From assembly GCA_031271295.1 (NCBI GenBank), contig JAISVZ010000119.1, forward strand, positions 1 to 64,000: a stretch of DNA of 64,000 nt. The letters run 5' to 3'. Positions 1 through 64,000 of this stretch are shown piece by piece (position 1 is the first letter of the stretch; every line of letters begins with the position of its first letter). Made by a program: the position numbers and the translations under genes. This DNA is from Clostridiales bacterium (GTDB lineage Bacteria; Bacillota; Clostridia; Lachnospirales; WQUN01). Below the pieces are notes generated by a model. That model saw nothing but the letters and a program-made list of their open reading frames with translations, made no database searches and was not told the DNA's origin.

Positions 1-52
1 ATTTGCTGTGTACATCAATTCCACAGCAGATTGGACGGACTATTTTAAGCAT
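1..52 (-). CDS. IS110-family transposase, N-terminal fragment (cut by window edge)
   Basis: The reverse strand reads MLKIVRPICCGIDVHSK before it leaves the window. This is the usual opening of IS110/IS116/IS902 DEDD transposases, where the Asp of GIDVH is the first catalytic acid. I chose the ATG at 52 because GGAGG lies 8 bases upstream of it; an in-frame ATG at 58 sits too close to that site. Only 17 residues are visible, so whether the gene is intact is unknown. The element lies directly beside the glycan island, which fits acquisition or rearrangement of this locus. Confidence 0.75.
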   Translation of the reverse strand, partial: MLKIVRPICCGIDVHSK

Positions 53-310
53 AGCCATTCCTCCAATTAAAAATTAAGACGCAAATGCATTGACTGTTCG
101 TCAGGCACTTAAATTAAGATACTTAAATCAATGATTAGTGTACATGCTCTATGGCATACTCATTTGTGCTTGAAATAGACGAACTGCACATGTTAGAATA
201 CGGACTTTTGTGTAGACAATTCTCTACTCACCCTGCCGTGCTTTGTAGTTTACATTTGCGTCATAATATAAACTTTACCTTATTATGTAATTTTTATACG
301 CGCGACCACC
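53..310. mobile_element. probable non-coding end of the IS110 element
   Basis: About 250 bases lie between the transposase start and the 59-bp repeats with no convincing gene. In IS110-group elements the stretch before the recombinase gene is the left end and can encode the bridge RNA that chooses target and donor sites (known for IS621 and relatives). A bridge RNA here is inferred from position only; I did not fold it, and the outer element boundary cannot be seen. An open frame from 151 to 354 exists but has no ribosome site and runs into the repeat, so I do not call it a gene. Confidence 0.4.
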
Positions 311-476
311 GGTTTCATTTCTATTTGTGCCGCGCAGGCGCGGCGTGTAGGTGAGTGTGAAACCGAATTGGTTTCATGTCGATTTGAGCCGAGTCCGCGC
401 GACATGTAGGTTAGTGTGAAAGCGGTTTGTTTTCATTTCAATTTGTGCCGCGCATCGAGGCATGGAGGTTAATATG
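311..476 (+). repeat. 59-bp tandem repeat, 2.8 copies, leading into the FkbM gene
   Basis: Three imperfect copies have the core TTTCATTTC at 313, 372 and 431, an exact 59-base period. Each copy can be read as a 20-codon minigene: GTG at 357 to TGA at 417-419, next GTG at 416, so stop and start overlap as GTGA. The peptides share an FHxxLxR...CR pattern. The third copy is altered at its end, stops at TAA 470-472, and its GGAGG supplies the ribosome site of the next gene (ATG 474). Whether the peptides are made is unknown. Confidence 0.7.
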
Positions 477-1490
477 CAAAATTTTGAAGTGATAAAAAGT
501 ATTTATTCATGTCTGCAGGATGATATTTCAAGAAAAATATTTAGTTTGCGGTTGTTATTAAGCCTTACAAATGACATTAACTATATTGAAGGCGTAGTTG
601 CAACAACAGATGTTGGTTTGGAGTTTATTGAAAAAATTAATAATATAAAATCCACCGGAAGTCCAATTGTGATATATGGAGCTGGAAGTGTTGGAAACCG
701 GCTTATGAATTCCTACCCTAATTTATTTACGGCTTTTATTGATAAAAGGTTTAAAGAGCTTAATTTGGAGCTACCCGTTTATGATCCGGAGTGGTTAAAA
801 AGCCATAAAGATTGTTATATTGTTTTAGCTTTTGGAAGAGGAAAATATCGCGAAGAGGTGCTGTCATTTCTGCATACAATAGGGATGCCTGAAGAAAACA
901 CTATTGATATTTACAATATTAATAGTGTTTTATGGGGTAGGCAATATTTTGATTTACCGGAATTAAATTTTAAACAAAACGAAGTGTTTGTGGATTGCGG
1001 GAGTTTTAACGGAGCTACTATTTCAGCTTTTAAGTTATGGAATAAGGAACCATTCGAATGTATTGCATTCGAGCCCGAAAAAACAATGGCGGAAATAATA
1101 CGCAACAAAGTACCATATGCAAAAGTAATAAATGCCGGTGTCTGGGATGAAAATGGTATTTTGCGTTTTAGAACTTCAGGGAGTAGCTTAATGCAAATCG
1201 CAGACTCTAATGGAGATAACGAACTACAAGTTGTAAGGCTTGACGACGAGTTAAAGGATAGGCGAGTTACATTTATAAAAATGGATATTGAAGGTTCAGA
1301 AATGAACGCTCTAAAAGGCGCGGAGGAAATAATTCGTAAGCAAAAGCCTAAATTGGCAATTTGTATTTATCATAAACTTGAAGATATTTGGGAAATTCCT
1401 CAGATAATATTAAATTACCGTCCGGATTACCGCTTATATTTGAGGCACTATTCTATTCATTTGAATGAAACTGTATTATACGCTTTGTGA
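474..1490 (+). CDS. FkbM-family methyltransferase with N-terminal Rossmann-like module
   Basis: A probable SAM-dependent O-methyltransferase of the FkbM family acting on a sugar or glycan. A Rossmann-like segment with GAGSVG lies at about residues 69-74, followed by AFID. The FkbM domain follows, with VDCG near 173, FEPE near 199, DIEGSE near 271 and IYHK near 298. I took ATG 474 because GGAGG at 464-468 is 5 bases upstream; an upstream in-frame ATG at 462 overlaps that site. It is first of four rightward genes in the glycan island. The Rossmann module recurs in most neighbours and is not part of the minimal FkbM fold. Family assignment is firm; the substrate is unknown. Confidence 0.85.
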   Translation: MQNFEVIKSIYSCLQDDISRKIFSLRLLLSLTNDINYIEGVVATTDVGLEFIEKINNIKSTGSPIVIYGAGSVGNRLMNSYPNLFTAFIDKRFKELNLELPVYDPEWLKSHKDCYIVLAFGRGKYREEVLSFLHTIGMPEENTIDIYNINSVLWGRQYFDLPELNFKQNEVFVDCGSFNGATISAFKLWNKEPFECIAFEPEKTMAEIIRNKVPYAKVINAGVWDENGILRFRTSGSSLMQIADSNGDNELQVVRLDDELKDRRVTFIKMDIEGSEMNALKGAEEIIRKQKPKLAICIYHKLEDIWEIPQIILNYRPDYRLYLRHYSIHLNETVLYAL

Positions 1491-1504
1491 GAATGGGGAT
1501 AAAT

Positions 1505-2632
1505 ATGAGAAAAATACGTGTATTACATTTTCCGCTTAGAAATAATTTTGGTGGTATTTCTTCGTTTATTTTGCGAAGTTGGCAATTCATAGATAAATCC
1601 CGATTCTTGTTTGATTTCGCGACAATGAGCAAAGAACCTTTGTATTTTGAGGAAGAGCTAGTTAAACAAGGTTGTAAGGTATACCATATTCCTTTGTACG
1701 CAGTTGAAGATGAATCGCTGTTTATAAGCGAATTTGAGAAAGTATTATGTAATTACGATGTTGTTCATTTGCATAACGGATATTGGACAAGTTTTGCATG
1801 TGAAAAAGCTGCAAAAAACGTTGGAATACCTAATGTTATAATTCATGCGCACAACACAGGAATAGGTGTAATCAATGGTGGTGCAACTTATGAAGAAGCT
1901 CTATTTTTACACAATAAGTTAAAAAGTGAATTAACCTCTGATACGGCTTCGCGCTTTTTAGCTTGCTCAATACCTGCGGGTGACTGGTTATACGGAAAAA
2001 GCATTCCGAAAAAAGAAATTCAAATACTTAACTATGCAATAGATACAGAATTATTTTCATATAATAATGGGGTCAGGGAAAGTTATAGAAAAGAATTAGG
2101 AATTTTAAATGATTTTGTTATTGGACATGTTGGGCGTTTTGAGCGTCAAAAAAACCATCTTTTTCTTATTGATACATTTTCCAAGGTTTGCAGATATTTA
2201 CCTAATACAAAACTTGTTTTAGTGGGAATCGGAGCTGACTTTGAAATTATAAAAAATAAGGTTGAGCAATATAAACTTATTGAGAAGGTTATTCTTCTTG
2301 GCAAACGAACAGATGTAGCAAATTTGCTTCAAGCAATGGATGTATTTGCTTTTCCATCTTTTTTCGAAGGGTTTGGCATTGTGCTTATAGAGGCTCAAGC
2401 TTCAGGTTTAAGGTGTATTGTAAGTGATAATGTACCCGAAGAAGCTCAAATCACTGATTTAATACAGTACCAACCTTTAGACACTGACGTATGGTGCAAA
2501 AAAATAGTAGAATTAGCAAATGATAGTTTTATTCGAACTAATTATTCGACAGAAGTTGCAAAATCAGGATATTCTATAAAAGATCAAATTAAAAATCTTG
2601 AAAAGATTTATTCAGGAGGAAAAATAGAATGA
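1505..2632 (+). CDS. GT4-family glycosyltransferase
   Basis: A GT-B fold retaining glycosyltransferase of family GT4. The C-terminal donor half shows GHVGRFERQKN at about residues 207-217 and FFEGFGIVLIE at about 286-296, which holds the EX7E signature; the N-terminal half has NNFGGISSF, the usual acceptor-side glycine loop. It should transfer a sugar from a nucleotide donor during assembly of a surface glycan. I took ATG 1505, 5 bases after GGGGA; a GTG at 1487 would overlap the previous stop as GTGA and cannot be excluded. It is the only protein of the island in which I see no extra Rossmann module. The gene end overlaps the next start by ATGA. Confidence 0.87.
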   Translation: MRKIRVLHFPLRNNFGGISSFILRSWQFIDKSRFLFDFATMSKEPLYFEEELVKQGCKVYHIPLYAVEDESLFISEFEKVLCNYDVVHLHNGYWTSFACEKAAKNVGIPNVIIHAHNTGIGVINGGATYEEALFLHNKLKSELTSDTASRFLACSIPAGDWLYGKSIPKKEIQILNYAIDTELFSYNNGVRESYRKELGILNDFVIGHVGRFERQKNHLFLIDTFSKVCRYLPNTKLVLVGIGADFEIIKNKVEQYKLIEKVILLGKRTDVANLLQAMDVFAFPSFFEGFGIVLIEAQASGLRCIVSDNVPEEAQITDLIQYQPLDTDVWCKKIVELANDSFIRTNYSTEVAKSGYSIKDQIKNLEKIYSGGKIE

Positions 2633-3738
2633 TTTTACGAAATTGCACATTGTCTGAATTTATCAAACGTATCGAAAGAAAAAAATTGGTATGCTTTGGC
2701 GCAGGGGATTGGGTTTCGGCATTATGTGTAGATTTTCCTGAATATAATCTTGAAAAATACATTTCATATATTGTAGACAATAACTTACTTCTTCGGGAAA
2801 GGGAAAAGAGTATAAATGGTACTACTATTTCTATTTTTTCTCCCGAAAAACTGATTAATGAGGCGGATAAAAACACTGTAATACTAATTACAAGCAGACA
2901 TTATTTTAAAGATATTTTTAGTAATCTTAACTCTGAAACTAATCTGAAAAACGTAGACTGTTATTTTTCTTGTTATATATACGAAACCCAATATCAAAGC
3001 ATGTCATTCAATGTGCCAGATAGCTACAGAGCTAATCTAAATCGGGTAATACCCAAACTGATTCACTATTTTTGGTTTGGCGGGAAACCTATGCCCGAGC
3101 AAAACAAGCGTTTCATAGATAGTTGGCGTAAATTTTGTCCTGATTATGACATAATAGAATGGAATGAGAATAATTACGATTTTAGCCGTCATCCTTTCAC
3201 AAAAGAAGCGGCAAAGGAAAAAATGTGGTCAAAAGTAGCAAGTTACGCCCGTTTCGATGTCGTGTATAAGTATGGCGGTATATATATGGATACAGATGTT
3301 GAAGTTATAAAACCCTTGGATGAATTGCTATATAATAACGGTTATATAGGTTTTGAATCAAGGAAGAGGATTAATGGAGGCTCCGGTTTTGGCGCTGTAA
3401 AAAATTTCAATGCAATACGTGAAATTCGAGATTATTTTGACAATATTCCGTTTAAAAACAAAGACGGGACATGCAATCTAACAGCATGTCCGGAATATGA
3501 AACTGCCTCACTTATCCAGTATGGTTTTAAAAGACTAAGTGCTGATTTTCAAATAATTAATGGGCTTACAGTGTATCCTATGGAATTTTTTAATCCGATA
3601 CTACCTTTTACTATGTTAAATAATTTTACAAAAAACACCTTCTCTATACACCATTATGATATTTCATGGGTAAGTCAAGAATCAAAAGATTCGAGGGAGT
3701 TTATGAGAAAACTTTACAAACAATTAGTATTAGAATAA
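2629..3738 (+). CDS. GT32-type (OCH1-like) glycosyltransferase with N-terminal Rossmann-like module
   Basis: Residues about 19-52 form the shared Rossmann-like module (KKLVCFGAG, then YIVDNN). A sugar-transferase domain with the DXD motif follows: IPKLIHYFWFG at 141-151, YGGIYMDTDVE with DTD at 221-223, and GGSGFGAVK. This matches the Gly_transf_sug/GT32 family, which includes capsule enzymes using nucleotide sugars. The start overlaps the GT4 stop as ATGA, so translation is probably coupled. Close paralogues lie at 3758, 14843 and in the fusion at 11133, so the island expanded by duplication. Donor and acceptor sugars cannot be told from sequence. Confidence 0.85.
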   Translation: MILRNCTLSEFIKRIERKKLVCFGAGDWVSALCVDFPEYNLEKYISYIVDNNLLLREREKSINGTTISIFSPEKLINEADKNTVILITSRHYFKDIFSNLNSETNLKNVDCYFSCYIYETQYQSMSFNVPDSYRANLNRVIPKLIHYFWFGGKPMPEQNKRFIDSWRKFCPDYDIIEWNENNYDFSRHPFTKEAAKEKMWSKVASYARFDVVYKYGGIYMDTDVEVIKPLDELLYNNGYIGFESRKRINGGSGFGAVKNFNAIREIRDYFDNIPFKNKDGTCNLTACPEYETASLIQYGFKRLSADFQIINGLTVYPMEFFNPILPFTMLNNFTKNTFSIHHYDISWVSQESKDSREFMRKLYKQLVLE

Positions 3739-3757
3739 ATATCCAAAAGGTGAAAAT

Positions 3758-4897
3758 ATGATTCTTAGAAATTGCGATATAAAGGAATTTATACGCCGAA
3801 TCAATGGTAAAAAACTTGTATGCTTTGGAGTGGGAAAGGGTGCGGATTCATTGTCGCAGCTTTTCCCGCATTACGAAGTTGAGAAATACTTTTCTTATAT
3901 AGTTGATAACAACAGTGAATTATGGGGAAGTAATCGACTTGTCGGGAGATCATTAGTTTCTATATTTTCTCCTGAGATGCTAATTTCGGATGCAATAAGA
4001 ACAGATAAGTTAACTGTTCTTATTAGTAGCACAAAATATGCAGACGAAATAATTAGTCACTTGAATACAATAGTCGAGCTTAATAATGCAGAGTGTTACA
4101 TAAGTAAGTTTATTATTGAAGCCGAAATTAGAAAACCAACGCATATACCAAACGAATATAGATTCAATACCAATCCCGTAATACCAAAACTAATACATTA
4201 TTTTTGGTTTGGCAGCAAACCGCTTCCAGAAAGGCATAATCAATTTATTAGCGGTTGGAAAGAATTATGCCCAGGCTACGATATTATTGAATGGAATATA
4301 AATAACTACGACATAAACAAGTTTCAATATACAAAAGATGCGGCATTGGCTGGTAGGTGGTCAAAAGTAGCTACTTACGCCAGATTTGATGTTGTTTATA
4401 ATTACGGTGGGATTTGTATGGATACCGATGTTGAAATGGTGAAACCGTTAGACGACTTATTGTACAATACTGCTTATATTGGCTTCGGAAATGAAAACCG
4501 AATTAACTCCGGATCCGGGTTTGGAGCAGTCAAAAATTTCGAAATGTTTAATGAGATGCGTGAAAATTACGACAACACCTTAATAAATCCTGATGGCACA
4601 CAGAATCTTTTAGTTAATAGTTATTTTGAAACAGATTTTCTCGTTAAAAAAGGACTTAACCCAAACGGAGATTTTCAAATAATTGAAAACCTCACAGTTT
4701 TCTCATCAGAGAGTTTTTCACCGATGCCAAGTTTTATATTTGCCGAATCAGGCGTAGCATATGCAACTAAAAACACATTTTCGGTTCATCATTATGATAC
4801 ATCTTTGAAAGGAGAAGAACAAATGAAAATGTATACCTCACTCACAAGGCTCTTTAATGCGTCTGTTTTAAACGAGAAACTTTTTATCAATACTTAA
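3758..4897 (+). CDS. GT32-type glycosyltransferase with N-terminal Rossmann-like module, paralogue
   Basis: Same two-part layout as the gene before it. A Rossmann-like segment begins with CFGVGKG at about residue 22 and ends with YIVDNN at 47-52. The GT32-type domain has IPKLIHYFWFG at about 142-152, YARFDVVYNYGG and MDTDVE with DTD at 222-224. It begins 19 bases after the previous stop with an AAAGGTG-type ribosome site, so it is probably the last gene of the four-gene rightward operon. It meets the leftward operon head-on 88 bases later. A weak inverted sequence lies between them, but no clear terminator. Confidence 0.85.
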   Translation: MILRNCDIKEFIRRINGKKLVCFGVGKGADSLSQLFPHYEVEKYFSYIVDNNSELWGSNRLVGRSLVSIFSPEMLISDAIRTDKLTVLISSTKYADEIISHLNTIVELNNAECYISKFIIEAEIRKPTHIPNEYRFNTNPVIPKLIHYFWFGSKPLPERHNQFISGWKELCPGYDIIEWNINNYDINKFQYTKDAALAGRWSKVATYARFDVVYNYGGICMDTDVEMVKPLDDLLYNTAYIGFGNENRINSGSGFGAVKNFEMFNEMRENYDNTLINPDGTQNLLVNSYFETDFLVKKGLNPNGDFQIIENLTVFSSESFSPMPSFIFAESGVAYATKNTFSVHHYDTSLKGEEQMKMYTSLTRLFNASVLNEKLFINT

Positions 4898-4985
4898 GTT
4901 CTAAAAACTCGAACCGAACCGATTCGAATGAAATCGTTGCTTCAAATAATATATATAAAACGCTTAGTTCTTGTTTTTCAAAGTA

Positions 4986-6149
4986 TTATCCCTTTAAGAA
5001 ATCTGCAAGACTCATAAATACTCTATAACCCAAACTCTCAAACTGAAGCTTCACCTTATTAGCTATATCTTTATTCAAAATCGTTATTATAAGGCTAACA
5101 CTCTTATCAATTCTTGTTTCAAAATCCGGTTCACTGATAGGATGCCCTGAAATATCCCGAAAGTATATGCTGTTTGCATCCCAAATAGTATATTCGAAAG
5201 GAATATCTAATACAGCGAAATACTTAATTATGAATTTCATGTTTCTGCCTGCACCGTAAAAAATTATATTGTTATTTCGCTTTACAGCACCCTGCCATAC
5301 CTTTTTATTTTCACAAATATCTTCGCTTCCGAAAACTTTTATTTGATCAAGCAAAAAATTCTGTTCATATGCTTGCTCAAACTTTACCATTTGATCATTT
5401 GAGTAGTATTTTTTTAGCAAATTTCTAACCGCTTCAATATCATCTACATCAGCTGGTTGCCATGACCATCTTAAAAAAAGTGAATCAAAAACATTATCAA
5501 TGTATTTTCGAGTATCCGTCACTACTTGAAAGGCAACAATGTTTTGAATCTCATTTTCATATCTGTGAGTTAATTTAGGTGCTACAACTGAACTCATTAG
5601 CACTCGGGTAGCATAACAATCAACACGATTTACTCTTAAATGCAAAGCAACATCATGCAAAACGACGATTGCTCCGTCATTTAGAAAAGGCAGTAGGCAA
5701 AGGAAGTTTAAAGTCTCTACGGGATGTCTGTGCTCGGTATCGATAACTGCAAAATCGTATCGCAAAGACAACACATCCAACACGTTCGAAGGGTCCGAAC
5801 CAGTAATAAGCTTCCATTTATCAAATGGCACATTTTGAAATGCCGTTTCTACATCCGAACCGATAGAAACCCATCCATTATCATAATAACGATTTAATTT
5901 ATCAATAGAAACTAAAAAACTATCGTGTATATCACTTATTGCATTCAGCAAATTAACTGTTGTACCTCCTCTGGCAACACCAATTTCAATCAAGTTTTTC
6001 GGTTTATAATGTCTTATCAATCCATTTATGAACTTTTCTTGAATGCTCTTCATTTTAGCATGTAATTTTGAATAATCAACTTCCTGAAAATGATTAAGTT
6101 CAAATTGTTCGGGTATAATCGGGAGATTTGTTAAGTGTGTTTTAAGCAT
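4986..6149 (-). CDS. class I SAM methyltransferase (Methyltransf_24 type) with C-terminal Rossmann-like module
   Basis: The N-terminal half is a SAM-dependent methyltransferase: NLIEIGVARGG at about residues 52-62 binds SAM, followed by IDTEHRHP near 136-143 and LHD near 164. It resembles Methyltransf_24 and cephalosporin-hydroxylase-like enzymes of surface glycan loci. The last 100 residues carry the island's Rossmann-like module (IIFYGAGRN near 295-303, then TIWDAN), here at the C-terminus. Other proteins have it at the N-terminus, so the module moves as a unit. This is the last gene of the eight-gene leftward operon, separated by 85 bases from the radical SAM gene upstream. The acceptor is unknown. 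Confidence 0.8.
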   Translation of the reverse strand: MLKTHLTNLPIIPEQFELNHFQEVDYSKLHAKMKSIQEKFINGLIRHYKPKNLIEIGVARGGTTVNLLNAISDIHDSFLVSIDKLNRYYDNGWVSIGSDVETAFQNVPFDKWKLITGSDPSNVLDVLSLRYDFAVIDTEHRHPVETLNFLCLLPFLNDGAIVVLHDVALHLRVNRVDCYATRVLMSSVVAPKLTHRYENEIQNIVAFQVVTDTRKYIDNVFDSLFLRWSWQPADVDDIEAVRNLLKKYYSNDQMVKFEQAYEQNFLLDQIKVFGSEDICENKKVWQGAVKRNNNIIFYGAGRNMKFIIKYFAVLDIPFEYTIWDANSIYFRDISGHPISEPDFETRIDKSVSLIITILNKDIANKVKLQFESLGYRVFMSLADFLKG

Positions 6150-6234
6150 TATCGCTTGCCTTCTTTCTGTATGTTGTTTTTTGCAATATATAACTCTTTA
6201 TGACTTCGTAAAATATTGATTTTCTTTATACAAT

Positions 6235-7968
6235 TTAAATTTCACGATGAGTGAGAAATTGTTTATCAATGCTTCGCTCTAAAAACACCTTGGTTGGCTC
6301 GGGCGAAAAACAATAACCGCCTATATCTAATACACGCCCACTCAAGCCATATTTTGATCGTAAGTAGGATTCAACGGAACTGAATTCCTCTTTATTACGC
6401 ATAATAAATATATCAGCAGTATCTTTTGTCTTTTCGTAAGATTCAATGTAAGAAGAATCGGGTGTCTCTAAAGATATACCCAGTTCTTGAAATACATCAA
6501 TAACATACCTATCCTTTGCGGTATGACCCAATAACGCAAAACGTGTTCCGATTTTAAAGTGATTAATTAATTTTTTTATTTCAAAAGAAAAAATATACTT
6601 TCTGTATTTTTGAAAGTCTAATTCAAATTCGCTTCTATTTTCAGCACATAACCTACTTATGTCGTTATAAGAACGTTCATATTCTTCCTTTATTTCAGCT
6701 TCATAGCTTTCATACATCTCATCAAACCTTTTTATTTTTTCATTATCATAAAATGTATGTATATTAAACATCAAGCCGGCAGAATGCAACTTTTTAATAA
6801 GAGTTATTAAGGGGAAAAAGGAACTTCTAAAAGGGGTTTTATACTCAAATGACAACCAAAGGTTTTTTAAATCCAAATTATTTAGAATTTTGATTACTCC
6901 GTTAAAATCCTCTTCTCGGTCGTTTATTCCAGGTAATATGTTATACTTAATTACAATATCGCCAGATTCCCTATATTTCATCAAATTTTCAATAACCTTG
7001 TGAAACATATCAACCCCCTTCACAAATCTAAAAGTTTCTCTCGTACCGGAATCTATACTTACATTTATGCTGCTGCCGTCTTTCTTCATCGAATTAGCAA
7101 TTTGAGCATCATATATAATAGCATTTGTATAAAACCATGCTCTGTAACCATACAATGATTCAATAATCAAATCCTTCCATGGATTAATAGTGATCTCACC
7201 TGAGCAAACGGAAAAGAAGCAATAATCCTCCAAAAGACTTTTTTCTCTTAAATATGCCACCATCTCAGTAGATTTTTTTGATAAGTTGTGCTTTTTCGAG
7301 TTCTCATAGCTGTTCTTCGGGTCTTTATTCACAGTGCAATAAATGCATTTGCATTGGCACGGAACTGGGGATTGGTTATAGCTTATTTTCGAAACTTTAC
7401 CGCTTCCATAATACTTATATTTCTTTAAAGAAACACAATTTATGCAAGAATTAGCGGCATCTATTTCTACATCGTTATTTAATTCATACAAAATCGTTTC
7501 GATTTTTTTAATATAGGTTTTTGCCGTTTCTGCAGGTGAGTCGCCATATTCTAGCGAAGGTGCTCCATTGTTATTAAACCCATTTGTCGATCTGCAACAC
7601 GGTCTTATATTGCCTCCATAAAAACCCAAAGTATACTGTACAAGCTGCTCACAAGCCGTTATGTACATCGAGAATATGCATTCACCAAGCCCCATGATTT
7701 GAAGCTGAGCTTCTATTTCCTTGTAAAGAGGTCCGTCTGGCGTTATTAAAATTTTCAAATCTGCCTTATCTTCAATATATAATTCTTCTACACTTTTTAA
7801 TAAATAACTATGATTCTTAAACTCTATTTTATTCACTTTGGGATTGTTATCAATGAAATATGACACTTCAAGTCCATTATCCACCATACATTTCAGCGTT
7901 TTTAAACTATTCTCTCCAGTTCCGAATAGTACAATTTTCTTGTCTTTTAAGACATCAAACATAAACAT
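6235..7968 (-). CDS. radical SAM protein with Rossmann-like module (paralogue 1)
   Basis: Residues about 10-42 form the shared module (KIVLFGTGEN, then YFIDNN). The radical SAM core follows with CxxxCxxC at C204, C208 and C211, the three ligands of the SAM-cleaving 4Fe-4S cluster, and SIDSGT further on. Extra cysteines occur just before the core (CINC at 175-178, CC at 124-125) and could hold another cluster or zinc. The last 130 residues look like a second nucleotide-binding region (GTRFALLG, then ADIFIMRN). AGGAGG lies 11 bases before the ATG. The reaction is unknown; in a glycan locus it could be sugar or peptide modification. Confidence 0.75.
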   Translation of the reverse strand: MFMFDVLKDKKIVLFGTGENSLKTLKCMVDNGLEVSYFIDNNPKVNKIEFKNHSYLLKSVEELYIEDKADLKILITPDGPLYKEIEAQLQIMGLGECIFSMYITACEQLVQYTLGFYGGNIRPCCRSTNGFNNNGAPSLEYGDSPAETAKTYIKKIETILYELNNDVEIDAANSCINCVSLKKYKYYGSGKVSKISYNQSPVPCQCKCIYCTVNKDPKNSYENSKKHNLSKKSTEMVAYLREKSLLEDYCFFSVCSGEITINPWKDLIIESLYGYRAWFYTNAIIYDAQIANSMKKDGSSINVSIDSGTRETFRFVKGVDMFHKVIENLMKYRESGDIVIKYNILPGINDREEDFNGVIKILNNLDLKNLWLSFEYKTPFRSSFFPLITLIKKLHSAGLMFNIHTFYDNEKIKRFDEMYESYEAEIKEEYERSYNDISRLCAENRSEFELDFQKYRKYIFSFEIKKLINHFKIGTRFALLGHTAKDRYVIDVFQELGISLETPDSSYIESYEKTKDTADIFIMRNKEEFSSVESYLRSKYGLSGRVLDIGGYCFSPEPTKVFLERSIDKQFLTHREI

Positions 7969-8006
7969 ATTATCTTCAGCCTCCTAAATAACACTTTACG
8001 CGGCTT

Positions 8007-9758
8007 TCAAAAATCAACTAAGAATTCTGCCGAAATACTTCGTTTAAGGAATTTTTCTATTTGCTCCATTGAAAAACAATATCCTTCAACATCGAGTAAT
8101 CTTCCGCTTACTCCACCTTTTAATTTGATGTAATCATTCACATCATTAAATTCCTCTTTATTCCATATAATAAAAATATCAGCAGTATCTTTTGTCCTTT
8201 CGTATGATTCATTATAGGAGGCATTAGGTTTTTTGAACGAGATATTGAGTTGATCATACAAGCTGAAAATAAATCGATTCTTAGAAATGTAACCCAATAA
8301 TGAAAAACGAGTTCCAGGTTTAAAATACGAAAGCAATCTCATTATTTCAGTTGATAGAATATATTTCCTATACAAATCATTAAATGAATTATTATTATTC
8401 ATAAACTCTTTTTGACGTTCTCTGCATGTTGCTCTTATATTTTCGTTATTTTTTTCATAGTAATCTTTGAATTTATCATCATTTCTTTCATATTCTTCTA
8501 TAAATTGTGTCATTTGTTCGTTGCTGCAATATGAATGCATAGTAAAGGAAAATCCACTTAATTCTAATTTTTTTATAAGCATCATCATAGGATAAAAAGC
8601 ACTTCTAAATGGCAAAAAATCTTCAAAAGATAACAGGAGAGTTTTTAAATTCAACATTTTACAAACCTCTATTATCCCGTCAAAATCAACGTCTCCATCG
8701 TTGATACCGGGTAGTATAATATATTTAACAATAACATCGCCATATTTTCTATAGTTTTTCAAATTATCAATAACTGTATCAAACATTCCATGCCCTTTAA
8801 TTAACTCGAATGTTCTTTTTGTACCTGAATCTATACTTACAACTATACTGCTACTGTTTTTCTTCAAAGAATCTGCTATTCTATCATTAAACACGAAGGA
8901 ATTTGTGTAAAACCATGCACGATAACCCATAGCAGTATCTAAAACTATATTTTTCCATGGAGCAATTGTTATTTCGCCGGGTGCAATTGAAAAGAAACAA
9001 TTACTCCTCAAAAGATTATTTGCCTTTAAATATGACAACGCTTCGTAAGCCATTTTAGGTGCATTTGAATTTTTTGCATTTTCATAACTATTTTCTGGTT
9101 GTGTATAATTATCGCAGTAAATACACCTTGACTGACATATAGCAGGATAAAAATCAAGGCTTACTTTTGAAACTTCTTTACATCCATAGTATTTATATTG
9201 CCTTAAGGAAACACAGTTAATACATGGTTTTGCAGCATTTATTTCAACATTATTATTTAACTCATACAAAATTGTGTCTATTTTTTTTATGTAGTTTTTT
9301 GCCGTTTCCTCAGGAGTATTTAAGTAATCTGAAAATGGTGCCTCTATTTTATTCAATCCATTTATTGTTCTGCTACACGGTCCTATTTTTTCTCCAAAAA
9401 ATCCAAAGTGATATTGCATTAATTGGTCGCAGGCTGTTATATAGGTAGAAAATATACATTCACCCAACCCCATTTCTTGCAATTGTGATACAATTTCATC
9501 GTAATATAAACCATCTGGCGTAATTACAATCTTAAGATTTAATTTATTTTCTCTAAGCAATGCATTAGGTTCCTTTATACAATACATTTGTCCCTTAAAC
9601 TCGAAATCATGCGTTTCATTGTTATTATCAACGAAATAGTTAACAACTACATCGTTTTTCAGCATGAAATCCAACGTTTTCAAGCCGCTTTGCCCCGCAC
9701 CAAAGAATACTACCTTTGCATTCTTTAGGAGTGCTAAATTCAACGGAATGTTATTCAT
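8007..9758 (-). CDS. radical SAM protein with Rossmann-like module (paralogue 2)
   Basis: It is similar over its whole length to the preceding downstream gene. The Rossmann-like module has VVFFGAGQSG at about 16-25 and YFVDNNN at 41-47. The cluster motif is C208, C212 and C215, and CINC at 179-182 is kept. The C-terminal GTRFSLLG and ADIFIIWN segments are also kept. Conservation of the upstream cysteines in both copies supports a functional role. The start lies inside the end of the GT2 gene (8-base overlap), so the two are translated together. Two divergent copies kept side by side suggest two related substrates or a heterodimer; both are inference. Confidence 0.75.
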   Translation of the reverse strand: MNNIPLNLALLKNAKVVFFGAGQSGLKTLDFMLKNDVVVNYFVDNNNETHDFEFKGQMYCIKEPNALLRENKLNLKIVITPDGLYYDEIVSQLQEMGLGECIFSTYITACDQLMQYHFGFFGEKIGPCSRTINGLNKIEAPFSDYLNTPEETAKNYIKKIDTILYELNNNVEINAAKPCINCVSLRQYKYYGCKEVSKVSLDFYPAICQSRCIYCDNYTQPENSYENAKNSNAPKMAYEALSYLKANNLLRSNCFFSIAPGEITIAPWKNIVLDTAMGYRAWFYTNSFVFNDRIADSLKKNSSSIVVSIDSGTKRTFELIKGHGMFDTVIDNLKNYRKYGDVIVKYIILPGINDGDVDFDGIIEVCKMLNLKTLLLSFEDFLPFRSAFYPMMMLIKKLELSGFSFTMHSYCSNEQMTQFIEEYERNDDKFKDYYEKNNENIRATCRERQKEFMNNNNSFNDLYRKYILSTEIMRLLSYFKPGTRFSLLGYISKNRFIFSLYDQLNISFKKPNASYNESYERTKDTADIFIIWNKEEFNDVNDYIKLKGGVSGRLLDVEGYCFSMEQIEKFLKRSISAEFLVDF

Positions 9759-11106
9759 TCAAATTACCGCCTTCCAGCATACTATCGAATGCCAAATAAA
9801 TTTTGAGATCGTGCATATCTTGACTGAAAAGAACTTGAAACGAATTTATGTTTAGAAGTTCCGCTCTAAACTCATCTTGAATATTTGCCTTTTCCGGGAA
9901 AACTATCAACGTATCCGTATCCAAAACTTCCTTGAAATTCTGTTTTTCAAATGATATTCCGAACAGTTTCTCATCATTTCCGGTTACCCTTCTATCCCAT
10001 AGCATACACGGCTCAAAGCATGTCCCTTTTAGAAATGGCAGCAGTTTCTTTGCATCTTGCCCTTTCGCGCCGCATCCAATAACTCGCCCAACAGGTTTCC
10101 GAAATTTATTAGGCTTATTTGCCAATGCTTCTTTTGCGTTATTAACAAAATAATGCATGACGCCTTTTTCGTGCTCTGACAAAAATTGTTTATACGGAAA
10201 AAGCATGTTTTTTGCCGCCTCTTGCCTCTCTTTATCCAGCTTTTCTGCCACCTCGTTATCGCTTCTAATATCATCAAAAGATAGAAGTGTGTTTGCGCGG
10301 AAATAATCAGTCAGGTTCTTTAGAATAGTTTTTCTTTTTTTATCGGCTGCTTCATCCGGAAGTAAGTCAATTGCGCTATAGCACAAAATTCTGTAGTTGT
10401 TATAGTATTTAAATGCCCTCTCTGCGTCGTTTCTAACCTTACTCATCCCGTCGCACCCATCGTTCACATAATAAAGAGGCATATTAATATACTTTACTTT
10501 TCCGTTGTATGCGGTTATCGGTATAATAAACCCAGGTTCATGTGACCATCTATTGCTTGTGTTGTAATTCTCAATTACTTTACATTTCCTAAAATAAGAA
10601 GAACGTACCATATATCGCCATACCGTCAAAGCTGAACTCGTAAAAAGTATCCACTCTGTAGAAAAAAATTCCATTTGAACTCGTTGCGTAATATCATTGA
10701 AAATTTTGTCCTTGCCGCTAATTATGTACGCACGCTTATCACATACCACATAATCATAATCCGAATTATTATCTAACCATTCCGCCATTTTAGAAACGTA
10801 TTGCGTATCAAGCTCGTCGTCAGCGTCAATAATGCAAATGTAATCTCCAGTGGCACATTCAAGCCCTTTTTTTGCGGCTGTGCAAATACCGGAATTCTCT
10901 ATATCAATTACTTTATTTAAATATCCGCGTTTCTCTAACTTAGTTACATAATCTGTTATTATGCCGCGTGTACCATCGGTTGAACCATCATTTACAATAA
11001 TAACTTCTAAATTATCCCACTCTTGACTTATGACAGTATTAAACATATCACCAATATATTCTTCTTTATTATAGCATGTAATAACCATACTTACTTTCCC
11101 TTGCAT
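9751..11106 (-). CDS. GT2-family glycosyltransferase with C-terminal Rossmann-like module
   Basis: A GT-A fold glycosyltransferase of family GT2: KVSMVITCYNKEEYIG at the N-terminus, IIVNDGSTDGT near 38-48 and the metal-binding IDADDELD near 92-99. The C-terminal 110 residues hold the island's Rossmann-like module (GRVIGCGAKG, then MLWDRR and LIVFPE). I took ATG 11106, 7 bases after GGAGG, rather than the GTG at 11112, which touches the site. The same GT2-plus-module layout occurs at the ends of the proteins at 11133 and 15994. It should elongate the glycan with a nucleotide-activated sugar. Confidence 0.85.
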   Translation of the reverse strand: MQGKVSMVITCYNKEEYIGDMFNTVISQEWDNLEVIIVNDGSTDGTRGIITDYVTKLEKRGYLNKVIDIENSGICTAAKKGLECATGDYICIIDADDELDTQYVSKMAEWLDNNSDYDYVVCDKRAYIISGKDKIFNDITQRVQMEFFSTEWILFTSSALTVWRYMVRSSYFRKCKVIENYNTSNRWSHEPGFIIPITAYNGKVKYINMPLYYVNDGCDGMSKVRNDAERAFKYYNNYRILCYSAIDLLPDEAADKKRKTILKNLTDYFRANTLLSFDDIRSDNEVAEKLDKERQEAAKNMLFPYKQFLSEHEKGVMHYFVNNAKEALANKPNKFRKPVGRVIGCGAKGQDAKKLLPFLKGTCFEPCMLWDRRVTGNDEKLFGISFEKQNFKEVLDTDTLIVFPEKANIQDEFRAELLNINSFQVLFSQDMHDLKIYLAFDSMLEGGNLNE

Positions 11107-11132
11107 ATACACACCTCCAATATTCGGAAATA

Positions 11133-13646
11133 TTAATAATATTCACTGCATATATCTTTATAATAGAAATTTATTATCAAGGTTTCTATTTCGTCATATG
11201 TATATACTACAGCTCCAATTTCCTTCGCAATTCTTTCGGCTTCTGCCTTGATTTTTAAACTCCGGGGAAAACACATAATAATATCGCCGGGGACAAGATT
11301 TTCTAAAAATGATACTGTTACACGAGTTCCGTCAAAAATAACCGAATTTTTATGAGCCGCTTTATCCCAGAATACATCCGGCCACAAAGGTGTATTCTTC
11401 ATGATAGGAAGCAACTGCTTGGCAAACTTGCCAAGCGAACCATAAGCGTAAACCTTCCCGCGGAAGCAAGGATATACCTTTCTCATGCCTGATATTTTTT
11501 CTCTTAATGCTTGCAAAAGTAGTGGAAAACCGGTTTTTTCCACTACTGCGTCAATGTTTTTAAATGAAATTGGGAAAACCGAACTTAACATTTCGATAAA
11601 TAAGCGTTCGAATTTGCTTTTTTCATCATTAGAAATTGATTTGTAGGATCTTAAAATAACAGAAACTATTGAGATGACCTTTAACTTTTTTTTGATAAGC
11701 TCGTTTGTTGGAAGTGTTTCTATAGTTTTTTCTATTAACGCATAATAGTTTTTTAATATATTATTAACAGGGTCGTTGTTAAGGCTATGGTTCAGATTAT
11801 TTGCGTATTGATTATAAATATACAATGATCTATTTAAAAGGCTACCTCTTGCATTACTAAAGAAAAGCGGAACTACAATTTGTGGTTCTTGAGAAACTGC
11901 CGGTTCGGTTGCCATGTTCTTCGGTATGCCTATTTGTTCTAATATCTCTCTTCTAAAGAGATAAATCCATACGGCAAATTCAAATTTGTGCATCAAAAGC
12001 TTTTCAACACGATCTTCATATGAAAAAACATCTTCTAAAACAGCCGGTTTTATTTCGCGGCTTTTATGATTTTCAGTATTATTTCCGTAATAGAATCCGC
12101 AAGCAACAAAATCATCTTCAGTATTTTTATCTAACACCTCCGCCATAGCAGAAATGTATTCGGGACACAGTTCATCATCTGCATCAGGAATGCAGATATA
12201 ATCACCGGTTGTAAGCTCTAATCCTGCCTTTATTGCAGAAGCAACTCCGGAATTTTTCTGTTTTTTCACTATAACGCAGTATCCGCGGTCTTCTAATAAA
12301 GGTTGCCAATTAGCTATTATTTGATCCGTACCATCATTCGAACCATCGTTCACTATTATTATCTCCATATTATTCCATATTTGATTGTATACAGATTCTA
12401 ACATTGCGCTCAAATACTGTTCCTTGTTATAGCAAGGAACAACAATACTAACTTTGTTCATTTCTTTAGGGAAATGCGTAACTGTATCCTTATTTTGTAT
12501 GGCAGCTTCGTACAAATTTGCAAATGCATTTGGCAAAGCCTGATTATCAGACAGCGTAGTATCGTAATGATGCACAGAAAACGTATTCTCAGTTGCGTAA
12601 ATTAAACCTCTTTTTGAGTTAATAAAAGATGGTTTGGGATCAAAAAAATCCGGCGGATAAATTGCCATATTTTCTATTACTTGAAACCGTCCATCATTAA
12701 TTAACCCGCGGTTTTTCATAAACTCCGTTTCGTAATAGGTATTAAATTTCATGTCATATCCGCCGCTTTGGGTTATAAATTTAACGTTATCATAAACACG
12801 CATCATTTCCTTAATAAGTGCACAGTTTTTAACAGCGCCAAAACCCGAGCCTGAATTTATTTTGTATTCGGGCGAATTTTCTAAATAACCAAATAAACCT
12901 AAGTTTTCAAACTTAAACCCTATAAAAGCATTATTGTAAAGGAGTTCATCAATCGGTTTTATAATTTCTACATCTGTATCAAAATAAATACCACCGTAGT
13001 TATAAATAATGTCGAGCCTTGCGTAATCTGTAAATTTATCCCATCGCTTCATTAATGCTGTTTCTATTAAATAGGGGTGTTTATTAATATCATAATTACG
13101 TTCGTTCCATTTTATAATTTCATAATCAGGGCAAACCTTTTTCCAATTATCAATAAATTCCTTGTGCTTTTGAGGTAAAGGCTTATCACCAAACCAAAAA
13201 TAATGAATCAATTTCGGTATAACAGGTTCTTTGTTCATCTTAAAGTTTTTAGGCAATAAACCGGGCAAAGAACGATACTTTTGCTCAAAAGAAAAGAAAC
13301 CGATATAGCATTCCACTTTATCAAGTTTCCGCATTGAATTAAGTTGAGCTATAATTTCGGTATTTGACTCAATATCGCTTGACAGAATAAGTAATATTGT
13401 ATTGCTGTCCGCGTTGTCCGAAAACTTTTTTGGTGAAAAGACGGGCAACTGCGTTCCGTTTATATTTATCATTTTCCCCCAAAGTGAGTTATTGCTGTCA
13501 ATAAAGTACTGCGCATATTTTTCAAATTGATATTTTTCAAAAAAATAATTGTGCATTTCGTTATTTATTTCACCCAAAAAGCACACTAACTTTTTCTCTT
13601 TAACCCGTCTAAATATATCAAACGCTGTGCTCATCCGAAGAATCAT
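11133..13646 (-). CDS. fused GT32-GT2 double glycosyltransferase with two Rossmann-like modules
   Basis: Four parts are seen in order: a worn Rossmann-like module (residues 19-52, CFLGEIN in place of the usual glycine loop), a GT32-type domain (IPKLIHYFWFG 143-153, DTD 223-225), a GT2 domain from about 393 (KVSIVVPCYNKEQYL, NDGSNDGT, PDADDEL), and a C-terminal module near 750 (YAYGSLGKFAKQ, VFWDK). Both transferase domains keep their metal-binding acids, so the protein could add two sugars in sequence. The layout reads as a fusion of the two kinds of neighbour, GT32 and GT2. AGGGGG lies 8 bases before the ATG. The lost glycines in the first module suggest it no longer binds a nucleotide. Confidence 0.85.
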   Translation of the reverse strand: MILRMSTAFDIFRRVKEKKLVCFLGEINNEMHNYFFEKYQFEKYAQYFIDSNNSLWGKMININGTQLPVFSPKKFSDNADSNTILLILSSDIESNTEIIAQLNSMRKLDKVECYIGFFSFEQKYRSLPGLLPKNFKMNKEPVIPKLIHYFWFGDKPLPQKHKEFIDNWKKVCPDYEIIKWNERNYDINKHPYLIETALMKRWDKFTDYARLDIIYNYGGIYFDTDVEIIKPIDELLYNNAFIGFKFENLGLFGYLENSPEYKINSGSGFGAVKNCALIKEMMRVYDNVKFITQSGGYDMKFNTYYETEFMKNRGLINDGRFQVIENMAIYPPDFFDPKPSFINSKRGLIYATENTFSVHHYDTTLSDNQALPNAFANLYEAAIQNKDTVTHFPKEMNKVSIVVPCYNKEQYLSAMLESVYNQIWNNMEIIIVNDGSNDGTDQIIANWQPLLEDRGYCVIVKKQKNSGVASAIKAGLELTTGDYICIPDADDELCPEYISAMAEVLDKNTEDDFVACGFYYGNNTENHKSREIKPAVLEDVFSYEDRVEKLLMHKFEFAVWIYLFRREILEQIGIPKNMATEPAVSQEPQIVVPLFFSNARGSLLNRSLYIYNQYANNLNHSLNNDPVNNILKNYYALIEKTIETLPTNELIKKKLKVISIVSVILRSYKSISNDEKSKFERLFIEMLSSVFPISFKNIDAVVEKTGFPLLLQALREKISGMRKVYPCFRGKVYAYGSLGKFAKQLLPIMKNTPLWPDVFWDKAAHKNSVIFDGTRVTVSFLENLVPGDIIMCFPRSLKIKAEAERIAKEIGAVVYTYDEIETLIINFYYKDICSEYY

Positions 13647-13651
13647 ACAAA

Positions 13652-14839
13652 TTACCCCCTAAGTTCTTTTAGATTAATCCATTCTCCGAAAATCGCTTCA
13701 TAATCAAAGGGGTCAAATTTATTAAAACCCGCATACTCGTGGAAAGTCATTTCGCCTATGTATAATTTCCCGTCAATTTCATAAAAATCAACTCGCAAAA
13801 AACTTATCCCTTTGGACAGTTTTTCTGCGATATCAATCATTTTACCGAAATTTATAGGTTTGCTGAATGCTCGTTTATCACTGGGATAATGATTGCGTAC
13901 AGGTATTCTGTTCCAATCGTTATCAAAAAATGTTATTTTTAAACCATCATCAGCATTTTGCCCTGAACGTATGTAGGTACACCTTACTTTCCCATTAAAA
14001 CACATTAACTTATAGTCAAGCAGTTCTCCGTGTTCATCAGTTAAATATTCCTCTGCCAAGATTTTAGGCTCGATATTTTTATATTGCCATTCTCTGCTGT
14101 GCCAAAAATAATTTCTTCTCAACAGATCAGATAGAGCACGCCTAACACCGGCAATGTCAAAGCTTTGCTTATCTTCGCATATAAAATAGCCTCCTGAATC
14201 ATGATTGCATTTTAAAACAAAACGTTGCGGTAAGCTTTCAAAATCTATATCTTCCGTTCTATCCCATACACCCAAAAGAGGTGTTAGATATTCATCTCCA
14301 ACGATACCGGAAATAAATTTTCTTGCTTCGAATTTATCAGCCATTTTTGTATATACCGGCTTACGGTCATAGAGTTTTAGCCATTGCAGTTTTTCACTAA
14401 ACAACACTGGGTTTTTCAAATTTAACTCTTTTCCCATTTGGCGCATGTACTCTAATTTCAAAAATTCCTCATCGGTTAAGTCATTAATATTTTGCTCATC
14501 AATTTTGATGTAAAAGAAGTCCTTATTTCGATTCATTCCGCATGTTTCCTCAAGCTGACGGGCGATATTTTCAGCGCTTTTTTCTGATTTTACTGTAATT
14601 AGAACTTTTGCATCTGTCGTTTTAATTTCATTAAACGCTTCAACCGAATAAACGGGATAGTTCATAAACTTATATTTTTGTTTTTCAATATCATTATCTA
14701 TATATCCCATTAGTTTCATCCCTAATGCTTTTAAAAGAAACAAACCAAAATCTTCCGGTTTTTTTATACCAAAAAAGAATACTGTTTTGCTTTGCAGTAA
14801 ACTTCTAATTTCAAATGTGGTCATAGTTATTTGCTTCAT
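13652..14839 (-). CDS. TupA-like ATP-grasp enzyme with N-terminal Rossmann-like module
   Basis: The N-terminal third is a version of the shared module (KTVFFFGIK at about 14-22, then GYIDND). From about residue 125 it matches TupA-like ATP-grasp proteins: NPVLFSEKLQWLKLYDR, VLKCNHDSGG, ILAEEYL, DYKLMCFNGK and FLRVDFYEIDGK. TupA forms an amide-type bond in teichuronopeptide synthesis, so a role in adding an amino acid or similar group to the glycan is plausible. It is packed 3 bases after the upstream GT32 gene and 5 bases before the GT32-GT2 fusion. Acceptor and donor are unknown. Confidence 0.83.
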   Translation of the reverse strand: MKQITMTTFEIRSLLQSKTVFFFGIKKPEDFGLFLLKALGMKLMGYIDNDIEKQKYKFMNYPVYSVEAFNEIKTTDAKVLITVKSEKSAENIARQLEETCGMNRNKDFFYIKIDEQNINDLTDEEFLKLEYMRQMGKELNLKNPVLFSEKLQWLKLYDRKPVYTKMADKFEARKFISGIVGDEYLTPLLGVWDRTEDIDFESLPQRFVLKCNHDSGGYFICEDKQSFDIAGVRRALSDLLRRNYFWHSREWQYKNIEPKILAEEYLTDEHGELLDYKLMCFNGKVRCTYIRSGQNADDGLKITFFDNDWNRIPVRNHYPSDKRAFSKPINFGKMIDIAEKLSKGISFLRVDFYEIDGKLYIGEMTFHEYAGFNKFDPFDYEAIFGEWINLKELRG

Positions 14840-14842
14840 TTG

Positions 14843-15985
14843 TTACTCCCTCTTCTTTTCGTTTAATAAAGCCTGCTCATAGTAATTCCCCATCAGGTGT
14901 TTTAGTGTTTTTTGATCGTTACCAACAAGTGTAGTATCATAATGATGTACAGTAAACGTATTTTCGCTGACATACAGCTTACCGTTATTTGTAAACACAT
15001 ATGATGGCTTTGGAGCAAAACATTCTGGAGGATATATAGTCAGTTTACCTAATCTTTGCAGATGTCCATCCTGCGATAAACCTCGTTTTAACATAAATTT
15101 TGTTTCAAAAGAACTATTATACGCTAAATTAGGAGAGCCGTCCGAATTAAATAAAGTACCATCATAATTCTCTCTCATTTCATAGAACAATGGAAATTCT
15201 TTAACAGCTCCAAATCCCGAACCAGCATTTATTCTAAATTCTCCGTATTCGCTTTCAAAACCTATAAAAGCATCATTATAGAGTAATTCATCTAAAGACT
15301 TGAACATTTCAACATCAGTATCCATACAAATTCCGCCGTAATTATAAACAACATCAAGTCTTGCATATGTGGCTACTTTTGACCATCGGTTTGCCAGAGC
15401 AGCTTCCTTTGTGTACAAAAACTTGCTAACATCATAATTGCTCTCGTTCCACTCAATAATATCATAATCCGGACAATGTAACCTCCAACTCCCAATAAAC
15501 AATTTATGCCTTTCAGGTATGGGCTTATCACCAAACCAAAAATAATGAATTATCTTGGGTATTACCTGCTTATAATTTGCTCTGCAACTCGTTAGTATTG
15601 ATTGATGTCTACAACGATGTTCCATATCAGTTAAAAATTGAAGTTGGTAGCATTCAGCATCTTTAAGTTTATGAACTCTGTTCAATTGTTCGTATATTTC
15701 ATTAAAAGAATTCCAGCTATTAATTAATATGGCAGTATTGCTGTCAGCCTCGTTGAACAGCTTTTCAGGCCTAAAAATGGGTATTTCTGTATCGTTTAAA
15801 GTCGTCGTTTTTCCCCACAAATTTTCTTTATTATCATAAAATGAAGAAATACGTTTTTCAATTTCATATTTTGGGAATAGCCGACAAAAATTCTTAAGAT
15901 TACCTCCCCTTGCACCAAAGCATACTAAGTTTTTATTAGCAACATTACTTATAAATTCTTTTACGGCAACATTTCGTAAAACCAT
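14843..15985 (-). CDS. GT32-type glycosyltransferase with N-terminal Rossmann-like module, paralogue
   Basis: Second gene of the leftward operon, 8 bases after the megafusion. The module reads NLVCFGARGG at about 19-28, followed by FYDNKENLWG. The GT32-type domain has IPKIIHYFWFG, RWSKVATYARLDVVYNYGG and MDTDVEM, with the metal-binding DTD. The order of parts and the C-terminal ENTFTVHHYDTTL are shared with the proteins at 3758 and 11133, so all descend from one ancestor. GGAGTG lies 9 bases before ATG 15985. Its specificity cannot be inferred. Confidence 0.85.
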   Translation of the reverse strand: MVLRNVAVKEFISNVANKNLVCFGARGGNLKNFCRLFPKYEIEKRISSFYDNKENLWGKTTTLNDTEIPIFRPEKLFNEADSNTAILINSWNSFNEIYEQLNRVHKLKDAECYQLQFLTDMEHRCRHQSILTSCRANYKQVIPKIIHYFWFGDKPIPERHKLFIGSWRLHCPDYDIIEWNESNYDVSKFLYTKEAALANRWSKVATYARLDVVYNYGGICMDTDVEMFKSLDELLYNDAFIGFESEYGEFRINAGSGFGAVKEFPLFYEMRENYDGTLFNSDGSPNLAYNSSFETKFMLKRGLSQDGHLQRLGKLTIYPPECFAPKPSYVFTNNGKLYVSENTFTVHHYDTTLVGNDQKTLKHLMGNYYEQALLNEKKRE

Positions 15986-15993
15986 TCTTCATA

Positions 15994-18612
15994 TCACTCC
16001 AAAAGGTTATTGTTTGAATATTTAAGTACCTTAAGTTGCTTGCTCAGTTTCAAACCCTCGTCAATCTCATACCTGTACCATATCGCTGCAGGGCACTTTT
16101 CCATCAGGCATTTTATCTCATCAACAACCTCCTGCGCCGCAGGGAAAACAAACACAATATCGTTCTCTGTAAGTTCCGCAATATTCGGCAACGCAACGCC
16201 GCCACCCCCGCCGTCCTTATCCCACAAAACACTCGGTTCCCAAAGCGTACCCTTAAGTTTCGGCAACATTTTAGCGGCGGATTTCCCCAGCGCACCATAG
16301 CCAATAATCCTTCCTTGCTTGCGGCACTGCGGTATCAATCCCTTTACAAACGCGAACACAAGCGCCTCTATAAATGAATATTCGTCCTCGCCAATTTGCT
16401 CAATGGTTATTTTCGGGCATATTCCCAACCAGTTATTTATAAACGAAAGCAGTTCGTCAAAAATTAAGTTGGAACTTCTTTTGCCATCCGGTTTTGCGCG
16501 GCAGACGCCATACAAACTGACTAACCGCTGAAAAGAAGCGATTCCGAGCAAAAACTGCTTTTGGTAAATATCTACTACAGTATTTGGCAATGCGTCAAAC
16601 ACGCTTACAATCAAAGCAAAATATTCGTCAACATACTTTAAAAATCTTACCTCGTCTGATTCTCTGGACATTCCGTCTATTCCGATATTGTAGATATATA
16701 ACGGTTCATCAAACGCTTTCATTTTGCCTTTGTAGGCGGCAAGCGGAATGCTAAAACCGGGTTCGTATGTGCAGTGCCCCAAGCCTTCGTAATTGTTGAT
16801 AATATTGCATTTATTAAAATAGCTTGTGCGAACTAAGAAATTCCAGCAAGCTCTGTTTGTATTTTTCGCCAAAAACAATTCCAAAGAGTATTCGCCGTTC
16901 ATATACATTGGGTGGCGATTAAACTTTATCGATCCGTCGGCGGATCTGTAATAATAATCACAGGAGCAATACTCATACTCATCATGTTCTTCCAGCCATT
17001 TCGCCATTGTTGAAATATATTTACTGTCAAGTTCGTCGTCCGCGTCCACTATGTTTATGTATTTTCCGGTTATTCTCTTTAAGCCTTCCCTTACGGCGGC
17101 GCAAGCGCCTTTATTCACTTGGTCTATAATTACAACCTTGTACCCGCGGGCGGCTAATCTTTCCTCAAACGAAGATATTACTTGCCGTGTGCCGTCTGTT
17201 GAGCCGTCGTTAACAAGAATTAACTCAATATTATCCCACTCTTGGTTAAGAATGCTTTCAAGCATAACGCCAATGTATTCCTCTTTGTTGTAACACGCCA
17301 TAACCATGCTAACTTTTCCTTGCAACAAAGCGGCCTCCTTCCTGCGTTTTGCTATTTGCAGTTCTTCATTTTTTCTTATTGCTTGCGCGGCTTTTTCCGT
17401 TTCCTTTTTCAGAGGTAAATCCCCATCGGCGAAAACGTCGTGAAAAATAACGTCTTCCGTAAGTTTTATATACTCGTCCCATTTTTCGGTTAAGTTATAG
17501 CGGTTTTTAAGTTCCGCAATCCACTTTTCCGAATGCTCAAATTCCCGGAAAACCCGCGAATACCTAAAAGATAACAACGCTCTAACCAACGCCAAATCCG
17601 GCGAATGGTTTTCCCAGTAATATTCCTGATCAAAAAAATTAAGCTTTTTATTTTGCTCGTTATAAAAGCAGTTCGCGGGAACAAGTTCCCAATAGCAATT
17701 TCCTTTTGCCGAAGCTTTGTATATGGAACTTCGGATATTATCAAATTGCTGTGTCACTTCTTCAAAATCAATTGTCCCCAGCGCAACTTTTTTCGCCCAA
17801 TAATCCCATAAGGTTGGTTGGTTCAACCGTTCCATAACCAAAGCGTTACCTTCAAGTTTTACGGGCAGTACATCAACTCCAAAATTCGCAAGTTCCTCAT
17901 GGTTTTGCAGTATTTGCAGTAAACTTTTTTGCCCGTCCGGGTGCAGCGCCATTTTACGCACCGTGCCGTCATTACGCACCGTTGTGGCAAACCGCTTTGC
18001 GCTGCTGCGGTAGGCGGTTACGGCGGCATAATCCACCGGGCAGGGAGCGTCCGCCACGCATACACGCGCTTCCGCCAAATACGCGCCGCACATAAATTCA
18101 AACGCGCCGCCGCGTATTACCTCGCGGTATAGCAAACTCTCGTCAAATTGCAGGTTATCATCGTTTAATATGTAAGAAACAAGCCTCTGGTTAAGAAATT
18201 CGTTCGGCAAATAGGCATCCGAATATATTTCCCTTGCAAACCAATGGTCGGTAAGCGGGTAGTACCATTTTTGCCCTTCAAAACCCGCCGCTTGCAGCCT
18301 AATTTGAAGCTCCGCCTTGCTTACCCTGCCGCTTTGCCCCTCACGCCCTAAAAGAGAAGAATACGGCAAGCCGGTTTCCGGGCTTTTCTGCCCGCTCCAG
18401 TAACGAAGCGCAAACGGGTTTTCATACGCCAAAAGCAAACGACCGTGCGGCGACAATTCATTTTTGTAACCGCGCAAGGCTTCTACGGAAAAATCCTCCG
18501 GGTCTATAACTATTTTGTAATCTATATCCTTCTCGAAAGGATACCAACACAAAATTCCTTCCTTCATGGGGGATGCTTGGTAAAATTCATATAATTTGTT
18601 GTTGGGTTTCAT
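15994..18612 (-). CDS. megafusion: methyltransferase remnant, kinase-like domain, GT2, Rossmann-like module
   Basis: First gene of the leftward operon. Residues 1-180 resemble the C-terminal half of a class I methyltransferase (LSPHGRLLLAYENPFALRYW) but lack the glycine-rich SAM site. Residues about 190-400 resemble a kinase/phosphotransferase fold (VMERL near 259-263, LVPANCFYN near 310-318, NFFDQE near 325-330). GT2 starts near 432 (GKVSMVMACYNKEEYIG, NDGSTDGT, DADDELD). A C-terminal module follows near 785 (GRIIGYGALGKSAAK, VLWDK). GT2 and module are close to the gene at 9751. The gene is visibly richer in GC than the other island genes, suggesting a different origin or longer residence. 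The first two domains may be structural only. Confidence 0.72.
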   Translation of the reverse strand: MKPNNKLYEFYQASPMKEGILCWYPFEKDIDYKIVIDPEDFSVEALRGYKNELSPHGRLLLAYENPFALRYWSGQKSPETGLPYSSLLGREGQSGRVSKAELQIRLQAAGFEGQKWYYPLTDHWFAREIYSDAYLPNEFLNQRLVSYILNDDNLQFDESLLYREVIRGGAFEFMCGAYLAEARVCVADAPCPVDYAAVTAYRSSAKRFATTVRNDGTVRKMALHPDGQKSLLQILQNHEELANFGVDVLPVKLEGNALVMERLNQPTLWDYWAKKVALGTIDFEEVTQQFDNIRSSIYKASAKGNCYWELVPANCFYNEQNKKLNFFDQEYYWENHSPDLALVRALLSFRYSRVFREFEHSEKWIAELKNRYNLTEKWDEYIKLTEDVIFHDVFADGDLPLKKETEKAAQAIRKNEELQIAKRRKEAALLQGKVSMVMACYNKEEYIGVMLESILNQEWDNIELILVNDGSTDGTRQVISSFEERLAARGYKVVIIDQVNKGACAAVREGLKRITGKYINIVDADDELDSKYISTMAKWLEEHDEYEYCSCDYYYRSADGSIKFNRHPMYMNGEYSLELFLAKNTNRACWNFLVRTSYFNKCNIINNYEGLGHCTYEPGFSIPLAAYKGKMKAFDEPLYIYNIGIDGMSRESDEVRFLKYVDEYFALIVSVFDALPNTVVDIYQKQFLLGIASFQRLVSLYGVCRAKPDGKRSSNLIFDELLSFINNWLGICPKITIEQIGEDEYSFIEALVFAFVKGLIPQCRKQGRIIGYGALGKSAAKMLPKLKGTLWEPSVLWDKDGGGGGVALPNIAELTENDIVFVFPAAQEVVDEIKCLMEKCPAAIWYRYEIDEGLKLSKQLKVLKYSNNNLLE

Positions 18613-18796
18613 ATAAGGCGTTACTCTTCCTTCTATGTAAATCAGGCAAATTTTACATCATTGATTCGGAACTGGTAAATATTCTTAATATTAATAATCC
18701 CACAATGTAAATTATTATGTTGCTGATTTTAAGTATACCGTTTTACTTCCAATATTGCAAGCGTATTTTAATGGGTTTTTACCTTGGGTTTTTACC

Positions 18797-18825
18797 TTGT
18801 GAAGGTGCAGACATTATGTTATACT
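18797..18825 (+). promoter_or_regulatory. probable sigma-70 type promoter for the AAA-ATPase pair
   Basis: TTGTGA at 18797-18802 and TATACT at 18820-18825 are 17 bases apart, about 100 bases before the GTG start. A 13-base direct repeat (GGGTTTTTACCTT) lies just upstream. The rest of the 311-base gap between 18612 and 18924 holds the hairpin described separately and AT-rich sequence; I see no gene in it. Confidence 0.5.
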
Positions 18826-18855
18826 ATATATGTGCTTACATGAACGGGAAGCGAA

Positions 18856-18899
18856 AAGGCCGGGTTATCCGCACGGGCAATTGCCGTGTTGCCGGCCTT
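18856..18899 (+). repeat. long leader hairpin before the AAA-ATPase gene
   Basis: AAGGCCGG (18856-18863) pairs with CCGGCCTT (18892-18899), and inside it CACGG (18872-18876) pairs with CCGTG (18884-18888). No T-run follows, so it is not a standard terminator. It lies between the promoter and the ribosome site (GGGGAGGG, 18909-18915) and would be in the mRNA leader. A role in translation control, mRNA stability or as a repeat element is possible. Confidence 0.6.
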
Positions 18900-18923
18900 G
18901 CATCCTAAGGGGAGGGCAAAACC

Positions 18924-20669
18924 GTGGTTAATCAAAACAACATTCCGCTTAATATTACCGGGGATTTAAACCGCATAAATTATTCCGTTGACGATTTTAA
19001 AAGAATTAGAGAACGCGGTTATCTTTATATAGACAAAACGAAAATGATTGACGATATGCTGACATTCGATGAATCCAAAGTTATATTGTTTACTCGTCCC
19101 CGCCGTTTTGGAAAATCGCTGAACATTTCTATGCTTCGGTATTTTTTTGATATGACGGAAAGCTCTGCGGAATTATTCAAAGGGCTTTACATTGAAAATT
19201 CAGAATTTTTTAAAACTCATTTAAACCAATATCCGGTTTTATATTTAAATTTTAAGAATGCGGACACAAGATCAATACGAAATTTGGAAAAGGGAATTAT
19301 AATATCCATCGAAGAAGCGGTGCATGAATTATATAAAAAATATAACTTTGAGGAACTCAAAAATATTGATTTGAAAACATCAGATGGAAATGTAATTCTG
19401 GTTGGCGTTAAAAACATCACAAGAATTTTGTACGAAAAAACAGGGAAAAGGGTAATTGTTATAGTGGACGAATACGACAGCGTAATAAACCGGGCGTATG
19501 GTACAGACGGTTGGAAACAAGCAACAGAGATTATTAAAGGTTTGTTCGGCGCGTTGCTTAAATCTAACGAATATTTGGAAATGGGGGTACTTACGGGCGT
19601 AAGCAAAATTGGAAAAGAGCTTGGTTTCAGCGACATGAATAACCTTTTTGTATGCTCGCTTACAAAAGAAATATATTATGAATATTTCGGTTTTACGGAA
19701 GATGAGGTAAAAAAGCTTTTATCTGTTAATAATATCGAAATGTCGGATACTTTTTACCGCATGTATAACGGATATCACCTTGATGACACGCCGAATATGT
19801 TTAATCCGGCTTCAATCCTAAAGTTTTTATTCGAATTTAAGCGTACAGGCAAAATAAAGTTTTCTCCATTTTGGATTAATACCGCCGCCAACCAAATTTT
19901 AAAGGATAACATTGCCAAGCAAAGCGGCAAATTTAAAAACAAACTGTTAACGATGCTTAGCGGAAAAACGATAAAAGAATCCATATTTGAAAGTATTGAT
20001 TACGATACTCTTTATAAGCAATCGCATATGTTTAGCCTGATGATTGATACAGGCTATATATGCCCGGTTTCTCAAGTGGATGTGGATTTGTTCGAACTTA
20101 AAATACCCAACGAAGAGGTTATATACGGTTATAAGGAAATAATCGGATTAATTGTGGGTACAGACGAAAACACATTGGAAACGTTATGCACAAACTTGGT
20201 CTCCGGAAACACGGAGAAATTCGAAGAAACACTCAATAAAATTTTATTGAGCGTTTCAAGCTTTCACGATTTTTCCGAAAAAGAAAACAGTTATCACAAT
20301 TTAGTTATGGGTGCGCTTTTGTATTTAATGGGGTCATTCACCATTTTTTCAAACCGCGAGTCTGGCCTTGGCAGGTACGATATTGCCATGTTTCCAAAAG
20401 AGCATTCTAAAAACGAATACCGCCCAATTATTATTGAGTTTAAAGCCGCGCGGGAAAAAGCGCAGTGTTCTTATGACGACTTGGCGGAATTAGCGCGGAA
20501 AGCGCTGGAGCAGATAAAAACCAAAAAATACGCGCAACCAAACGAAAACGCGTCCGCATACGGAAACGCACATGCCTACAAGCCGGAGGATTTTATGTTA
20601 ATAGGTATCGGCGCGCAGGGAAAACAGTGCGCGGTTGTATCTAATCAGGGAGGTGAAAACAGTGATTAA
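18924..20669 (+). CDS. AAA-ATPase-like / PD-(D/E)XK nuclease family protein (copy 1)
   Basis: This matches the widespread AAA-ATPase-like plus PD-(D/E)XK (DUF1703) family. The Walker A motif is TRPRRFGKS at 57-65, Walker B is VIVIVDEYDS in the first third, and the nuclease-like end shows GRYDIAMFP and PIIIEFKAA, the spaced D and ExK pattern. Function is not settled for the family; it is often multi-copy and linked to genome islands. The GTG start has GGGGAGGG upstream. Its last bases overlap the start of a second copy, so the two are translated in tandem. Confidence 0.82.
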   Translation: MVNQNNIPLNITGDLNRINYSVDDFKRIRERGYLYIDKTKMIDDMLTFDESKVILFTRPRRFGKSLNISMLRYFFDMTESSAELFKGLYIENSEFFKTHLNQYPVLYLNFKNADTRSIRNLEKGIIISIEEAVHELYKKYNFEELKNIDLKTSDGNVILVGVKNITRILYEKTGKRVIVIVDEYDSVINRAYGTDGWKQATEIIKGLFGALLKSNEYLEMGVLTGVSKIGKELGFSDMNNLFVCSLTKEIYYEYFGFTEDEVKKLLSVNNIEMSDTFYRMYNGYHLDDTPNMFNPASILKFLFEFKRTGKIKFSPFWINTAANQILKDNIAKQSGKFKNKLLTMLSGKTIKESIFESIDYDTLYKQSHMFSLMIDTGYICPVSQVDVDLFELKIPNEEVIYGYKEIIGLIVGTDENTLETLCTNLVSGNTEKFEETLNKILLSVSSFHDFSEKENSYHNLVMGALLYLMGSFTIFSNRESGLGRYDIAMFPKEHSKNEYRPIIIEFKAAREKAQCSYDDLAELARKALEQIKTKKYAQPNENASAYGNAHAYKPEDFMLIGIGAQGKQCAVVSNQGGENSD

Positions 20670-22419
20670 CCCAAAAATCATTCCGCTTAATATTACCGGG
20701 GATTTAAACCAAATAAATTATTCTATTGATAGTTTTAAAGATATGCGCGAGGGAAATTTCCTTTATATAGACAAAACGAAAATGATCGACGATATTCTTA
20801 CATTTGATAAATCCAAAGTTGTATTGTTTACTCGTCCCCGCCGTTTTGGAAAATCGCTGAACATTTCTATGCTTCGGTATTTTTTTGATATGGCGGAAAG
20901 CTCTGCGGAATTATTCAAAGGGCTTTATATTGAAAATTCTGAATTTTTTAAAACTCATTTAAACCAATATCCGGTTTTATATTTGAATTTTAAGAATGTT
21001 AAAACAGATATATTGGCCGATCTAAACCAAGGAATTATTAGCTGCCTTCAAACTGAGTCACAGAAATTATATAACACATACCACTACGAAGAATTAATGG
21101 AAATCTCGTTCAAAGCAGAATCCGGCGGAGTTAACCCTCTTGGAGCGGAGGAAATTACAAGAATTTTGTGCGAAAAAACAGGAAAAAAGGTAATTGTTTT
21201 AGTAGATGAATACGACAGCGTAATAAACCGGGCGTATGGGACAGACGGTTGGAAACAAGCAACAGAGATTATTAAAGGCTTGTTTGGCGCGTTGTTTAAA
21301 TCTAACGAATATTTGGAAATGGGTGTGCTTACGGGCGTAAGCAAGATTGGAAAAGAGCTTGGTTTCAGCGACATGAATAACCTTGCCGTGTATTCTCTTA
21401 CAAGAAAACGGTATTATGAATACTTCGGGTTTACGGAAGATGAAGTAAAGGAACTGTTAAACCGTTATGGTATTGAAATAACGGACGAATTTTACCGCAT
21501 GTATAACGGCTATCGGTTTAAAGGGACCCCGAATATGTTCAACCCCGCCTCAATACTAAAGTTTTTAGATGAATTTCAGGATACGAGGGATATTTGCCCT
21601 GCGCCGTATTGGGTTAACGCTACGGTAAACCACATTTTAACCGATAACATCGCAAAACAAAATGCCGAGTTTAAAGACGAGCTTTTAACTATGCTTAGCG
21701 GGGAAACGATAATAGAATCCGTTTTTGACAGCATTGACTACAATATGCTCCACAATCCGGCGCATATGTTTAGCCTGATGATTGATACAGGGTACATTTG
21801 CCCGGTGCAAAGAATAGGCGGGGATAAGTTTGAGCTTAAAATACCCAACGAAGAAGTGTTATACGGTTATAAGGGAATGATTGGCTTAATTGCGGATACA
21901 GACGAGGGAATGTTGAAAACATTATGCACAAACTTAACATCCGCAAACGCGGAGAAATTCGAAGAAACACTCAATAAAATTTTATTGAGCGTTTCAAGTT
22001 TTCACGATTTTTCCGAAAAAGAAAACAGTTATCACAATTTAGTAATGGGTGCGCTTTTGTATTTGATGGGGTCATTCACCATTTTTTCAAATAGAGAGGC
22101 TGGCCTTGGCAGGTACGATATCGCCCTGTTTCCAATCGAACATCCTAAAAACGAATACCGCCCAATAATTATTGAGTTTAAAGCCGCGCGGGGAAAAGCG
22201 CAGTGTTCATATGACGATTTGGCGGCATTGGCAACCGAGGCGCTGGAACAGATAAAAAGCAAAAAGTACGCGCAGCCTAACGAAAACGCGTACTCACACG
22301 CGGCCGCACACGAATCCGCATACGGAAAAAAACACGCACACGCCTACAAGCCGGAGGATTTTATGTTAATAGGTATCGGTGCGCAGGGGAAACAGTGCGC
22401 TGTTGTTTCTAATTTTTAA
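20662..22419 (+). CDS. AAA-ATPase-like / PD-(D/E)XK nuclease family protein (copy 2)
   Basis: Tandem paralogue with the same parts: FTRPRRFGKS, VIVLVDEYDS, GRYDIALFP and PIIIEFKAA. I took GTG 20662, preceded by GGGAGGTG and matching the GTG start of copy 1; longer starts inside copy 1 are less likely. It overlaps copy 1 by 8 bases. DNA identity between the copies is uneven. The N-terminal ATPase stretch (20779-20988 against 19041-19250) and the stretch around 21964-22083 are nearly identical, while 20993-21140 has diverged strongly. This looks like gene conversion. Near the end it has extra codons rich in Ala and His. Confidence 0.82.
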   Translation: MINPKIIPLNITGDLNQINYSIDSFKDMREGNFLYIDKTKMIDDILTFDKSKVVLFTRPRRFGKSLNISMLRYFFDMAESSAELFKGLYIENSEFFKTHLNQYPVLYLNFKNVKTDILADLNQGIISCLQTESQKLYNTYHYEELMEISFKAESGGVNPLGAEEITRILCEKTGKKVIVLVDEYDSVINRAYGTDGWKQATEIIKGLFGALFKSNEYLEMGVLTGVSKIGKELGFSDMNNLAVYSLTRKRYYEYFGFTEDEVKELLNRYGIEITDEFYRMYNGYRFKGTPNMFNPASILKFLDEFQDTRDICPAPYWVNATVNHILTDNIAKQNAEFKDELLTMLSGETIIESVFDSIDYNMLHNPAHMFSLMIDTGYICPVQRIGGDKFELKIPNEEVLYGYKGMIGLIADTDEGMLKTLCTNLTSANAEKFEETLNKILLSVSSFHDFSEKENSYHNLVMGALLYLMGSFTIFSNREAGLGRYDIALFPIEHPKNEYRPIIIEFKAARGKAQCSYDDLAALATEALEQIKSKKYAQPNENAYSHAAAHESAYGKKHAHAYKPEDFMLIGIGAQGKQCAVVSNF

Positions 22420-22423
22420 TTTT

Positions 22424-24028
22424 TTATTGCCGGGAGTTACGGTATTCGTTTATGCTAAGGCCGGTTTTTTGCTTAAACACTCCCCTGAAATGCCGTACGT
22501 CATCGTAGCCAACCTTTATTGCCACATATTCATCTGTGGCGTCGGGGGTTAAAATAAGTTTTTTGGCCTCTTCAATGCGCACCTTTACTATGTATTCGTA
22601 GCAGGACATCTTCTCTTTGTCGATAAATAGCTTATTTATAAACTCGCCGGTTGTGTTGAGTTTTACGGAAAGCTTGCTTAAGGTTAAGTTTTCAAAATAG
22701 TTTGAGTTTATATAAGCCTTCGCCTTTTCAAGGGTTTTCTCGCCGCTTTGCTTGCGCAGCGCAACCATCGCGTCGCAGAACTTTTTAATGTCCCGCTTAA
22801 GGTAATTCAGCGCGTCTTCCGTGGTTTTTATTTTCATAACGTCTTTGGCGGAAAAAAAGGACGTAATATCAATATCTTCTGAAAAATTCTGCTCCATCGC
22901 GTAGCGGCCCATGGCAAATAAAATACCCATAACAAGCCTTTGCAAATGCTTGCCCGATACGTAGCCGGCTTCGTTTAACGTATCAAAAAGCTGACCTAAA
23001 AGCAAAATGCAGTACTCGTATTCGCCGATTACGGCGGCGCTAATTAATTTATCTTCCTTTTCGTACGGGTATCTGTAGGTAAGCTTGTTGGCCGGCTCCA
23101 CAAAATGAATTGGTATTGTTGTGTTATGACCCACCAAAAAGCGGTATTTAAGCGCCGCGTTGGCTTCCCGGTACGAAACGCATATAAGAGAGGCGTTTTC
23201 GTATGTGCGCCCAAGCCCTATGGTTACGCGGGTTTTAAGGGCGTAGAAAATATCCTCCTTTAGGTCGTCGCATAAATCCAGAAGCTGTTCGAACGTTAAA
23301 TGCTTGGAAACAACGCAAGTTACAAAATTGAACGCCGAAATAAAAGAGTGCGCGGAAATTTCCATATCCTCTAACTTTTCGTTTATTAGGTTGTTTATTT
23401 TATATGTAAGAAGATGCTTTTCGGTTTCGTCGAGGGTAAGTATAAGTTTTTTAAAATGGTCTATCCGGACAACAAAAACTGTATAATTTTCAGAAAATTT
23501 ATGCCCGAAATATGAAAAGGAACGAAGTATTTCGGATTCTTTGTTTATATTCCCGGATACCAAGGTTTCAAAAAATTTATCCCTAAAAAAGGCGGTTTCT
23601 TTTTTGTATTTTTCCACAACCTCTTCGTTTGCTTTTTTCTGGCGGTAGTAGTTACTGAAAAAATCCAGCGCGCGTTCCATGCAGCGTTTAAAATCCTGAG
23701 GTTTGACAGGCCTGTACATATAGTCTATAACGCCGTATTCCGTAACGCGTTTAATATACTCGGAATCGTTATAGGTACCGTAGAGAATAAATTTAATGTC
23801 CGGATACATTTCGGAAATATCTCTTATAATTTTCTGCGCCGAAACTCCGAAAAAACGTATATCCGCAACAATTAATTCCGGCATTACCTCCCTTACCGCC
23901 TGCATAACGTCCACAGCGAGCGAGGAAAGAGTGTACACGGTTTTTATCTGCGGAAAAGACATCCTCATATAAGTTTTAAAATTTCTAATACTTTCCGCGT
24001 CCGCGTCCATTATTAAAAGTTTAAGCAT
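22424..24028 (-). CDS. response regulator with AraC-type DNA-binding domain (YesN-like)
   Basis: The N-terminus is a receiver domain, with DAD near 8-10 and the probable phospho-acceptor Asp56 in LIVADIRFFG. A long middle region is followed by an AraC-type double helix-turn-helix over the last 100 residues (NLTLSKLSVKLNTTGEFINK, VAIKVGYDDVRHFRGVFKQK). This matches YesN-type regulators, usually paired with a YesM sensor kinase that controls sugar uptake. No kinase gene lies nearby, so the partner is elsewhere. I took ATG 24028 with AAGGTGG 5 bases upstream; a GTG at 24037 is less likely. It converges on the AAA gene with a 4-base gap. Confidence 0.87.
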   Translation of the reverse strand: MLKLLIMDADAESIRNFKTYMRMSFPQIKTVYTLSSLAVDVMQAVREVMPELIVADIRFFGVSAQKIIRDISEMYPDIKFILYGTYNDSEYIKRVTEYGVIDYMYRPVKPQDFKRCMERALDFFSNYYRQKKANEEVVEKYKKETAFFRDKFFETLVSGNINKESEILRSFSYFGHKFSENYTVFVVRIDHFKKLILTLDETEKHLLTYKINNLINEKLEDMEISAHSFISAFNFVTCVVSKHLTFEQLLDLCDDLKEDIFYALKTRVTIGLGRTYENASLICVSYREANAALKYRFLVGHNTTIPIHFVEPANKLTYRYPYEKEDKLISAAVIGEYEYCILLLGQLFDTLNEAGYVSGKHLQRLVMGILFAMGRYAMEQNFSEDIDITSFFSAKDVMKIKTTEDALNYLKRDIKKFCDAMVALRKQSGEKTLEKAKAYINSNYFENLTLSKLSVKLNTTGEFINKLFIDKEKMSCYEYIVKVRIEEAKKLILTPDATDEYVAIKVGYDDVRHFRGVFKQKTGLSINEYRNSRQ

Positions 24029-24097
24029 GAGAACCACCTTTCTGCGATGTTATTTCTTCTGTGGAAGTGTCCTGATTATACCGCATATCAGAAAAAT

Positions 24098-24126
24098 TTG
24101 AAATAAGCAAATTAATCGTCTATAAT
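24098..24126 (+). promoter_or_regulatory. probable promoter for the NUDIX-GNAT gene
   Basis: TTGAAA (24098-24103) and TATAAT (24121-24126) are 17 bases apart, 28 bases before the start codon. Read leftward, the same hexamer (TTTCAA) lies 17 bases from a reverse TATAAT at 24080-24075, so one -35 box might serve both this gene and the YesN-like gene. The leftward match to the -35 consensus is weak. Confidence 0.55.
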
Positions 24127-24153
24127 CTTTCATTAATAATAACAGACGCGGTG

Positions 24154-25062
24154 ATGAATTTGGAATACTGGGAAATTTATAACAGGCACAGGCAAAAAAC
24201 GAATAATATTCACAAGCGCGGGTTCCCTTTAAAAGAAGGGGAATATCATGTTGTGGTACATATTTGGATAGTGAATTCCAAAGGGGAGTACCTTATTCAA
24301 AAACGCTCCGAATCCTGCGCGGTGCTGCCGGGGCTTTGGGCGGTTACCGGAGGTTCGGCAATTTGCGGCGAAACATCCAAACAGGCGTGTTTGCGGGAAA
24401 CTAAAGAAGAATTGGGGATAGATTTAAAAGCGCCAAACCTTGCATTTACGGTTATAAGGCGAAATAATTTCTGCGATGTTTGGCTTGCGCGGGAGGATGT
24501 TAAGCTTTCCGATATTGTTATGCAAGAAGAAGAGGTTGCCGAGGTTAGGTATGCAACAAAGGAAGAAATATATAAACTTGCGGCGCAGAAAAATTTTATG
24601 ATGCAGATTTATTTGAACGATATTTTTGAAATTGCCGAATCGAACCTTTCCGTAAAACGTGCCTCCCCGGAGGATTTTGACGTTATTGCGCAAATGAACG
24701 TAAACTCGCCAAGGTTTTACGGCAAGGACATTACGCCGGATAAGTTTGACCGCTTCGATTATTACATTATTTGCTTAAACGGCGAAGCCGCCGGGTTTGC
24801 TTACGTTTGCCCGAAAAGGTCGCGGGCGGTTTTTCAAATTGAATATATATATATTTTGCCGGAGTACCGCAGGCAGAGAATTGCGCTTAGAGCACTCAAG
24901 CGTATTGAAAAAATTTACCCGCAGGCCAAAAAGTTTGTTTTAAAAATTGCTGAAACCGACAGAACGGCAGCGGCGCTTTCAGTGCGGGCGGGGTATAAAA
25001 AGCTTAATTTTAAACGCACCATTAATTGTTGCTTGGTGCTGGAATATTACGAAAAACATTAA
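24154..25062 (+). CDS. NUDIX hydrolase - GNAT acetyltransferase fusion
   Basis: Residues about 30-150 form a NUDIX hydrolase. The box runs from G67 (GSAICGE) to RETKEELGI, fitting GX5EX7REXXEEXG, and cleaves nucleoside-diphosphate-linked compounds. Residues about 165-302 form a GNAT-type N-acetyltransferase (FVLKIAETDRTAAALSVRAG). The opening (MNLEYWEIYN...HKRG) is typical of IDI-like NUDIX proteins. I took ATG 24154; the GTG directly before it is an alternative, and no strong ribosome site is seen for either. A clear terminator follows, so it is a single-gene unit. The substrate is unknown; the fusion could link removal of a modified nucleotide with acetylation. Confidence 0.85.
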   Translation: MNLEYWEIYNRHRQKTNNIHKRGFPLKEGEYHVVVHIWIVNSKGEYLIQKRSESCAVLPGLWAVTGGSAICGETSKQACLRETKEELGIDLKAPNLAFTVIRRNNFCDVWLAREDVKLSDIVMQEEEVAEVRYATKEEIYKLAAQKNFMMQIYLNDIFEIAESNLSVKRASPEDFDVIAQMNVNSPRFYGKDITPDKFDRFDYYIICLNGEAAGFAYVCPKRSRAVFQIEYIYILPEYRRQRIALRALKRIEKIYPQAKKFVLKIAETDRTAAALSVRAGYKKLNFKRTINCCLVLEYYEKH

Positions 25063-25079
25063 AAACATATTTTATAAGG

Positions 25080-25106
25080 CCGGGCGCGAAGCCCGGTTAT
25101 TTTTTT
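25080..25106 (+). terminator. rho-independent terminator after the NUDIX-GNAT gene
   Basis: CCGGGC-GCGAA-GCCCGG is followed by TTATTTTTTT. This is a textbook stem and T-run 17 bases after the stop codon. Confidence 0.88.
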
Positions 25107-25107
25107 G

Positions 25108-25175
25108 CTTGCAAGAAACTGATGTTTCCAGGCTGATTTTACTTGCAAGAAACTGAAGTTTTCTGACTGATTTTG
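25108..25175. repeat. two tandem 34-bp repeats with small hairpins
   Basis: CTTGCAAGAAACTGA occurs at 25108 and 25142, each time followed by a GTTTC or GTTTTC, then by CTGATTTT. In each unit GAAAC can pair with the following GTTTC/GTTTTC across a 4-base loop. They sit between a terminator and the next promoter. The function is unknown. Confidence 0.6.
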
Positions 25176-25225
25176 GGGTATACATTGAATTCGAAAAAAA
25201 TTTTATGATATTCGTAAAATAATTA

Positions 25226-25253
25226 TTGACAAATGCTAAATTGTGATTATAAT
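25226..25253 (+). promoter_or_regulatory. probable promoter for the DUF2975 operon
   Basis: TTGACA (25226-25231) and TATAAT (25248-25253) are both exact consensus hexamers, 16 bases apart and 54 bases before the start codon. Confidence 0.65.
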
Positions 25254-25307
25254 CAAAAAAGCAGCAATTGCTAAACATTAAATTTATGTAAAGGTTGTGG
25301 GCAGGAA

Positions 25308-25811
25308 ATGAAAAACAGGCACTACAAAATTATGTCTATGTTTTTAAGGTTTTCGTTGGAATTTATTTTTTACGCGGGTATTTTAACAATGCTTGCGCTT
25401 CCGTTTATTATAACTTACCGCCCGGAATTTGTTTACCGCTACATATGGTTTTTGCCGTCGCGGTGGGTTAACTCACTCAACGCGTGGTTTGGGGGAAACG
25501 GGTTTACGCTTTTGTTTCTTGAAGTTTTGGGGCTAATTGCCGTTACGGTTATACGCGCTCTTGTGCTTATTTTCAAAAGCGTAAACGAAGATAAGCCGTT
25601 TACGAAGGAAAACGCCTTAAGGCTTCGGCGTATCGCATTATGCTGTTTCGCTCTGTTCGGTATTTTCCTGTTTAAAACCTTTTACTTTTTCACGCCGATG
25701 AGTTTTGTCGCAACCGCCGCGCTTCTTATAGGAAGTTTTGCCGCATTGGTTTTCAGCTCGCTTTTTAATTTGGCGGTGGAATTCAAATCCGAAAACGACC
25801 TTACAATTTAG
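25308..25811 (+). CDS. DUF2975 family membrane protein
   Basis: A 167-residue protein with about four membrane segments: near 15-35, around 65-90, and two in the C-terminal half. Between them is the cytoplasmic stretch NEDKPFTKENALRLRRIA, which is typical of DUF2975. Its molecular role is not known. In many Bacillota it is encoded directly before a tiny Cro/C1-type regulator, as here, so it may act with that regulator at the membrane. It has its own consensus promoter and is the first gene of the run that continues to the XRE gene 18 bases later. Confidence 0.8.
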   Translation: MKNRHYKIMSMFLRFSLEFIFYAGILTMLALPFIITYRPEFVYRYIWFLPSRWVNSLNAWFGGNGFTLLFLEVLGLIAVTVIRALVLIFKSVNEDKPFTKENALRLRRIALCCFALFGIFLFKTFYFFTPMSFVATAALLIGSFAALVFSSLFNLAVEFKSENDLTI

Positions 25812-25829
25812 TAAAAAGGATTGGTGTGA

Positions 25830-26084
25830 ATGATAATTGTAAATTTAGACGTTATGATGGCACGGCGAAAAATTAACCTTAACGAGCTTTCGGCAAAAAC
25901 CAAAATATCGGTTACAAATTTGTCTATTTTAAAAACCAATAAGGCAAAGGCGGTGCGGTTTTCCACACTTGAACAAATTTGCAAAGCTCTTAACTGCCAA
26001 CCGGGGGACATTTTAGAGTTTTCGGATACGTCCGCAAAAGGCGAAGAGCCCGGCGAATACGAGGAAGGCGGCGGCGAAAATTAG
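25830..26084 (+). CDS. small XRE-family (Cro/C1-type) transcriptional regulator
   Basis: An 84-residue protein, almost all one helix-turn-helix: MMARRKINLNELSAKT and VTNLSILKTNKAKAVRF, followed by LEQICKALNCQPGDIL. This matches the YozG-like single-domain regulators that accompany DUF2975 genes. It probably binds DNA as a dimer and controls its own operon; that is inferred from context. The acidic, Gly-rich tail (EEPGEYEEGGGEN) is not conserved in the family. Confidence 0.85.
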   Translation: MIIVNLDVMMARRKINLNELSAKTKISVTNLSILKTNKAKAVRFSTLEQICKALNCQPGDILEFSDTSAKGEEPGEYEEGGGEN

Positions 26085-26151
26085 AGCGGAAGGCAGTGGT
26101 TTGCGTGAAGCCGCAAAGCAAGTTACGCTATTCAGTTTAGGAGGTAAAGAT

Positions 26152-27681
26152 ATGGAAAGTAACTCAAACAATTCAAACAACTCGGGTATAAACGGCATAC
26201 CGAACGCGAAGCCGGAAGCAAATGTAATTACTTTAAACGGCGGCAAAACAAAAGCGGAAGTAAAACGCGCTGAAGCGGCGGTGTTTTTATTGTGTTCACT
26301 TTTAATGGCGGTTTTGTATACCGTTTGTTTTACGGGCGTAAATATTTACCCGCAACTTTCGTTTTTTGTGTTTTCGTGTTTGGCGCTGATTATTCTCTGC
26401 AGCGCACTTAATAAAACGGGCAATTTGAAAAGTAAAAAAGCGTTTGTATGGGCTTTGCCGATAGTTGTTATTTCCGCGTTTAACGCGTTTTTTAACTTAA
26501 ACCCGTTTTCGTATTCCAATGTTATAGCGGTGCATTTAATGTTTGCGGCGCTGGTTTTTTCCGCGGTTACGGGCGAGAAAAACGAGTTTTCGAAACTGTC
26601 GTGCTGGTTTAACTATATCAAATTAATGTTTTCGAATTTTATTGTTCCGTTCGGTATTTTTAAGGTTTTAAAAGGCGGTTCTTCGGCAAAAGAGGGCGGG
26701 CGCGGAATAATTAAACGGGTATTAATAGGCGCGGCAATTGCGCTTCCGTTTCTCTTTTTACTTACGGTTTTGCTTGCCAACGCGGACGCGGTTTTCGGCG
26801 TTTATGTGGAGCGGGTTTTCAACTTTTTTTCCTTAATCAATGCCGATTTTATTTGGCATATCGTTGTGGTTTTTATCGCCGTATTATACTTTTTGGGTTA
26901 TATCTACAACGCTTTGTATATAATCCCATCGAAGGAGGATATCAAGCCGCACAAAATAGATACCGTGATAGGCTCCACATTTTTGGGGCTGATAAATTTG
27001 CTGTTTCTGTTTTTCTGCGTTGTGCAAACTGCGTTTTTATTTACCGGAGGGTATATGCAGTTGCCGGAAGGGATTGTTTATTCCGCCTACGCAAGAGAGG
27101 GCTTTTTTCAGCTTTTATTTGTAACGGTTATAAATTTCGGCGTAATCTTAATTTTCCTGAAAGTTTTTCCGGACTGCGTAAATTCCAAACCGCTTAAATT
27201 TTTAATAACAATGCTTTGCGTTTTTACCGGCGTGCTTATAGCCTCGTCATTTTACCGCATGGCGCTTTATACCGAAGCGTACGGGTATACAGATATCCGA
27301 ATGTGTGTTATTATTTTCCTGTCAATGGAAACTGTTTTGGTTTTTGTAACGCTTTGGTATTTGTTTAAGCGAAACTTCGATTTTATTAGGAGTTATGTTC
27401 TTATCGCGGTTGTGTTTTATGTAGTTGTAAATATCGCCTCCAGCGCGTATGTTGTTGGCAGGCTCAATGTTAACCGCTTTTATAACGGGTACGATTTGGA
27501 TGTTATGCCGCTCTGCCAAAACGAGGATACCGCGCGGCTTTTGGCGGAAGTATATAATACCCCGGAGTTTGAAGAGCGCATGAATGCCGAACAAAAAGAT
27601 TATGCCAAAATTACGCTTGAAAGGTTTAAGGAAAGAGATGAAGCGTGGCAGAATTTTTCGGTATTGAAGAATTTGCGGTAA
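26152..27681 (+). CDS. polytopic membrane protein, DUF4153/DUF4173 type
   Basis: About 509 residues with ten or more membrane segments from residue 40 to 450. An Asn/Ser-rich cytoplasmic N-terminus precedes them and a charged tail of 70 residues follows (NEDTARLLAEVYNTPEFEERM). The pattern, including FVERVFNFFS-like central loops and the Tyr-rich last helices, fits DUF4153/DUF4173 membrane proteins of unknown role. I took ATG 26152, with AGGAGG 7 bases upstream; an upstream start at 26101 has no ribosome site. It is transcribed together with the XRE gene before it and the exosortase after it, so a role at the envelope is likely. Confidence 0.72.
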   Translation: MESNSNNSNNSGINGIPNAKPEANVITLNGGKTKAEVKRAEAAVFLLCSLLMAVLYTVCFTGVNIYPQLSFFVFSCLALIILCSALNKTGNLKSKKAFVWALPIVVISAFNAFFNLNPFSYSNVIAVHLMFAALVFSAVTGEKNEFSKLSCWFNYIKLMFSNFIVPFGIFKVLKGGSSAKEGGRGIIKRVLIGAAIALPFLFLLTVLLANADAVFGVYVERVFNFFSLINADFIWHIVVVFIAVLYFLGYIYNALYIIPSKEDIKPHKIDTVIGSTFLGLINLLFLFFCVVQTAFLFTGGYMQLPEGIVYSAYAREGFFQLLFVTVINFGVILIFLKVFPDCVNSKPLKFLITMLCVFTGVLIASSFYRMALYTEAYGYTDIRMCVIIFLSMETVLVFVTLWYLFKRNFDFIRSYVLIAVVFYVVVNIASSAYVVGRLNVNRFYNGYDLDVMPLCQNEDTARLLAEVYNTPEFEERMNAEQKDYAKITLERFKERDEAWQNFSVLKNLR

Positions 27682-27767
27682 GCAAAATGCCGGAATAATA
27701 GGAGTAATTATCCGGTATGGAGGAATTTTCGCAAAGCAACACGCCGGATTTAATGGGAGTGATTTTT

Positions 27768-28262
27768 TTGAAGGGCAAGTTTTGGGTTGTAATTGCGTTT
27801 GCGCTGTTCATTGGTTTGCTTTTTTATAAAACATACATTCCCGAAAACCACGCAAAATTTTTACTTTTGCCTGTGGCAAAGGCGGCGGAGGTTTTTTACA
27901 ATACAAGCCATGTATACGCCGCCGGCATAGGTTTTGCGCAAGTAAACGGCGAATATGTTATAGGGGCGGATTGTTTGCCGCTGTCGTTTACTGCAATGCT
28001 GTTTTTGCTTTGCTCGCTATCGCCTCCGAAAAGGTTTTTGCAAGGCGGCGGAATATCCGGGTTTGTTTGGGTAATGCTCTGCGTTCCCATAAGTTTTTTT
28101 GCGGGCTTCGCCGTAAATTTGGTAAGAATTTTAGCTTCGCTTAACTTTGTGCGTTTTAAGTATTTCCACGCCCTGCATTTGGCTGTGGGCGTTTTGCTGT
28201 ATATAAGTTCGCTTTGCGCGGCGTATTGGGTTTTGAAAAGGGGCGCTTTAAATGAAAAATAA
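27768..28262 (+). CDS. xrtK: exosortase/archaeosortase family protein, probably exosortase K
   Basis: A small membrane protein (164 residues from the TTG start) with about five membrane segments. It has the three residues expected of exosortases: Cys69 in GADCLP, Arg120 in NLVRI, and His137 in HLAVG. Exosortases cut and sort proteins with a C-terminal signal of motif, membrane helix and basic cluster. Small size and the adjacent MSEP-CTERM-like gene point to type K. I chose TTG 27768 because GGGAG lies 8 bases upstream; an in-frame ATG at 27717 adds 17 hydrophilic residues and remains possible. The end overlaps the target gene by 11 bases, so both are made together. Confidence 0.75.
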   Translation: MKGKFWVVIAFALFIGLLFYKTYIPENHAKFLLLPVAKAAEVFYNTSHVYAAGIGFAQVNGEYVIGADCLPLSFTAMLFLLCSLSPPKRFLQGGGISGFVWVMLCVPISFFAGFAVNLVRILASLNFVRFKYFHALHLAVGVLLYISSLCAAYWVLKRGALNEK

Positions 28263-31230
28263 GTTTTTTTCTCCTTTGGGTTTGCTGCTTAGCAGCGTAA
28301 TTCCAAGTACGGTTTATGGAGTGTTTATCCTATTTACCGACATATCGAGTTTGTTTTACATCGCGTTTTTTGCGGCGGATATAATATTTGCCGCAATATA
28401 TTTTACAATGCTGCGAAAAATTCAAAATGCCGGAATAAAGCAATTCAGTATTGCGGCATCAGCGGATATTATTATTACTGCCGCCGTAATTCTGTGCAAG
28501 AGCGAGAGGGTTTTTACCGTTTCAAATGAAATTGCTTTTTTAGTTTATGAAATGTGTATTGCGGCGGCTGTCATTTACAAAATATTCGGCGCGGCGGATG
28601 CTTTTACACGGAAACGGAATTTCAGTATAGTACCTTTTGTAATAGGCACATTAATCACTCCGTTTGCTCTGTTTTTGGCAGTTATAATCCCGAACGCTAT
28701 GAATGTAGAAAGTATAGCAATTATACTCATGGTTGCGAGTTATATTTTCGTAATTTTTATGCTTGCCTGCATAATATTTGTGATGATAAAAAACGGGAAG
28801 GAAAACCCGAACGCAAGTGAAATATCCCCGCAGGATTACCCGTTACCAAACGAGACTTTTCGGGAGCAATTATCGCCGAACGCGTTTTTTGGGGCAGATT
28901 CGGCAAAGCGTTCACGGCCTTTTTATATAAAAGCTTTCATTTTCGGCATTTTTCTTCCGTGGGTTGGGCTTATTTTAAACGGTTCTCTTGTTTCTGAGGG
29001 CGGCATTTTCGGGAATTTTACTCAGCCGTTTTTCTTCATTGTATCCGTTTTAAACGGTATTTTTTTAATGATTCCGAACACAAAAAACAGATATGTAAAC
29101 CTGCTGATATTTTTCTTTAAATCCGCCGGGTTTACTTATGTGCTGTATTTTTGCGCCGCGTTTATTCCGGTTATTCCTCTTGGAGTTTTGGGGCTTGTAA
29201 TTTTACTTGGGCTTTTAGTTTTCGCGCCGTATATGCTGTTTTTTTGGCAAGGCAGCATTATGCTTAAGGATTTTGCGAATCTTAAAAAAACCTTTGATAA
29301 GTCCGTTATAGCTTTCGTTTTTATCGCGGGTATGTTAATAATTCCCGCGTGGCTGTTCGCCGGAGTGTCGCTGCCGGACAAAATAAATTTCCAAAACGCT
29401 ATGGCGTATATATCGGATAACCCGGACGCGTCTTACGCCGATGTAAATATTTCGGCACTTTCGCGCACGCTGGATTTAACGGCTTCGGGCGTAGATAATT
29501 TTGGAAGCGGCCCGCTTTTCACTGCCTCAATCCTAAACGGAAATAAAAACACACCTATTTTCTCCAATCTTTACCTCAATTATGTAACGCAGGGCGGTAC
29601 GTTAACCCAGGAAAACGTGGATTTACTGCGTAATATTTTTTTCGGAGAGGTTATAAACGAAACGGCAGCCGGCCGCGATACGCAGGGTAATTCCGGGTTT
29701 TCCGTTAAATCCGAAATTGAAACCGAAACGGTATTCGACGAAACCGCAAACGCCTACCGCACATGGGTTAACATGAGCCTTACAAACGAAGATGTTTCCT
29801 TTGCGGAATATAAAACGGTGTTCGGCTTGCCGGAGGGAGTGTTTGTATCCGATTACTACCTATACGTGGGAGTTGAAAAAAAGCCGGGGATTTTGGCGGA
29901 TAAACGCGCCGCGCTGTTTGTGTACAACCGCATAGTTTCCCGAAGCTTAGACCCGGGGCTTTTGCGTTATATTGGCGAGAATACGCTGGAACTTAGGGTA
30001 TTTCCGTTTGCGGCGAACGAGGTTAGAAAAACCGGGTTTGAACTGCTTCACAAGGAGAGTTTTACACTGAAAATAGACGGCAAGGATATTGCGGTTAACG
30101 CCGGCGGAGGTAACGCGGACGGCGCATTTACCTTTACCGATGTATCCGTACCCGGAGCGGTGCTCGTGGGCGGGCAAGCAATAGAAAACGCGCCGCCGCT
30201 TAAGCGAACGCCGAAATACTTTTTTGTAATAGACGCAAGCCTCGGCGCGGATTTTACGAAAAATGTATCTTTGGCGGATAGCTACGCGAAGCAAAACGGA
30301 ATAACAAACGCGCAAGTGTATTTTACATCGTACAAACCGGGTATAATTACGGATTTGGCGGGGTTAAACGATGTTGCGAAAAATGCGGCACCCGGCGGCG
30401 GCTTTAATTTGGGGCTTGCCGCGCGTATGATTTTTGATGGAAAATACGAAAACGAATTCCCGGTAATTATTGTTGTAACGGGGGATTATAACCGCGCGGT
30501 AAAACCGCAGTACAACAAAGCGGATTTGTTCCCCGAATCGCCGTATTATTATGTAATAAACGGCGGTAGCGATGGTATTGATGGTATCAATGGCAGCGGC
30601 GTTATTGATGGTATTGGCGGTAATAATGGAAACGGCGGTTTAACTCGGTATAAATTTTCGGATACAACGGTATCGGATTCGGTTAATGAAATAACGCTTT
30701 ACGACGCGGCGGATTATAAGGGAAACGCTGTTGCCAAAGACGGCGAAAGCCATATTATTTTAACCGGCGGGGAGGTTTTCGCGGGTTTGGACGGCGCAAA
30801 TGGCGCAGGCGGGGAAGGGGGCATGGGCGGCGCAAACGGCGCGGATGTGGTAAACGGTACGGGCGGCGCAAGCGGCACAGACGGAGTAAACGGCAAATAT
30901 GCCGCCAAAAACCAATTTGAATACGCGCTGATGGTACGCGCAGAAAGCAAGAGAAACAAATTAAGCAACAAGCCAAACGATGCGGGCAACATAAAAAACA
31001 GCTTTGACGCGCATATATTGTCGGATAAAACGGCGTTTATCGTTGTGGAAACCGAAGAGCAGGAGCGGGAAATTTTTGAGGTGCAGAAAAAACTGCTTGA
31101 AGGAACGCAAACCTCAGCGGCACCGGGAACGGACAAGAATATGACGGAACCGCCGCTTTTGATAGTTTGCGGTATTGCGGCGGCGTTGGTTTTGGTTGTT
31201 AAGTTCAAAAGGAAATACACCATTAATTAG
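28252..31230 (+). CDS. MSEP-CTERM sorting domain protein (exosortase K target)
   Basis: A 992-residue protein with about twelve membrane segments in residues 1-385. A large outer region follows: a VIT-like part (AALFVYNRIVSRSLDPGLL) and a von Willebrand A-like part (YFFVIDASLG). Two Gly/Asn-rich stretches lie near 770-800 and 845-880. The end has MTEP at about 962, a membrane helix and KFKRK, the layout of a CTERM sorting signal; MTEP matches the MSEP motif of the family paired with exosortase K. The outer part is probably cut and released or attached by XrtK. The role of the family is unknown. The Gly-rich stretches are encoded by imperfect GGC/GGT repeats and could vary in length. Confidence 0.78.
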   Translation: MKNKFFSPLGLLLSSVIPSTVYGVFILFTDISSLFYIAFFAADIIFAAIYFTMLRKIQNAGIKQFSIAASADIIITAAVILCKSERVFTVSNEIAFLVYEMCIAAAVIYKIFGAADAFTRKRNFSIVPFVIGTLITPFALFLAVIIPNAMNVESIAIILMVASYIFVIFMLACIIFVMIKNGKENPNASEISPQDYPLPNETFREQLSPNAFFGADSAKRSRPFYIKAFIFGIFLPWVGLILNGSLVSEGGIFGNFTQPFFFIVSVLNGIFLMIPNTKNRYVNLLIFFFKSAGFTYVLYFCAAFIPVIPLGVLGLVILLGLLVFAPYMLFFWQGSIMLKDFANLKKTFDKSVIAFVFIAGMLIIPAWLFAGVSLPDKINFQNAMAYISDNPDASYADVNISALSRTLDLTASGVDNFGSGPLFTASILNGNKNTPIFSNLYLNYVTQGGTLTQENVDLLRNIFFGEVINETAAGRDTQGNSGFSVKSEIETETVFDETANAYRTWVNMSLTNEDVSFAEYKTVFGLPEGVFVSDYYLYVGVEKKPGILADKRAALFVYNRIVSRSLDPGLLRYIGENTLELRVFPFAANEVRKTGFELLHKESFTLKIDGKDIAVNAGGGNADGAFTFTDVSVPGAVLVGGQAIENAPPLKRTPKYFFVIDASLGADFTKNVSLADSYAKQNGITNAQVYFTSYKPGIITDLAGLNDVAKNAAPGGGFNLGLAARMIFDGKYENEFPVIIVVTGDYNRAVKPQYNKADLFPESPYYYVINGGSDGIDGINGSGVIDGIGGNNGNGGLTRYKFSDTTVSDSVNEITLYDAADYKGNAVAKDGESHIILTGGEVFAGLDGANGAGGEGGMGGANGADVVNGTGGASGTDGVNGKYAAKNQFEYALMVRAESKRNKLSNKPNDAGNIKNSFDAHILSDKTAFIVVETEEQEREIFEVQKKLLEGTQTSAAPGTDKNMTEPPLLIVCGIAAALVLVVKFKRKYTIN

Positions 31231-31249
31231 CTTTTCCCGTTTTATTAAA

Positions 31250-32122
31250 TTACTTTGCGAAATACCCATACAGCTCCATAAACCGGTCAAGCTCTGCCCA
31301 AGGGCGATAATCGGCTTTATGGCGCTGTATAAAGTTGATAATAAAAGGATTGTTTTTTTCGAACGGCAAATGAAAGCCTGTTCCAAAGTTTACGCTGCGA
31401 TATGTAATAACCCTCGCATAAATAAGTACATTGGCAGGGTTAATTTCGCTACTTAATCCGAAATCAGTAAGCTTATATTCGTCTGAGGTTAGAACGTTCC
31501 TTAAATACGCGTATCCTTCGTCAGGTTCCCTTCTTGTTATTTCGTACAAACCCAAACTTGAATCAAGCATACTCTGCAAAAGCTCAATCTTTTCGGGCTT
31601 TCTGTACCGGTGAGAGTTTATATATTCTTCGGTAATGCAACTTAAATTGGGTGCGGGCTTATATATCATCAAATCTAATAAAGCACGTTCTTCAAAATCC
31701 GACCTCGTATCAAAATTAGCGCTTTGATAATAAAGTATTTCCTCTTTCCTGCGGTTTTCGGACGCGGAAGGAATATCGTACACATAATCAGGGTCAATTT
31801 TCTGCTCAAACTTACCGTCATAAAAGTAACCGGCCATGCTGTTAACAATTTCGTAATGCAGGGTTCTTATTTTATTGTATGCCTTTATATGAGGTTTATT
31901 TTTCAACATTATACGCCGTAAACCATCGTACGCTCTTGCCATTTCTAATATCGCTTCTTCATCTGCATTGTGTTTGTCAAATTCGCGTTCACCGTATTCG
32001 CTTTCATTTGGAATTTGAGGCGGCATTTGCTCATATTTCAAATTTTCATCTTTTCCCAAACAGCACCTCTTATATTTTTTTCCGCTGCCGCACGGGCATG
32101 GGTCGTTTCTCCCAACTTTCAT
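31250..32122 (-). CDS. SEC-C motif protein of unknown function
   Basis: The N-terminus holds the SEC-C zinc motif ([13 protein letters not shown], residues 9-21), the same metal-binding element found at the end of SecA and in many small proteins. The remaining 270 residues have no domain I recognise and are rich in charged and aromatic residues. I took ATG 32122, which places the motif directly after the start as is usual; a GTG at 32131 adds three residues. It converges on the MSEP-CTERM gene and is divergent from the NYN gene. No partner can be inferred from its neighbours. Confidence 0.75.
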
Positions 32123-32259
32123 ATTTTCCACATCCTTTTAATTATTTCCAAGCCCTATATATACTAAAATTGTAATGTTGTATTATGTATTATAAACGCA
32201 GACGCAAAAAATTCAAAGGGGAAAGCGGATTACAAAATTACCCGTGTCGTTACCCGTCC

Positions 32260-32288
32260 TTGAAATGCGTAAAAAACTGTTGTATTAT
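32260..32288 (+). promoter_or_regulatory. probable promoter for the NYN-domain gene
   Basis: TTGAAA (32260-32265) and TATTAT (32283-32288) are 17 bases apart, 23 bases before the ATG at 32312; GGAGGCG is the ribosome site. Confidence 0.5.
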
Positions 32289-32311
32289 ATGAAAGACTTG
32301 GAGGCGATTTT

Positions 32312-34480
32312 ATGCCCGTTGATACAGCGGTCTTTTTTGATTTTGAAAATTTTGAAATTAACACGAACTTTGAAAGCTTTATGGAACGGTACCAAGAGCA
32401 GTTTGTGGGGAGAATAAAGGAAGTTACCGGCGGGGGGGATTTCGCCTTTATCAAGGTTTACGCGAACTGGTATTTTCACCGCTACAAAGCCATTACATCC
32501 TTCCTTTTGGAAAACGGAATGGAGGCGGTTCAGGTATTCGGCTATTCGTCCACGCAAACGTCGAAGAATATTGCGGATTTTATGATGTCGCTTGATATGC
32601 TTGAAACGGCGTACACCAAACCGTTTATTCACAACTTCGTTGCCGTTACTGGCGATGCCGGTTTTTCTATAATTGTGAATAAATTGAAAGCTCTTGGCAA
32701 AAACGTTATTGTATACCGTCCGGAGCTTAATTACAGCCGTTATTTGGAGAAAATAGCGAACTCGTGCATCGGCATGGAGCCGAAAATTATAAAAGCGGAA
32801 CTTTTAAGCGTTCCCGCGTCCGATAAGCGCCTTATAATAAGCCACGCCTTTACAACAGCGGATTTACCCAATTCCGACAAAATAAACCCGCGCATTATGC
32901 AGCCGGATTATCTTAAAAAGCTTGACGCGTACGGGCTTGCCACATACGACGAATGCAACACGCTTGATGATATTAAAAAGATAATTTTAAGTATGCTCAG
33001 AGTTCTGACAGTCTTAAATTTATACGACAATCATCCGCAGATTGTAGCGTCCATTTCTTTAATTGCCCTTTTGGCGGGGCATTATATCAAGGATTTCAGC
33101 GTTAAAAACTACGGCAAGGGAAGCCTTGTTAAGCTGCTTGAAGCCGTTACAAAAGATACCGATTACCGCCTTGAGCGAAAGGATAAAATTGCGCAGTATT
33201 ATATTGTTATTTCGGAAGACGGCCTGCGTAACAGCTTCCCGGATTTGGTTTTGGAGCAGGAAATTACAAAACCCGCGTCTATAGAAATAGTTCCTTCGGC
33301 AAAGCCAATTACCGTAAAATATGCTCTTACGGATTTTGCGCTGCCCGAATCCGACAAATTGAACGCGAAATTTATGCAGCCGGATTATTTGGCGAAAATA
33401 GACGGCTACGGGCTTCAGGTTTGTGAGGATAACCCGGAGCCGCAGGACGTATACGATATGATTCTCGCGCTGCTTCGGATACTTACCGTAATGAACTTAT
33501 ACGAGGATTATCACCCGCAAATTATAACGTCTATTTCGCTTTTGTCGCTTATAATGGAGCATTACGTTAAGGATTTTAAGGCGAAAAATTACGGGCACAC
33601 CAGCCTTGGGAAAATGCTTGAGCTTATTTTGCAGGATACGGAGTTTCGTATTGCGCGTAAAAACAAAAAATCCCCCTATTATATCGTAATTTCCAAAGAC
33701 GGTTTGCGTAACTATTTTTCGGATATAATATTTGCTCCGGACGGCAAAACTCACGCAAACGCGGCGGCGGCGGATACCGGCCTTTCGGAAATCGCGGCTG
33801 TATTTGACGGTAGCGAAACGCAGGATGTTTCAGAAAACGCAGTGCCGGAGGATGCGGCTGCCGAAAAAGATAAGCAAAAAACCGACAAGCCGGAAAAAGG
33901 CAAAAAATCCAGGCAACAGAGCCTGAAACAGGCAAACAGAAACAATTCGCGGCAAAACCGTAACCGCAAGCATTTGCCGATGCCGGATGAAGGCTTAACC
34001 GCAGTAAACGGTGCGGTTTTGGATGCCGCACCGCAGGCTGGCGCAGATACCGCACCTCTGCCGGCCGCCGCACCGCCAACTGTCATCAAGGACGAAATTA
34101 ACGGGGACGATTCCCTCTCCTCCAAGCCCGCCAAAAGCAAAAAGCAGAACGCGGATATAAAAATGAACGATTATATCCGTTCGGCGATAGAGCTTATGCT
34201 TAACAAAAATTTAATTTCCGGCGCGGAATTTGAAAAACTTTTAAATGAGGATTTTTGCGCGGAAAACTTCGGCATTAATTACCCGCTTTTAAAGGAAGTT
34301 GGTTCGCCGTTTTTCTCAAATTCGGAAATTTATGTTGGCAAGCAGAAGGTTTATTTTAAGCGGGTATTTAAGCAAAACGGCAGGTATTTTCTAATTTACG
34401 GCAACTGGAAGGATAAAGACAAAACCCAAAAATTCATTGAATGGACGGACGCGAACTTATACCAAAAGCTTAAGGCATAA
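32312..34480 (+). CDS. NYN-domain protein with two OST-HTH/LOTUS-like repeats
   Basis: Residues 1-150 form a PIN-like NYN ribonuclease domain with acids at D10 (VFFDFEN), D89 (NIADFMMSLD) and D115 (VTGDAGF). Two related helical repeats follow at about 190-300 and 345-455, each ending in YYIVISxDGLRN. They resemble OST-HTH/LOTUS domains, which bind RNA and join NYN domains in both bacteria and animals. A charged, Ala-rich linker comes next (residues 480-610), then a C-terminal domain I do not recognise (YFKRVFKQNGRYFLIYGNW). It probably cuts or binds RNA. D115 is kept, but the motif's usual second acid is replaced by Gly, so activity is not certain. Confidence 0.75.
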   Translation: MPVDTAVFFDFENFEINTNFESFMERYQEQFVGRIKEVTGGGDFAFIKVYANWYFHRYKAITSFLLENGMEAVQVFGYSSTQTSKNIADFMMSLDMLETAYTKPFIHNFVAVTGDAGFSIIVNKLKALGKNVIVYRPELNYSRYLEKIANSCIGMEPKIIKAELLSVPASDKRLIISHAFTTADLPNSDKINPRIMQPDYLKKLDAYGLATYDECNTLDDIKKIILSMLRVLTVLNLYDNHPQIVASISLIALLAGHYIKDFSVKNYGKGSLVKLLEAVTKDTDYRLERKDKIAQYYIVISEDGLRNSFPDLVLEQEITKPASIEIVPSAKPITVKYALTDFALPESDKLNAKFMQPDYLAKIDGYGLQVCEDNPEPQDVYDMILALLRILTVMNLYEDYHPQIITSISLLSLIMEHYVKDFKAKNYGHTSLGKMLELILQDTEFRIARKNKKSPYYIVISKDGLRNYFSDIIFAPDGKTHANAAAADTGLSEIAAVFDGSETQDVSENAVPEDAAAEKDKQKTDKPEKGKKSRQQSLKQANRNNSRQNRNRKHLPMPDEGLTAVNGAVLDAAPQAGADTAPLPAAAPPTVIKDEINGDDSLSSKPAKSKKQNADIKMNDYIRSAIELMLNKNLISGAEFEKLLNEDFCAENFGINYPLLKEVGSPFFSNSEIYVGKQKVYFKRVFKQNGRYFLIYGNWKDKDKTQKFIEWTDANLYQKLKA

Positions 34481-34519
34481 ACCGCGAATCGCAGTATAAA
34501 AAATTTTGGAGACGATAAA

Positions 34520-35950
34520 ATGCAAAACGAAATACAGCCGGAAACCAAAGCGCCGGTTAATTCATCCGAATACCGCATGGCGAACGACAACCTGAAATCC
34601 TTGGTAATGCGCTATTCGCTGCCAACAATTATCGGAATGCTTGTAAACGCTCTCTACAACGTTGTGGATAGGTTTTGGGTGGGGAAAATTGAAGGCGAGG
34701 TTGGGCTTTACGGGCTTGGCGGAATAGGGCTTTGCATGTCTATAATGACAATGGTATTTGCCGTAGGTCAGCTTACCGGAATGGGCGCCGCCGCAAACAT
34801 TTCCATGAGTTTGGGGCAGGGCGACAGGGACAGGGCGGAGCGGATTTTGGGCAATACCCTTACCCTTTCGTCGGCTATTTCCTTTTCTGTAGTGGTTGTA
34901 ATGTTTATATTCAGGCGCGGAATTTTAAACATTGTCGGCGCGGACGATAACACGTTTCCTTACGCGCTTGAGTATATAACAATAATTTTGGCGGGCGGGA
35001 TATTTAACATGGTTACATTTTCGCTTAACCACTGTATCCGCGCCACGGGTAACCCAAAAAGGTTCGCGTCCACTCAAATTTTGGGCGCTCTTATAAACAT
35101 CGTGCTCGACCCTATTCTAATATTCAATTTTAATATGGGCGTGGCGGGCGCGGCATATGCCACAATTATCGCGCAGTTTGCCTCCGCCGTTTGGGTTACG
35201 TCTTATTTTTTCACAAAAAACGCGGCCATACGCTTCCGCCTTAAAAATTTAAAGGTTAAGGTTTCCGAAGCCGTAAGCATAATTTCTATAGGCGTCGCTC
35301 CTTTTTTGATGCAGGTAATGGGTTCTTTCATTATTGTAATTGCCAATAACTCGCTTAAATTTTACGGAGCGCGGGATCTTTCCTCCGCTACCGTTGAGGA
35401 GAGTTTAGCGGGTTCTGTGGCCGTAAGCGCGTTTACCGTAATTAACAGCATTTCCACATTGTTTGTAATGCCGGTTATAGGTATAAACCAAGGCAGCCAG
35501 CCTATAATAGGTTATAACTACGGTGCGCGTAACTTTGAGCGTACCAGGGAAGCGCTTAAGTGGGCTATAATTTATTCGGTTGCAATTTGCGGCGCGGGTT
35601 TTGTAATTGTTCAGCTTTTCGCTCCGCAGCTGGTGCGGTTTTTTAACGAGGATACCATGCTTATAGAAACCGGTGCTGTGGGTATTCGCATGTTTCTTTT
35701 TGCGCTCCCGTTTGTGGGCTTTCAAATTATCGCATCCACATTTTTTCAGTCCATCGGGCACGCAAGAATGTCTATTTTACTTACGCTGCTTAGGCAGGCA
35801 ATTTTACTTGCGCCGCTTTACTTAATTTTACCGCGCTTTTTCGGGCTTACAGGAATATGGGCTGCCGCTCCGGTATCCGATGTGTGCGCCGCGGCTATTA
35901 CATTTTTTGCGCTAAGACGCGAATTTAAACGGCTTGGCATTGATACATAA
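34520..35950 (+). CDS. MATE family efflux transporter
   Basis: A 476-residue protein with about twelve membrane segments in two similar halves, the normal size for MATE proteins. The N-terminal half has PTIIGMLVNALYNVVDRFWVG and GMGAAANISMSLGQGD; the C-terminal half has INQGSQPIIGYNYGARN. These transporters expel drugs or other compounds using a sodium or proton gradient. GGAG lies 9 bases before the ATG. It follows the NYN gene by 39 bases and may be read through from it. The substrate is not predictable. Confidence 0.9.
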   Translation: MQNEIQPETKAPVNSSEYRMANDNLKSLVMRYSLPTIIGMLVNALYNVVDRFWVGKIEGEVGLYGLGGIGLCMSIMTMVFAVGQLTGMGAAANISMSLGQGDRDRAERILGNTLTLSSAISFSVVVVMFIFRRGILNIVGADDNTFPYALEYITIILAGGIFNMVTFSLNHCIRATGNPKRFASTQILGALINIVLDPILIFNFNMGVAGAAYATIIAQFASAVWVTSYFFTKNAAIRFRLKNLKVKVSEAVSIISIGVAPFLMQVMGSFIIVIANNSLKFYGARDLSSATVEESLAGSVAVSAFTVINSISTLFVMPVIGINQGSQPIIGYNYGARNFERTREALKWAIIYSVAICGAGFVIVQLFAPQLVRFFNEDTMLIETGAVGIRMFLFALPFVGFQIIASTFFQSIGHARMSILLTLLRQAILLAPLYLILPRFFGLTGIWAAAPVSDVCAAAITFFALRREFKRLGIDT

Positions 35951-36040
35951 TAGGCTGTTGTTTACGAGTTTCTAAGCATTGAAAAAAATTAGACGCTCTT
36001 TACAAGTTTCTATTCATTGATAAATAAGGAGGTTTTAATT

Positions 36041-36955
36041 TTGATTGAAGTTACGGATTTAACGAAGGATTTCGGTAAAAAAAGAGCTCTGAATAATTTG
36101 AGCTTTAAGGTTTCGCCGGGCAAGGCGTTTGGGCTTTTGGGGCGAAACGGCGCGGGCAAAACAACATGTATACGAATAATAATGGATATTTTCCCCGCCG
36201 ATTCCGGCAAGGTTACTATAGATTCGCACTCCCCGCGTGAAAACACCCGAAGGATTGGTTATTTGCCGGAGGAACGCGGCTTATACCCGAAAAAAACGAT
36301 AATCGAACAGATGATTTATATAGGAGAGCTTCGCGGGCTTAAAAGCCATGAGGCGAAAAGAAACGCGGAAAACCTTTTGGAACAGCTTGAGGCAACGGAG
36401 TATTTGGGCAGAAAACTGGATACGCTTTCAAAAGGCAATCAGCAAAAAATACAGCTTGCCATAGCTCTAATTAACGACCCCGAAATACTTATTTTGGACG
36501 AACCTTTTTCCGGTTTAGACCCTGTTAACGCGCATATTTTAAAAAAGCTTGTATCCGAAAAGGTAAAGGCGGGGCGCACCGTTATATTTTCAAGCCACCA
36601 AATGCCCGCGGTGGAGGAATTCTGCGACGAAATTTGTATTATAGATAACGGCGCGGCGGTACTTACCGGCAATTTGCGGGAGATAAAGCGAAGTTATCCG
36701 CGTAACAACATATACATTGAAGCCGAGGGGAACAAGCGGCAGCTAAAAGACGATATTACGCGCGGTTTTAAACCGGAAGAAATAGAAGAAAGCGGCGGCG
36801 GTTTTAACGTAAGAATTTCTGATCCCGAACAAAGAGATGGCCTTTTAAGGTTTATCGCGGATAATAAAATAAAGTTGGACGTTTTTTCAATTATCGAACC
36901 GACACTTGAAGATATTTTTATTGAGAAAGTGGGGCAGGCTAATGAATCAGTTTAA
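36041..36955 (+). CDS. ABC transporter ATP-binding protein (ABC-2 exporter)
   Basis: A single nucleotide-binding domain: Walker A is GRNGAGKTT at about 34-42, signature LSKGNQQK, and Walker B ILILDEPFSGLDP, followed by an H-loop (SSHQM). The last 80 residues match the DUF4162-type tail of NatA/YhaQ-like ATPases. I took TTG 36041, 8 bases after AAGGAGG; starting upstream at 36017 would put the ribosome site inside the gene. The gene ends 14 bases inside the permease gene. Together they form an exporter of unknown substrate, possibly Na+ or a lipid or antibiotic. Confidence 0.9.
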   Translation: MIEVTDLTKDFGKKRALNNLSFKVSPGKAFGLLGRNGAGKTTCIRIIMDIFPADSGKVTIDSHSPRENTRRIGYLPEERGLYPKKTIIEQMIYIGELRGLKSHEAKRNAENLLEQLEATEYLGRKLDTLSKGNQQKIQLAIALINDPEILILDEPFSGLDPVNAHILKKLVSEKVKAGRTVIFSSHQMPAVEEFCDEICIIDNGAAVLTGNLREIKRSYPRNNIYIEAEGNKRQLKDDITRGFKPEEIEESGGGFNVRISDPEQRDGLLRFIADNKIKLDVFSIIEPTLEDIFIEKVGQANESV

Positions 36956-38195
36956 AACGGTTTTTAAATTTGAATATATGGGATACATCAAAAACAGAGC
37001 GTTTCAGGTAATGACCATTATTATTACGGCCGCAATTATTTTAGCGTCGTTTATCCCGAAGGTATCGGATATCGTGTCCGGGCTTGGCGGCGGCGGCGCG
37101 AAAATAGGGCAAACGGCGGGTTTTGCGCTTGGTGAAAACACCGAGGGAATGGTATTAACCGCGCAAATGTTATCCGAAGCCGCGCCGGATTATACCTGGG
37201 AGCAGGTGGATTCCTCCGCCGATTTTAACGCGCTGATTGTTGACGAAACATATGCTGCGGTATTTTTCTATAACGGCGGCGATACCTACGATTTTTACTC
37301 TACCGGGCGCAATCTGAACGAATACGGCGCAATGAACGGGCTCAGCGAAATTGTGGGCAAACTGCACGCCTCGGAATTGATACGAGGCTTGGGGCCGGAT
37401 GCGCAAACCGCAATTGATCTTATCTCCGCTATGGAGGTTAAGCAAAACCATATAAGCGTATCGGGGAATTTTGAGCAGAATTATTTCCTTGCCTACGCTC
37501 TTGTGTTTGTGCTTTACTTCGCGCTGATTTTCCACAACCAGTTTATTATAACCTCCGTAATTACCGAGAAAACATCCAAGGCGATGGAGCTTTTAATAAC
37601 CTCCGCCAAGCCGTGGAGCCTTATGTTCGGTAAGGTTTTGGGCGTGGGCGCGGCGGCTATTACCCAGCTTATATGGTTTTTCGTTGTGGTGGTAGCCATG
37701 CTTTTTGTAAATCTCGATTCGTTAGCCCAAAGCGTGCCGGATTTAACCCAGGTTGCAACAACAACGGTCACCTCGCCGTTTATTCTATTTTCCTTTGTGG
37801 TATTTTTCCTTTTGGGGTACTTTATTTACGCCTTTTTTTATGCCGCGCTCGGCTCCACCGTAAGCAGAATGGAAGATGCGAGTTCGGTTACAATCTACCC
37901 TACGCTTTTTATTATGGCCGGGTTTTTCGCTTCCGTTTTCGGCTCGATGAACAGTGTCGATTCCGTTTTAATAAAGGTGCTTTCGTATATCCCGCTTTTC
38001 TCCCCAATGGTTATGTTTACAAGGCAGTGCATGAATTCCGCCGCTGTTTGGGAGGTTTTAATTTCTATGGTGCTGTCGCTTGGCGGCGTAATTTTGATGG
38101 GGCTTGCCGGGGCGAAAATTTACAGAACGGGCGTAAATATGTACGGGAAGGCGGCAACGCCTAAGGAACTGATTAGGATGCTTACGCGCAGGTAA
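36942..38195 (+). CDS. ABC-2 type permease
   Basis: A membrane partner of the preceding ATPase (NatB/YhaP-like). One membrane segment lies near 20-40 (TIIITAAIILASFIPKV), then a large outer domain with Gly-rich GLGGGGAKIG, then about five segments from 190 onward. EKTSKAMELLITS is the typical coupling stretch of the family. I took ATG 36942 with a GGGGCAGG-type site; a start further upstream lies inside the ATPase gene. The overlap of 14 bases indicates translational coupling. No dedicated regulator is nearby. Confidence 0.87.
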   Translation: MNQFKTVFKFEYMGYIKNRAFQVMTIIITAAIILASFIPKVSDIVSGLGGGGAKIGQTAGFALGENTEGMVLTAQMLSEAAPDYTWEQVDSSADFNALIVDETYAAVFFYNGGDTYDFYSTGRNLNEYGAMNGLSEIVGKLHASELIRGLGPDAQTAIDLISAMEVKQNHISVSGNFEQNYFLAYALVFVLYFALIFHNQFIITSVITEKTSKAMELLITSAKPWSLMFGKVLGVGAAAITQLIWFFVVVVAMLFVNLDSLAQSVPDLTQVATTTVTSPFILFSFVVFFLLGYFIYAFFYAALGSTVSRMEDASSVTIYPTLFIMAGFFASVFGSMNSVDSVLIKVLSYIPLFSPMVMFTRQCMNSAAVWEVLISMVLSLGGVILMGLAGAKIYRTGVNMYGKAATPKELIRMLTRR

Positions 38196-38224
38196 ACTAC
38201 CTTTAAAATAAGGAATTGATAAAT

Positions 38225-38842
38225 TTGATAACCGCGGAAATTAAGGGCACAAAACTGAATTTTCACACAAAAGCCGGAGTGTTTTCGCCCGATAAAATTG
38301 ACAAGGGCACGCTTGCGATGCTTTCCGCCGTTGAGCTTTCCGCTTCGGATAAGGTGCTGGATTTGGGCTGCGGTTACGGCGCGGTTGGTATATGGGCGGC
38401 GTCAGTCATTGGCAGCGACAGGGTTGTAATGTGCGATATTGATGAAGCGTGCGTTACGCTATCCGAAAATAACGCGCAAATGAACGGGCTTGGCGGAATA
38501 AAAACGGCGGTAAGCGACGGCTTTCGAAATTTAGACGATACGGATTTTACATTAATTCTTTCAAACCCGCCGTACCATACGGATTTTTCCGTGGCGAAGC
38601 ATTTCATTGAAAAAGGTTTTAACAGGCTTAAAATAGGCGGAAAAATGGTTATGGTTACAAAAAGAAAACAGTGGTACAAAAACAAGCTTACCGCGATTTT
38701 CGGCGGTGTGAAGACGCAAGAAACGGACGGGTATTTTGTGTTTTGCGCGGAAAAACGCGGCATGAAATACGCGAATGCCAAGCCAAGCCAAGCCAAGGCG
38801 AGTCAAGTCAAGCCAAACCAAACTAAAACCGGATACCGATAA
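38225..38842 (+). CDS. RsmC-like class I SAM methyltransferase
   Basis: A small methyltransferase of the MTS/RsmC type: VLDLGCGYGAVG at about 44-55 binds SAM, CDID near 70 is the acidic loop, and NPPY at 114-117 is the catalytic motif of enzymes that methylate exocyclic amino groups of guanine or adenine. Family members mostly modify rRNA. I took TTG 38225, 10 bases after AAGGA; the TTG at 38216 touches that site. The final 20 residues (from about 186) are a Lys/Ser/Gln-rich tail coded by a 5-base repeat and are not part of the fold. Confidence 0.82.
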   Translation: MITAEIKGTKLNFHTKAGVFSPDKIDKGTLAMLSAVELSASDKVLDLGCGYGAVGIWAASVIGSDRVVMCDIDEACVTLSENNAQMNGLGGIKTAVSDGFRNLDDTDFTLILSNPPYHTDFSVAKHFIEKGFNRLKIGGKMVMVTKRKQWYKNKLTAIFGGVKTQETDGYFVFCAEKRGMKYANAKPSQAKASQVKPNQTKTGYR

Positions 38843-38880
38843 AAGGGCGGGAAAAAAATAAATTACAAAGGAGAATTTTT

Positions 38881-40116
38881 ATGAACTATCTGCTTAAACC
38901 CGATTACATCTATTTAAACGGCAAAACAACAAGCGGCAAATATGTGGAAGTAACCGGCGCACGAATTACGAATATATGCGAAAACGTGACCGGCGGCAAA
39001 TCCGAAAACGCGTCCGGCGGCGAAATTGGCGGCAAATCCGAAAACGCATTCGGCGGCGAGGTTGGCAACGCGTCCGGCGAGCCGCAAATAATTAACCTTT
39101 CCGGCTTAACTCTGCTTCCGGGCTTTATTGATATCCATGTTCACGGCGGCGGCGGGTACGATACTATGGATTTATCTGCGCAATCGCTTGAGAAAATTTC
39201 GCTCTACAAATTGGAAGAAGGCGTAACCTCGTTTTGCCCAACAACGGTTACTGCGCCGTTTGAGAAGCTGAAAAAAGCCGCGTCCGTTGTGGGCGAGGCG
39301 GCGAAGGGCGAAAATACGGGCGCGAAAATAATAGGTTCTTTTATAGAAGGCCCGTATATAAACCCGAAATTTAAGGGCGCTCATCCGGAGGAATTTATCC
39401 GCGAAATAAACTTGGACGAAATAAAAGAACTAATTGACGCGGGCAAAGGTTTTGTAAAATCCTTCGCTATAGCTCCGGAACTTGACGGCGCGGCGGAGGC
39501 TGTAAAATATCTTACGCAAAACGGCATTAATGTGCGTATGGGGCACAGCGACGCTTTGGCAAAGCAGGCAAACGAAGCGGCGGGTTGCGGAGCGAATACC
39601 GCCATTCACACGTTTAACGCAATGAGGGCATTTTCGCACAGGGAAACGAGCATGGTATCGGAAACCCTTTTAAACGACGGCATTTACGCCGAGTTTATCT
39701 GCGATTTGATTCATACCAATAAACACGCGGCAAGCGTACTTTTGCGTTGCAAGGGCGAGGATAAAATAATTTTAATTACGGACTGCATGATGGCGGGCGG
39801 CTTAACCGACGGAAGCTATACGCTTGGCGAAATGAAGGTTAAGGTTGTGGGTAAGCAGGCGCTTACGGAAGACGGAAAACTTGCCGGCAGTGTGCTAAAA
39901 CTTAACGAAGCCGTGCGCAACATGGCATTTGAGGTTGGCGCGGGCAAGGACGCGGCGGTTAAAATGGCAACCATAAACCCTGCGGCGGCACTTGGTATTG
40001 ATAAGGAAACAGGTTCAATTGAAGTAGGCAAGCGCGCGGATATTATCGCAGTGGACGACAATTTTAACGTAAAATTTGTTATGGCAGGCGGCGTTATTAA
40101 ATTAAGCGCGGAATAG
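38881..40116 (+). CDS. nagA: N-acetylglucosamine-6-phosphate deacetylase
   Basis: It removes acetate from N-acetylglucosamine-6-phosphate, the first step in using this sugar for energy or wall recycling. The amidohydrolase motifs are all present: DIHVHGG (metal), EGPYIN, GHSDA, HTFNAMRAFSHRE, and the catalytic Asp in LITDCMMAGG. AGGAG lies before the ATG. The N-terminal part has an unusual 30-residue insert with in-frame 12-residue repeats (GKSENASGG and GKSENAFGG) not found in typical NagA. No nagB lies next to it; the next gene starts 13 bases later, so it is carried in an operon with rRNA and tRNA modification genes. Confidence 0.92.
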   Translation: MNYLLKPDYIYLNGKTTSGKYVEVTGARITNICENVTGGKSENASGGEIGGKSENAFGGEVGNASGEPQIINLSGLTLLPGFIDIHVHGGGGYDTMDLSAQSLEKISLYKLEEGVTSFCPTTVTAPFEKLKKAASVVGEAAKGENTGAKIIGSFIEGPYINPKFKGAHPEEFIREINLDEIKELIDAGKGFVKSFAIAPELDGAAEAVKYLTQNGINVRMGHSDALAKQANEAAGCGANTAIHTFNAMRAFSHRETSMVSETLLNDGIYAEFICDLIHTNKHAASVLLRCKGEDKIILITDCMMAGGLTDGSYTLGEMKVKVVGKQALTEDGKLAGSVLKLNEAVRNMAFEVGAGKDAAVKMATINPAAALGIDKETGSIEVGKRADIIAVDDNFNVKFVMAGGVIKLSAE

Positions 40117-40129
40117 GAGCGTCCCAAGG

Positions 40130-40945
40130 ATGACACTCGAAGAATCGGACGGCGGTTTGTGCCGGCTAAATAAATATATCGCAAGCGCGGGTTTTTGTTC
40201 GCGGCGCAAAGCGGAGGATTTTATTTTATCCGGCAAGGTTGCCGTTAACGGAGAAATTGTAACCTCGCTCGGCGCAAAGGTAAACGTACAAACGGATACC
40301 GTAACGCTGGACGGGGAAAAAATTACGCCCGCGAAGAGTTTTGTTTACATTATGCTGAACAAACCACAAGGTTGCGTTACAACGGCTGAGGATCAGTTTG
40401 GGCGCAAAACGGTAATGGATTTTTTGCGCGGGGTAAACGAGCGGGTTTTCCCCGTTGGCAGGCTGGATTACAATACATCGGGGCTTTTGCTGTTAACGAA
40501 CGACGGCGAATTTGCCAACAAAATTACCCACCCTAAATACAAGGCGGATAAAACATACATGGCGCAGGTTCGCCCCGTTCCCTCAAGCGCAGCTTTGGAA
40601 AAACTGCGGCGCGGCGTGCTGATAAAGGAAGAAAACGATTTTAATAACACAGGCGCATCCGGTAATTTTTTTAAAACTGCGCCCGCCAAGGTACGCGTTA
40701 TCAAAGGCGAAAAAAATCTTAACGGCACGGATAATAAAAACAGCGAAGGTACGGTTATGCTTGAAATAACAATTCACGAAGGGCGTAACAGGCAGGTGCG
40801 CAAAATGTGCGAAGCCGTGGGTCTGGAAGTTGTTACACTGCACAGAATTAAGGTTGGGCGGCTTTCGCTTGGCGCATTAAAACCCGGAGCGTACCGGTTT
40901 CTTACAAAGGACGAAATAAGCGAAGCCATGCGTTTGGCGCAATAG
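40130..40945 (+). CDS. rluB: rRNA pseudouridine synthase, RsuA/RluB family
   Basis: Residues 10-65 form an S4 RNA-binding domain (LNKYIASAGFCSRRKAEDFI). The catalytic domain has GRLDYNTSG with catalytic Asp113 and later GRNRQVRKM, the family's C-terminal motif. It isomerises uridine in rRNA; the exact site (16S or 23S) cannot be told, so the symbol is the usual one for this layout in Bacillota. A low-complexity stretch near 165-200 is an insert. The gap to nagA is 13 bases and to tgt 11 bases, so the three are co-transcribed. Confidence 0.88.
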   Translation: MTLEESDGGLCRLNKYIASAGFCSRRKAEDFILSGKVAVNGEIVTSLGAKVNVQTDTVTLDGEKITPAKSFVYIMLNKPQGCVTTAEDQFGRKTVMDFLRGVNERVFPVGRLDYNTSGLLLLTNDGEFANKITHPKYKADKTYMAQVRPVPSSAALEKLRRGVLIKEENDFNNTGASGNFFKTAPAKVRVIKGEKNLNGTDNKNSEGTVMLEITIHEGRNRQVRKMCEAVGLEVVTLHRIKVGRLSLGALKPGAYRFLTKDEISEAMRLAQ

Positions 40946-40956
40946 GAGACGAAAAC

Positions 40957-42096
40957 ATGTACAAAATTTTAGCTCAGGACGGATTGGCAAAAAGGGGCAA
41001 TTTTGAAACGCCGCACGGCACAATAAAAACGCCGGTTTTTATGAACGTGGCAACCTGCGCCGCAATAAAAGGAGCGTTGTCATCCGCGGATTTGTACGCC
41101 GTAAAGTGCCAAACGGCGCTGTCTAATACCTATCATTTGCATGTGCGACCGGGCGATACTCTTATCAGGGAGCTTGGCGGGCTTCATAAATTTATGGCCT
41201 TTAGCGGCCCCATTTTAACGGATTCCGGCGGCTTTCAGGTTTTTTCGCTGGCACAGCTTCGCAAAATTAAAGAAGAAGGAGTTTATTTCGCCTCTCACGT
41301 TGACGGGCGAAAAATTTTTATGGGCCCGGAGGAAAGCATAACAATCCAATCCAACTTGGGCTCCACAATAGCAATGGCGTTTGACGAATGCGCGCCGCAT
41401 CCAGCTTCAAGGCAGTATATGGAGGAATCGGTTGACAGGACAACGCGCTGGCTTAGGCGGTGCATCGCAAAACTTGCCGAGCTTAATTTACAGGAGGGCA
41501 CTATAAACAAAAACCAGGTGCTTTTCGGCATAAACCAGGGCGGCACGTTTAACGACATAAGACGCGAACACGCAAAGGTTATTTCGGAGCTTAATTTGGC
41601 GGGCTACGCTATAGGCGGCCTTGCGGTGGGCGAAACTCACGCGCAAATGTACGATGTTTTGGATAATGTTGTGCCGTTTTTGCCGAAGGATAAGCCGACA
41701 TATTTGATGGGTGTAGGTACGCCGGAAAATATTTTGGAAGCGGTAGAACGCGGGGTGGATTTTTTCGATTGCGTGCTTCCGGCAAGAAACGGACGCCACG
41801 CAAATGTTTACACAAACGCCGGAAAACTGAATTTGCTTAATAAGCAGTATTTAAAAGACGATTCGCCGATAGACGAAACATGCTCGTGCCCAACGTGCCG
41901 TATGCATTCTAAGGCGTATATACGGCATTTGTTTAAGGCAAAGGAAATGCTTGCGATGCGCCTTTGCGTACAGCACAATTTGTATTTTTTCAATACGCTT
42001 ATGGAAGAGATACGCGGCGCTATTGAGGCGGGGGGCTTTGCGCGGTATAAGAGGGAGAAACTTGCGGGGTTTGAAAAAAAGGGAGAGCGCGGCTAA
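40957..42096 (+). CDS. tgt: tRNA-guanine transglycosylase
   Basis: It swaps guanine 34 of Asp, Asn, His and Tyr tRNAs for preQ1 on the way to queuosine. The length (379) and motifs are canonical: catalytic Asp89 in TDSGGFQ, nucleophile Asp271 in DCVLPARNGRH, GINQGG, GLAVGE, and the zinc ligands Cys309, Cys311, Cys314 and His340. GGAG lies upstream of the ATG. No queuosine synthesis gene (queA, queCDEF) is nearby, so preQ1 may be imported or made elsewhere. It is not a DpdA-type DNA enzyme, because the canonical tRNA residues are all kept. Confidence 0.95.
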   Translation: MYKILAQDGLAKRGNFETPHGTIKTPVFMNVATCAAIKGALSSADLYAVKCQTALSNTYHLHVRPGDTLIRELGGLHKFMAFSGPILTDSGGFQVFSLAQLRKIKEEGVYFASHVDGRKIFMGPEESITIQSNLGSTIAMAFDECAPHPASRQYMEESVDRTTRWLRRCIAKLAELNLQEGTINKNQVLFGINQGGTFNDIRREHAKVISELNLAGYAIGGLAVGETHAQMYDVLDNVVPFLPKDKPTYLMGVGTPENILEAVERGVDFFDCVLPARNGRHANVYTNAGKLNLLNKQYLKDDSPIDETCSCPTCRMHSKAYIRHLFKAKEMLAMRLCVQHNLYFFNTLMEEIRGAIEAGGFARYKREKLAGFEKKGERG

Positions 42097-42097
42097 A

Positions 42098-43099
42098 ATG
42101 GAAACAAACAAAATATTCGAAAATATCGCGGATAATCTGAATTTGGGAACCGTAACCGCGCCCGTCCAAAGAGTTTCCGGCGGGTACATGCATAAAATGT
42201 ACCGTTTAGAAACTTCAAGGGGAAAATTCGCCGTTAAACTGTTAAATCCCGTTATTATGACCCGTCCGGACGTGTTTGAAAACTATGCCGCCGCGGAATC
42301 CTTGGAGAAAAAATTGCAGGGCAATGGTATCCCGGTTGTTCCCGCGCTATCTTTCGGCGGTAAGAAAATGCAGCGCGTAAACAATCAATACTATTATGTT
42401 TTTGAATGGGTTAACGCAAAGGCGCTCTCTTCAGAGGAAATAACGCGGGAGCATTGCGGAATAATGGGGGCGGTTTTGGCGCGTATTCATAAAATCGAAC
42501 AAAAAAACGAGGATTACAACGGTGATGAAATTAATATTAACTGGGATACTTACATAAAATCGGCGGAATCTGAATGCCCCAAAATTGTTGATATTCTCAA
42601 AGCTAACCGGGATATTTTGTACAAAAGCCAAACGCAAGGCAACGCCGCGTTAAAAAACATACCGAAACTTGCCGTTATTTCCAACGGGGATATGGATTGT
42701 AAAAATGTATTATGGATTGACCGAAAGCCGCTGATTATTGACTTGGAGTGTTTAAATTACGGAAATCCTTATATGGAGCTTTTCGATTTGGCGCTGTGCT
42801 GGTCCGGATATGAGCACTGCAAGCTTGACTATAAATTATTGTCCTCGTTTGTTCAATCTTATATCAAGGCGTACGGCCCCTTCGAAATTAATTGGGACGA
42901 TTTGTATTATGCCAATTTCGGCAGGCTTGCCTGGCTTGAATACAACATAAAAAGGGCGCTAATGATTGAATGCGAAAACGAAGAAGAAAAACAGCTCGGT
43001 ATCGGGCAGGTTTTTGAAACTATGGAACACGTAATTTATTACGATTCGTTAAAAGCGGAACTGCCCGGCAGGCTTAACGAAATCGCTCAACGGGTTTAA
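42098..43099 (+). CDS. APH-family phosphotransferase
   Basis: A kinase-like phosphotransferase of the aminoglycoside phosphotransferase/choline kinase superfamily. It has a nucleotide-binding N-lobe (GGYMHKMYRLET, FAVKLLN), a hinge (YYVFEWVN), the catalytic loop as NGDMDCKNVLW (the Brenner motif, with Asn for the usual His), and LIIDLEC as the metal-binding loop. It phosphorylates a small molecule that is not known here; antibiotic resistance cannot be inferred. ATG 42098 lies one base after the tgt stop codon; GGGAGAG is the ribosome site. A longer reading upstream would lie inside tgt. Confidence 0.8.
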   Translation: METNKIFENIADNLNLGTVTAPVQRVSGGYMHKMYRLETSRGKFAVKLLNPVIMTRPDVFENYAAAESLEKKLQGNGIPVVPALSFGGKKMQRVNNQYYYVFEWVNAKALSSEEITREHCGIMGAVLARIHKIEQKNEDYNGDEININWDTYIKSAESECPKIVDILKANRDILYKSQTQGNAALKNIPKLAVISNGDMDCKNVLWIDRKPLIIDLECLNYGNPYMELFDLALCWSGYEHCKLDYKLLSSFVQSYIKAYGPFEINWDDLYYANFGRLAWLEYNIKRALMIECENEEEKQLGIGQVFETMEHVIYYDSLKAELPGRLNEIAQRV

Positions 43100-43158
43100 T
43101 ATACCAAAGAGCAATCCGCAGTGACGCGGCAAGTGTTTTTGGTTTTTACGCGTCAAGT

Positions 43159-43575
43159 GTGAACGGTAACAGGAAGGGAACAAGGAAACGAAGCGACTTA
43201 ACGGAAATTGATGTGCTCGATTTAAGCAGATTGCCGGTTAATACCGATAATTCCGAACTGTGGTATTGGCTGGAGTTTATGAAATCGAACAATGAGGAGG
43301 TTTTGGAAATGATTGCGGAAAGAAGCCCTCAGATGAGAAAAGCCGTTGGATTCCTTAAAGAATTATCTGCGGACGAGCAAACCCGATTGATTTTTGAAAG
43401 CCACGAAACGGCAAGACGCGATATGTTGTCCAGATTGGACGGGGCGGAACTTAAAGGAAGGCTTGAAAGAAATTACGAAATTGCCCGAAACCTGCTTAGA
43501 ATTAACTTATCTGCCACAGAAATCGCCAAAGCGACAGGTTTAAGCCTTGAAGAAGTTGAGCTTTTAAAACAATAA
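43159..43575 (+). pseudogene. C-terminal remnant of an Rpn-family nuclease (PD-(D/E)XK transposase-like)
   Basis: The 138-residue reading frame matches only the end of Rpn/PDDEXK-family proteins: ELWYWLEFMKS, AVGFLKELSADEQTRLIFE, AEIAKATGLSLEEVELL-like sequence. The catalytic N-terminal half is missing and there is no ribosome site before the GTG at 43159. Rpn proteins promote recombination and are often part of shrinking mobile families. It is probably a dead copy left by deletion. Confidence 0.7.
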
Positions 43576-43671
43576 GAAGGTTTTGGAAATGATACATGAA
43601 AGCTTCAGGCAAATATTGCCCGCCACATGCAGGAGCGTGTTAATCATTATAACCCCACCTCTCAACTTATA

Positions 43672-43768
43672 CTAATTCTGTTTAAAAAGTTTGAACCCGG
43701 CGCTTGAAAAACACCGAAAATCACGGCGATTTTGGGGGCTTGCCTTCAACTTTTTAAATTGGAATTAG
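43672..43768. repeat. 97-bp imperfect inverted repeat, MITE-like
   Basis: Arms at 43672-43694 (CTAATTCTGTTTAAAAAG...) and 43745-43768 pair almost fully; an inner stem (CCGAAAATC with GATTTTGG) lies between them. It sits in the 267-base gap between the Rpn remnant and the end of the helicase gene. It could be a small non-autonomous mobile element or a bidirectional terminator. I see no other feature in this gap. Confidence 0.6.
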
Positions 43769-43842
43769 CATTATACTTTTATAGCCGTAAGAAACGTGTT
43801 TGCTTACAACCCCTAAAATAAAATATAATTCTGATGCATATT

Positions 43843-46800
43843 TTAATTTAATAAATATTGCTTTAAAAATATTTGCGCTGAAACTCTATTTAAAGACGCG
43901 TGGAAGTCCTGATTGTAGTAATCCCGAAGACATTTGTAGCAGGAAGGTGAGCACTCACACTGCGAGCATATATCATAAGCCTTGCGGATAACACTTTGAA
44001 AAACGCTCCAATCATCAGCTATCCGGTGAATATGCCCTGCACCTCCCGGAACGCTGTCATACAAAATAATTGAGTATTGAACATTCCCTTTTGAGGCATA
44101 AAGACATCCATTTATATCCGTACCTTCAATATCAAGCACCTGCGATGCCGCCCTAAGCAAGGCGTACATCACAGAACGCATTGTATTTAAATCCGCATTT
44201 TCCGAAAACGTTAACTGAACAACATCCGTTTTGAAAATGTGAGATAGCTGATACGGATATAATTTAGTATTTGAACAGTCGTGTCCATATGAAGTTTTAT
44301 GCCGTTCTTCCACAACATAATCCCACTTCTTTTGTTCTTTGCGGCTCTTTGTATATCCGCAGTATCCGCAAACACTAAACTCAGCATCACAGCTAATCAT
44401 TAGCGAATCATTTTCTGTAGATTGCAATATAATTTGTTTATCTCCGAAACGGAATGCACTTGAATCTAAATCATGACGTTCGGTATCTCCAAGGTAAATA
44501 ATGTCGCCGCGGTGATACTTTAGCGGTTTGCGGCTACCCGCCGGAACTATATCACTTGCGTCGCCGCCAACTACGAAGCCCTTTCGGGGTTCAATATTCT
44601 CTTTTATTCCGCTGTCAATTATAGTACCGCAAGCAACACAAGTGATGCTCTCAATAGGTTTTTTGCTAAAGTTCGTTATTTTGCACTGCGGACATTCCGC
44701 TGTATAATACAACTCCCAATCTGCTGTTTTGCGCCGGTCTTTAGTTATGTATCGGCTTCGGTAAATATAGCCGTCGGCGACAACTTCCGCTCCCGGTGCG
44801 TATTCCGAAATTCCAAGTTGAAGGTCTCTTTGTAACTCTACGCTTTGTTTGGTGTCGTTAAGTGCGTTAGGTTTGAGTTCAACCACATCAACCGGAAAGC
44901 CATATTTAGGCAAAACTCCCGATCGAACAAGAAAGTCGATCAAATCAGTTTTTTTATAACCGTCCCCCTCTTTTGTAGAACGCCGGTGATCTTTTAACAG
45001 CCGTTCAAATCGTGCCGCAGCTTGATAATTTTTTTCCTTTGCCGCTTCTTCCATCTGTTCCGCTAACCACACGGATAAATCACGAAAATCATTTACGGCT
45101 ATCGTAAGTGCTCCGTTTTCACCAATTAACCGGTCAACCCACGAAAACGATGCTAATCCGAGAGATTCAAACAGTTCATTGGGTACACAGCGAAGCAAAT
45201 AATTCAGAACAGAGGAAGGTTTACTGGAAAGAAATTCGCAAAGGCGCTCATATCCGTTTCCGTTTAAAAATTCGTCCGCATCGTTGCTGTTGTATACATC
45301 TTGAAATTGAGTGAAAAACTGCGAGAACGCAACGGCATAAATGTGCCTTAAAACAATTTTTATATTTCTTATTTCAAAAGCGGGTGCTTTTATCGTTCCT
45401 GAAATCATATCGGTTGGATGAGCAAAAAATGTGATATCATGAGAAGATAATTTGGCATAGGTCAACGAAAATGCCGCAGAACGCAGTTCGCGTCCTGCGC
45501 GCCCGGCACGTTGCACATAATTAGCTGGAGATGGCGGAATGTTTCTGAGGAATATCGACTCAAGGGAACCTATATCAACACCCATTTCAAACGTTGTTGA
45601 GCAACTTAGTGCATTTATTTCCCCGTTTAAAAATTGTTCCTGATATTTGCGGGCGCTGTCTTTTTCTATCTGTGCCGTGTGCTCACGTATATAAAACGGG
45701 GCAATATCTGCTTTTGCATATAAAGCAGCGTAGTGGTTATTTTCTCTCAAGTTTTTAGTAGTTATGGGTATCAACTTACCGCCGCAGCGAGGATATGCGC
45801 ATCGGTTATTAAAATTCATTGTTGTTACACGAGCGCAAGTTTCACAAATGTATATATCATCATCAGCCGGAACTGTAATAACAAAATCCTCTATCGACAA
45901 GAAGCGTCCATCGCCTTTTCCTTTTAATGACCTGAGTATATCGTTTTTCGAAAGCAAATTGAAATAATCCTCAGCAATTTTATATGCCTCATTTTCCGAA
46001 ACTCTCAAAGAAGAAACAAGTCGGCGCAAGCGCCCGTTTAGATAAAACCTCCCATTTTTCTGAGTTCGCGGAAGCCAACCCATGAAGGAAGCTGATTCTT
46101 TACCTGTTTTACAGCGAACAATGAGTTTTCTGGAATATGAATAAAAAATATCCGCTAAATCGTCGCCGTCCAGAGGTGTTGTGGGCGGTTCTTGCAACGC
46201 TCCGTGAAATGCGACATCCATTAGCAACAAATCCAGGAGGGTTTTTGCATCAGTTACGCTCAATTCGTACTTAGCTGCAAATTCCGATGCAAAAACTTTA
46301 TTACATGATGGCATAATTGATACGGCGCCTAAAGATGAGAGACTGCTGGGACGACGGGCAGTGTATGCCTCGCTTAATAGCGCAATCCATGCATTGCGTC
46401 TGCTAATAGGCGCTAAGGTGCCGCTTTTACCAAGAATAGCAAAAGTTTTGTTTACATCAAAATAACGCGCAAGCTCATCCGCAAATGTGCTAAGATTCCA
46501 TGGTTCCCGCTGCATTTCCGCACGATGTTGCTCTGCTACAAACCATATTCCGCGCCTTCGCAAAAACTCTTTGTAACTTCGTTCCATATATGGTGCGAAA
46601 AATGCGGCGTCTCCCCTGCTATCTGAAAAGCACAAGAATTGTCGCTTTTTCATAACCGGCATATTCTCATACAAAGCGGTGGCAAGAACTGAGGTTGCCG
46701 CCTCACTGCCAAGGTAAAAGCGCCTAAGATCGCCATAGGAACAAGCAGGGCAACGCACAATTGCGCTTTCCTTACTTTTTTGCGCCTTAATGGCTTTAAC

Positions 46801-48369
46801 TCCGTACTTACCCATACACTGACAGACATTTTTGTCGCTCGAATGCCTTATTGCTCCGCATTTAGCGCAAATTATATATTCGTCTGGAGGAGTTTCGGTT
46901 TCGTCATCAGTCAGAATGCCGTCATCATCGTCTTTAATAAGATAATATTCGGTGCTCGTGTCACGGCTGTTTTCCGGTAGCTTTAATATTCCATTCTTTT
47001 TATCATTTATCCCAATAACGGCAATACGTCCGCAGTCGGTGCAAACAGCACATTCAAAGGCCTTTTGCTCGCCAAAGACCGTTTCAGGCGTAAGAGACAT
47101 ATTGTATGGCGGCGTGAGTGAAATATAAGCTCCTTCAAGTGCGCGGATAAAAAGATGGTATCTTGCCCTTACAAGCGGAACGCCATTTGAGTTGATTGAA
47201 CGCGCGCAAGCTGAAATAAAATCAACGACCTCGCTCTCTTTCATATCTGTTGTATTGGCTATTTCGGAAATCGTAACGGGCTTGCTTGCTATAGTCCTAA
47301 TTTTGTGATACTGGTCGCTGGCAATACATATGTCAAATAAGTTATTATCCGAAATGTCTTTTAGCGATTTTATCTCCATGTGAGTAAGTGTACGGGTGGA
47401 TTCAGGAATAGTGTGTGTAATCGGCATAGAGCGGATAACTGATTGGAATTTATGCCCACAAAGTCTTTCTCCAAAAGCAAAGATTTGAGTATTACGACTA
47501 ATGTCACCGAGCGTAGCACTTGTGAGGATATACTGCGGGCTATATCCTTTATCGGTAAGTCTCGTTTCAACACGGCGAACCAACATTGAAGCTTCAATTC
47601 CTGTGGCTCCCTTGTATATATGAGCTTCATCCAGAACAATAAAACGCAGTTTTGCTTTACTAAATACCGCATCGTCATTAGGACGGATACACATGTATTC
47701 AAGCATAGAATAATTTGTTATTAGAATATGCGGTGGCTTTTCGCGCATAGCGTCGCGGGATATCCGTTCGTTAGGCATAGGTTCGAACTCGTATGTTGCG
47801 CGATATTTCATTTGCCCGGCTTTTTCAGTTTGCTCCGTATTTCCGTTGTAAACTCCAAAAGTAATACCGCTGTTGCAAAAAACATCACGCAATCGTTTTA
47901 CTTGGTCGTTAATAAGCGCATTCATTGGGTAAATAACGATAGCCCTTACGCCATCGTCAAGTTTGCCTGTCAATTCCTGCTCACGTAACAGCGAGTTTAC
48001 AATTGGTATTAAAAAGCACTCAGTTTTACCTGAGCCGGTACCGGTAGTAACAATCATATTTTCGCCCTTGGCGGCGGAACGAACTGCAGATTCCTGATGT
48101 AAATACAGCGGACGCTCAAGTTTGAAACCATGCCCAAATTTTTCGAATAAAGGCGACATTACGCCTTCGGCTACTAATTCGCGAATGGTTGCGCCGGTTT
48201 TGTAAGCGTCGCCGAGCTCAAGATACGGACCCTTGGAGATAACGCCATCTTTGCGCAGTTCGTTTTTTAGAAGCCGCGCATAGTGCTTAACCGCAATAGA
48301 GAGTGTTGTTGAAACATAATCGGCAAATGTATCCTTTATAGCTTGAGATAAGACAACTGGATTAAGCAT
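43843..48369 (-). CDS. large DEAH helicase with DUF1998/MrfA-like zinc-binding tail
   Basis: A 1508-residue protein. Superfamily 2 helicase motifs: Walker A TGTGSGKT at 109-116, DEAH at 247-250, SAT at 284-286, QRAGRAGR near 990. Several CxxC pairs lie between and after the helicase lobes (around 430, 510, 560, 860, 1240 and 1370). The end has CSQCECSPSCYKCLRDYY, the cysteine cluster of DUF1998/MZB domains. Such helicases occur in MrfA-type repair and in the DISARM, Druantia and Dpd defence systems. It is the last gene of a three-gene operon and starts with TAATG on the stop of the gene before it. I see no phospholipase-D, SNF2 or methylase partner, so none of those named systems fits. Confidence 0.85.
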   Translation of the reverse strand: MLNPVVLSQAIKDTFADYVSTTLSIAVKHYARLLKNELRKDGVISKGPYLELGDAYKTGATIRELVAEGVMSPLFEKFGHGFKLERPLYLHQESAVRSAAKGENMIVTTGTGSGKTECFLIPIVNSLLREQELTGKLDDGVRAIVIYPMNALINDQVKRLRDVFCNSGITFGVYNGNTEQTEKAGQMKYRATYEFEPMPNERISRDAMREKPPHILITNYSMLEYMCIRPNDDAVFSKAKLRFIVLDEAHIYKGATGIEASMLVRRVETRLTDKGYSPQYILTSATLGDISRNTQIFAFGERLCGHKFQSVIRSMPITHTIPESTRTLTHMEIKSLKDISDNNLFDICIASDQYHKIRTIASKPVTISEIANTTDMKESEVVDFISACARSINSNGVPLVRARYHLFIRALEGAYISLTPPYNMSLTPETVFGEQKAFECAVCTDCGRIAVIGINDKKNGILKLPENSRDTSTEYYLIKDDDDGILTDDETETPPDEYIICAKCGAIRHSSDKNVCQCMGKYGVKAIKAQKSKESAIVRCPACSYGDLRRFYLGSEAATSVLATALYENMPVMKKRQFLCFSDSRGDAAFFAPYMERSYKEFLRRRGIWFVAEQHRAEMQREPWNLSTFADELARYFDVNKTFAILGKSGTLAPISRRNAWIALLSEAYTARRPSSLSSLGAVSIMPSCNKVFASEFAAKYELSVTDAKTLLDLLLMDVAFHGALQEPPTTPLDGDDLADIFYSYSRKLIVRCKTGKESASFMGWLPRTQKNGRFYLNGRLRRLVSSLRVSENEAYKIAEDYFNLLSKNDILRSLKGKGDGRFLSIEDFVITVPADDDIYICETCARVTTMNFNNRCAYPRCGGKLIPITTKNLRENNHYAALYAKADIAPFYIREHTAQIEKDSARKYQEQFLNGEINALSCSTTFEMGVDIGSLESIFLRNIPPSPANYVQRAGRAGRELRSAAFSLTYAKLSSHDITFFAHPTDMISGTIKAPAFEIRNIKIVLRHIYAVAFSQFFTQFQDVYNSNDADEFLNGNGYERLCEFLSSKPSSVLNYLLRCVPNELFESLGLASFSWVDRLIGENGALTIAVNDFRDLSVWLAEQMEEAAKEKNYQAAARFERLLKDHRRSTKEGDGYKKTDLIDFLVRSGVLPKYGFPVDVVELKPNALNDTKQSVELQRDLQLGISEYAPGAEVVADGYIYRSRYITKDRRKTADWELYYTAECPQCKITNFSKKPIESITCVACGTIIDSGIKENIEPRKGFVVGGDASDIVPAGSRKPLKYHRGDIIYLGDTERHDLDSSAFRFGDKQIILQSTENDSLMISCDAEFSVCGYCGYTKSRKEQKKWDYVVEERHKTSYGHDCSNTKLYPYQLSHIFKTDVVQLTFSENADLNTMRSVMYALLRAASQVLDIEGTDINGCLYASKGNVQYSIILYDSVPGGAGHIHRIADDWSVFQSVIRKAYDICSQCECSPSCYKCLRDYYNQDFHASLNRVSAQIFLKQYLLN

Positions 48370-51263
48370 TAATTCATCTCCTTGTTATGATCGTATTCGA
48401 AAAAATCTGGTATGGAAAAGAATCTTGCAAGCTTTTGCGGAGGGTCTGTGTGTTTGTACAGTTCTACACCGTAGTCCCCGCTCTTATCAATAAACAGCCC
48501 CTCGCCGCCGTCAAATGAAATGTGAAGTCTGCGTGCGGTTTCACTTATAAGATAAATATCAACAGGATTAAAATTCGTAAAATAACGCGGCCCGTTTCTT
48601 GTAGAAAAGTATAAATTAGCGGTATAATGCGCGTAATCACCGCTAAGGTCGGTATAACCAAGATTTTCTGTGCCAACATACGAAATATTGTTTGCAAACA
48701 CAGGTTTAATTTCGGTATAGTTACCATCTGTAAGAGTTTTTGTAATACGCAATACCTCTCCTTTGAATATTACGGCAAATTTATCGCCAAAAATGACATC
48801 GCCTTCGTAAAGCAGACATTCAGATTTGCCAAAGGCGGTTTCGTTTTGAGTGAAAACCTGATAACGATACTTTTCCGATTTTGACGGAAAATTCTCTGAC
48901 AAAACGCGTTCACCAGGATTAACGGTAAATGAAACAGGGCTGATGTGTTTTGGCGAAAAAACAAACATAAGCTTTGTATCTTTATCGCCTACAAATGAAT
49001 GCCCGTTAAGCCACGATAAAGTGTTATCACTTAAATTAAACACCGGAGGTGCACAAAGGGACATTTTAAACACAACATCAAACAGTGTAAATTTTTCGCT
49101 ATCAACAAGCAGATTGACCGAAACCTTATCGTCATTTTTATCGTATGCTTGAACGGCATTGCCAATTGAATAATCGCTGCCGCCAAAACTGCTTCGGCGC
49201 GAAATTGGTGAATCTCCAAAAAAAAGAGAAATCGGCAGTGATTCGGGATAAATTACCTTCAAAATACTGCTCGGTGAGATTTCACCTTTCCATATGACAT
49301 CTTTTGGTATAGGGCTACCGTCCAACAACAATTTTATTTTCGGAATTTGAATTTGTATTTCGCCGTCACCGAATGGAATTTTCGCTTTATCTTCAAAGCC
49401 ATTCAGTGACTTTTCAAAACGCTCCTCATTTATATTAAGAACCACATTCCCATTGTCGCAGGTTTCAATATAATAGGAACGGTTGAAGCTAACATTGCGA
49501 TTATCCGTAATATAAAAGTTTATTTCGTCAAAAATCCTTCCGGAATCGGTATCCAACAGCGTTACGCTGTGCTCACCGTTTGCTTGAGGGGGAATGAACT
49601 GCCATAGGTTGTCATCCTTGCTTTGCACACTCAACTGTTCACCGTTTTGCAGTATCGCATTTACATTACTACTCTGAGATGTGCCAACAGCAGATATTGA
49701 AAACTCAGCCCGTGAATAAATTGGATAGTATCTTTCTTGATAAACGTAATTTATCTGTGTTTGCGGCAGTTTGAAACGAAGCGCCCCCTCTGGCGGGCGT
49801 AAGCAGCACAGCAAATTGCCATCGGCGAATATGGAAGCTTCACCCTCAAGGTAGATATCGTATAACTGAGCGAAGTAAGAACGGCGCTGCCTCTGTGCGC
49901 TGCCCTGGAATGCTATATTTATTGATTTTGGTGCAAAGAGCATATAGTTGCCCGGATCAATGGTTTTTCTTGTTTGGAGTTTGCCATTTTTAAATAGAAT
50001 TGCGTTAACACACAAACTGCAACCGGAAGAGAAAATTTGCTTTCCGCTAATTAGTATACAAGCGTTAAGTTTTGTAAAATCAGCGCTATTAATGGCAGTA
50101 AGCGGAATAATAACTTCTTCGGATGTGGCGGCATAGTCGTTGCCATAAATGCCAACGGTATTACGGAGTATTTCTTCCTCGCCAGAGTGTATAATTATTA
50201 CCGGATTATCGCGGCTCGCCAATCGTATTGACGGAATACGAATTGCAGGTTCGCCGCCATCATCAAGGGTATATTCAGCTCTGATTCGGCTGTATGAGAA
50301 AGCTACATCGGTAGTGCGCTTATGTACAGGGGCATTTTTCTCTGTTGAATGCGGAGGCGACATGATACTTGTATACAGTGAGTTTGAGTACGGCACCGGA
50401 ATGGTGCTTGCTGACGGTAAGATTGGCGATGATGGTTCGTTTAGCTTGCTTATGTACCACTGCATAAGAAGCACGTCAAGATACTCCTTGCCGGGCAATT
50501 CTCCTCCGTCAAAAAGTATATCCATCTTCTGCAAAGCTTTTGTTAAAAAGTGCTTCATAAAACCCGGGCGTGTTGTAATTAGAACTTTTAAACCTGCCTG
50601 AACGCCGTATATATTCCCGCGAATATCCTCATCCTGTTCAACTGTTACTCCCTGACATCGGTCACGCAGAACACTTGCCATGCGACCGATTGCCGGATCA
50701 TCCGCATAAACCGCACAGTCTAAATTGTTTTTGTAAAACTTAACCAGGAACTCGAAAAGCGCGTAGAAACTTTTTCGCGGTGAAAGAGCGTGAGCTAAAA
50801 CCGTGGAATAGTAATTGTTATCACCATTTGTGTCAACCACAAAGAAGCGGTTGTATTTTTGGCACGCTGTCTTTACCGCCGATGTAAGAATTTCATAGAT
50901 TTGCGAGGAATCTTTGTACCCGAACTGTTCCGCTATGTATGCCCAAAAACCGGAGTTTTCCGCTCTAGTCCAATCTTTAGCGTATTGAATCACAGTTAAG
51001 AGTACGGTAAGATAAGCCCAGCTATAAGCTTCTTGACAATTAAAGGAGTGTTTGATTACCTGCAGTGCGGTACGTTCAACAGATTGGCGGCTGTTTTCGT
51101 CCAATACAGCCATTCCAAGCAGAGGATACCTATATGCAATTGCTTCAACATAATCTTGAATTGATACCTTGCCGGATTTAGCAGCCCTTAACTGAGTGCG
51201 CATATCTTTTTCAATTTCAAGCGGAGTTTCGGCATTCCGCTCGGAATCTTCGTTCGACACCAT
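48369..51263 (-). CDS. 964-residue protein of unknown family, partner of the DEAH helicase
   Basis: I do not recognise the family. Residues 1-290 look mainly alpha-helical (YRYPLLGMAVLDE, KVLITTRPGFMKHFLTKAL). From about 330 to the end it appears mainly beta-stranded, rich in Asn, Ser and Gly with repeated Ig-like strand patterns. There is no signal peptide or membrane segment and no visible nuclease, methylase or ATPase motif. I took ATG 51263, 8 bases after AAGGAGAGG; the TTG at 51269 is too close. The stop overlaps the helicase start (TAATG), so the two are made in fixed ratio and probably act as a complex. A DNA-sensing or scaffold role is plausible but unproven. Confidence 0.75.
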   Translation of the reverse strand: MVSNEDSERNAETPLEIEKDMRTQLRAAKSGKVSIQDYVEAIAYRYPLLGMAVLDENSRQSVERTALQVIKHSFNCQEAYSWAYLTVLLTVIQYAKDWTRAENSGFWAYIAEQFGYKDSSQIYEILTSAVKTACQKYNRFFVVDTNGDNNYYSTVLAHALSPRKSFYALFEFLVKFYKNNLDCAVYADDPAIGRMASVLRDRCQGVTVEQDEDIRGNIYGVQAGLKVLITTRPGFMKHFLTKALQKMDILFDGGELPGKEYLDVLLMQWYISKLNEPSSPILPSASTIPVPYSNSLYTSIMSPPHSTEKNAPVHKRTTDVAFSYSRIRAEYTLDDGGEPAIRIPSIRLASRDNPVIIIHSGEEEILRNTVGIYGNDYAATSEEVIIPLTAINSADFTKLNACILISGKQIFSSGCSLCVNAILFKNGKLQTRKTIDPGNYMLFAPKSINIAFQGSAQRQRRSYFAQLYDIYLEGEASIFADGNLLCCLRPPEGALRFKLPQTQINYVYQERYYPIYSRAEFSISAVGTSQSSNVNAILQNGEQLSVQSKDDNLWQFIPPQANGEHSVTLLDTDSGRIFDEINFYITDNRNVSFNRSYYIETCDNGNVVLNINEERFEKSLNGFEDKAKIPFGDGEIQIQIPKIKLLLDGSPIPKDVIWKGEISPSSILKVIYPESLPISLFFGDSPISRRSSFGGSDYSIGNAVQAYDKNDDKVSVNLLVDSEKFTLFDVVFKMSLCAPPVFNLSDNTLSWLNGHSFVGDKDTKLMFVFSPKHISPVSFTVNPGERVLSENFPSKSEKYRYQVFTQNETAFGKSECLLYEGDVIFGDKFAVIFKGEVLRITKTLTDGNYTEIKPVFANNISYVGTENLGYTDLSGDYAHYTANLYFSTRNGPRYFTNFNPVDIYLISETARRLHISFDGGEGLFIDKSGDYGVELYKHTDPPQKLARFFSIPDFFEYDHNKEMN

Positions 51264-51322
51264 AATCAATACCTCTCCTTAATATTTTTTTTAAATTAAA
51301 ATCTCTAAAACCAATATGCCCC

Positions 51323-52075
51323 TTACTCCATTGATTTAACCTTTTCTTCAATAAAGGCAATTTCCCCTTCGTCAAGCCCGTATTTGGCGTAAAGTTGACG
51401 GTCTATATCCGGTACGGACTTCGACCAGTCGATATCGCTTTGCGCTGTGAAATCTTGCAGGGGAACTTTTGCCCAGGTGGAACGTGAATTATGTTGTGTA
51501 ATTTTTAAAACTCCTAGCAATAAGCGAGCAAACTTAGACTTTATATATTTCAGAACTGCGATAGCTTCGAACTCTGTGTCAAATCCTCCCACTGTAAGAA
51601 AAGTATCGGTGTGGGCAATTCTTGGATTACCTATAAAAGGATTACTTAGCGTTTCCCCAAGAACACCGGTATTATTGGTTTCAGCAATAATCACGCGCCA
51701 TTTATTAAATGACTCGGGGATCACTATATATTTCGCTGAGATCCATTTATACTCCCTTTTCCCGTTGCTTAAACCCAATATTTTTATATCATCAGTTTCA
51801 ACTTTATCATTCCTAAAGGCAAAATCCATTTTAGAAAAAGACTTAGAAACAATTTTGCTCTTTGTACCTTTGCCCTGCATATCTTCGGCTTCCGGAAATT
51901 CAGTAAAAAACAATTCGGAGAAACGATATATCCCTTGTGGCTGAACAATAGTTGAGAATTCCGCGTCACCAAATTTTGAAGTTTTATTCACAATGGGGCA
52001 TGGCAATTCTAATATCGTCTTCCAATACGTCAGCGTTTGCCGAAATATTGTCCCTATAACTTTCCTGCAATACAT
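51323..52075 (-). CDS. stand-alone protein resembling the C-terminal part of Eco57I-type R-M enzymes
   Basis: The 250 residues resemble the C-terminal target-recognition region of Eco57I-like restriction-modification enzymes: TDTFLTVGGFDTEFEA, FARLLLGVLKITQHNSRSTW, then VPLQDFTAQSDIDWSKS and LYAKYGLDEGEIAFIEEKV. The methylase motifs (NPPY, glycine loop) are absent. A good ribosome site (AGGAGG, 4 bases before ATG) and its own promoter suggest translation. It may be a truncated R-M gene or a free recognition domain serving the two genes downstream, which begin 60 bases later. The family match is from memory of typical sequences, not from a search. Confidence 0.65.
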   Translation of the reverse strand: MYCRKVIGTIFRQTLTYWKTILELPCPIVNKTSKFGDAEFSTIVQPQGIYRFSELFFTEFPEAEDMQGKGTKSKIVSKSFSKMDFAFRNDKVETDDIKILGLSNGKREYKWISAKYIVIPESFNKWRVIIAETNNTGVLGETLSNPFIGNPRIAHTDTFLTVGGFDTEFEAIAVLKYIKSKFARLLLGVLKITQHNSRSTWAKVPLQDFTAQSDIDWSKSVPDIDRQLYAKYGLDEGEIAFIEEKVKSME

Positions 52076-52129
52076 GACACCTCCTTATTCCCGCAAACAT
52101 CGGCTGAAAAATACATATCTCGCCAAAAC

Positions 52130-52158
52130 AGTATAACACAGAGATATTTTAAAGCCAA
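52130..52158 (-). promoter_or_regulatory. probable promoter of the helicase operon
   Basis: On the reverse strand TTGGCT (52158-52153) and TATACT (52135-52130) are 17 bases apart, 55 bases before the start of the first gene. Confidence 0.5.
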
Positions 52159-52264
52159 CTTAAAAAAGTGATGGCAAAAACTACGATCCACAGCCGTAAG
52201 AATGTACATGCCTTTATAGAGAATGTTAGGAAATAATATTCAAAGCACGGGTAATCTACGATTC

Positions 52265-52293
52265 TTGCATATCGCAAAGAAGAAGCCTATAAT
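52265..52293 (+). promoter_or_regulatory. probable promoter of the GH16 gene
   Basis: TTGCAT (52265-52270) and TATAAT (52288-52293) are 17 bases apart; AGGAGG at 52308-52313 precedes ATG 52322. Confidence 0.6.
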
Positions 52294-52321
52294 TAAGAAA
52301 AAGCGATAGGAGGAATTTACA

Positions 52322-53566
52322 ATGAACACGAACAAACCTATGCACGCCGCGAAAAAACGTAAACACTTCAAACCAATTTCACTAATTACAACCGCGCTTA
52401 TTTTGGCGCTTACAGCCAATCTTTTTACAGTTTCGGCAACTACCGCCGCGTCTTCTGCGGCAATATCCGTTTACCCAATTCTCGCGCCGGAAACCGGCAA
52501 CTACCCGCAGAGTTTATTCAAATACCCGTACAAAGCGGGCACAACGGATACGGAAAATTTTACGCAAACCCTAACCTGGACACCGAGGGTTGCCAAAGTG
52601 TTTGCGCCGAATACCGCATACACCGCCAAGCTTACCCTAACGCCCGCAAACGGCTCGTTTTCGTTTAGCGGCATAACTCTATCGGACATCGCGAACCTTC
52701 CCTCGGACGGCGCGGCTGATATCTCATTAAAAACGCAGGGTGAAAATTTGGTTATAACCGTTAAATTTGAAAAAACCGAAGCCGAAGCCGCAAAAGCCAA
52801 GCTTGTTTTTTCCGATGAATTTGAGCGAAACACGCTCGACAAGGATAAGTGGGAACCCGGCCCAAACTGGGACAGGCAGGGGCGCGGCACATGGACGGAC
52901 GATATGATATCCCTGCGCGACGGCTTGCTGCGGCTGCGCTTTACCCGCGATACCGGGCTTGGGCGTTCCCGCACATCCGAAACCTACCTTTCGGATAACT
53001 GGATACGCTCCGGCGCGATACGTTCACGCGCCAAAGAAGGTTCGGAGATTTTTTTCGAACACGGCTACGGCTATTATGAGGCAAGTATCAAATTCCCCAA
53101 AATAGACGGAACATGGGGCGCGTTTTGGCTTATGAGCCCCACGGAATGGATTTTAACCGACGAGGGCAAGGACGGAACCGAAATAGATATAGTTGAATCC
53201 ATAAGGGTGGAGGATAGGCTATTTAACGCCGCGCTTAACTGGAACGGCTACGAGGCGAGGCATAAAGCCGTTGGGAGCGACCAATCGCAAATTACGAAGG
53301 AATATGATATTTACGACGGTAAGTTTCACACCTTCGCGCTGGATTGGTCTCCTTCGGAATACATATTTTATGTTGACGGCATTGAGTTTTGGCGCTGCGA
53401 CGGCGGCAAGGAATTTAAAAACAGCGGCATAAACGCCAACCCCAATTATATTAAGCTTTCGGTGGAGGGAGCCGCCTGGACGGGAAGCCTTCCCTATAAC
53501 TTTACCACCGCCGAGATGCTTGTGGATTATGTGCGGGTTTACAACCAGCCCATGCAGCAACAGTAA
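52322..53566 (+). CDS. secreted GH16-family beta-glucanase
   Basis: A signal peptide covers about residues 1-43 (basic KKRKH, then a hydrophobic core, cut near ATTAA). Residues about 50-165 look like an Ig-type domain. The catalytic GH16 domain from about 165 has FSDEFERNTLDKDKWEPG and the active site EIDIVE, with E287 as nucleophile, D289, and E292 as acid/base. GH16 enzymes cut beta-1,3 or mixed beta-glucans such as laminarin and lichenan; the exact substrate is not clear. It is free of anchoring motifs, so probably released. It has its own promoter and is followed 12 bases later by a WYL regulator. Confidence 0.9.
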   Translation: MNTNKPMHAAKKRKHFKPISLITTALILALTANLFTVSATTAASSAAISVYPILAPETGNYPQSLFKYPYKAGTTDTENFTQTLTWTPRVAKVFAPNTAYTAKLTLTPANGSFSFSGITLSDIANLPSDGAADISLKTQGENLVITVKFEKTEAEAAKAKLVFSDEFERNTLDKDKWEPGPNWDRQGRGTWTDDMISLRDGLLRLRFTRDTGLGRSRTSETYLSDNWIRSGAIRSRAKEGSEIFFEHGYGYYEASIKFPKIDGTWGAFWLMSPTEWILTDEGKDGTEIDIVESIRVEDRLFNAALNWNGYEARHKAVGSDQSQITKEYDIYDGKFHTFALDWSPSEYIFYVDGIEFWRCDGGKEFKNSGINANPNYIKLSVEGAAWTGSLPYNFTTAEMLVDYVRVYNQPMQQQ

Positions 53567-53578
53567 AGGTGTGATGCC

Positions 53579-54499
53579 ATGAAAACCGACCGGCTTTTGT
53601 CCATAGTTATCTATCTTTTAAGCCATGATAAAGTCAGCGCCGAAAAATTAGCCGAACGCTTTGAAGTTTCGCGGCGTACAATTGTTCGTAATATTGAGCA
53701 GATTTCGATGGCGGGAATTCCCATAAAATCTCTTTCCGGTCCTAAAGGCGGTTATTCTATTATGGAAGGTTACAAGCTTGACGGAAGGGTAATTAAAAAG
53801 GAAGAGCAGCAGTTAATTATAACGGCGATAAAGGGGTTTTTGTCCGCGTACGATGGCAAGCGATACGCCGAGGTACTGGAAAAGCTGATGTCACTTTTTT
53901 TAAAGCAGCAAAAAGGGCACATCTTTTTGGATTTTGGAGCTACGGGGGAAAATAACGAAACACAAGAAAAGCTGAAATCCCTTGAGGAAGCTATTGTTAA
54001 TAAAAAGGCTGTTCAAATTTTGTATGTTAACGCCGAAGGATACGAATCGAAGCGTTATGTTGAGCCGCTTGCGTTAAATTACCGTTGGTACGCGTGGTAT
54101 TTGCTTGCTTTTTGCCACACAAAACAGGATTATCGTATATTTAAGCTTGTTCGTATTAGCAGGCTTCAACTTACAAGAGCATCGTTTTTAAAAAAACACG
54201 CGGATGCGGATGTTTTACTTGAGCAGGCATTTCAGGAAAAACACCGTAAAAGTATTGACGTTACTCTTCTATGCAGAGCAGAAATTAAAGTTCAAATAAA
54301 AGAATACCTTGGCGGAGAAATTACGGAAACTTTTGAAAACGGAGATTTTATTTTAAGCATGAGAGTTTTTGAAGATGAAAGAATCTGGTTTGCCGTTTTG
54401 CTTAGCTTCGCGGACAAAATAAAGGTAATAAAACCTGATGAAATAAGGGATCGTCTTACCAAAACTGCCGAAAATATTTTATCACTCTACGATAATTAG
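53579..54499 (+). CDS. WYL-domain transcriptional regulator (YafY type)
   Basis: A 306-residue regulator of the usual length. The N-terminal helix-turn-helix is at about 1-60 (VSAEKLAERFEVSRRTIVRN), and the WYL ligand domain is in the middle (about 135-220, with VEPLALNYRWYAWYLLAF). A C-terminal oligomerisation part ends with AENILSLYDN. A perfect 13-bp inverted repeat overlaps its stop codon and lies before the next gene, making that gene the probable target. The GTGATGCC sequence precedes the ATG, with no strong ribosome site; it may be coupled to the GH16 gene. Confidence 0.9.
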   Translation: MKTDRLLSIVIYLLSHDKVSAEKLAERFEVSRRTIVRNIEQISMAGIPIKSLSGPKGGYSIMEGYKLDGRVIKKEEQQLIITAIKGFLSAYDGKRYAEVLEKLMSLFLKQQKGHIFLDFGATGENNETQEKLKSLEEAIVNKKAVQILYVNAEGYESKRYVEPLALNYRWYAWYLLAFCHTKQDYRIFKLVRISRLQLTRASFLKKHADADVLLEQAFQEKHRKSIDVTLLCRAEIKVQIKEYLGGEITETFENGDFILSMRVFEDERIWFAVLLSFADKIKVIKPDEIRDRLTKTAENILSLYDN

Positions 54500-54521
54500 T
54501 GACATACATATGTCACTAATT
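54494..54521. promoter_or_regulatory. perfect palindrome, probable WYL-regulator operator
   Basis: AATTAGTGACATA, two bases, then TATGTCACTAATT: a perfect 13-base inverted repeat. It overlaps the end of the regulator gene and the expected -35 region of a TATGCT box at 54528-54533, so a bound regulator should block transcription of the next gene. The partner is inferred from adjacency. Confidence 0.6.
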
Positions 54522-54574
54522 ATGTGTTATGCTGATATTAAAAAAAATATCGCATACGCAAAGGAGTGTAGTTT

Positions 54575-55480
54575 ATGGATTTTAGGGAGCAAAGGGGTAT
54601 TGGTTATTGCGGGCTTGCCTGCGTTTTATGCAGCGACAGCGAATGCGGCGGCTGCGCGGCGGTTTGCGCCGAAGGGGGAGGCTGCCCCGCCGGGAAATGC
54701 GCCGCGCAAAAGAAAACCGGCGGGTGTTACGCCTGCCCGGATTATGCTTCGTGTACGGAAGAAATGCCGAAAGGTAAGCGAAGCCGCGCGTTTAACAGAT
54801 ACGCAAGCGAGTTTGGGATAGAAGCGCTGATTGACAGATTGCGCACAAACCACGAAAACGGCATTACATATCACAAACCGGACAAAACCGTCGGGGATTA
54901 CGACAGATGTGAAACCGAGTGGGAAATTTTTCAGCTTCTGCGTTACGGGCGCAGCGACCCTTACGCAAAATGCCCGGAGTTTGATACCGAACATTTTCAT
55001 ATAAGGCAGGTAAACGAAGCCGATGCGGAGGGTTTGCTCTGCTTCTACGGCGATATGAGCGGATGGATGTTTTACGGCAACTCTTGGAGCAACGGCATAT
55101 TTTCATCCGAACACGCAACGGCTGACGAAATGCGCAGCTGCATCCGTTCCTGGCTGGATGTATACAAAATTAAGTATTACATAAGGTTTACCGTTATTGA
55201 TAAAGCAACGAATAAGCCTGCCGGGACGATAGAGGTTTTCGATAACTTTGACAAGCCCAAACGCGGAGCCGCCATGCATATAGACCTTTGCGAAGCGTAT
55301 GAAACGAGGGAGTATATTGCGGAATTGCTTGCGCTTGCGGATGATGAGTTTTTCCGTATTTTCGGGTTTAAATATCTTGCGGTAAAAGCTGGCGAGGGCG
55401 CGGAGCAGCGCCTTGCGGCGCTAAAATACGCCGGGTACGAGTTAGCGGATGAAAACTTTTGGCATAAAGCCGCCCGGTAA
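54575..55480 (+). CDS. Cys-rich DUF3795-like domain fused to GNAT acetyltransferase
   Basis: Residues 1-75 form a cysteine-rich domain like DUF3795 (YCGLACVLCSDSECGGC, then CYACPDYASC), probably binding zinc or iron. Residues about 145-300 form a GNAT-type N-acetyltransferase (FHIRQVNEADAEGL, IDLCEAYETREYI, AALKYAGYEL). The acceptor is unknown. AAGGAG lies before the ATG. The preceding palindrome and WYL regulator suggest it is induced by a ligand of the WYL protein. A hairpin and three tandem hairpin repeats follow it. Confidence 0.8.
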   Translation: MDFREQRGIGYCGLACVLCSDSECGGCAAVCAEGGGCPAGKCAAQKKTGGCYACPDYASCTEEMPKGKRSRAFNRYASEFGIEALIDRLRTNHENGITYHKPDKTVGDYDRCETEWEIFQLLRYGRSDPYAKCPEFDTEHFHIRQVNEADAEGLLCFYGDMSGWMFYGNSWSNGIFSSEHATADEMRSCIRSWLDVYKIKYYIRFTVIDKATNKPAGTIEVFDNFDKPKRGAAMHIDLCEAYETREYIAELLALADDEFFRIFGFKYLAVKAGEGAEQRLAALKYAGYELADENFWHKAAR

Positions 55481-55515
55481 TTTCCATTTCGTCTCCTTGA
55501 AATTCTTAAAACTAA

Positions 55516-55535
55516 GGGAGCCAACATTGGCTCCC
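55516..55535. terminator. GGGAGCCAA hairpin after the GNAT gene
   Basis: GGGAGCCAA and TTGGCTCCC form a 9-base inverted repeat with two bases between. No T-run follows directly, so it is a weak terminator by itself; the next hairpins have T-runs. Confidence 0.5.
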
Positions 55536-55546
55536 TCAATCTGTCC

Positions 55547-55660
55547 ATTTAGAAACGCCAAACAGCAGGCGTACTTTTTCGTTCTGATGTTTAAAACACC
55601 ATCAGCAGGTGTATTTTTTCATTCTGCCTCTTTAGAAACGCCGAACAGCAGGCGTATTTC
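55547..55660 (+). repeat. three tandem 41-42 bp hairpin repeats with T-runs
   Basis: Stems ACGCC/GGCGT (55555-55572), ACACC/GGTGT (55596-55612) and ACGCC/GGCGT (55638-55655) all have a CAGCA-containing loop, and are followed by CTTTTTC, ATTTTTTC and ATTTC. The middle copy changes G to A in one arm and C to T in the other, which keeps pairing. They look like tandem terminators or a structured RNA. The remainder of the 384-base gap is AT-rich and empty. Confidence 0.65.
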
Positions 55661-55797
55661 CTATATAAAATATACTCTAAGATGGTTTTTTGTCAATGAG
55701 AAAATAAAACTGAAATTATTAAGAAATTATTTTCCCCTAAATATTTTAGCCGTTTTTAGCAATTTTGATCCAAAAAACGCATGGTAAGGAACCGCAA

Positions 55798-55831
55798 AAC
55801 AGGGCGGCGAGATTATCCCGTCGCCCTGTTT
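55798..55831. terminator. hairpin terminator before the CPBP gene end
   Basis: ACAGGGCGGCGAGA pairs imperfectly with CCGTCGCCCTGT around TTATC, followed by TTCTG. On the reverse strand it lies just after the CPBP gene stop codon and is followed by TTTTGCGG, so it may serve both directions. Confidence 0.55.
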
Positions 55832-55864
55832 CTGTATGTGAGTTAGGCTGTAAAACCTGACACA

Positions 55865-56455
55865 TTATGAAAATGCCTGAATCGCGCATACAGTAAAATT
55901 GCCCAAACCATGCAGTACAATACCGGGAATAATTGAGCCGTCAAATGTTCGTTCACTTAGGTATGCGAGAGCATATCCGCCAATAAATGTTGTGAAAACT
56001 GCAATCGTTCCGCCCAAAAGAGTTAAGTCGGAGGAAAACACAATGTGCATCCCGGCGAACATCAGAGCATGAATTATATTTCCGAATTGGAATCCGAGCT
56101 TGCTATTCAATCGTTTGTTAATAAATCCGCGAAACAAAATTTCTTCCGCGAAACCCTGCTGAAAAAAACTGGCAATAAAAGCGGGAAGCAAGGCAGAAAT
56201 ACCAAACCCCAAGTACGCACTCGCTGACGGTTGCGTATATTTAGCGAAAATCGGCAAATGTGTCACTGCCCAAATAACGCAATATACAAGAATTGCATAT
56301 ACAGCGCGATTGTCGGTTAAATGCGGTTTGGTCAAGCCAAAATACCGGAAGAATCCATCTGACTTTCTCCCTTTAATCAACCACCATATAACCGGAAAAA
56401 TCGAGAAAACCACTATTTGCAAGATGGCACTGCGTATTACATAGCCGAAATCCAT
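55865..56455 (-). CDS. CPBP family intramembrane metalloprotease
   Basis: A 196-residue membrane protein with about six segments. It has the CPBP/Abi motif EEILFRG (E104, E105, R109) and two later histidines (H129, H137), the glutamates and histidines that bind the catalytic zinc in Rce1-like proteases. Such proteins act in bacteriocin self-immunity or membrane-protein processing; here no bacteriocin gene is visible. I took ATG 56455, 5 bases after GGGAGG; a TTG upstream at 56506 lacks a site. Confidence 0.83.
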   Translation of the reverse strand: MDFGYVIRSAILQIVVFSIFPVIWWLIKGRKSDGFFRYFGLTKPHLTDNRAVYAILVYCVIWAVTHLPIFAKYTQPSASAYLGFGISALLPAFIASFFQQGFAEEILFRGFINKRLNSKLGFQFGNIIHALMFAGMHIVFSSDLTLLGGTIAVFTTFIGGYALAYLSERTFDGSIIPGIVLHGLGNFTVCAIQAFS

Positions 56456-56886
56456 TAAGCCCTCCCTTATATACTCTTGCAGTAAACATAGAGTAGAATA
56501 CTGCAATTTTACAGGAAAATCAAGTAACTATTCACATCCCCCACGAATTTTAGTTTCATAATTAACTGTCCTTTATAAAAATATAAAAAATTACAATGCT
56601 TCTTTGAAATGATTTTTGAACAGTAACCAAGAAAGAGAATAAGCATCGCTTAACACTTCTAAAATTTGCGTTTTACAAAGAATACGAGTACAATTTATAA
56701 GGAATAATAAATTGCGGCAAGCAAATTACGAAATAAACTATTCGTATGTATTGAGGATTGAAAATGACTGAGATAGTGCTAAATGCAAACACATTACCGG
56801 AGCAGATTTCCCGGTTGTGATGTCATCAACGAAAAAGAGCCTATAAATTTTCATTGGATAAGATAGGCAGTAATCGAGGTTTTTAA
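56456..56886. other. 431-base gap with a possible gene remnant
   Basis: Mostly AT-rich. A short frame at 56764-56820 (MTEIVLNANTLPEQISRL, then stop) resembles the start of small AbrB/antitoxin-like proteins, and further codons after the stop do not continue a recognisable domain. It is probably a decayed fragment. No promoter, RNA gene or repeat stands out otherwise. Confidence 0.35.
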
Positions 56887-57870
56887 ATGGATAAAATTAC
56901 GGAACAAATTCAGCGCAGGCGTATGCACGGGCTGTACCTTTCGCGCGGGTGCGGCGATATTACGGAGCTTGCGCATAAGCTTCTTGGGCTGCACTGCTGG
57001 TTTCACCGCAATGTGGCCTTTTCCGCGTTAATCCGCGGGGCGCTTCTTATTGGATGGAAAACGGCGCTTACAAAAACTTGGATTCACCACGCGCTGCACG
57101 GCGTAGCCTATGAGGATTTGCCAAACCTTCTTGCGCTTAACTCCGGCCCTTGGCGCTGGGGCGAAGAGTACAAGGAAATAGCCGATAGGGTTATAAGCCT
57201 AATGGAGGACGGCGTTTATTCCCGCGCCGAAATGCGCAAAATATTCGCAAACGATTACGACCGGCAAACAATTGAAAACGCGCTGTCTCCCTGGGGCGGC
57301 GTTTTTGTTGAGCTGGCGCGTTTGGGCAAGATAGCGTTCCGCGATATGACAAGCCGCGATTTCGATTTGATAAGCGCCGAGCCTACCCGAACCTTTGAGG
57401 ATGTTTTGCCCGAAATGTTTGGCAGGTTTCTCGCGTCTTACGGCCCGGCAACCCTCGCGGACGCGGCGTGGTTTTTCGGGCTTCAAAAGGAGCGGAAAAA
57501 GGAACTTTACGCGCTTAATTTGGACGGGTACTCACGCCTTGAACTTGGTAAAAGCGTTTACTATTACATTGACGATAACGCTAACATGGGCGATATCCCG
57601 GAACTTACACTGCTGGCCGGTTTCGACCCTTTAATTGTTTCCTACGCGGACCGCGGCGCGGTTTTGCCGCCGGAATACAAAAAGGCTGTTGTAATGAAAA
57701 GCGGCATATGCCTTCCAACAATTGCGGTAAACGGATTGGTTGCGGGGCTTTGGAATATTAAAAACGGCGAACCCACCGCCTCGTTTTTCGAAAATCAGCC
57801 CAAACGAATACGCGATACGGTGTTCGATATGGCAAGCGATATTTGCAGGCAAACACGGTATCAAATATGA
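56887..57870 (+). CDS. AlkZ-like winged-helix DNA-binding protein (HTH_42)
   Basis: This 327-residue protein matches the HTH_42/AlkZ family of DNA glycosylases that remove alkylated or crosslinked bases. It has LGLH at residues 33-36 where AlkZ has its catalytic QxQ, then the tandem winged-helix body (YSRAEMRKIF, FLASYGPATLADAAWFFGL) and the late LLAGFDPLIVSY-type motif with a final basic tail. Here the catalytic pair is replaced by His36 and Trp38 (HCW). The protein may bind DNA without glycosylase activity or use other residues. The stop codon lies just before the next promoter. Confidence 0.75.
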   Translation: MDKITEQIQRRRMHGLYLSRGCGDITELAHKLLGLHCWFHRNVAFSALIRGALLIGWKTALTKTWIHHALHGVAYEDLPNLLALNSGPWRWGEEYKEIADRVISLMEDGVYSRAEMRKIFANDYDRQTIENALSPWGGVFVELARLGKIAFRDMTSRDFDLISAEPTRTFEDVLPEMFGRFLASYGPATLADAAWFFGLQKERKKELYALNLDGYSRLELGKSVYYYIDDNANMGDIPELTLLAGFDPLIVSYADRGAVLPPEYKKAVVMKSGICLPTIAVNGLVAGLWNIKNGEPTASFFENQPKRIRDTVFDMASDICRQTRYQI

Positions 57871-57872
57871 AT

Positions 57873-57904
57873 TTGACAATTGACCCTGAATCAATTATAA
57901 TTGA
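57873..57904 (+). promoter_or_regulatory. consensus promoter with overlapping palindrome
   Basis: TTGACA (57873-57878) and TATAAT (57896-57901) are exact consensus hexamers 17 bases apart. TCAATTATAATTGA (57891-57904) is a perfect 14-base palindrome covering the -10 box. A repressor bound there would block RNA polymerase; the TetR gene two genes later is the likely one. Confidence 0.65.
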
Positions 57905-57937
57905 CTTCAAATCAATTATGAAGGTCAGGTGAATAGA

Positions 57938-59110
57938 ATGCAGTATCGGCAGGACAAAAGAAACGGCAAGCAGCTTTCAATTTTAGGTTTTGGTTGTATG
58001 CGTTTTCCCGCAAACAAGGCAAAAACAGAACAGCTTCTTCTTAAAGCGGTTGAGCGAGGAATAAATTACTTCGATACCGCGTATTTATATCCCGGCAGTG
58101 AAGAAATTTTGGGGGAGGTTTTCGAAGGGCACGGCTTGCGGGAAAAGGTGAATATCGCCACAAAACTGCCCCAGGTTGCGGTTGATACCCCGGAGGATTT
58201 CGATCGCTTTTTCGAAATTCAAAAAAGAAGGCTGCGTACAGGATATATCGACTATTACCTGTTGCACAATATATCCGATTTCGGGCAGTGGGAAAAGCTG
58301 TGTAAACTCGGAATTGAAAAATGGATTGCCGCCAAGAAAAGCAGCGGCGAAATCAAGCAAATTGGGTTTAGCTACCACGGTTCTTTTGATGATTTTGAAA
58401 AGTTAGTAGATTCTTATGATTGGGATTTCGTCCAAATTCAATACAACTACATAAACTCAAATTACCAAGCGGGCGTTGACGGTTTACGCAAGGCGGCGGG
58501 CAAAAGTTTGCCTGTATTTATTATGGAACCGTTGCTGGGCGGAAAGCTTGCCAATTTACCTAAAGACGCAATTGAGGTATTACATAAAGCAAAACCAGGT
58601 TCAACCGCTGTTAGCTGGGCGTTTAATTGGCTTTGGAACGACCCTGATATAACGCTGCTGCTCTCCGGCATGAACGAAAACAGCCAGTTAGACGAAAATT
58701 TAGCTTTGGCCGAAGCCGCATTGCCAAACAGCTTTTCAAACGCGCAATTGCAAACCATTCAGGACATAAAGGACATATTTAACAGAAGCTTCAAGGTTCC
58801 GTGTACGGGCTGTAATTATTGTATGCCATGCCCGAAAAAAATTAATATTCCGGCTTGCTTTGCCGCTTATAACGAAAGCTACGCGCTAAGTTTTGGGGCG
58901 GGTATATACGCGTATATGATGAGCGCGGGCGCGATGGGTGAATTTCCGCATTACGCAAGCGATTGTGTTAATTGCGGCAAATGCGCCAAGCAATGTCCTC
59001 AGCGTATTGAAATTCCGAAACAGTTAAAAAATGTTCGGCGCAGGCTGCAATTGCCGGGCATTAAAAAAATAATGCCTTTTGCCTCGAAATTGATGGCACG
59101 CGGCAAGTAA
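57938..59110 (+). CDS. aldo/keto reductase with C-terminal 4Fe-4S domain
   Basis: Residues 1-270 form an aldo/keto reductase (LGFGCMRFP, FDTAYLYPGSE with catalytic Asp and Tyr, IATKLP, YYLLHNI). The C-terminus has two ferredoxin-type cysteine sets: CTGCNYCMPCPK and CVNCGKCAKQCPQ, which can hold 4Fe-4S clusters. Such fusions are common in anaerobes and reduce aldehydes or quinones using NADPH or ferredoxin electrons. I took ATG 57938 (MQYRQDKRN), since an upstream GTG at 57929 adds three residues and lacks better support. It has a strong promoter with palindrome and is followed by a TetR gene. Confidence 0.87.
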   Translation: MQYRQDKRNGKQLSILGFGCMRFPANKAKTEQLLLKAVERGINYFDTAYLYPGSEEILGEVFEGHGLREKVNIATKLPQVAVDTPEDFDRFFEIQKRRLRTGYIDYYLLHNISDFGQWEKLCKLGIEKWIAAKKSSGEIKQIGFSYHGSFDDFEKLVDSYDWDFVQIQYNYINSNYQAGVDGLRKAAGKSLPVFIMEPLLGGKLANLPKDAIEVLHKAKPGSTAVSWAFNWLWNDPDITLLLSGMNENSQLDENLALAEAALPNSFSNAQLQTIQDIKDIFNRSFKVPCTGCNYCMPCPKKINIPACFAAYNESYALSFGAGIYAYMMSAGAMGEFPHYASDCVNCGKCAKQCPQRIEIPKQLKNVRRRLQLPGIKKIMPFASKLMARGK

Positions 59111-59183
59111 ACAAGGTTTCAGCTCGCACTTGCGGCTTCGCCAAAACCTATTATACGGGGTGATTGGAATAAATAAACGGGCA

Positions 59184-59828
59184 ATGACAAAAGAAGCAAA
59201 GGATACAAAAGAACAGGCAATACTCAATATGGCGGGGAAAATGTTTCTTGCGGCGGATTATGAAAAAATCAAAATGTCGGATTTGGCAAAAGAAGTTGGA
59301 ATATCTAACGGTCTTTTATATGTCTATTTTAAAACAAAGGAAACGCTTTTTATGAGGCTGCTTTGCAGGGAGTATGACAAGCGCCTCGACTACCTTACGG
59401 GCATTGCAAAAAAGACTGATTTCAAAAGCTTTGCCGATGTTAAGCGGCTTTTTATCACCGAGCTTGAATTGCTTGTAAAGAGCAACCCGCTGTATATCGG
59501 GCTTGAAGCTATGCGCCCGGCAATATTGGAAAAAAACACCGACCTTGAGATGCTATTTGATATCAAGAAGAATTTATTTAAACGCGCCGTTGAATTATCG
59601 GCAATTATCAGCAATAACGGCGTTATATTTGAGCGTCAGATTATTGAAATTTTTTTCATGGAATCCGCAATTATAATAGGGTGCAGGTTAAATTCCGGCC
59701 TGCCCGCCGGTGTTGCGGAAATTGTTGACCGGATAGGGATGAAAGAATTTCACCGCGATTTTGAAACTGATGTTTTAAACGCGTTTAGCTGCTATCTTGA
59801 CGGGTTTGAAGCAAAGCTAAGTTGCTAA
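59184..59828 (+). CDS. TetR family transcriptional regulator
   Basis: The N-terminal helix-turn-helix matches TetR (AGKMFLAADYEKIKMSDLAK, VGISNGLLYVYFKTKETLF) and the rest is the all-helical ligand-binding part. The length of 214 residues is usual. I took ATG 59184 because the HTH begins about 20 residues later; the weak upstream sequence gives no clear ribosome site. It is 73 bases after the aldo/keto reductase and probably represses that gene through the palindrome at 57891. The ligand is unknown. Confidence 0.85.
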   Translation: MTKEAKDTKEQAILNMAGKMFLAADYEKIKMSDLAKEVGISNGLLYVYFKTKETLFMRLLCREYDKRLDYLTGIAKKTDFKSFADVKRLFITELELLVKSNPLYIGLEAMRPAILEKNTDLEMLFDIKKNLFKRAVELSAIISNNGVIFERQIIEIFFMESAIIIGCRLNSGLPAGVAEIVDRIGMKEFHRDFETDVLNAFSCYLDGFEAKLSC

Positions 59829-59842
59829 ACCCCGGCTGCGTT

Positions 59843-60793
59843 TTATATCCGGTTCAGCATTTTAATACACAAGTAAGACAGATACGGCGATACGGTTTTC
59901 TTCTGCCCAAAATCCCAGCCTTTGCATTTTGTGTATACGGATTCGGGGGTGAATAAGCCGTTTTCGTCTTGTTTTGCTCTTATTAGTTGCGCCATTTCAT
60001 GAAACCTTTTATCGGTTTTCGCAAAATCAAATTTCGCCAAGCAACCGGTAACGCTTACAATATCGTACCACATCGCGGGCGCTTTCAGCTTCCTAAAATC
60101 GTTACCCATGTAAAACATATAGGGGTGCCTCTCCAAGCTGTTATCCCACAAAGTAAGAATACTCTCCGCCGCGTTTTTGGCAATTTCACTGTGTTTGTAT
60201 TCGTCAATATCCGAAAGAAGATCAAGCATTATAAGCGTTGCGTAAGGGCACGGGTCGTCCTTTCTTCCCGGCCCTCTGAACTTGCCCATTTCCCGCGAAA
60301 CCGAACAGGGGAAACCCTGCGGCTGGGTGAGGGATACCAAATAATCCGCGCCCGGTTTTATGTACAGCCCGTAATCCATACCGGCTTTAAGCAGCGCCGT
60401 AAGCAGTAACGGCGCGTCGCAAAGGCACCAGCCAAACGAATCCTTGCCCGTTCCCCCAAAGTGTTCGGGTATATTTGTTAAGGATTGATATACTCCGTTT
60501 TCGTCCCTGCGGGCGATTATCTGCGTTATCGCGCTTTCAATTTCGGGTATGCCGGTATCAAAGCCGATTTCAAGCAAAAATAAAAGTTTGTGAACAGGCA
60601 ATTCGGGGTTTTTATGGTTACTGACTGTTTTGCTGTGAAAGGCGGTTATATCGTTTAAGTATGACCGGATTTTTTCATCTTGCAACGCCAAATTGCGCAG
60701 TGAGGTTAAATCCGCTTTGCTTTCGCCGAGAAGGTTTAAACGTATTGCGTATTGCAGATAAGGCTCGCTGATATACAGAAGGTTTTCGTACAT
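59843..60793 (-). CDS. prenyltransferase-like alpha/alpha-toroid protein
   Basis: A 316-residue protein with repeated helical motifs of the terpene cyclase/prenyltransferase toroid (IIARRDENGVYQSL, SFGWCLCDAPLLLTALLKAG, LIRAKQDENGLFTPESV). The catalytic motif of squalene cyclases (DCTAE) is not seen, so it is not a known cyclase. It may be a scaffold or a hydrolase of similar fold. GGAGG lies before the ATG. It is convergent with the TetR gene. The function cannot be named. Confidence 0.6.
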   Translation of the reverse strand: MYENLLYISEPYLQYAIRLNLLGESKADLTSLRNLALQDEKIRSYLNDITAFHSKTVSNHKNPELPVHKLLFLLEIGFDTGIPEIESAITQIIARRDENGVYQSLTNIPEHFGGTGKDSFGWCLCDAPLLLTALLKAGMDYGLYIKPGADYLVSLTQPQGFPCSVSREMGKFRGPGRKDDPCPYATLIMLDLLSDIDEYKHSEIAKNAAESILTLWDNSLERHPYMFYMGNDFRKLKAPAMWYDIVSVTGCLAKFDFAKTDKRFHEMAQLIRAKQDENGLFTPESVYTKCKGWDFGQKKTVSPYLSYLCIKMLNRI

Positions 60794-60961
60794 GAGTCAT
60801 CCTCCGGGGTTCGCGTTTTTATTTTTCAACCACAGAATTCATATGCATTAACTCCCCAAATATTATACAATGACTAAATAACGGTTGGCAAATACTTCTT
60901 GCCTCTGGAATGTGAACATTAACAACCGCCGCAAATAAATTTTAACCCTGAAATATTTAAC

Positions 60962-60990
60962 TTGAAAAAACTCAATTAAAGCGTTATTAT
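60962..60990 (+). promoter_or_regulatory. probable promoter of the EAL-HDOD gene
   Basis: TTGAAA (60962-60967) and TATTAT (60985-60990) are 17 bases apart; the AAGGAGG ribosome site precedes ATG 61081. The rest of the 287-base gap shows nothing. Confidence 0.5.
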
Positions 60991-61080
60991 ACTTGTAAAC
61001 CAATCATTCCGGAATTTGCCGCATTCGCGAAACGTTACGCGCAAGGGTTTCCGTGTTTTTATCCGAAAAGGAGGTCTTTT

Positions 61081-62292
61081 ATGTTAATTTCCCTTATTCC
61101 CATGTTTGACGCAAAAATGGCGGTAGAAGGTTATTACTTTGTTGCAAGAAAGGCGAATAACCTGCTGCTTAACGCGCAAAGCTCCAAGGTTTTAGACGGC
61201 GTTTTATCCTCGCGCGCGCTGGATGTTATAAACTCCGTTGGCATATCGGCGCTTACCGGAGATAAGCCTGTGTTTGTTCCAATTAACCCATTGGCGCTTC
61301 TGGTAAATATTGAAGACCAGTGCAACGAATCGCCGGAAAAAATAATTTTTGTATTGGATTCCACAATAGAACCCGAAGAAATGTACATAAACAAAATTTC
61401 CGCGATGCTTAACAAAGGCTATACCTTTGCGCTTAGGCACGTAAAAAATTTCGATTATTACGCGAAACTGCTCCCGTATATGCAATATCTTTTTTTGGAC
61501 AGCCGAAACACCGATTTAAGGGCGTCGCAGCTTTACCTTAAAGCAAACTATCCCAATTTACAACTCGTCGTTTCAAAAATTGAGGATTCTCAAAAATTTG
61601 ACGAGGTTAAATACGGCAAGTTCGATCTGTTCGAGGGTAAATTCTACCGTTTACCGCTTTCAAAGGGTTCCTACGCGGTTAGCCCGCTAAAGGTTAACTA
61701 CATTCAGCTTTTAAATATCGTTAACGACGAAAACTTCGAGCTTAACGAGGTTGCCGACGTTGTTCAGCAGGATACCGCCCTTGCTATATCCCTGCTTAGA
61801 ATGGTTAACAAGTTTGGGCTTGCTTCCGAGGTTAAAAGCATTAACCACGCAGCCGCAATGATAGGCCAGTCCGAACTGCGCCGGTGGATAACAACCGCGG
61901 TTGCGGATAAACTCTACGCCGACAAGCCGAACGAAATTACCCGCCTTTCGCTTCTTCGCGCCAAGTTTGCGGAAAATTTGGCTCCGTTTTTCGAAATGGC
62001 GATTCTTTCAAAAGAATTGTACCTTATGGGGCTGTTTTCGGTTTTGGATATCATTTTGGAAATGCCGATATCGGAAGCTCTGAGTTTGGTTAAAGTTTCG
62101 GATACAATCCGCGCCGCGCTTGTAGAGAACAAGGGAAGGTACGTTGAGGTATTAAACTTCATTAAAGCCTACGAATCCGCGGATTGGCAGGATGTTGCAA
62201 GGATGGTTATTCTCCACAATATAGATGAAAACAAGCTGTATAACGCCTTTATTGAGTCAGCGCTATGGTACAGTAAGTTAATTTCGGTTTAA
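61081..62292 (+). CDS. degenerate EAL - HDOD domain signalling protein
   Basis: Residues about 1-200 have the layout of an EAL domain (IPMFDAKMAVEGYYFVARK) but lack the EAL/ELL catalytic motif and metal ligands, so it is unlikely to cut cyclic-di-GMP. Residues about 205-400 are an HDOD domain (LLNIVNDENFELNEVADVVQ, ALAISLLRMVNK, IGQSELRRWITT), which acts as a signalling or output module. This is the YuxH-type architecture. It could bind cyclic-di-GMP or a protein partner. AAGGAGG is the ribosome site. An ABC exporter gene follows 12 bases later and is probably co-transcribed. Confidence 0.83.
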   Translation: MLISLIPMFDAKMAVEGYYFVARKANNLLLNAQSSKVLDGVLSSRALDVINSVGISALTGDKPVFVPINPLALLVNIEDQCNESPEKIIFVLDSTIEPEEMYINKISAMLNKGYTFALRHVKNFDYYAKLLPYMQYLFLDSRNTDLRASQLYLKANYPNLQLVVSKIEDSQKFDEVKYGKFDLFEGKFYRLPLSKGSYAVSPLKVNYIQLLNIVNDENFELNEVADVVQQDTALAISLLRMVNKFGLASEVKSINHAAAMIGQSELRRWITTAVADKLYADKPNEITRLSLLRAKFAENLAPFFEMAILSKELYLMGLFSVLDIILEMPISEALSLVKVSDTIRAALVENKGRYVEVLNFIKAYESADWQDVARMVILHNIDENKLYNAFIESALWYSKLISV

Positions 62293-62304
62293 GGGGACTT
62301 ATAA

Positions 62305-64000
62305 ATGCAGTCGTATAAATGGATTTGGAGTTATATTCGAAAGCATCTTAAATTTATGATTTTTGGGTTAACCCTGTGCTTGGCGGCTTCTGCGTTAAGT
62401 CTTGTTAACCCTATTGTTTCAGGCAGAATTGTAGATGAGGTTTTTGAGCAGGGGATGGTATTCAGGCTTCGTCCCCTGCTCATTATTATGATTGCGGTAA
62501 CTTTTTTAAAGTCCGCAATTCATTACATATTCAGGCAAATTTTCGAAATAACCTCGCAAAGAATTCTTGTAAGTTTGCGCAAGGATATTTACAGGCGGGT
62601 TCAGCTTCAAACGTTTAATTTTTTCGATACCAACCGCGTTGGCGATATTATGAGCCGCATGACAGGCGATTTAGAGGCCGTGCGTCATTTTTTGGCTTAT
62701 GTGGTTTACGGGCTTTTTGAAAACGTCGTTGTTTTTATCGCGGCGGTTATTTTGATGTTTTCAATGAGCTGGGAGATTGCTCTTTTAATACTTGCGGTTA
62801 CTCCGGTTATAGGCGTTGTTGCCATTCGGCAGTCCAAAGCCATAAAGCCCGCGTTTTCGCGCGTAAGGGAGCAGTTTTCCAAGCTTAATTCCGTGTGCCA
62901 GGAAAATATCAGCGGCAACCGTGTTGTAAAGGCATTTTCCAAGGAAGAATATGAAACGGAAAAGTTTAACGCCGAAAACCAGGAATACTTAGACGCAAAC
63001 GTAGCGTCGTCTAAAATTTGGGTTAAGTATTTGCCCATACTGGAATTTTGCGCGGGTCTGCTTTTTTTCATATTGCTTGTGGCGGGCGGCATTTTGGTTA
63101 TAACCGGCAGGCTTGAGCTTTGGAAAATGGTTACAATAAACGGCTATCTGTGGGCAATTTCAAACCCGCTTAGAATGGTTGGATGGCTTCTTAACGATAC
63201 GCAGCGGTTTAACGCCTCGCTGGATAAGGTGTATTCAATGATGCGTATGCCCATTAATATTAAATCCTCCGAAAACGCGTTCGACGGCGGAACACTAACC
63301 GGCAAGGTGGAATTTAAAAATGTCTCCTTCTGCTACGATTTGGAACGGCCGAAAAATTTGGCGCTTAAAAACATAACTTTCACCGCGCTGCCTGGGCAAA
63401 CCATTGGCATCGTAGGCGCGACGGGTTCCGGCAAAACCACGCTGATAAACCTAATAAGCCGCTTTTACGACACCACGCGCGGGGAAATTTTGGTAGACGA
63501 TATAAACGTTAAGGATTACAACCTTTTCAACCTAAGGCACTCCATTGCCGCCGCAACCCAGGACGTATTCCTTTTTTCCGATACTATCGAGGGCAACATT
63601 GCCTACGGCGTGCCGGACGTATCTTTAGAGGGCGTTTTAGACGCGGCAAAATCCGCGGGGGCGCACGAATTTGTTTCCAAAATGGAAGAGGGGTACGATA
63701 CCATAGTGGGCGAGCGCGGAGTTGGCTTATCCGGCGGGCAGAAGCAGAGGCTTGCGCTGGCAAGGGCGCTTGCCGCAAACCCGTCGATACTTATTTTAGA
63801 CGATACAACATCGGCGGTGGATATGGAAACCGAACACGAAATACAGCTTGCGCTTAAAGAAAAATATAACGGCAAAACCAAATTTATCATAGCGCACCGT
63901 CTTTCTTCGGTTATGCACGCGGATATGATTTTGGTTATGGAAAACGGTGAAATAACAGAACGCGGAACCCACGGCGAACTTTTGGAGCAAAAAGGCAGCT
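62305..64000 (+). CDS. ABC exporter, fused permease and ATPase (runs off the window)
   Basis: Starts MQSYKWIWSYIRKHLKF with GGGGAC 7 bases before the ATG and stays open to the window edge, 565 codons, close to the family's normal length of about 580-600. An N-terminal membrane domain with about six segments is followed by a nucleotide-binding domain: Walker A GATGSGKTT at about 371-379, signature LSGGQKQR near 475, Walker B ILILDDTTSAVD, and AHRLSS. This is the MsbA/LmrA-type exporter layout; such proteins often work as pairs with a second gene, which may lie beyond the edge. The substrate is unknown. Confidence 0.9.
   Translation, partial: MQSYKWIWSYIRKHLKFMIFGLTLCLAASALSLVNPIVSGRIVDEVFEQGMVFRLRPLLIIMIAVTFLKSAIHYIFRQIFEITSQRILVSLRKDIYRRVQLQTFNFFDTNRVGDIMSRMTGDLEAVRHFLAYVVYGLFENVVVFIAAVILMFSMSWEIALLILAVTPVIGVVAIRQSKAIKPAFSRVREQFSKLNSVCQENISGNRVVKAFSKEEYETEKFNAENQEYLDANVASSKIWVKYLPILEFCAGLLFFILLVAGGILVITGRLELWKMVTINGYLWAISNPLRMVGWLLNDTQRFNASLDKVYSMMRMPINIKSSENAFDGGTLTGKVEFKNVSFCYDLERPKNLALKNITFTALPGQTIGIVGATGSGKTTLINLISRFYDTTRGEILVDDINVKDYNLFNLRHSIAAATQDVFLFSDTIEGNIAYGVPDVSLEGVLDAAKSAGAHEFVSKMEEGYDTIVGERGVGLSGGQKQRLALARALAANPSILILDDTTSAVDMETEHEIQLALKEKYNGKTKFIIAHRLSSVMHADMILVMENGEITERGTHGELLEQKGS

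What the first reader, a model, noticed from the sequence alone, without database searches (positions are those of the whole stretch)
43843..52075. Candidate undescribed defence system: recognition-like protein, unknown 964-residue protein and DEAH-DUF1998 helicase
Three leftward genes share one promoter and tight spacing (60 bases, then TAATG). The helicase resembles those of DISARM, Druantia and Dpd systems, but the other core genes of those systems are absent, while a protein like the C-terminal recognition region of Eco57I enzymes is present. The 964-residue protein is unlike anything I recognise. Neighbouring Rpn remnant and hairpin element point to a variable site.
Basis: partly seen in the sequence, partly recalled or inferred. 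Interest (0 to 1): 0.8.

Follow-up and report, generated by a model that had tools for sequence, protein, structure and literature searches.

The report
Divergent Druantia III-like phage-defence gene pair
Two genes in this Clostridia genome are a far-diverged version of a known two-gene bacterial immune system against viruses (Druantia type III), whose partner protein was invisible to the family libraries searched and which carries none of the DNA-cutting domains of the best-studied version.

Summary
The genes are real and correctly placed. The helicase is a DruE-type YprA helicase (PADLOC DruE, E 1e-168). The 964-residue protein matches nothing in Pfam, NCBIfam or PADLOC, but it is a remote DruH homologue. 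Profile comparison links its Clostridial family to actinobacterial DruE partners (99.8%) and the joint profile to canonical DruH (93%, collinear over about 520 columns; reversed controls 0.1%). In a survey of 319 genomes of the phylum, 18 of 22 assessable family members lie directly upstream of DruE. The two proteins co-vary (Mantel r 0.95), the partner diverging faster. So this is a Druantia type III-like DruH-DruE pair, not an undescribed system. It lacks the PLD nucleases of E. coli-type DruE, as is usual in the published 'III-like/III-B' branch. Its DruH also lacks the C-terminal helical region predicted for the mycobacterial relative and reported for E. coli DruH; I found no description of that. 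The 250-residue 'recognition' protein is the tail of a roughly 1,450-residue restriction-methylation enzyme whose first 1,200 residues are missing: a remnant, not a component. The hairpin is a dispersed repeat (at least 40 copies). In passing: the DruH-like family also occurs in three DISARM-like operons.

The parts
43843..48369 (-). DruE-like YprA-family SF2 helicase, 1508 aa: Walker A GTGSGKT (K115), DEAH (247-250), QRAGRAGR, DUF1998/MZB (1401-1481); ends 27 residues after MZB, so no C-terminal nuclease
   Evidence: PADLOC DruE3 E 1.2e-168; Pfam DEAD/Helicase_C/MZB; invariant motifs across 8 relatives; tree
48369..51263 (-). DruH-like partner, 964 aa: helical N-terminal region (about 19-275) then tandem Ig-like beta-sandwich domains (about 320-960); no C-terminal helical region
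   Evidence: hhalign; AlphaFold2 pLDDT 78.9; Foldseek to tandem Ig-type proteins; neighbourhood survey
51323..52075 (-). Remnant, not a component: C-terminal ~238 aa of a ~1450-aa type IIG (Eco57I-type) restriction-methylation enzyme
   Evidence: 51% identity to residues 1201-1453 of the 1453-aa Lactococcus enzyme, nothing of residues 1-1200 in the window; no copy elsewhere in the genome
52130..52158 (-). Possible sigma-70 promoter TTGGCT-17-TATACT
   Evidence: pattern scan only; count in region not above shuffles
43159..43575 (+). Truncated Rpn/PDDEXK_2 transposase remnant, neighbour
   Evidence: Pfam PDDEXK_2 positions 147-228 of 229, E 5.5e-8
43666..43773 (+). Palindromic repeat element, at least 40 copies in the genome
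   Evidence: own-genome search

Best explanation
A two-gene Druantia type III-like anti-phage system: a highly diverged DruH (964 aa) followed by DruE (1508 aa). Most likely mechanism: the Ig-like repeats of the DruH-like protein bind a phage protein made during infection (inferred from published DruH). It then licenses DruE, which loads on 3' single-stranded stretches of replicating phage DNA and unwinds or occupies them, blocking replication or circularisation (shown for other DruEs, inferred here). In this version DruE has no PLD nuclease and the DruH-like protein has no C-terminal helical region (both shown by sequence or model). Destruction of DNA, if any, would then need a host nuclease or an unrecognised activity in the DruH-like protein; otherwise the pair blocks phage DNA without cutting it (inferred). 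The adjacent 250-aa gene is a remnant.
For: Helicase: DruE models E 1e-168 to 1e-109, far above DrmA (1e-13) or DpdJ (1e-24). Partner: the Clostridial 964 family against actinobacterial DruE partners 99.8%, E 1.5e-28; actinobacterial partners against canonical DruH 90.5%; joint profile 93.4%, P 2.6e-7, columns 32-554 against 49-570 in order; reversed profiles 0.1%. Context: 18 of 22 assessable family members in 319 genomes lie directly upstream of DruE; 54 of 71 DruE loci with room upstream, plus at least 4 with mis-called DruE starts, carry the family there. Co-evolution: Mantel r 0.951, 0 of 2000 permutations, DruH-like less conserved than DruE in all 561 pairs, as PMC13192584 reports for DruH. 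Architecture: N-terminal helices plus Ig-like repeats, as in the mycobacterial partner and the published description of E. coli DruH. Published function: PMC13192584, PMC13316683, PMC12458937.
Against: No PADLOC, NCBIfam or Pfam model recognises the partner, nor does any PADLOC DruH model match its relatives. The direct Clostridial-to-DruH comparison is weaker: 58.9% with all members, 4-5% with smaller sets. It covers only the N-terminal half. Foldseek hits are generic Ig tandems with low TM-scores, and the solved DruH (9tud) did not appear, perhaps because of the library date. I could not identify the tested M. smegmatis DruH by its published residues. The III-B reference sequence GIH50614.1 was not available for the tree. 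No activity data.
Confidence: 0.8

Rival explanations
1. A distinct, undescribed defence system in which DruE is paired with an unrelated Ig-repeat protein that merely occupies the DruH position.
For: No family model matches the partner; the direct profile match to DruH is weak with small alignments; the C-terminal helical region is missing.
Against: A graded chain of homology from the Clostridial family to actinobacterial partners (99.8%) and from those to DruH (90-93%), collinear, with reversed controls at 0.1%; same gene order, helical N-terminus and Ig-like middle.
Confidence: 0.12
2. A three-gene system that includes the 250-aa Eco57I-type recognition protein as a sequence-specific guide.
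For: Same strand, 59-base gap, intact reading frame and a ribosome-binding site.
Against: It is the C-terminal sixth of a larger enzyme whose catalytic parts are missing; no homologue in any of the 100+ relative loci.
Confidence: 0.04
3. A housekeeping DNA-repair helicase (MrfA/YprA type) with an unrelated neighbour.
For: Shares DEAH, Helicase_C and DUF1998 with MrfA; PDB hit to YprA, E 2e-24.
Against: DruE models score far higher and the nearest solved structure is a Druantia-type DruE (9tu7, E 2e-83); patchy distribution, 20 of 390 other genomes of the class; constant pairing with the DruH-like gene.
Confidence: 0.02
4. A decayed, non-functional defence remnant.
For: Neighbours are remnants (type IIG tail, Rpn fragment); at 1508 aa DruE is at the short end of its relatives (mostly 1550-1735).
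Against: Both frames are fully open, all helicase and zinc motifs are intact, the junction is tight.
Confidence: 0.1

Closest known systems
Druantia type III (DruH-DruE), E. coli/Marinobacter type (III-A)
   Same: Two genes in the order DruH-like, DruE; DruE helicase core with DUF1998; partner with helical N-terminus and Ig-like domains; partner diverges faster than DruE
   Different: Window DruE has no C-terminal PLD nuclease domains (1508 against about 2100 aa); DruH-like is 964 against about 1100 aa, lacks the C-terminal helical region and is not matched by PADLOC DruH or NF038336
Druantia type III-like / III-B branch (PMC12458937)
   Same: Helicase usually without a nuclease; actinobacterial members with a DruH-like gene directly upstream group in the same tree region as the window helicase
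   Different: Clostridial members such as this one lack the C-terminal helical region of the partner; the published text accessible here does not describe the partner
DISARM class 1 (DrmA, DrmB, DrmC, methyltransferase)
   Same: YprA-type helicase and DUF1998 module; three relatives of the partner do sit in DISARM-like operons (L010, L183, L185)
   Different: Window helicase and DUF1998 are one protein; no DrmC or methyltransferase; PADLOC DrmA only E 1e-13
ARMADA, Dpd, Druantia I/II
   Same: YprA-like helicase
   Different: No BrxHII-like helicase, PglX-like methyltransferase, Dpd genes or other Druantia subunits beside the pair

Membership tests
Druantia type III (broad: DruH + DruE) | DruE-type YprA helicase with DUF1998 | tested here: met
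Druantia type III (broad: DruH + DruE) | DruH homologue immediately upstream | tested here: met
   remote homology only: joint-profile probability 93%, controls 0.1%; position and pairing
Druantia type III (broad: DruH + DruE) | DruH recognised by the curated models (PADLOC DruH3, NF038336); a detection criterion rather than a biological one | tested here: not met
Druantia type III-A (E. coli type) | Two PLD nuclease domains at the DruE C-terminus | tested here: not met
   protein ends 27 residues after MZB; therefore not filed as III-A
Druantia type III-A (E. coli type) | DruH C-terminal helical region (ATP/Mg dimer site) | tested here: not met
   model all-beta to residue 960, against helices 814-1126 in the mycobacterial partner
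Druantia type III-like / III-B | Helicase in the III-like branch of the YprA tree | tested here: inconclusive
Druantia type III-like / III-B | Usually no nuclease domain in the helicase | tested here: met
Druantia (any) | Protects against phage | not testable with these tools
   needs an infection assay
DISARM | Separate DrmA and DrmB, with DrmC and a methyltransferase | tested here: not met
[quoted passage not shown]
   only two complete genes in the operon
Type IIG restriction-modification (250-aa gene) | Nuclease, helicase and methyltransferase parts present | tested here: not met
   residues 1-1200 of the homologue are missing

The most novel reading that the evidence does not exclude
A Druantia III-like immune system with no nuclease at all: a DruH sensor without its C-terminal helical region, made of helices plus Ig-like repeats, switches on a pure helicase that stops phage DNA by unwinding or occupying it. 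The same sensor family is modular, being exchanged between Druantia and DISARM-like helicase operons.
Probability: 0.35. Interest if true: 0.65.

Novelty: new variant of a known kind. Interest (0 to 1): 0.42.

Why it matters
It assigns a protein family that the standard defence-finding models miss (found in 26 of 319 sampled genomes of the phylum) to the sensor side of Druantia III. That would turn many 'orphan' DruE helicases into complete two-gene systems. It also supplies natural DruH-DruE pairs without the nuclease-linked regions, which makes it testable whether Druantia III needs DNA cutting or only DNA engagement.

Tried and rejected
Direct family look-up of the 964-aa protein (Pfam, NCBIfam, PADLOC: nothing). 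tblastn in plasmids and a pattern scan of viral contigs with it (nothing). PDB sequence search with its profile (nothing). Foldseek against PDB and viral models: only generic Ig/FN3 tandems, so no specific fold assignment and no independent support for a baseplate J-like fold. Attempt to recognise the M. smegmatis DruH/DruE by length and published residue numbers among mycobacterial relatives: not found; one genome has a DruE of 1668 aa with matching K119 and C1516, but its partner does not fit, so I make no claim. The 250-aa gene as a component: rejected. Promoter evidence: no better than shuffles. Rejected systems: DISARM, ARMADA, Dpd, Druantia I/II.

Full report
What is there. The three leftward ORFs exist as described. 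The 1508-aa helicase scores E 1.2e-168 and 3.9e-164 with DruE3 and DruE1 models but only 1e-13 with DrmA and 1e-24 with DpdJ. Its Pfam make-up is DEAD, Helicase_C and the MrfA Zn-binding (DUF1998) domain. Helicase motifs and zinc cysteines are invariant among eight relatives. The closest solved structure is the Druantia DruE (9tu7 and others, E 2e-83).

The 964-aa protein. No curated model matches it. Relatives were found by whole-genome search in the order and class. Almost all lie directly upstream of a DruE-like gene. The canonical partner of DruE in type III is DruH (NF038336/YjiT; PADLOC DruH3 models; checked on Marinobacter). Simple HMMs do not link the two families. A scan of 84,980 species genomes with a DruE alignment gave 80 loci. 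Their upstream genes form a continuum from Clostridia through archaea and Bacilli to mycobacteria and other Actinobacteria. HMM-HMM comparison then gives: Clostridial against actinobacterial partners 99.8% (E 1.5e-28); actinobacterial partners against canonical DruH 90.5%; joint profile against DruH 93.4% (P 2.6e-7), collinear over columns 32-554 and 49-570; reversed profiles about 0.1%. I conclude remote homology to DruH over the N-terminal half. The C-terminal half is not alignable.

Is the pairing more than chance? In an independent sample of 319 genomes of the phylum, 26 carry a family member, the window's own genome and one already seen included. Of 22 newly fetched loci not cut by contig ends, 18 have DruE immediately downstream, one has a broken DruE nearby, two sit in DISARM-like operons and one has neither (my count from the listed loci). 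Of 71 DruE loci with at least 1.5 kb upstream, 54 carry the family there by the automatic rule, and at least four more (L105, L106, L110, L135) were missed only because the DruE start was over-extended. Identities of the two proteins correlate at r = 0.951 over 34 loci (0 of 2000 permutations), and the partner is the less conserved in every pair, median identity 14% against 34%. PMC13192584 reports the same contrast for canonical DruH and reads it as sensor evolution.

Anatomy. The AlphaFold2 model of the 964-aa protein (pLDDT 78.9, pTM 0.51) has a helical region at about 19-275 and then almost only beta-sandwich repeats to 960; Foldseek finds tandem Ig-type proteins. The mycobacterial partner (L107, pLDDT 81.8, pTM 0.46) has helices 11-261, beta domains 271-803 and a helical C-terminus 814-1126. 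That matches the published description of E. coli DruH, in which N- and C-terminal helical regions flank central domains. So the window protein is DruH-like without the C-terminal helical region, which in E. coli DruH carries residues at the ATP/Mg dimer site. The window DruE stops 27 residues after its DUF1998 domain, whereas E. coli DruE continues with two PLD nuclease domains. PMC12458937 says helicases of the separate Druantia III-like branch most often have no nuclease. The window helicase groups with Clostridial and actinobacterial DruH-like/DruE pairs and apart from the long-branched E. coli and Marinobacter DruE (quick tree, no bootstrap; its long branches make deep order unsure).

The 250-aa gene. 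It aligns at 51% identity to residues 1201-1453 of a 1453-aa Eco57I-type enzyme of a Lactococcus plasmid, the first part of the ORF aligning poorly, and nothing of residues 1-1200 is in the window. There is no other copy in the genome, and no homologue occurs in the collected relative loci. It is a truncated restriction-modification gene.

How it probably works. Published work: DruE unwinds 3'-tailed and forked DNA and assembles on single strands; DruH is the likely sensor of phage structural proteins (PMC13192584). In M. smegmatis both genes are needed, the proteins interact, phage DNA circularisation and replication are blocked, and a minor tail protein activates the system (PMC13316683). 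By homology I infer a sensor-helicase pair here. The step that cuts DNA is unassigned: neither known nuclease-linked region is present. Either a host nuclease finishes the job, the beta-rich protein has an unrecognised activity, or engagement without cutting suffices; PMC13192584 reports that against phage T3 DruE contributes mainly by DNA engagement.

Verdict. A Druantia type III-like system, a diverged variant of a known kind. Shown: gene structure, DruE identity, absence of PLD nucleases, partner-family association, remote DruH homology by profile. Inferred: sensing, activation, mode of inhibition and that the locus is active.

Noticed in passing
L010 (G118) 1-10477; L185 (G1094) 8679-20000; L183 (G1140) 1-9655: The DruH-like family also sits in DISARM-like operons: in L010 after DrmA, DrmB and a NERD-UvrD nuclease-helicase; in L183 and L185 before two unknown ~450-aa proteins, a GajB-like UvrD helicase and DrmA. 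This suggests exchange of the sensor between Druantia and DISARM-like systems.
   Followed up: partly
L011:13252-14976, L032:8739-10508, L034, L043, L065, L067, L068, L085, L093, L094, L112: A NERD nuclease-UvrD helicase gene lies directly beside DruE in about a dozen relatives, a recurrent third gene that could supply the missing nuclease; the window has none.
   Followed up: partly
L010, L011 (also L031, L058, L060, L061, L089, unscanned): Longer DruH-like relatives (1375-1527 aa) carry an N-terminal extension; in L010 and L011 it resembles the RNA-polymerase alpha C-terminal domain (best E 1e-17), possibly a DNA-binding addition.
   Followed up: no
window 43666-43773: Palindromic repeat of about 108 bp with at least 40 copies at 86-94% identity in this genome, a likely MITE or REP-like element.
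   Followed up: partly
window 43288-43322 and 43568-43602: 35-base direct repeat (83% identical) in and just after the Rpn remnant.
   Followed up: no
L076, L103, L117, L118, L120, L131, L134: Another group of DruE-like helicases is preceded by a different ~690-1020-aa protein, several with an apparent N-terminal membrane helix and not matched by the DruH-like profile.
   Followed up: no
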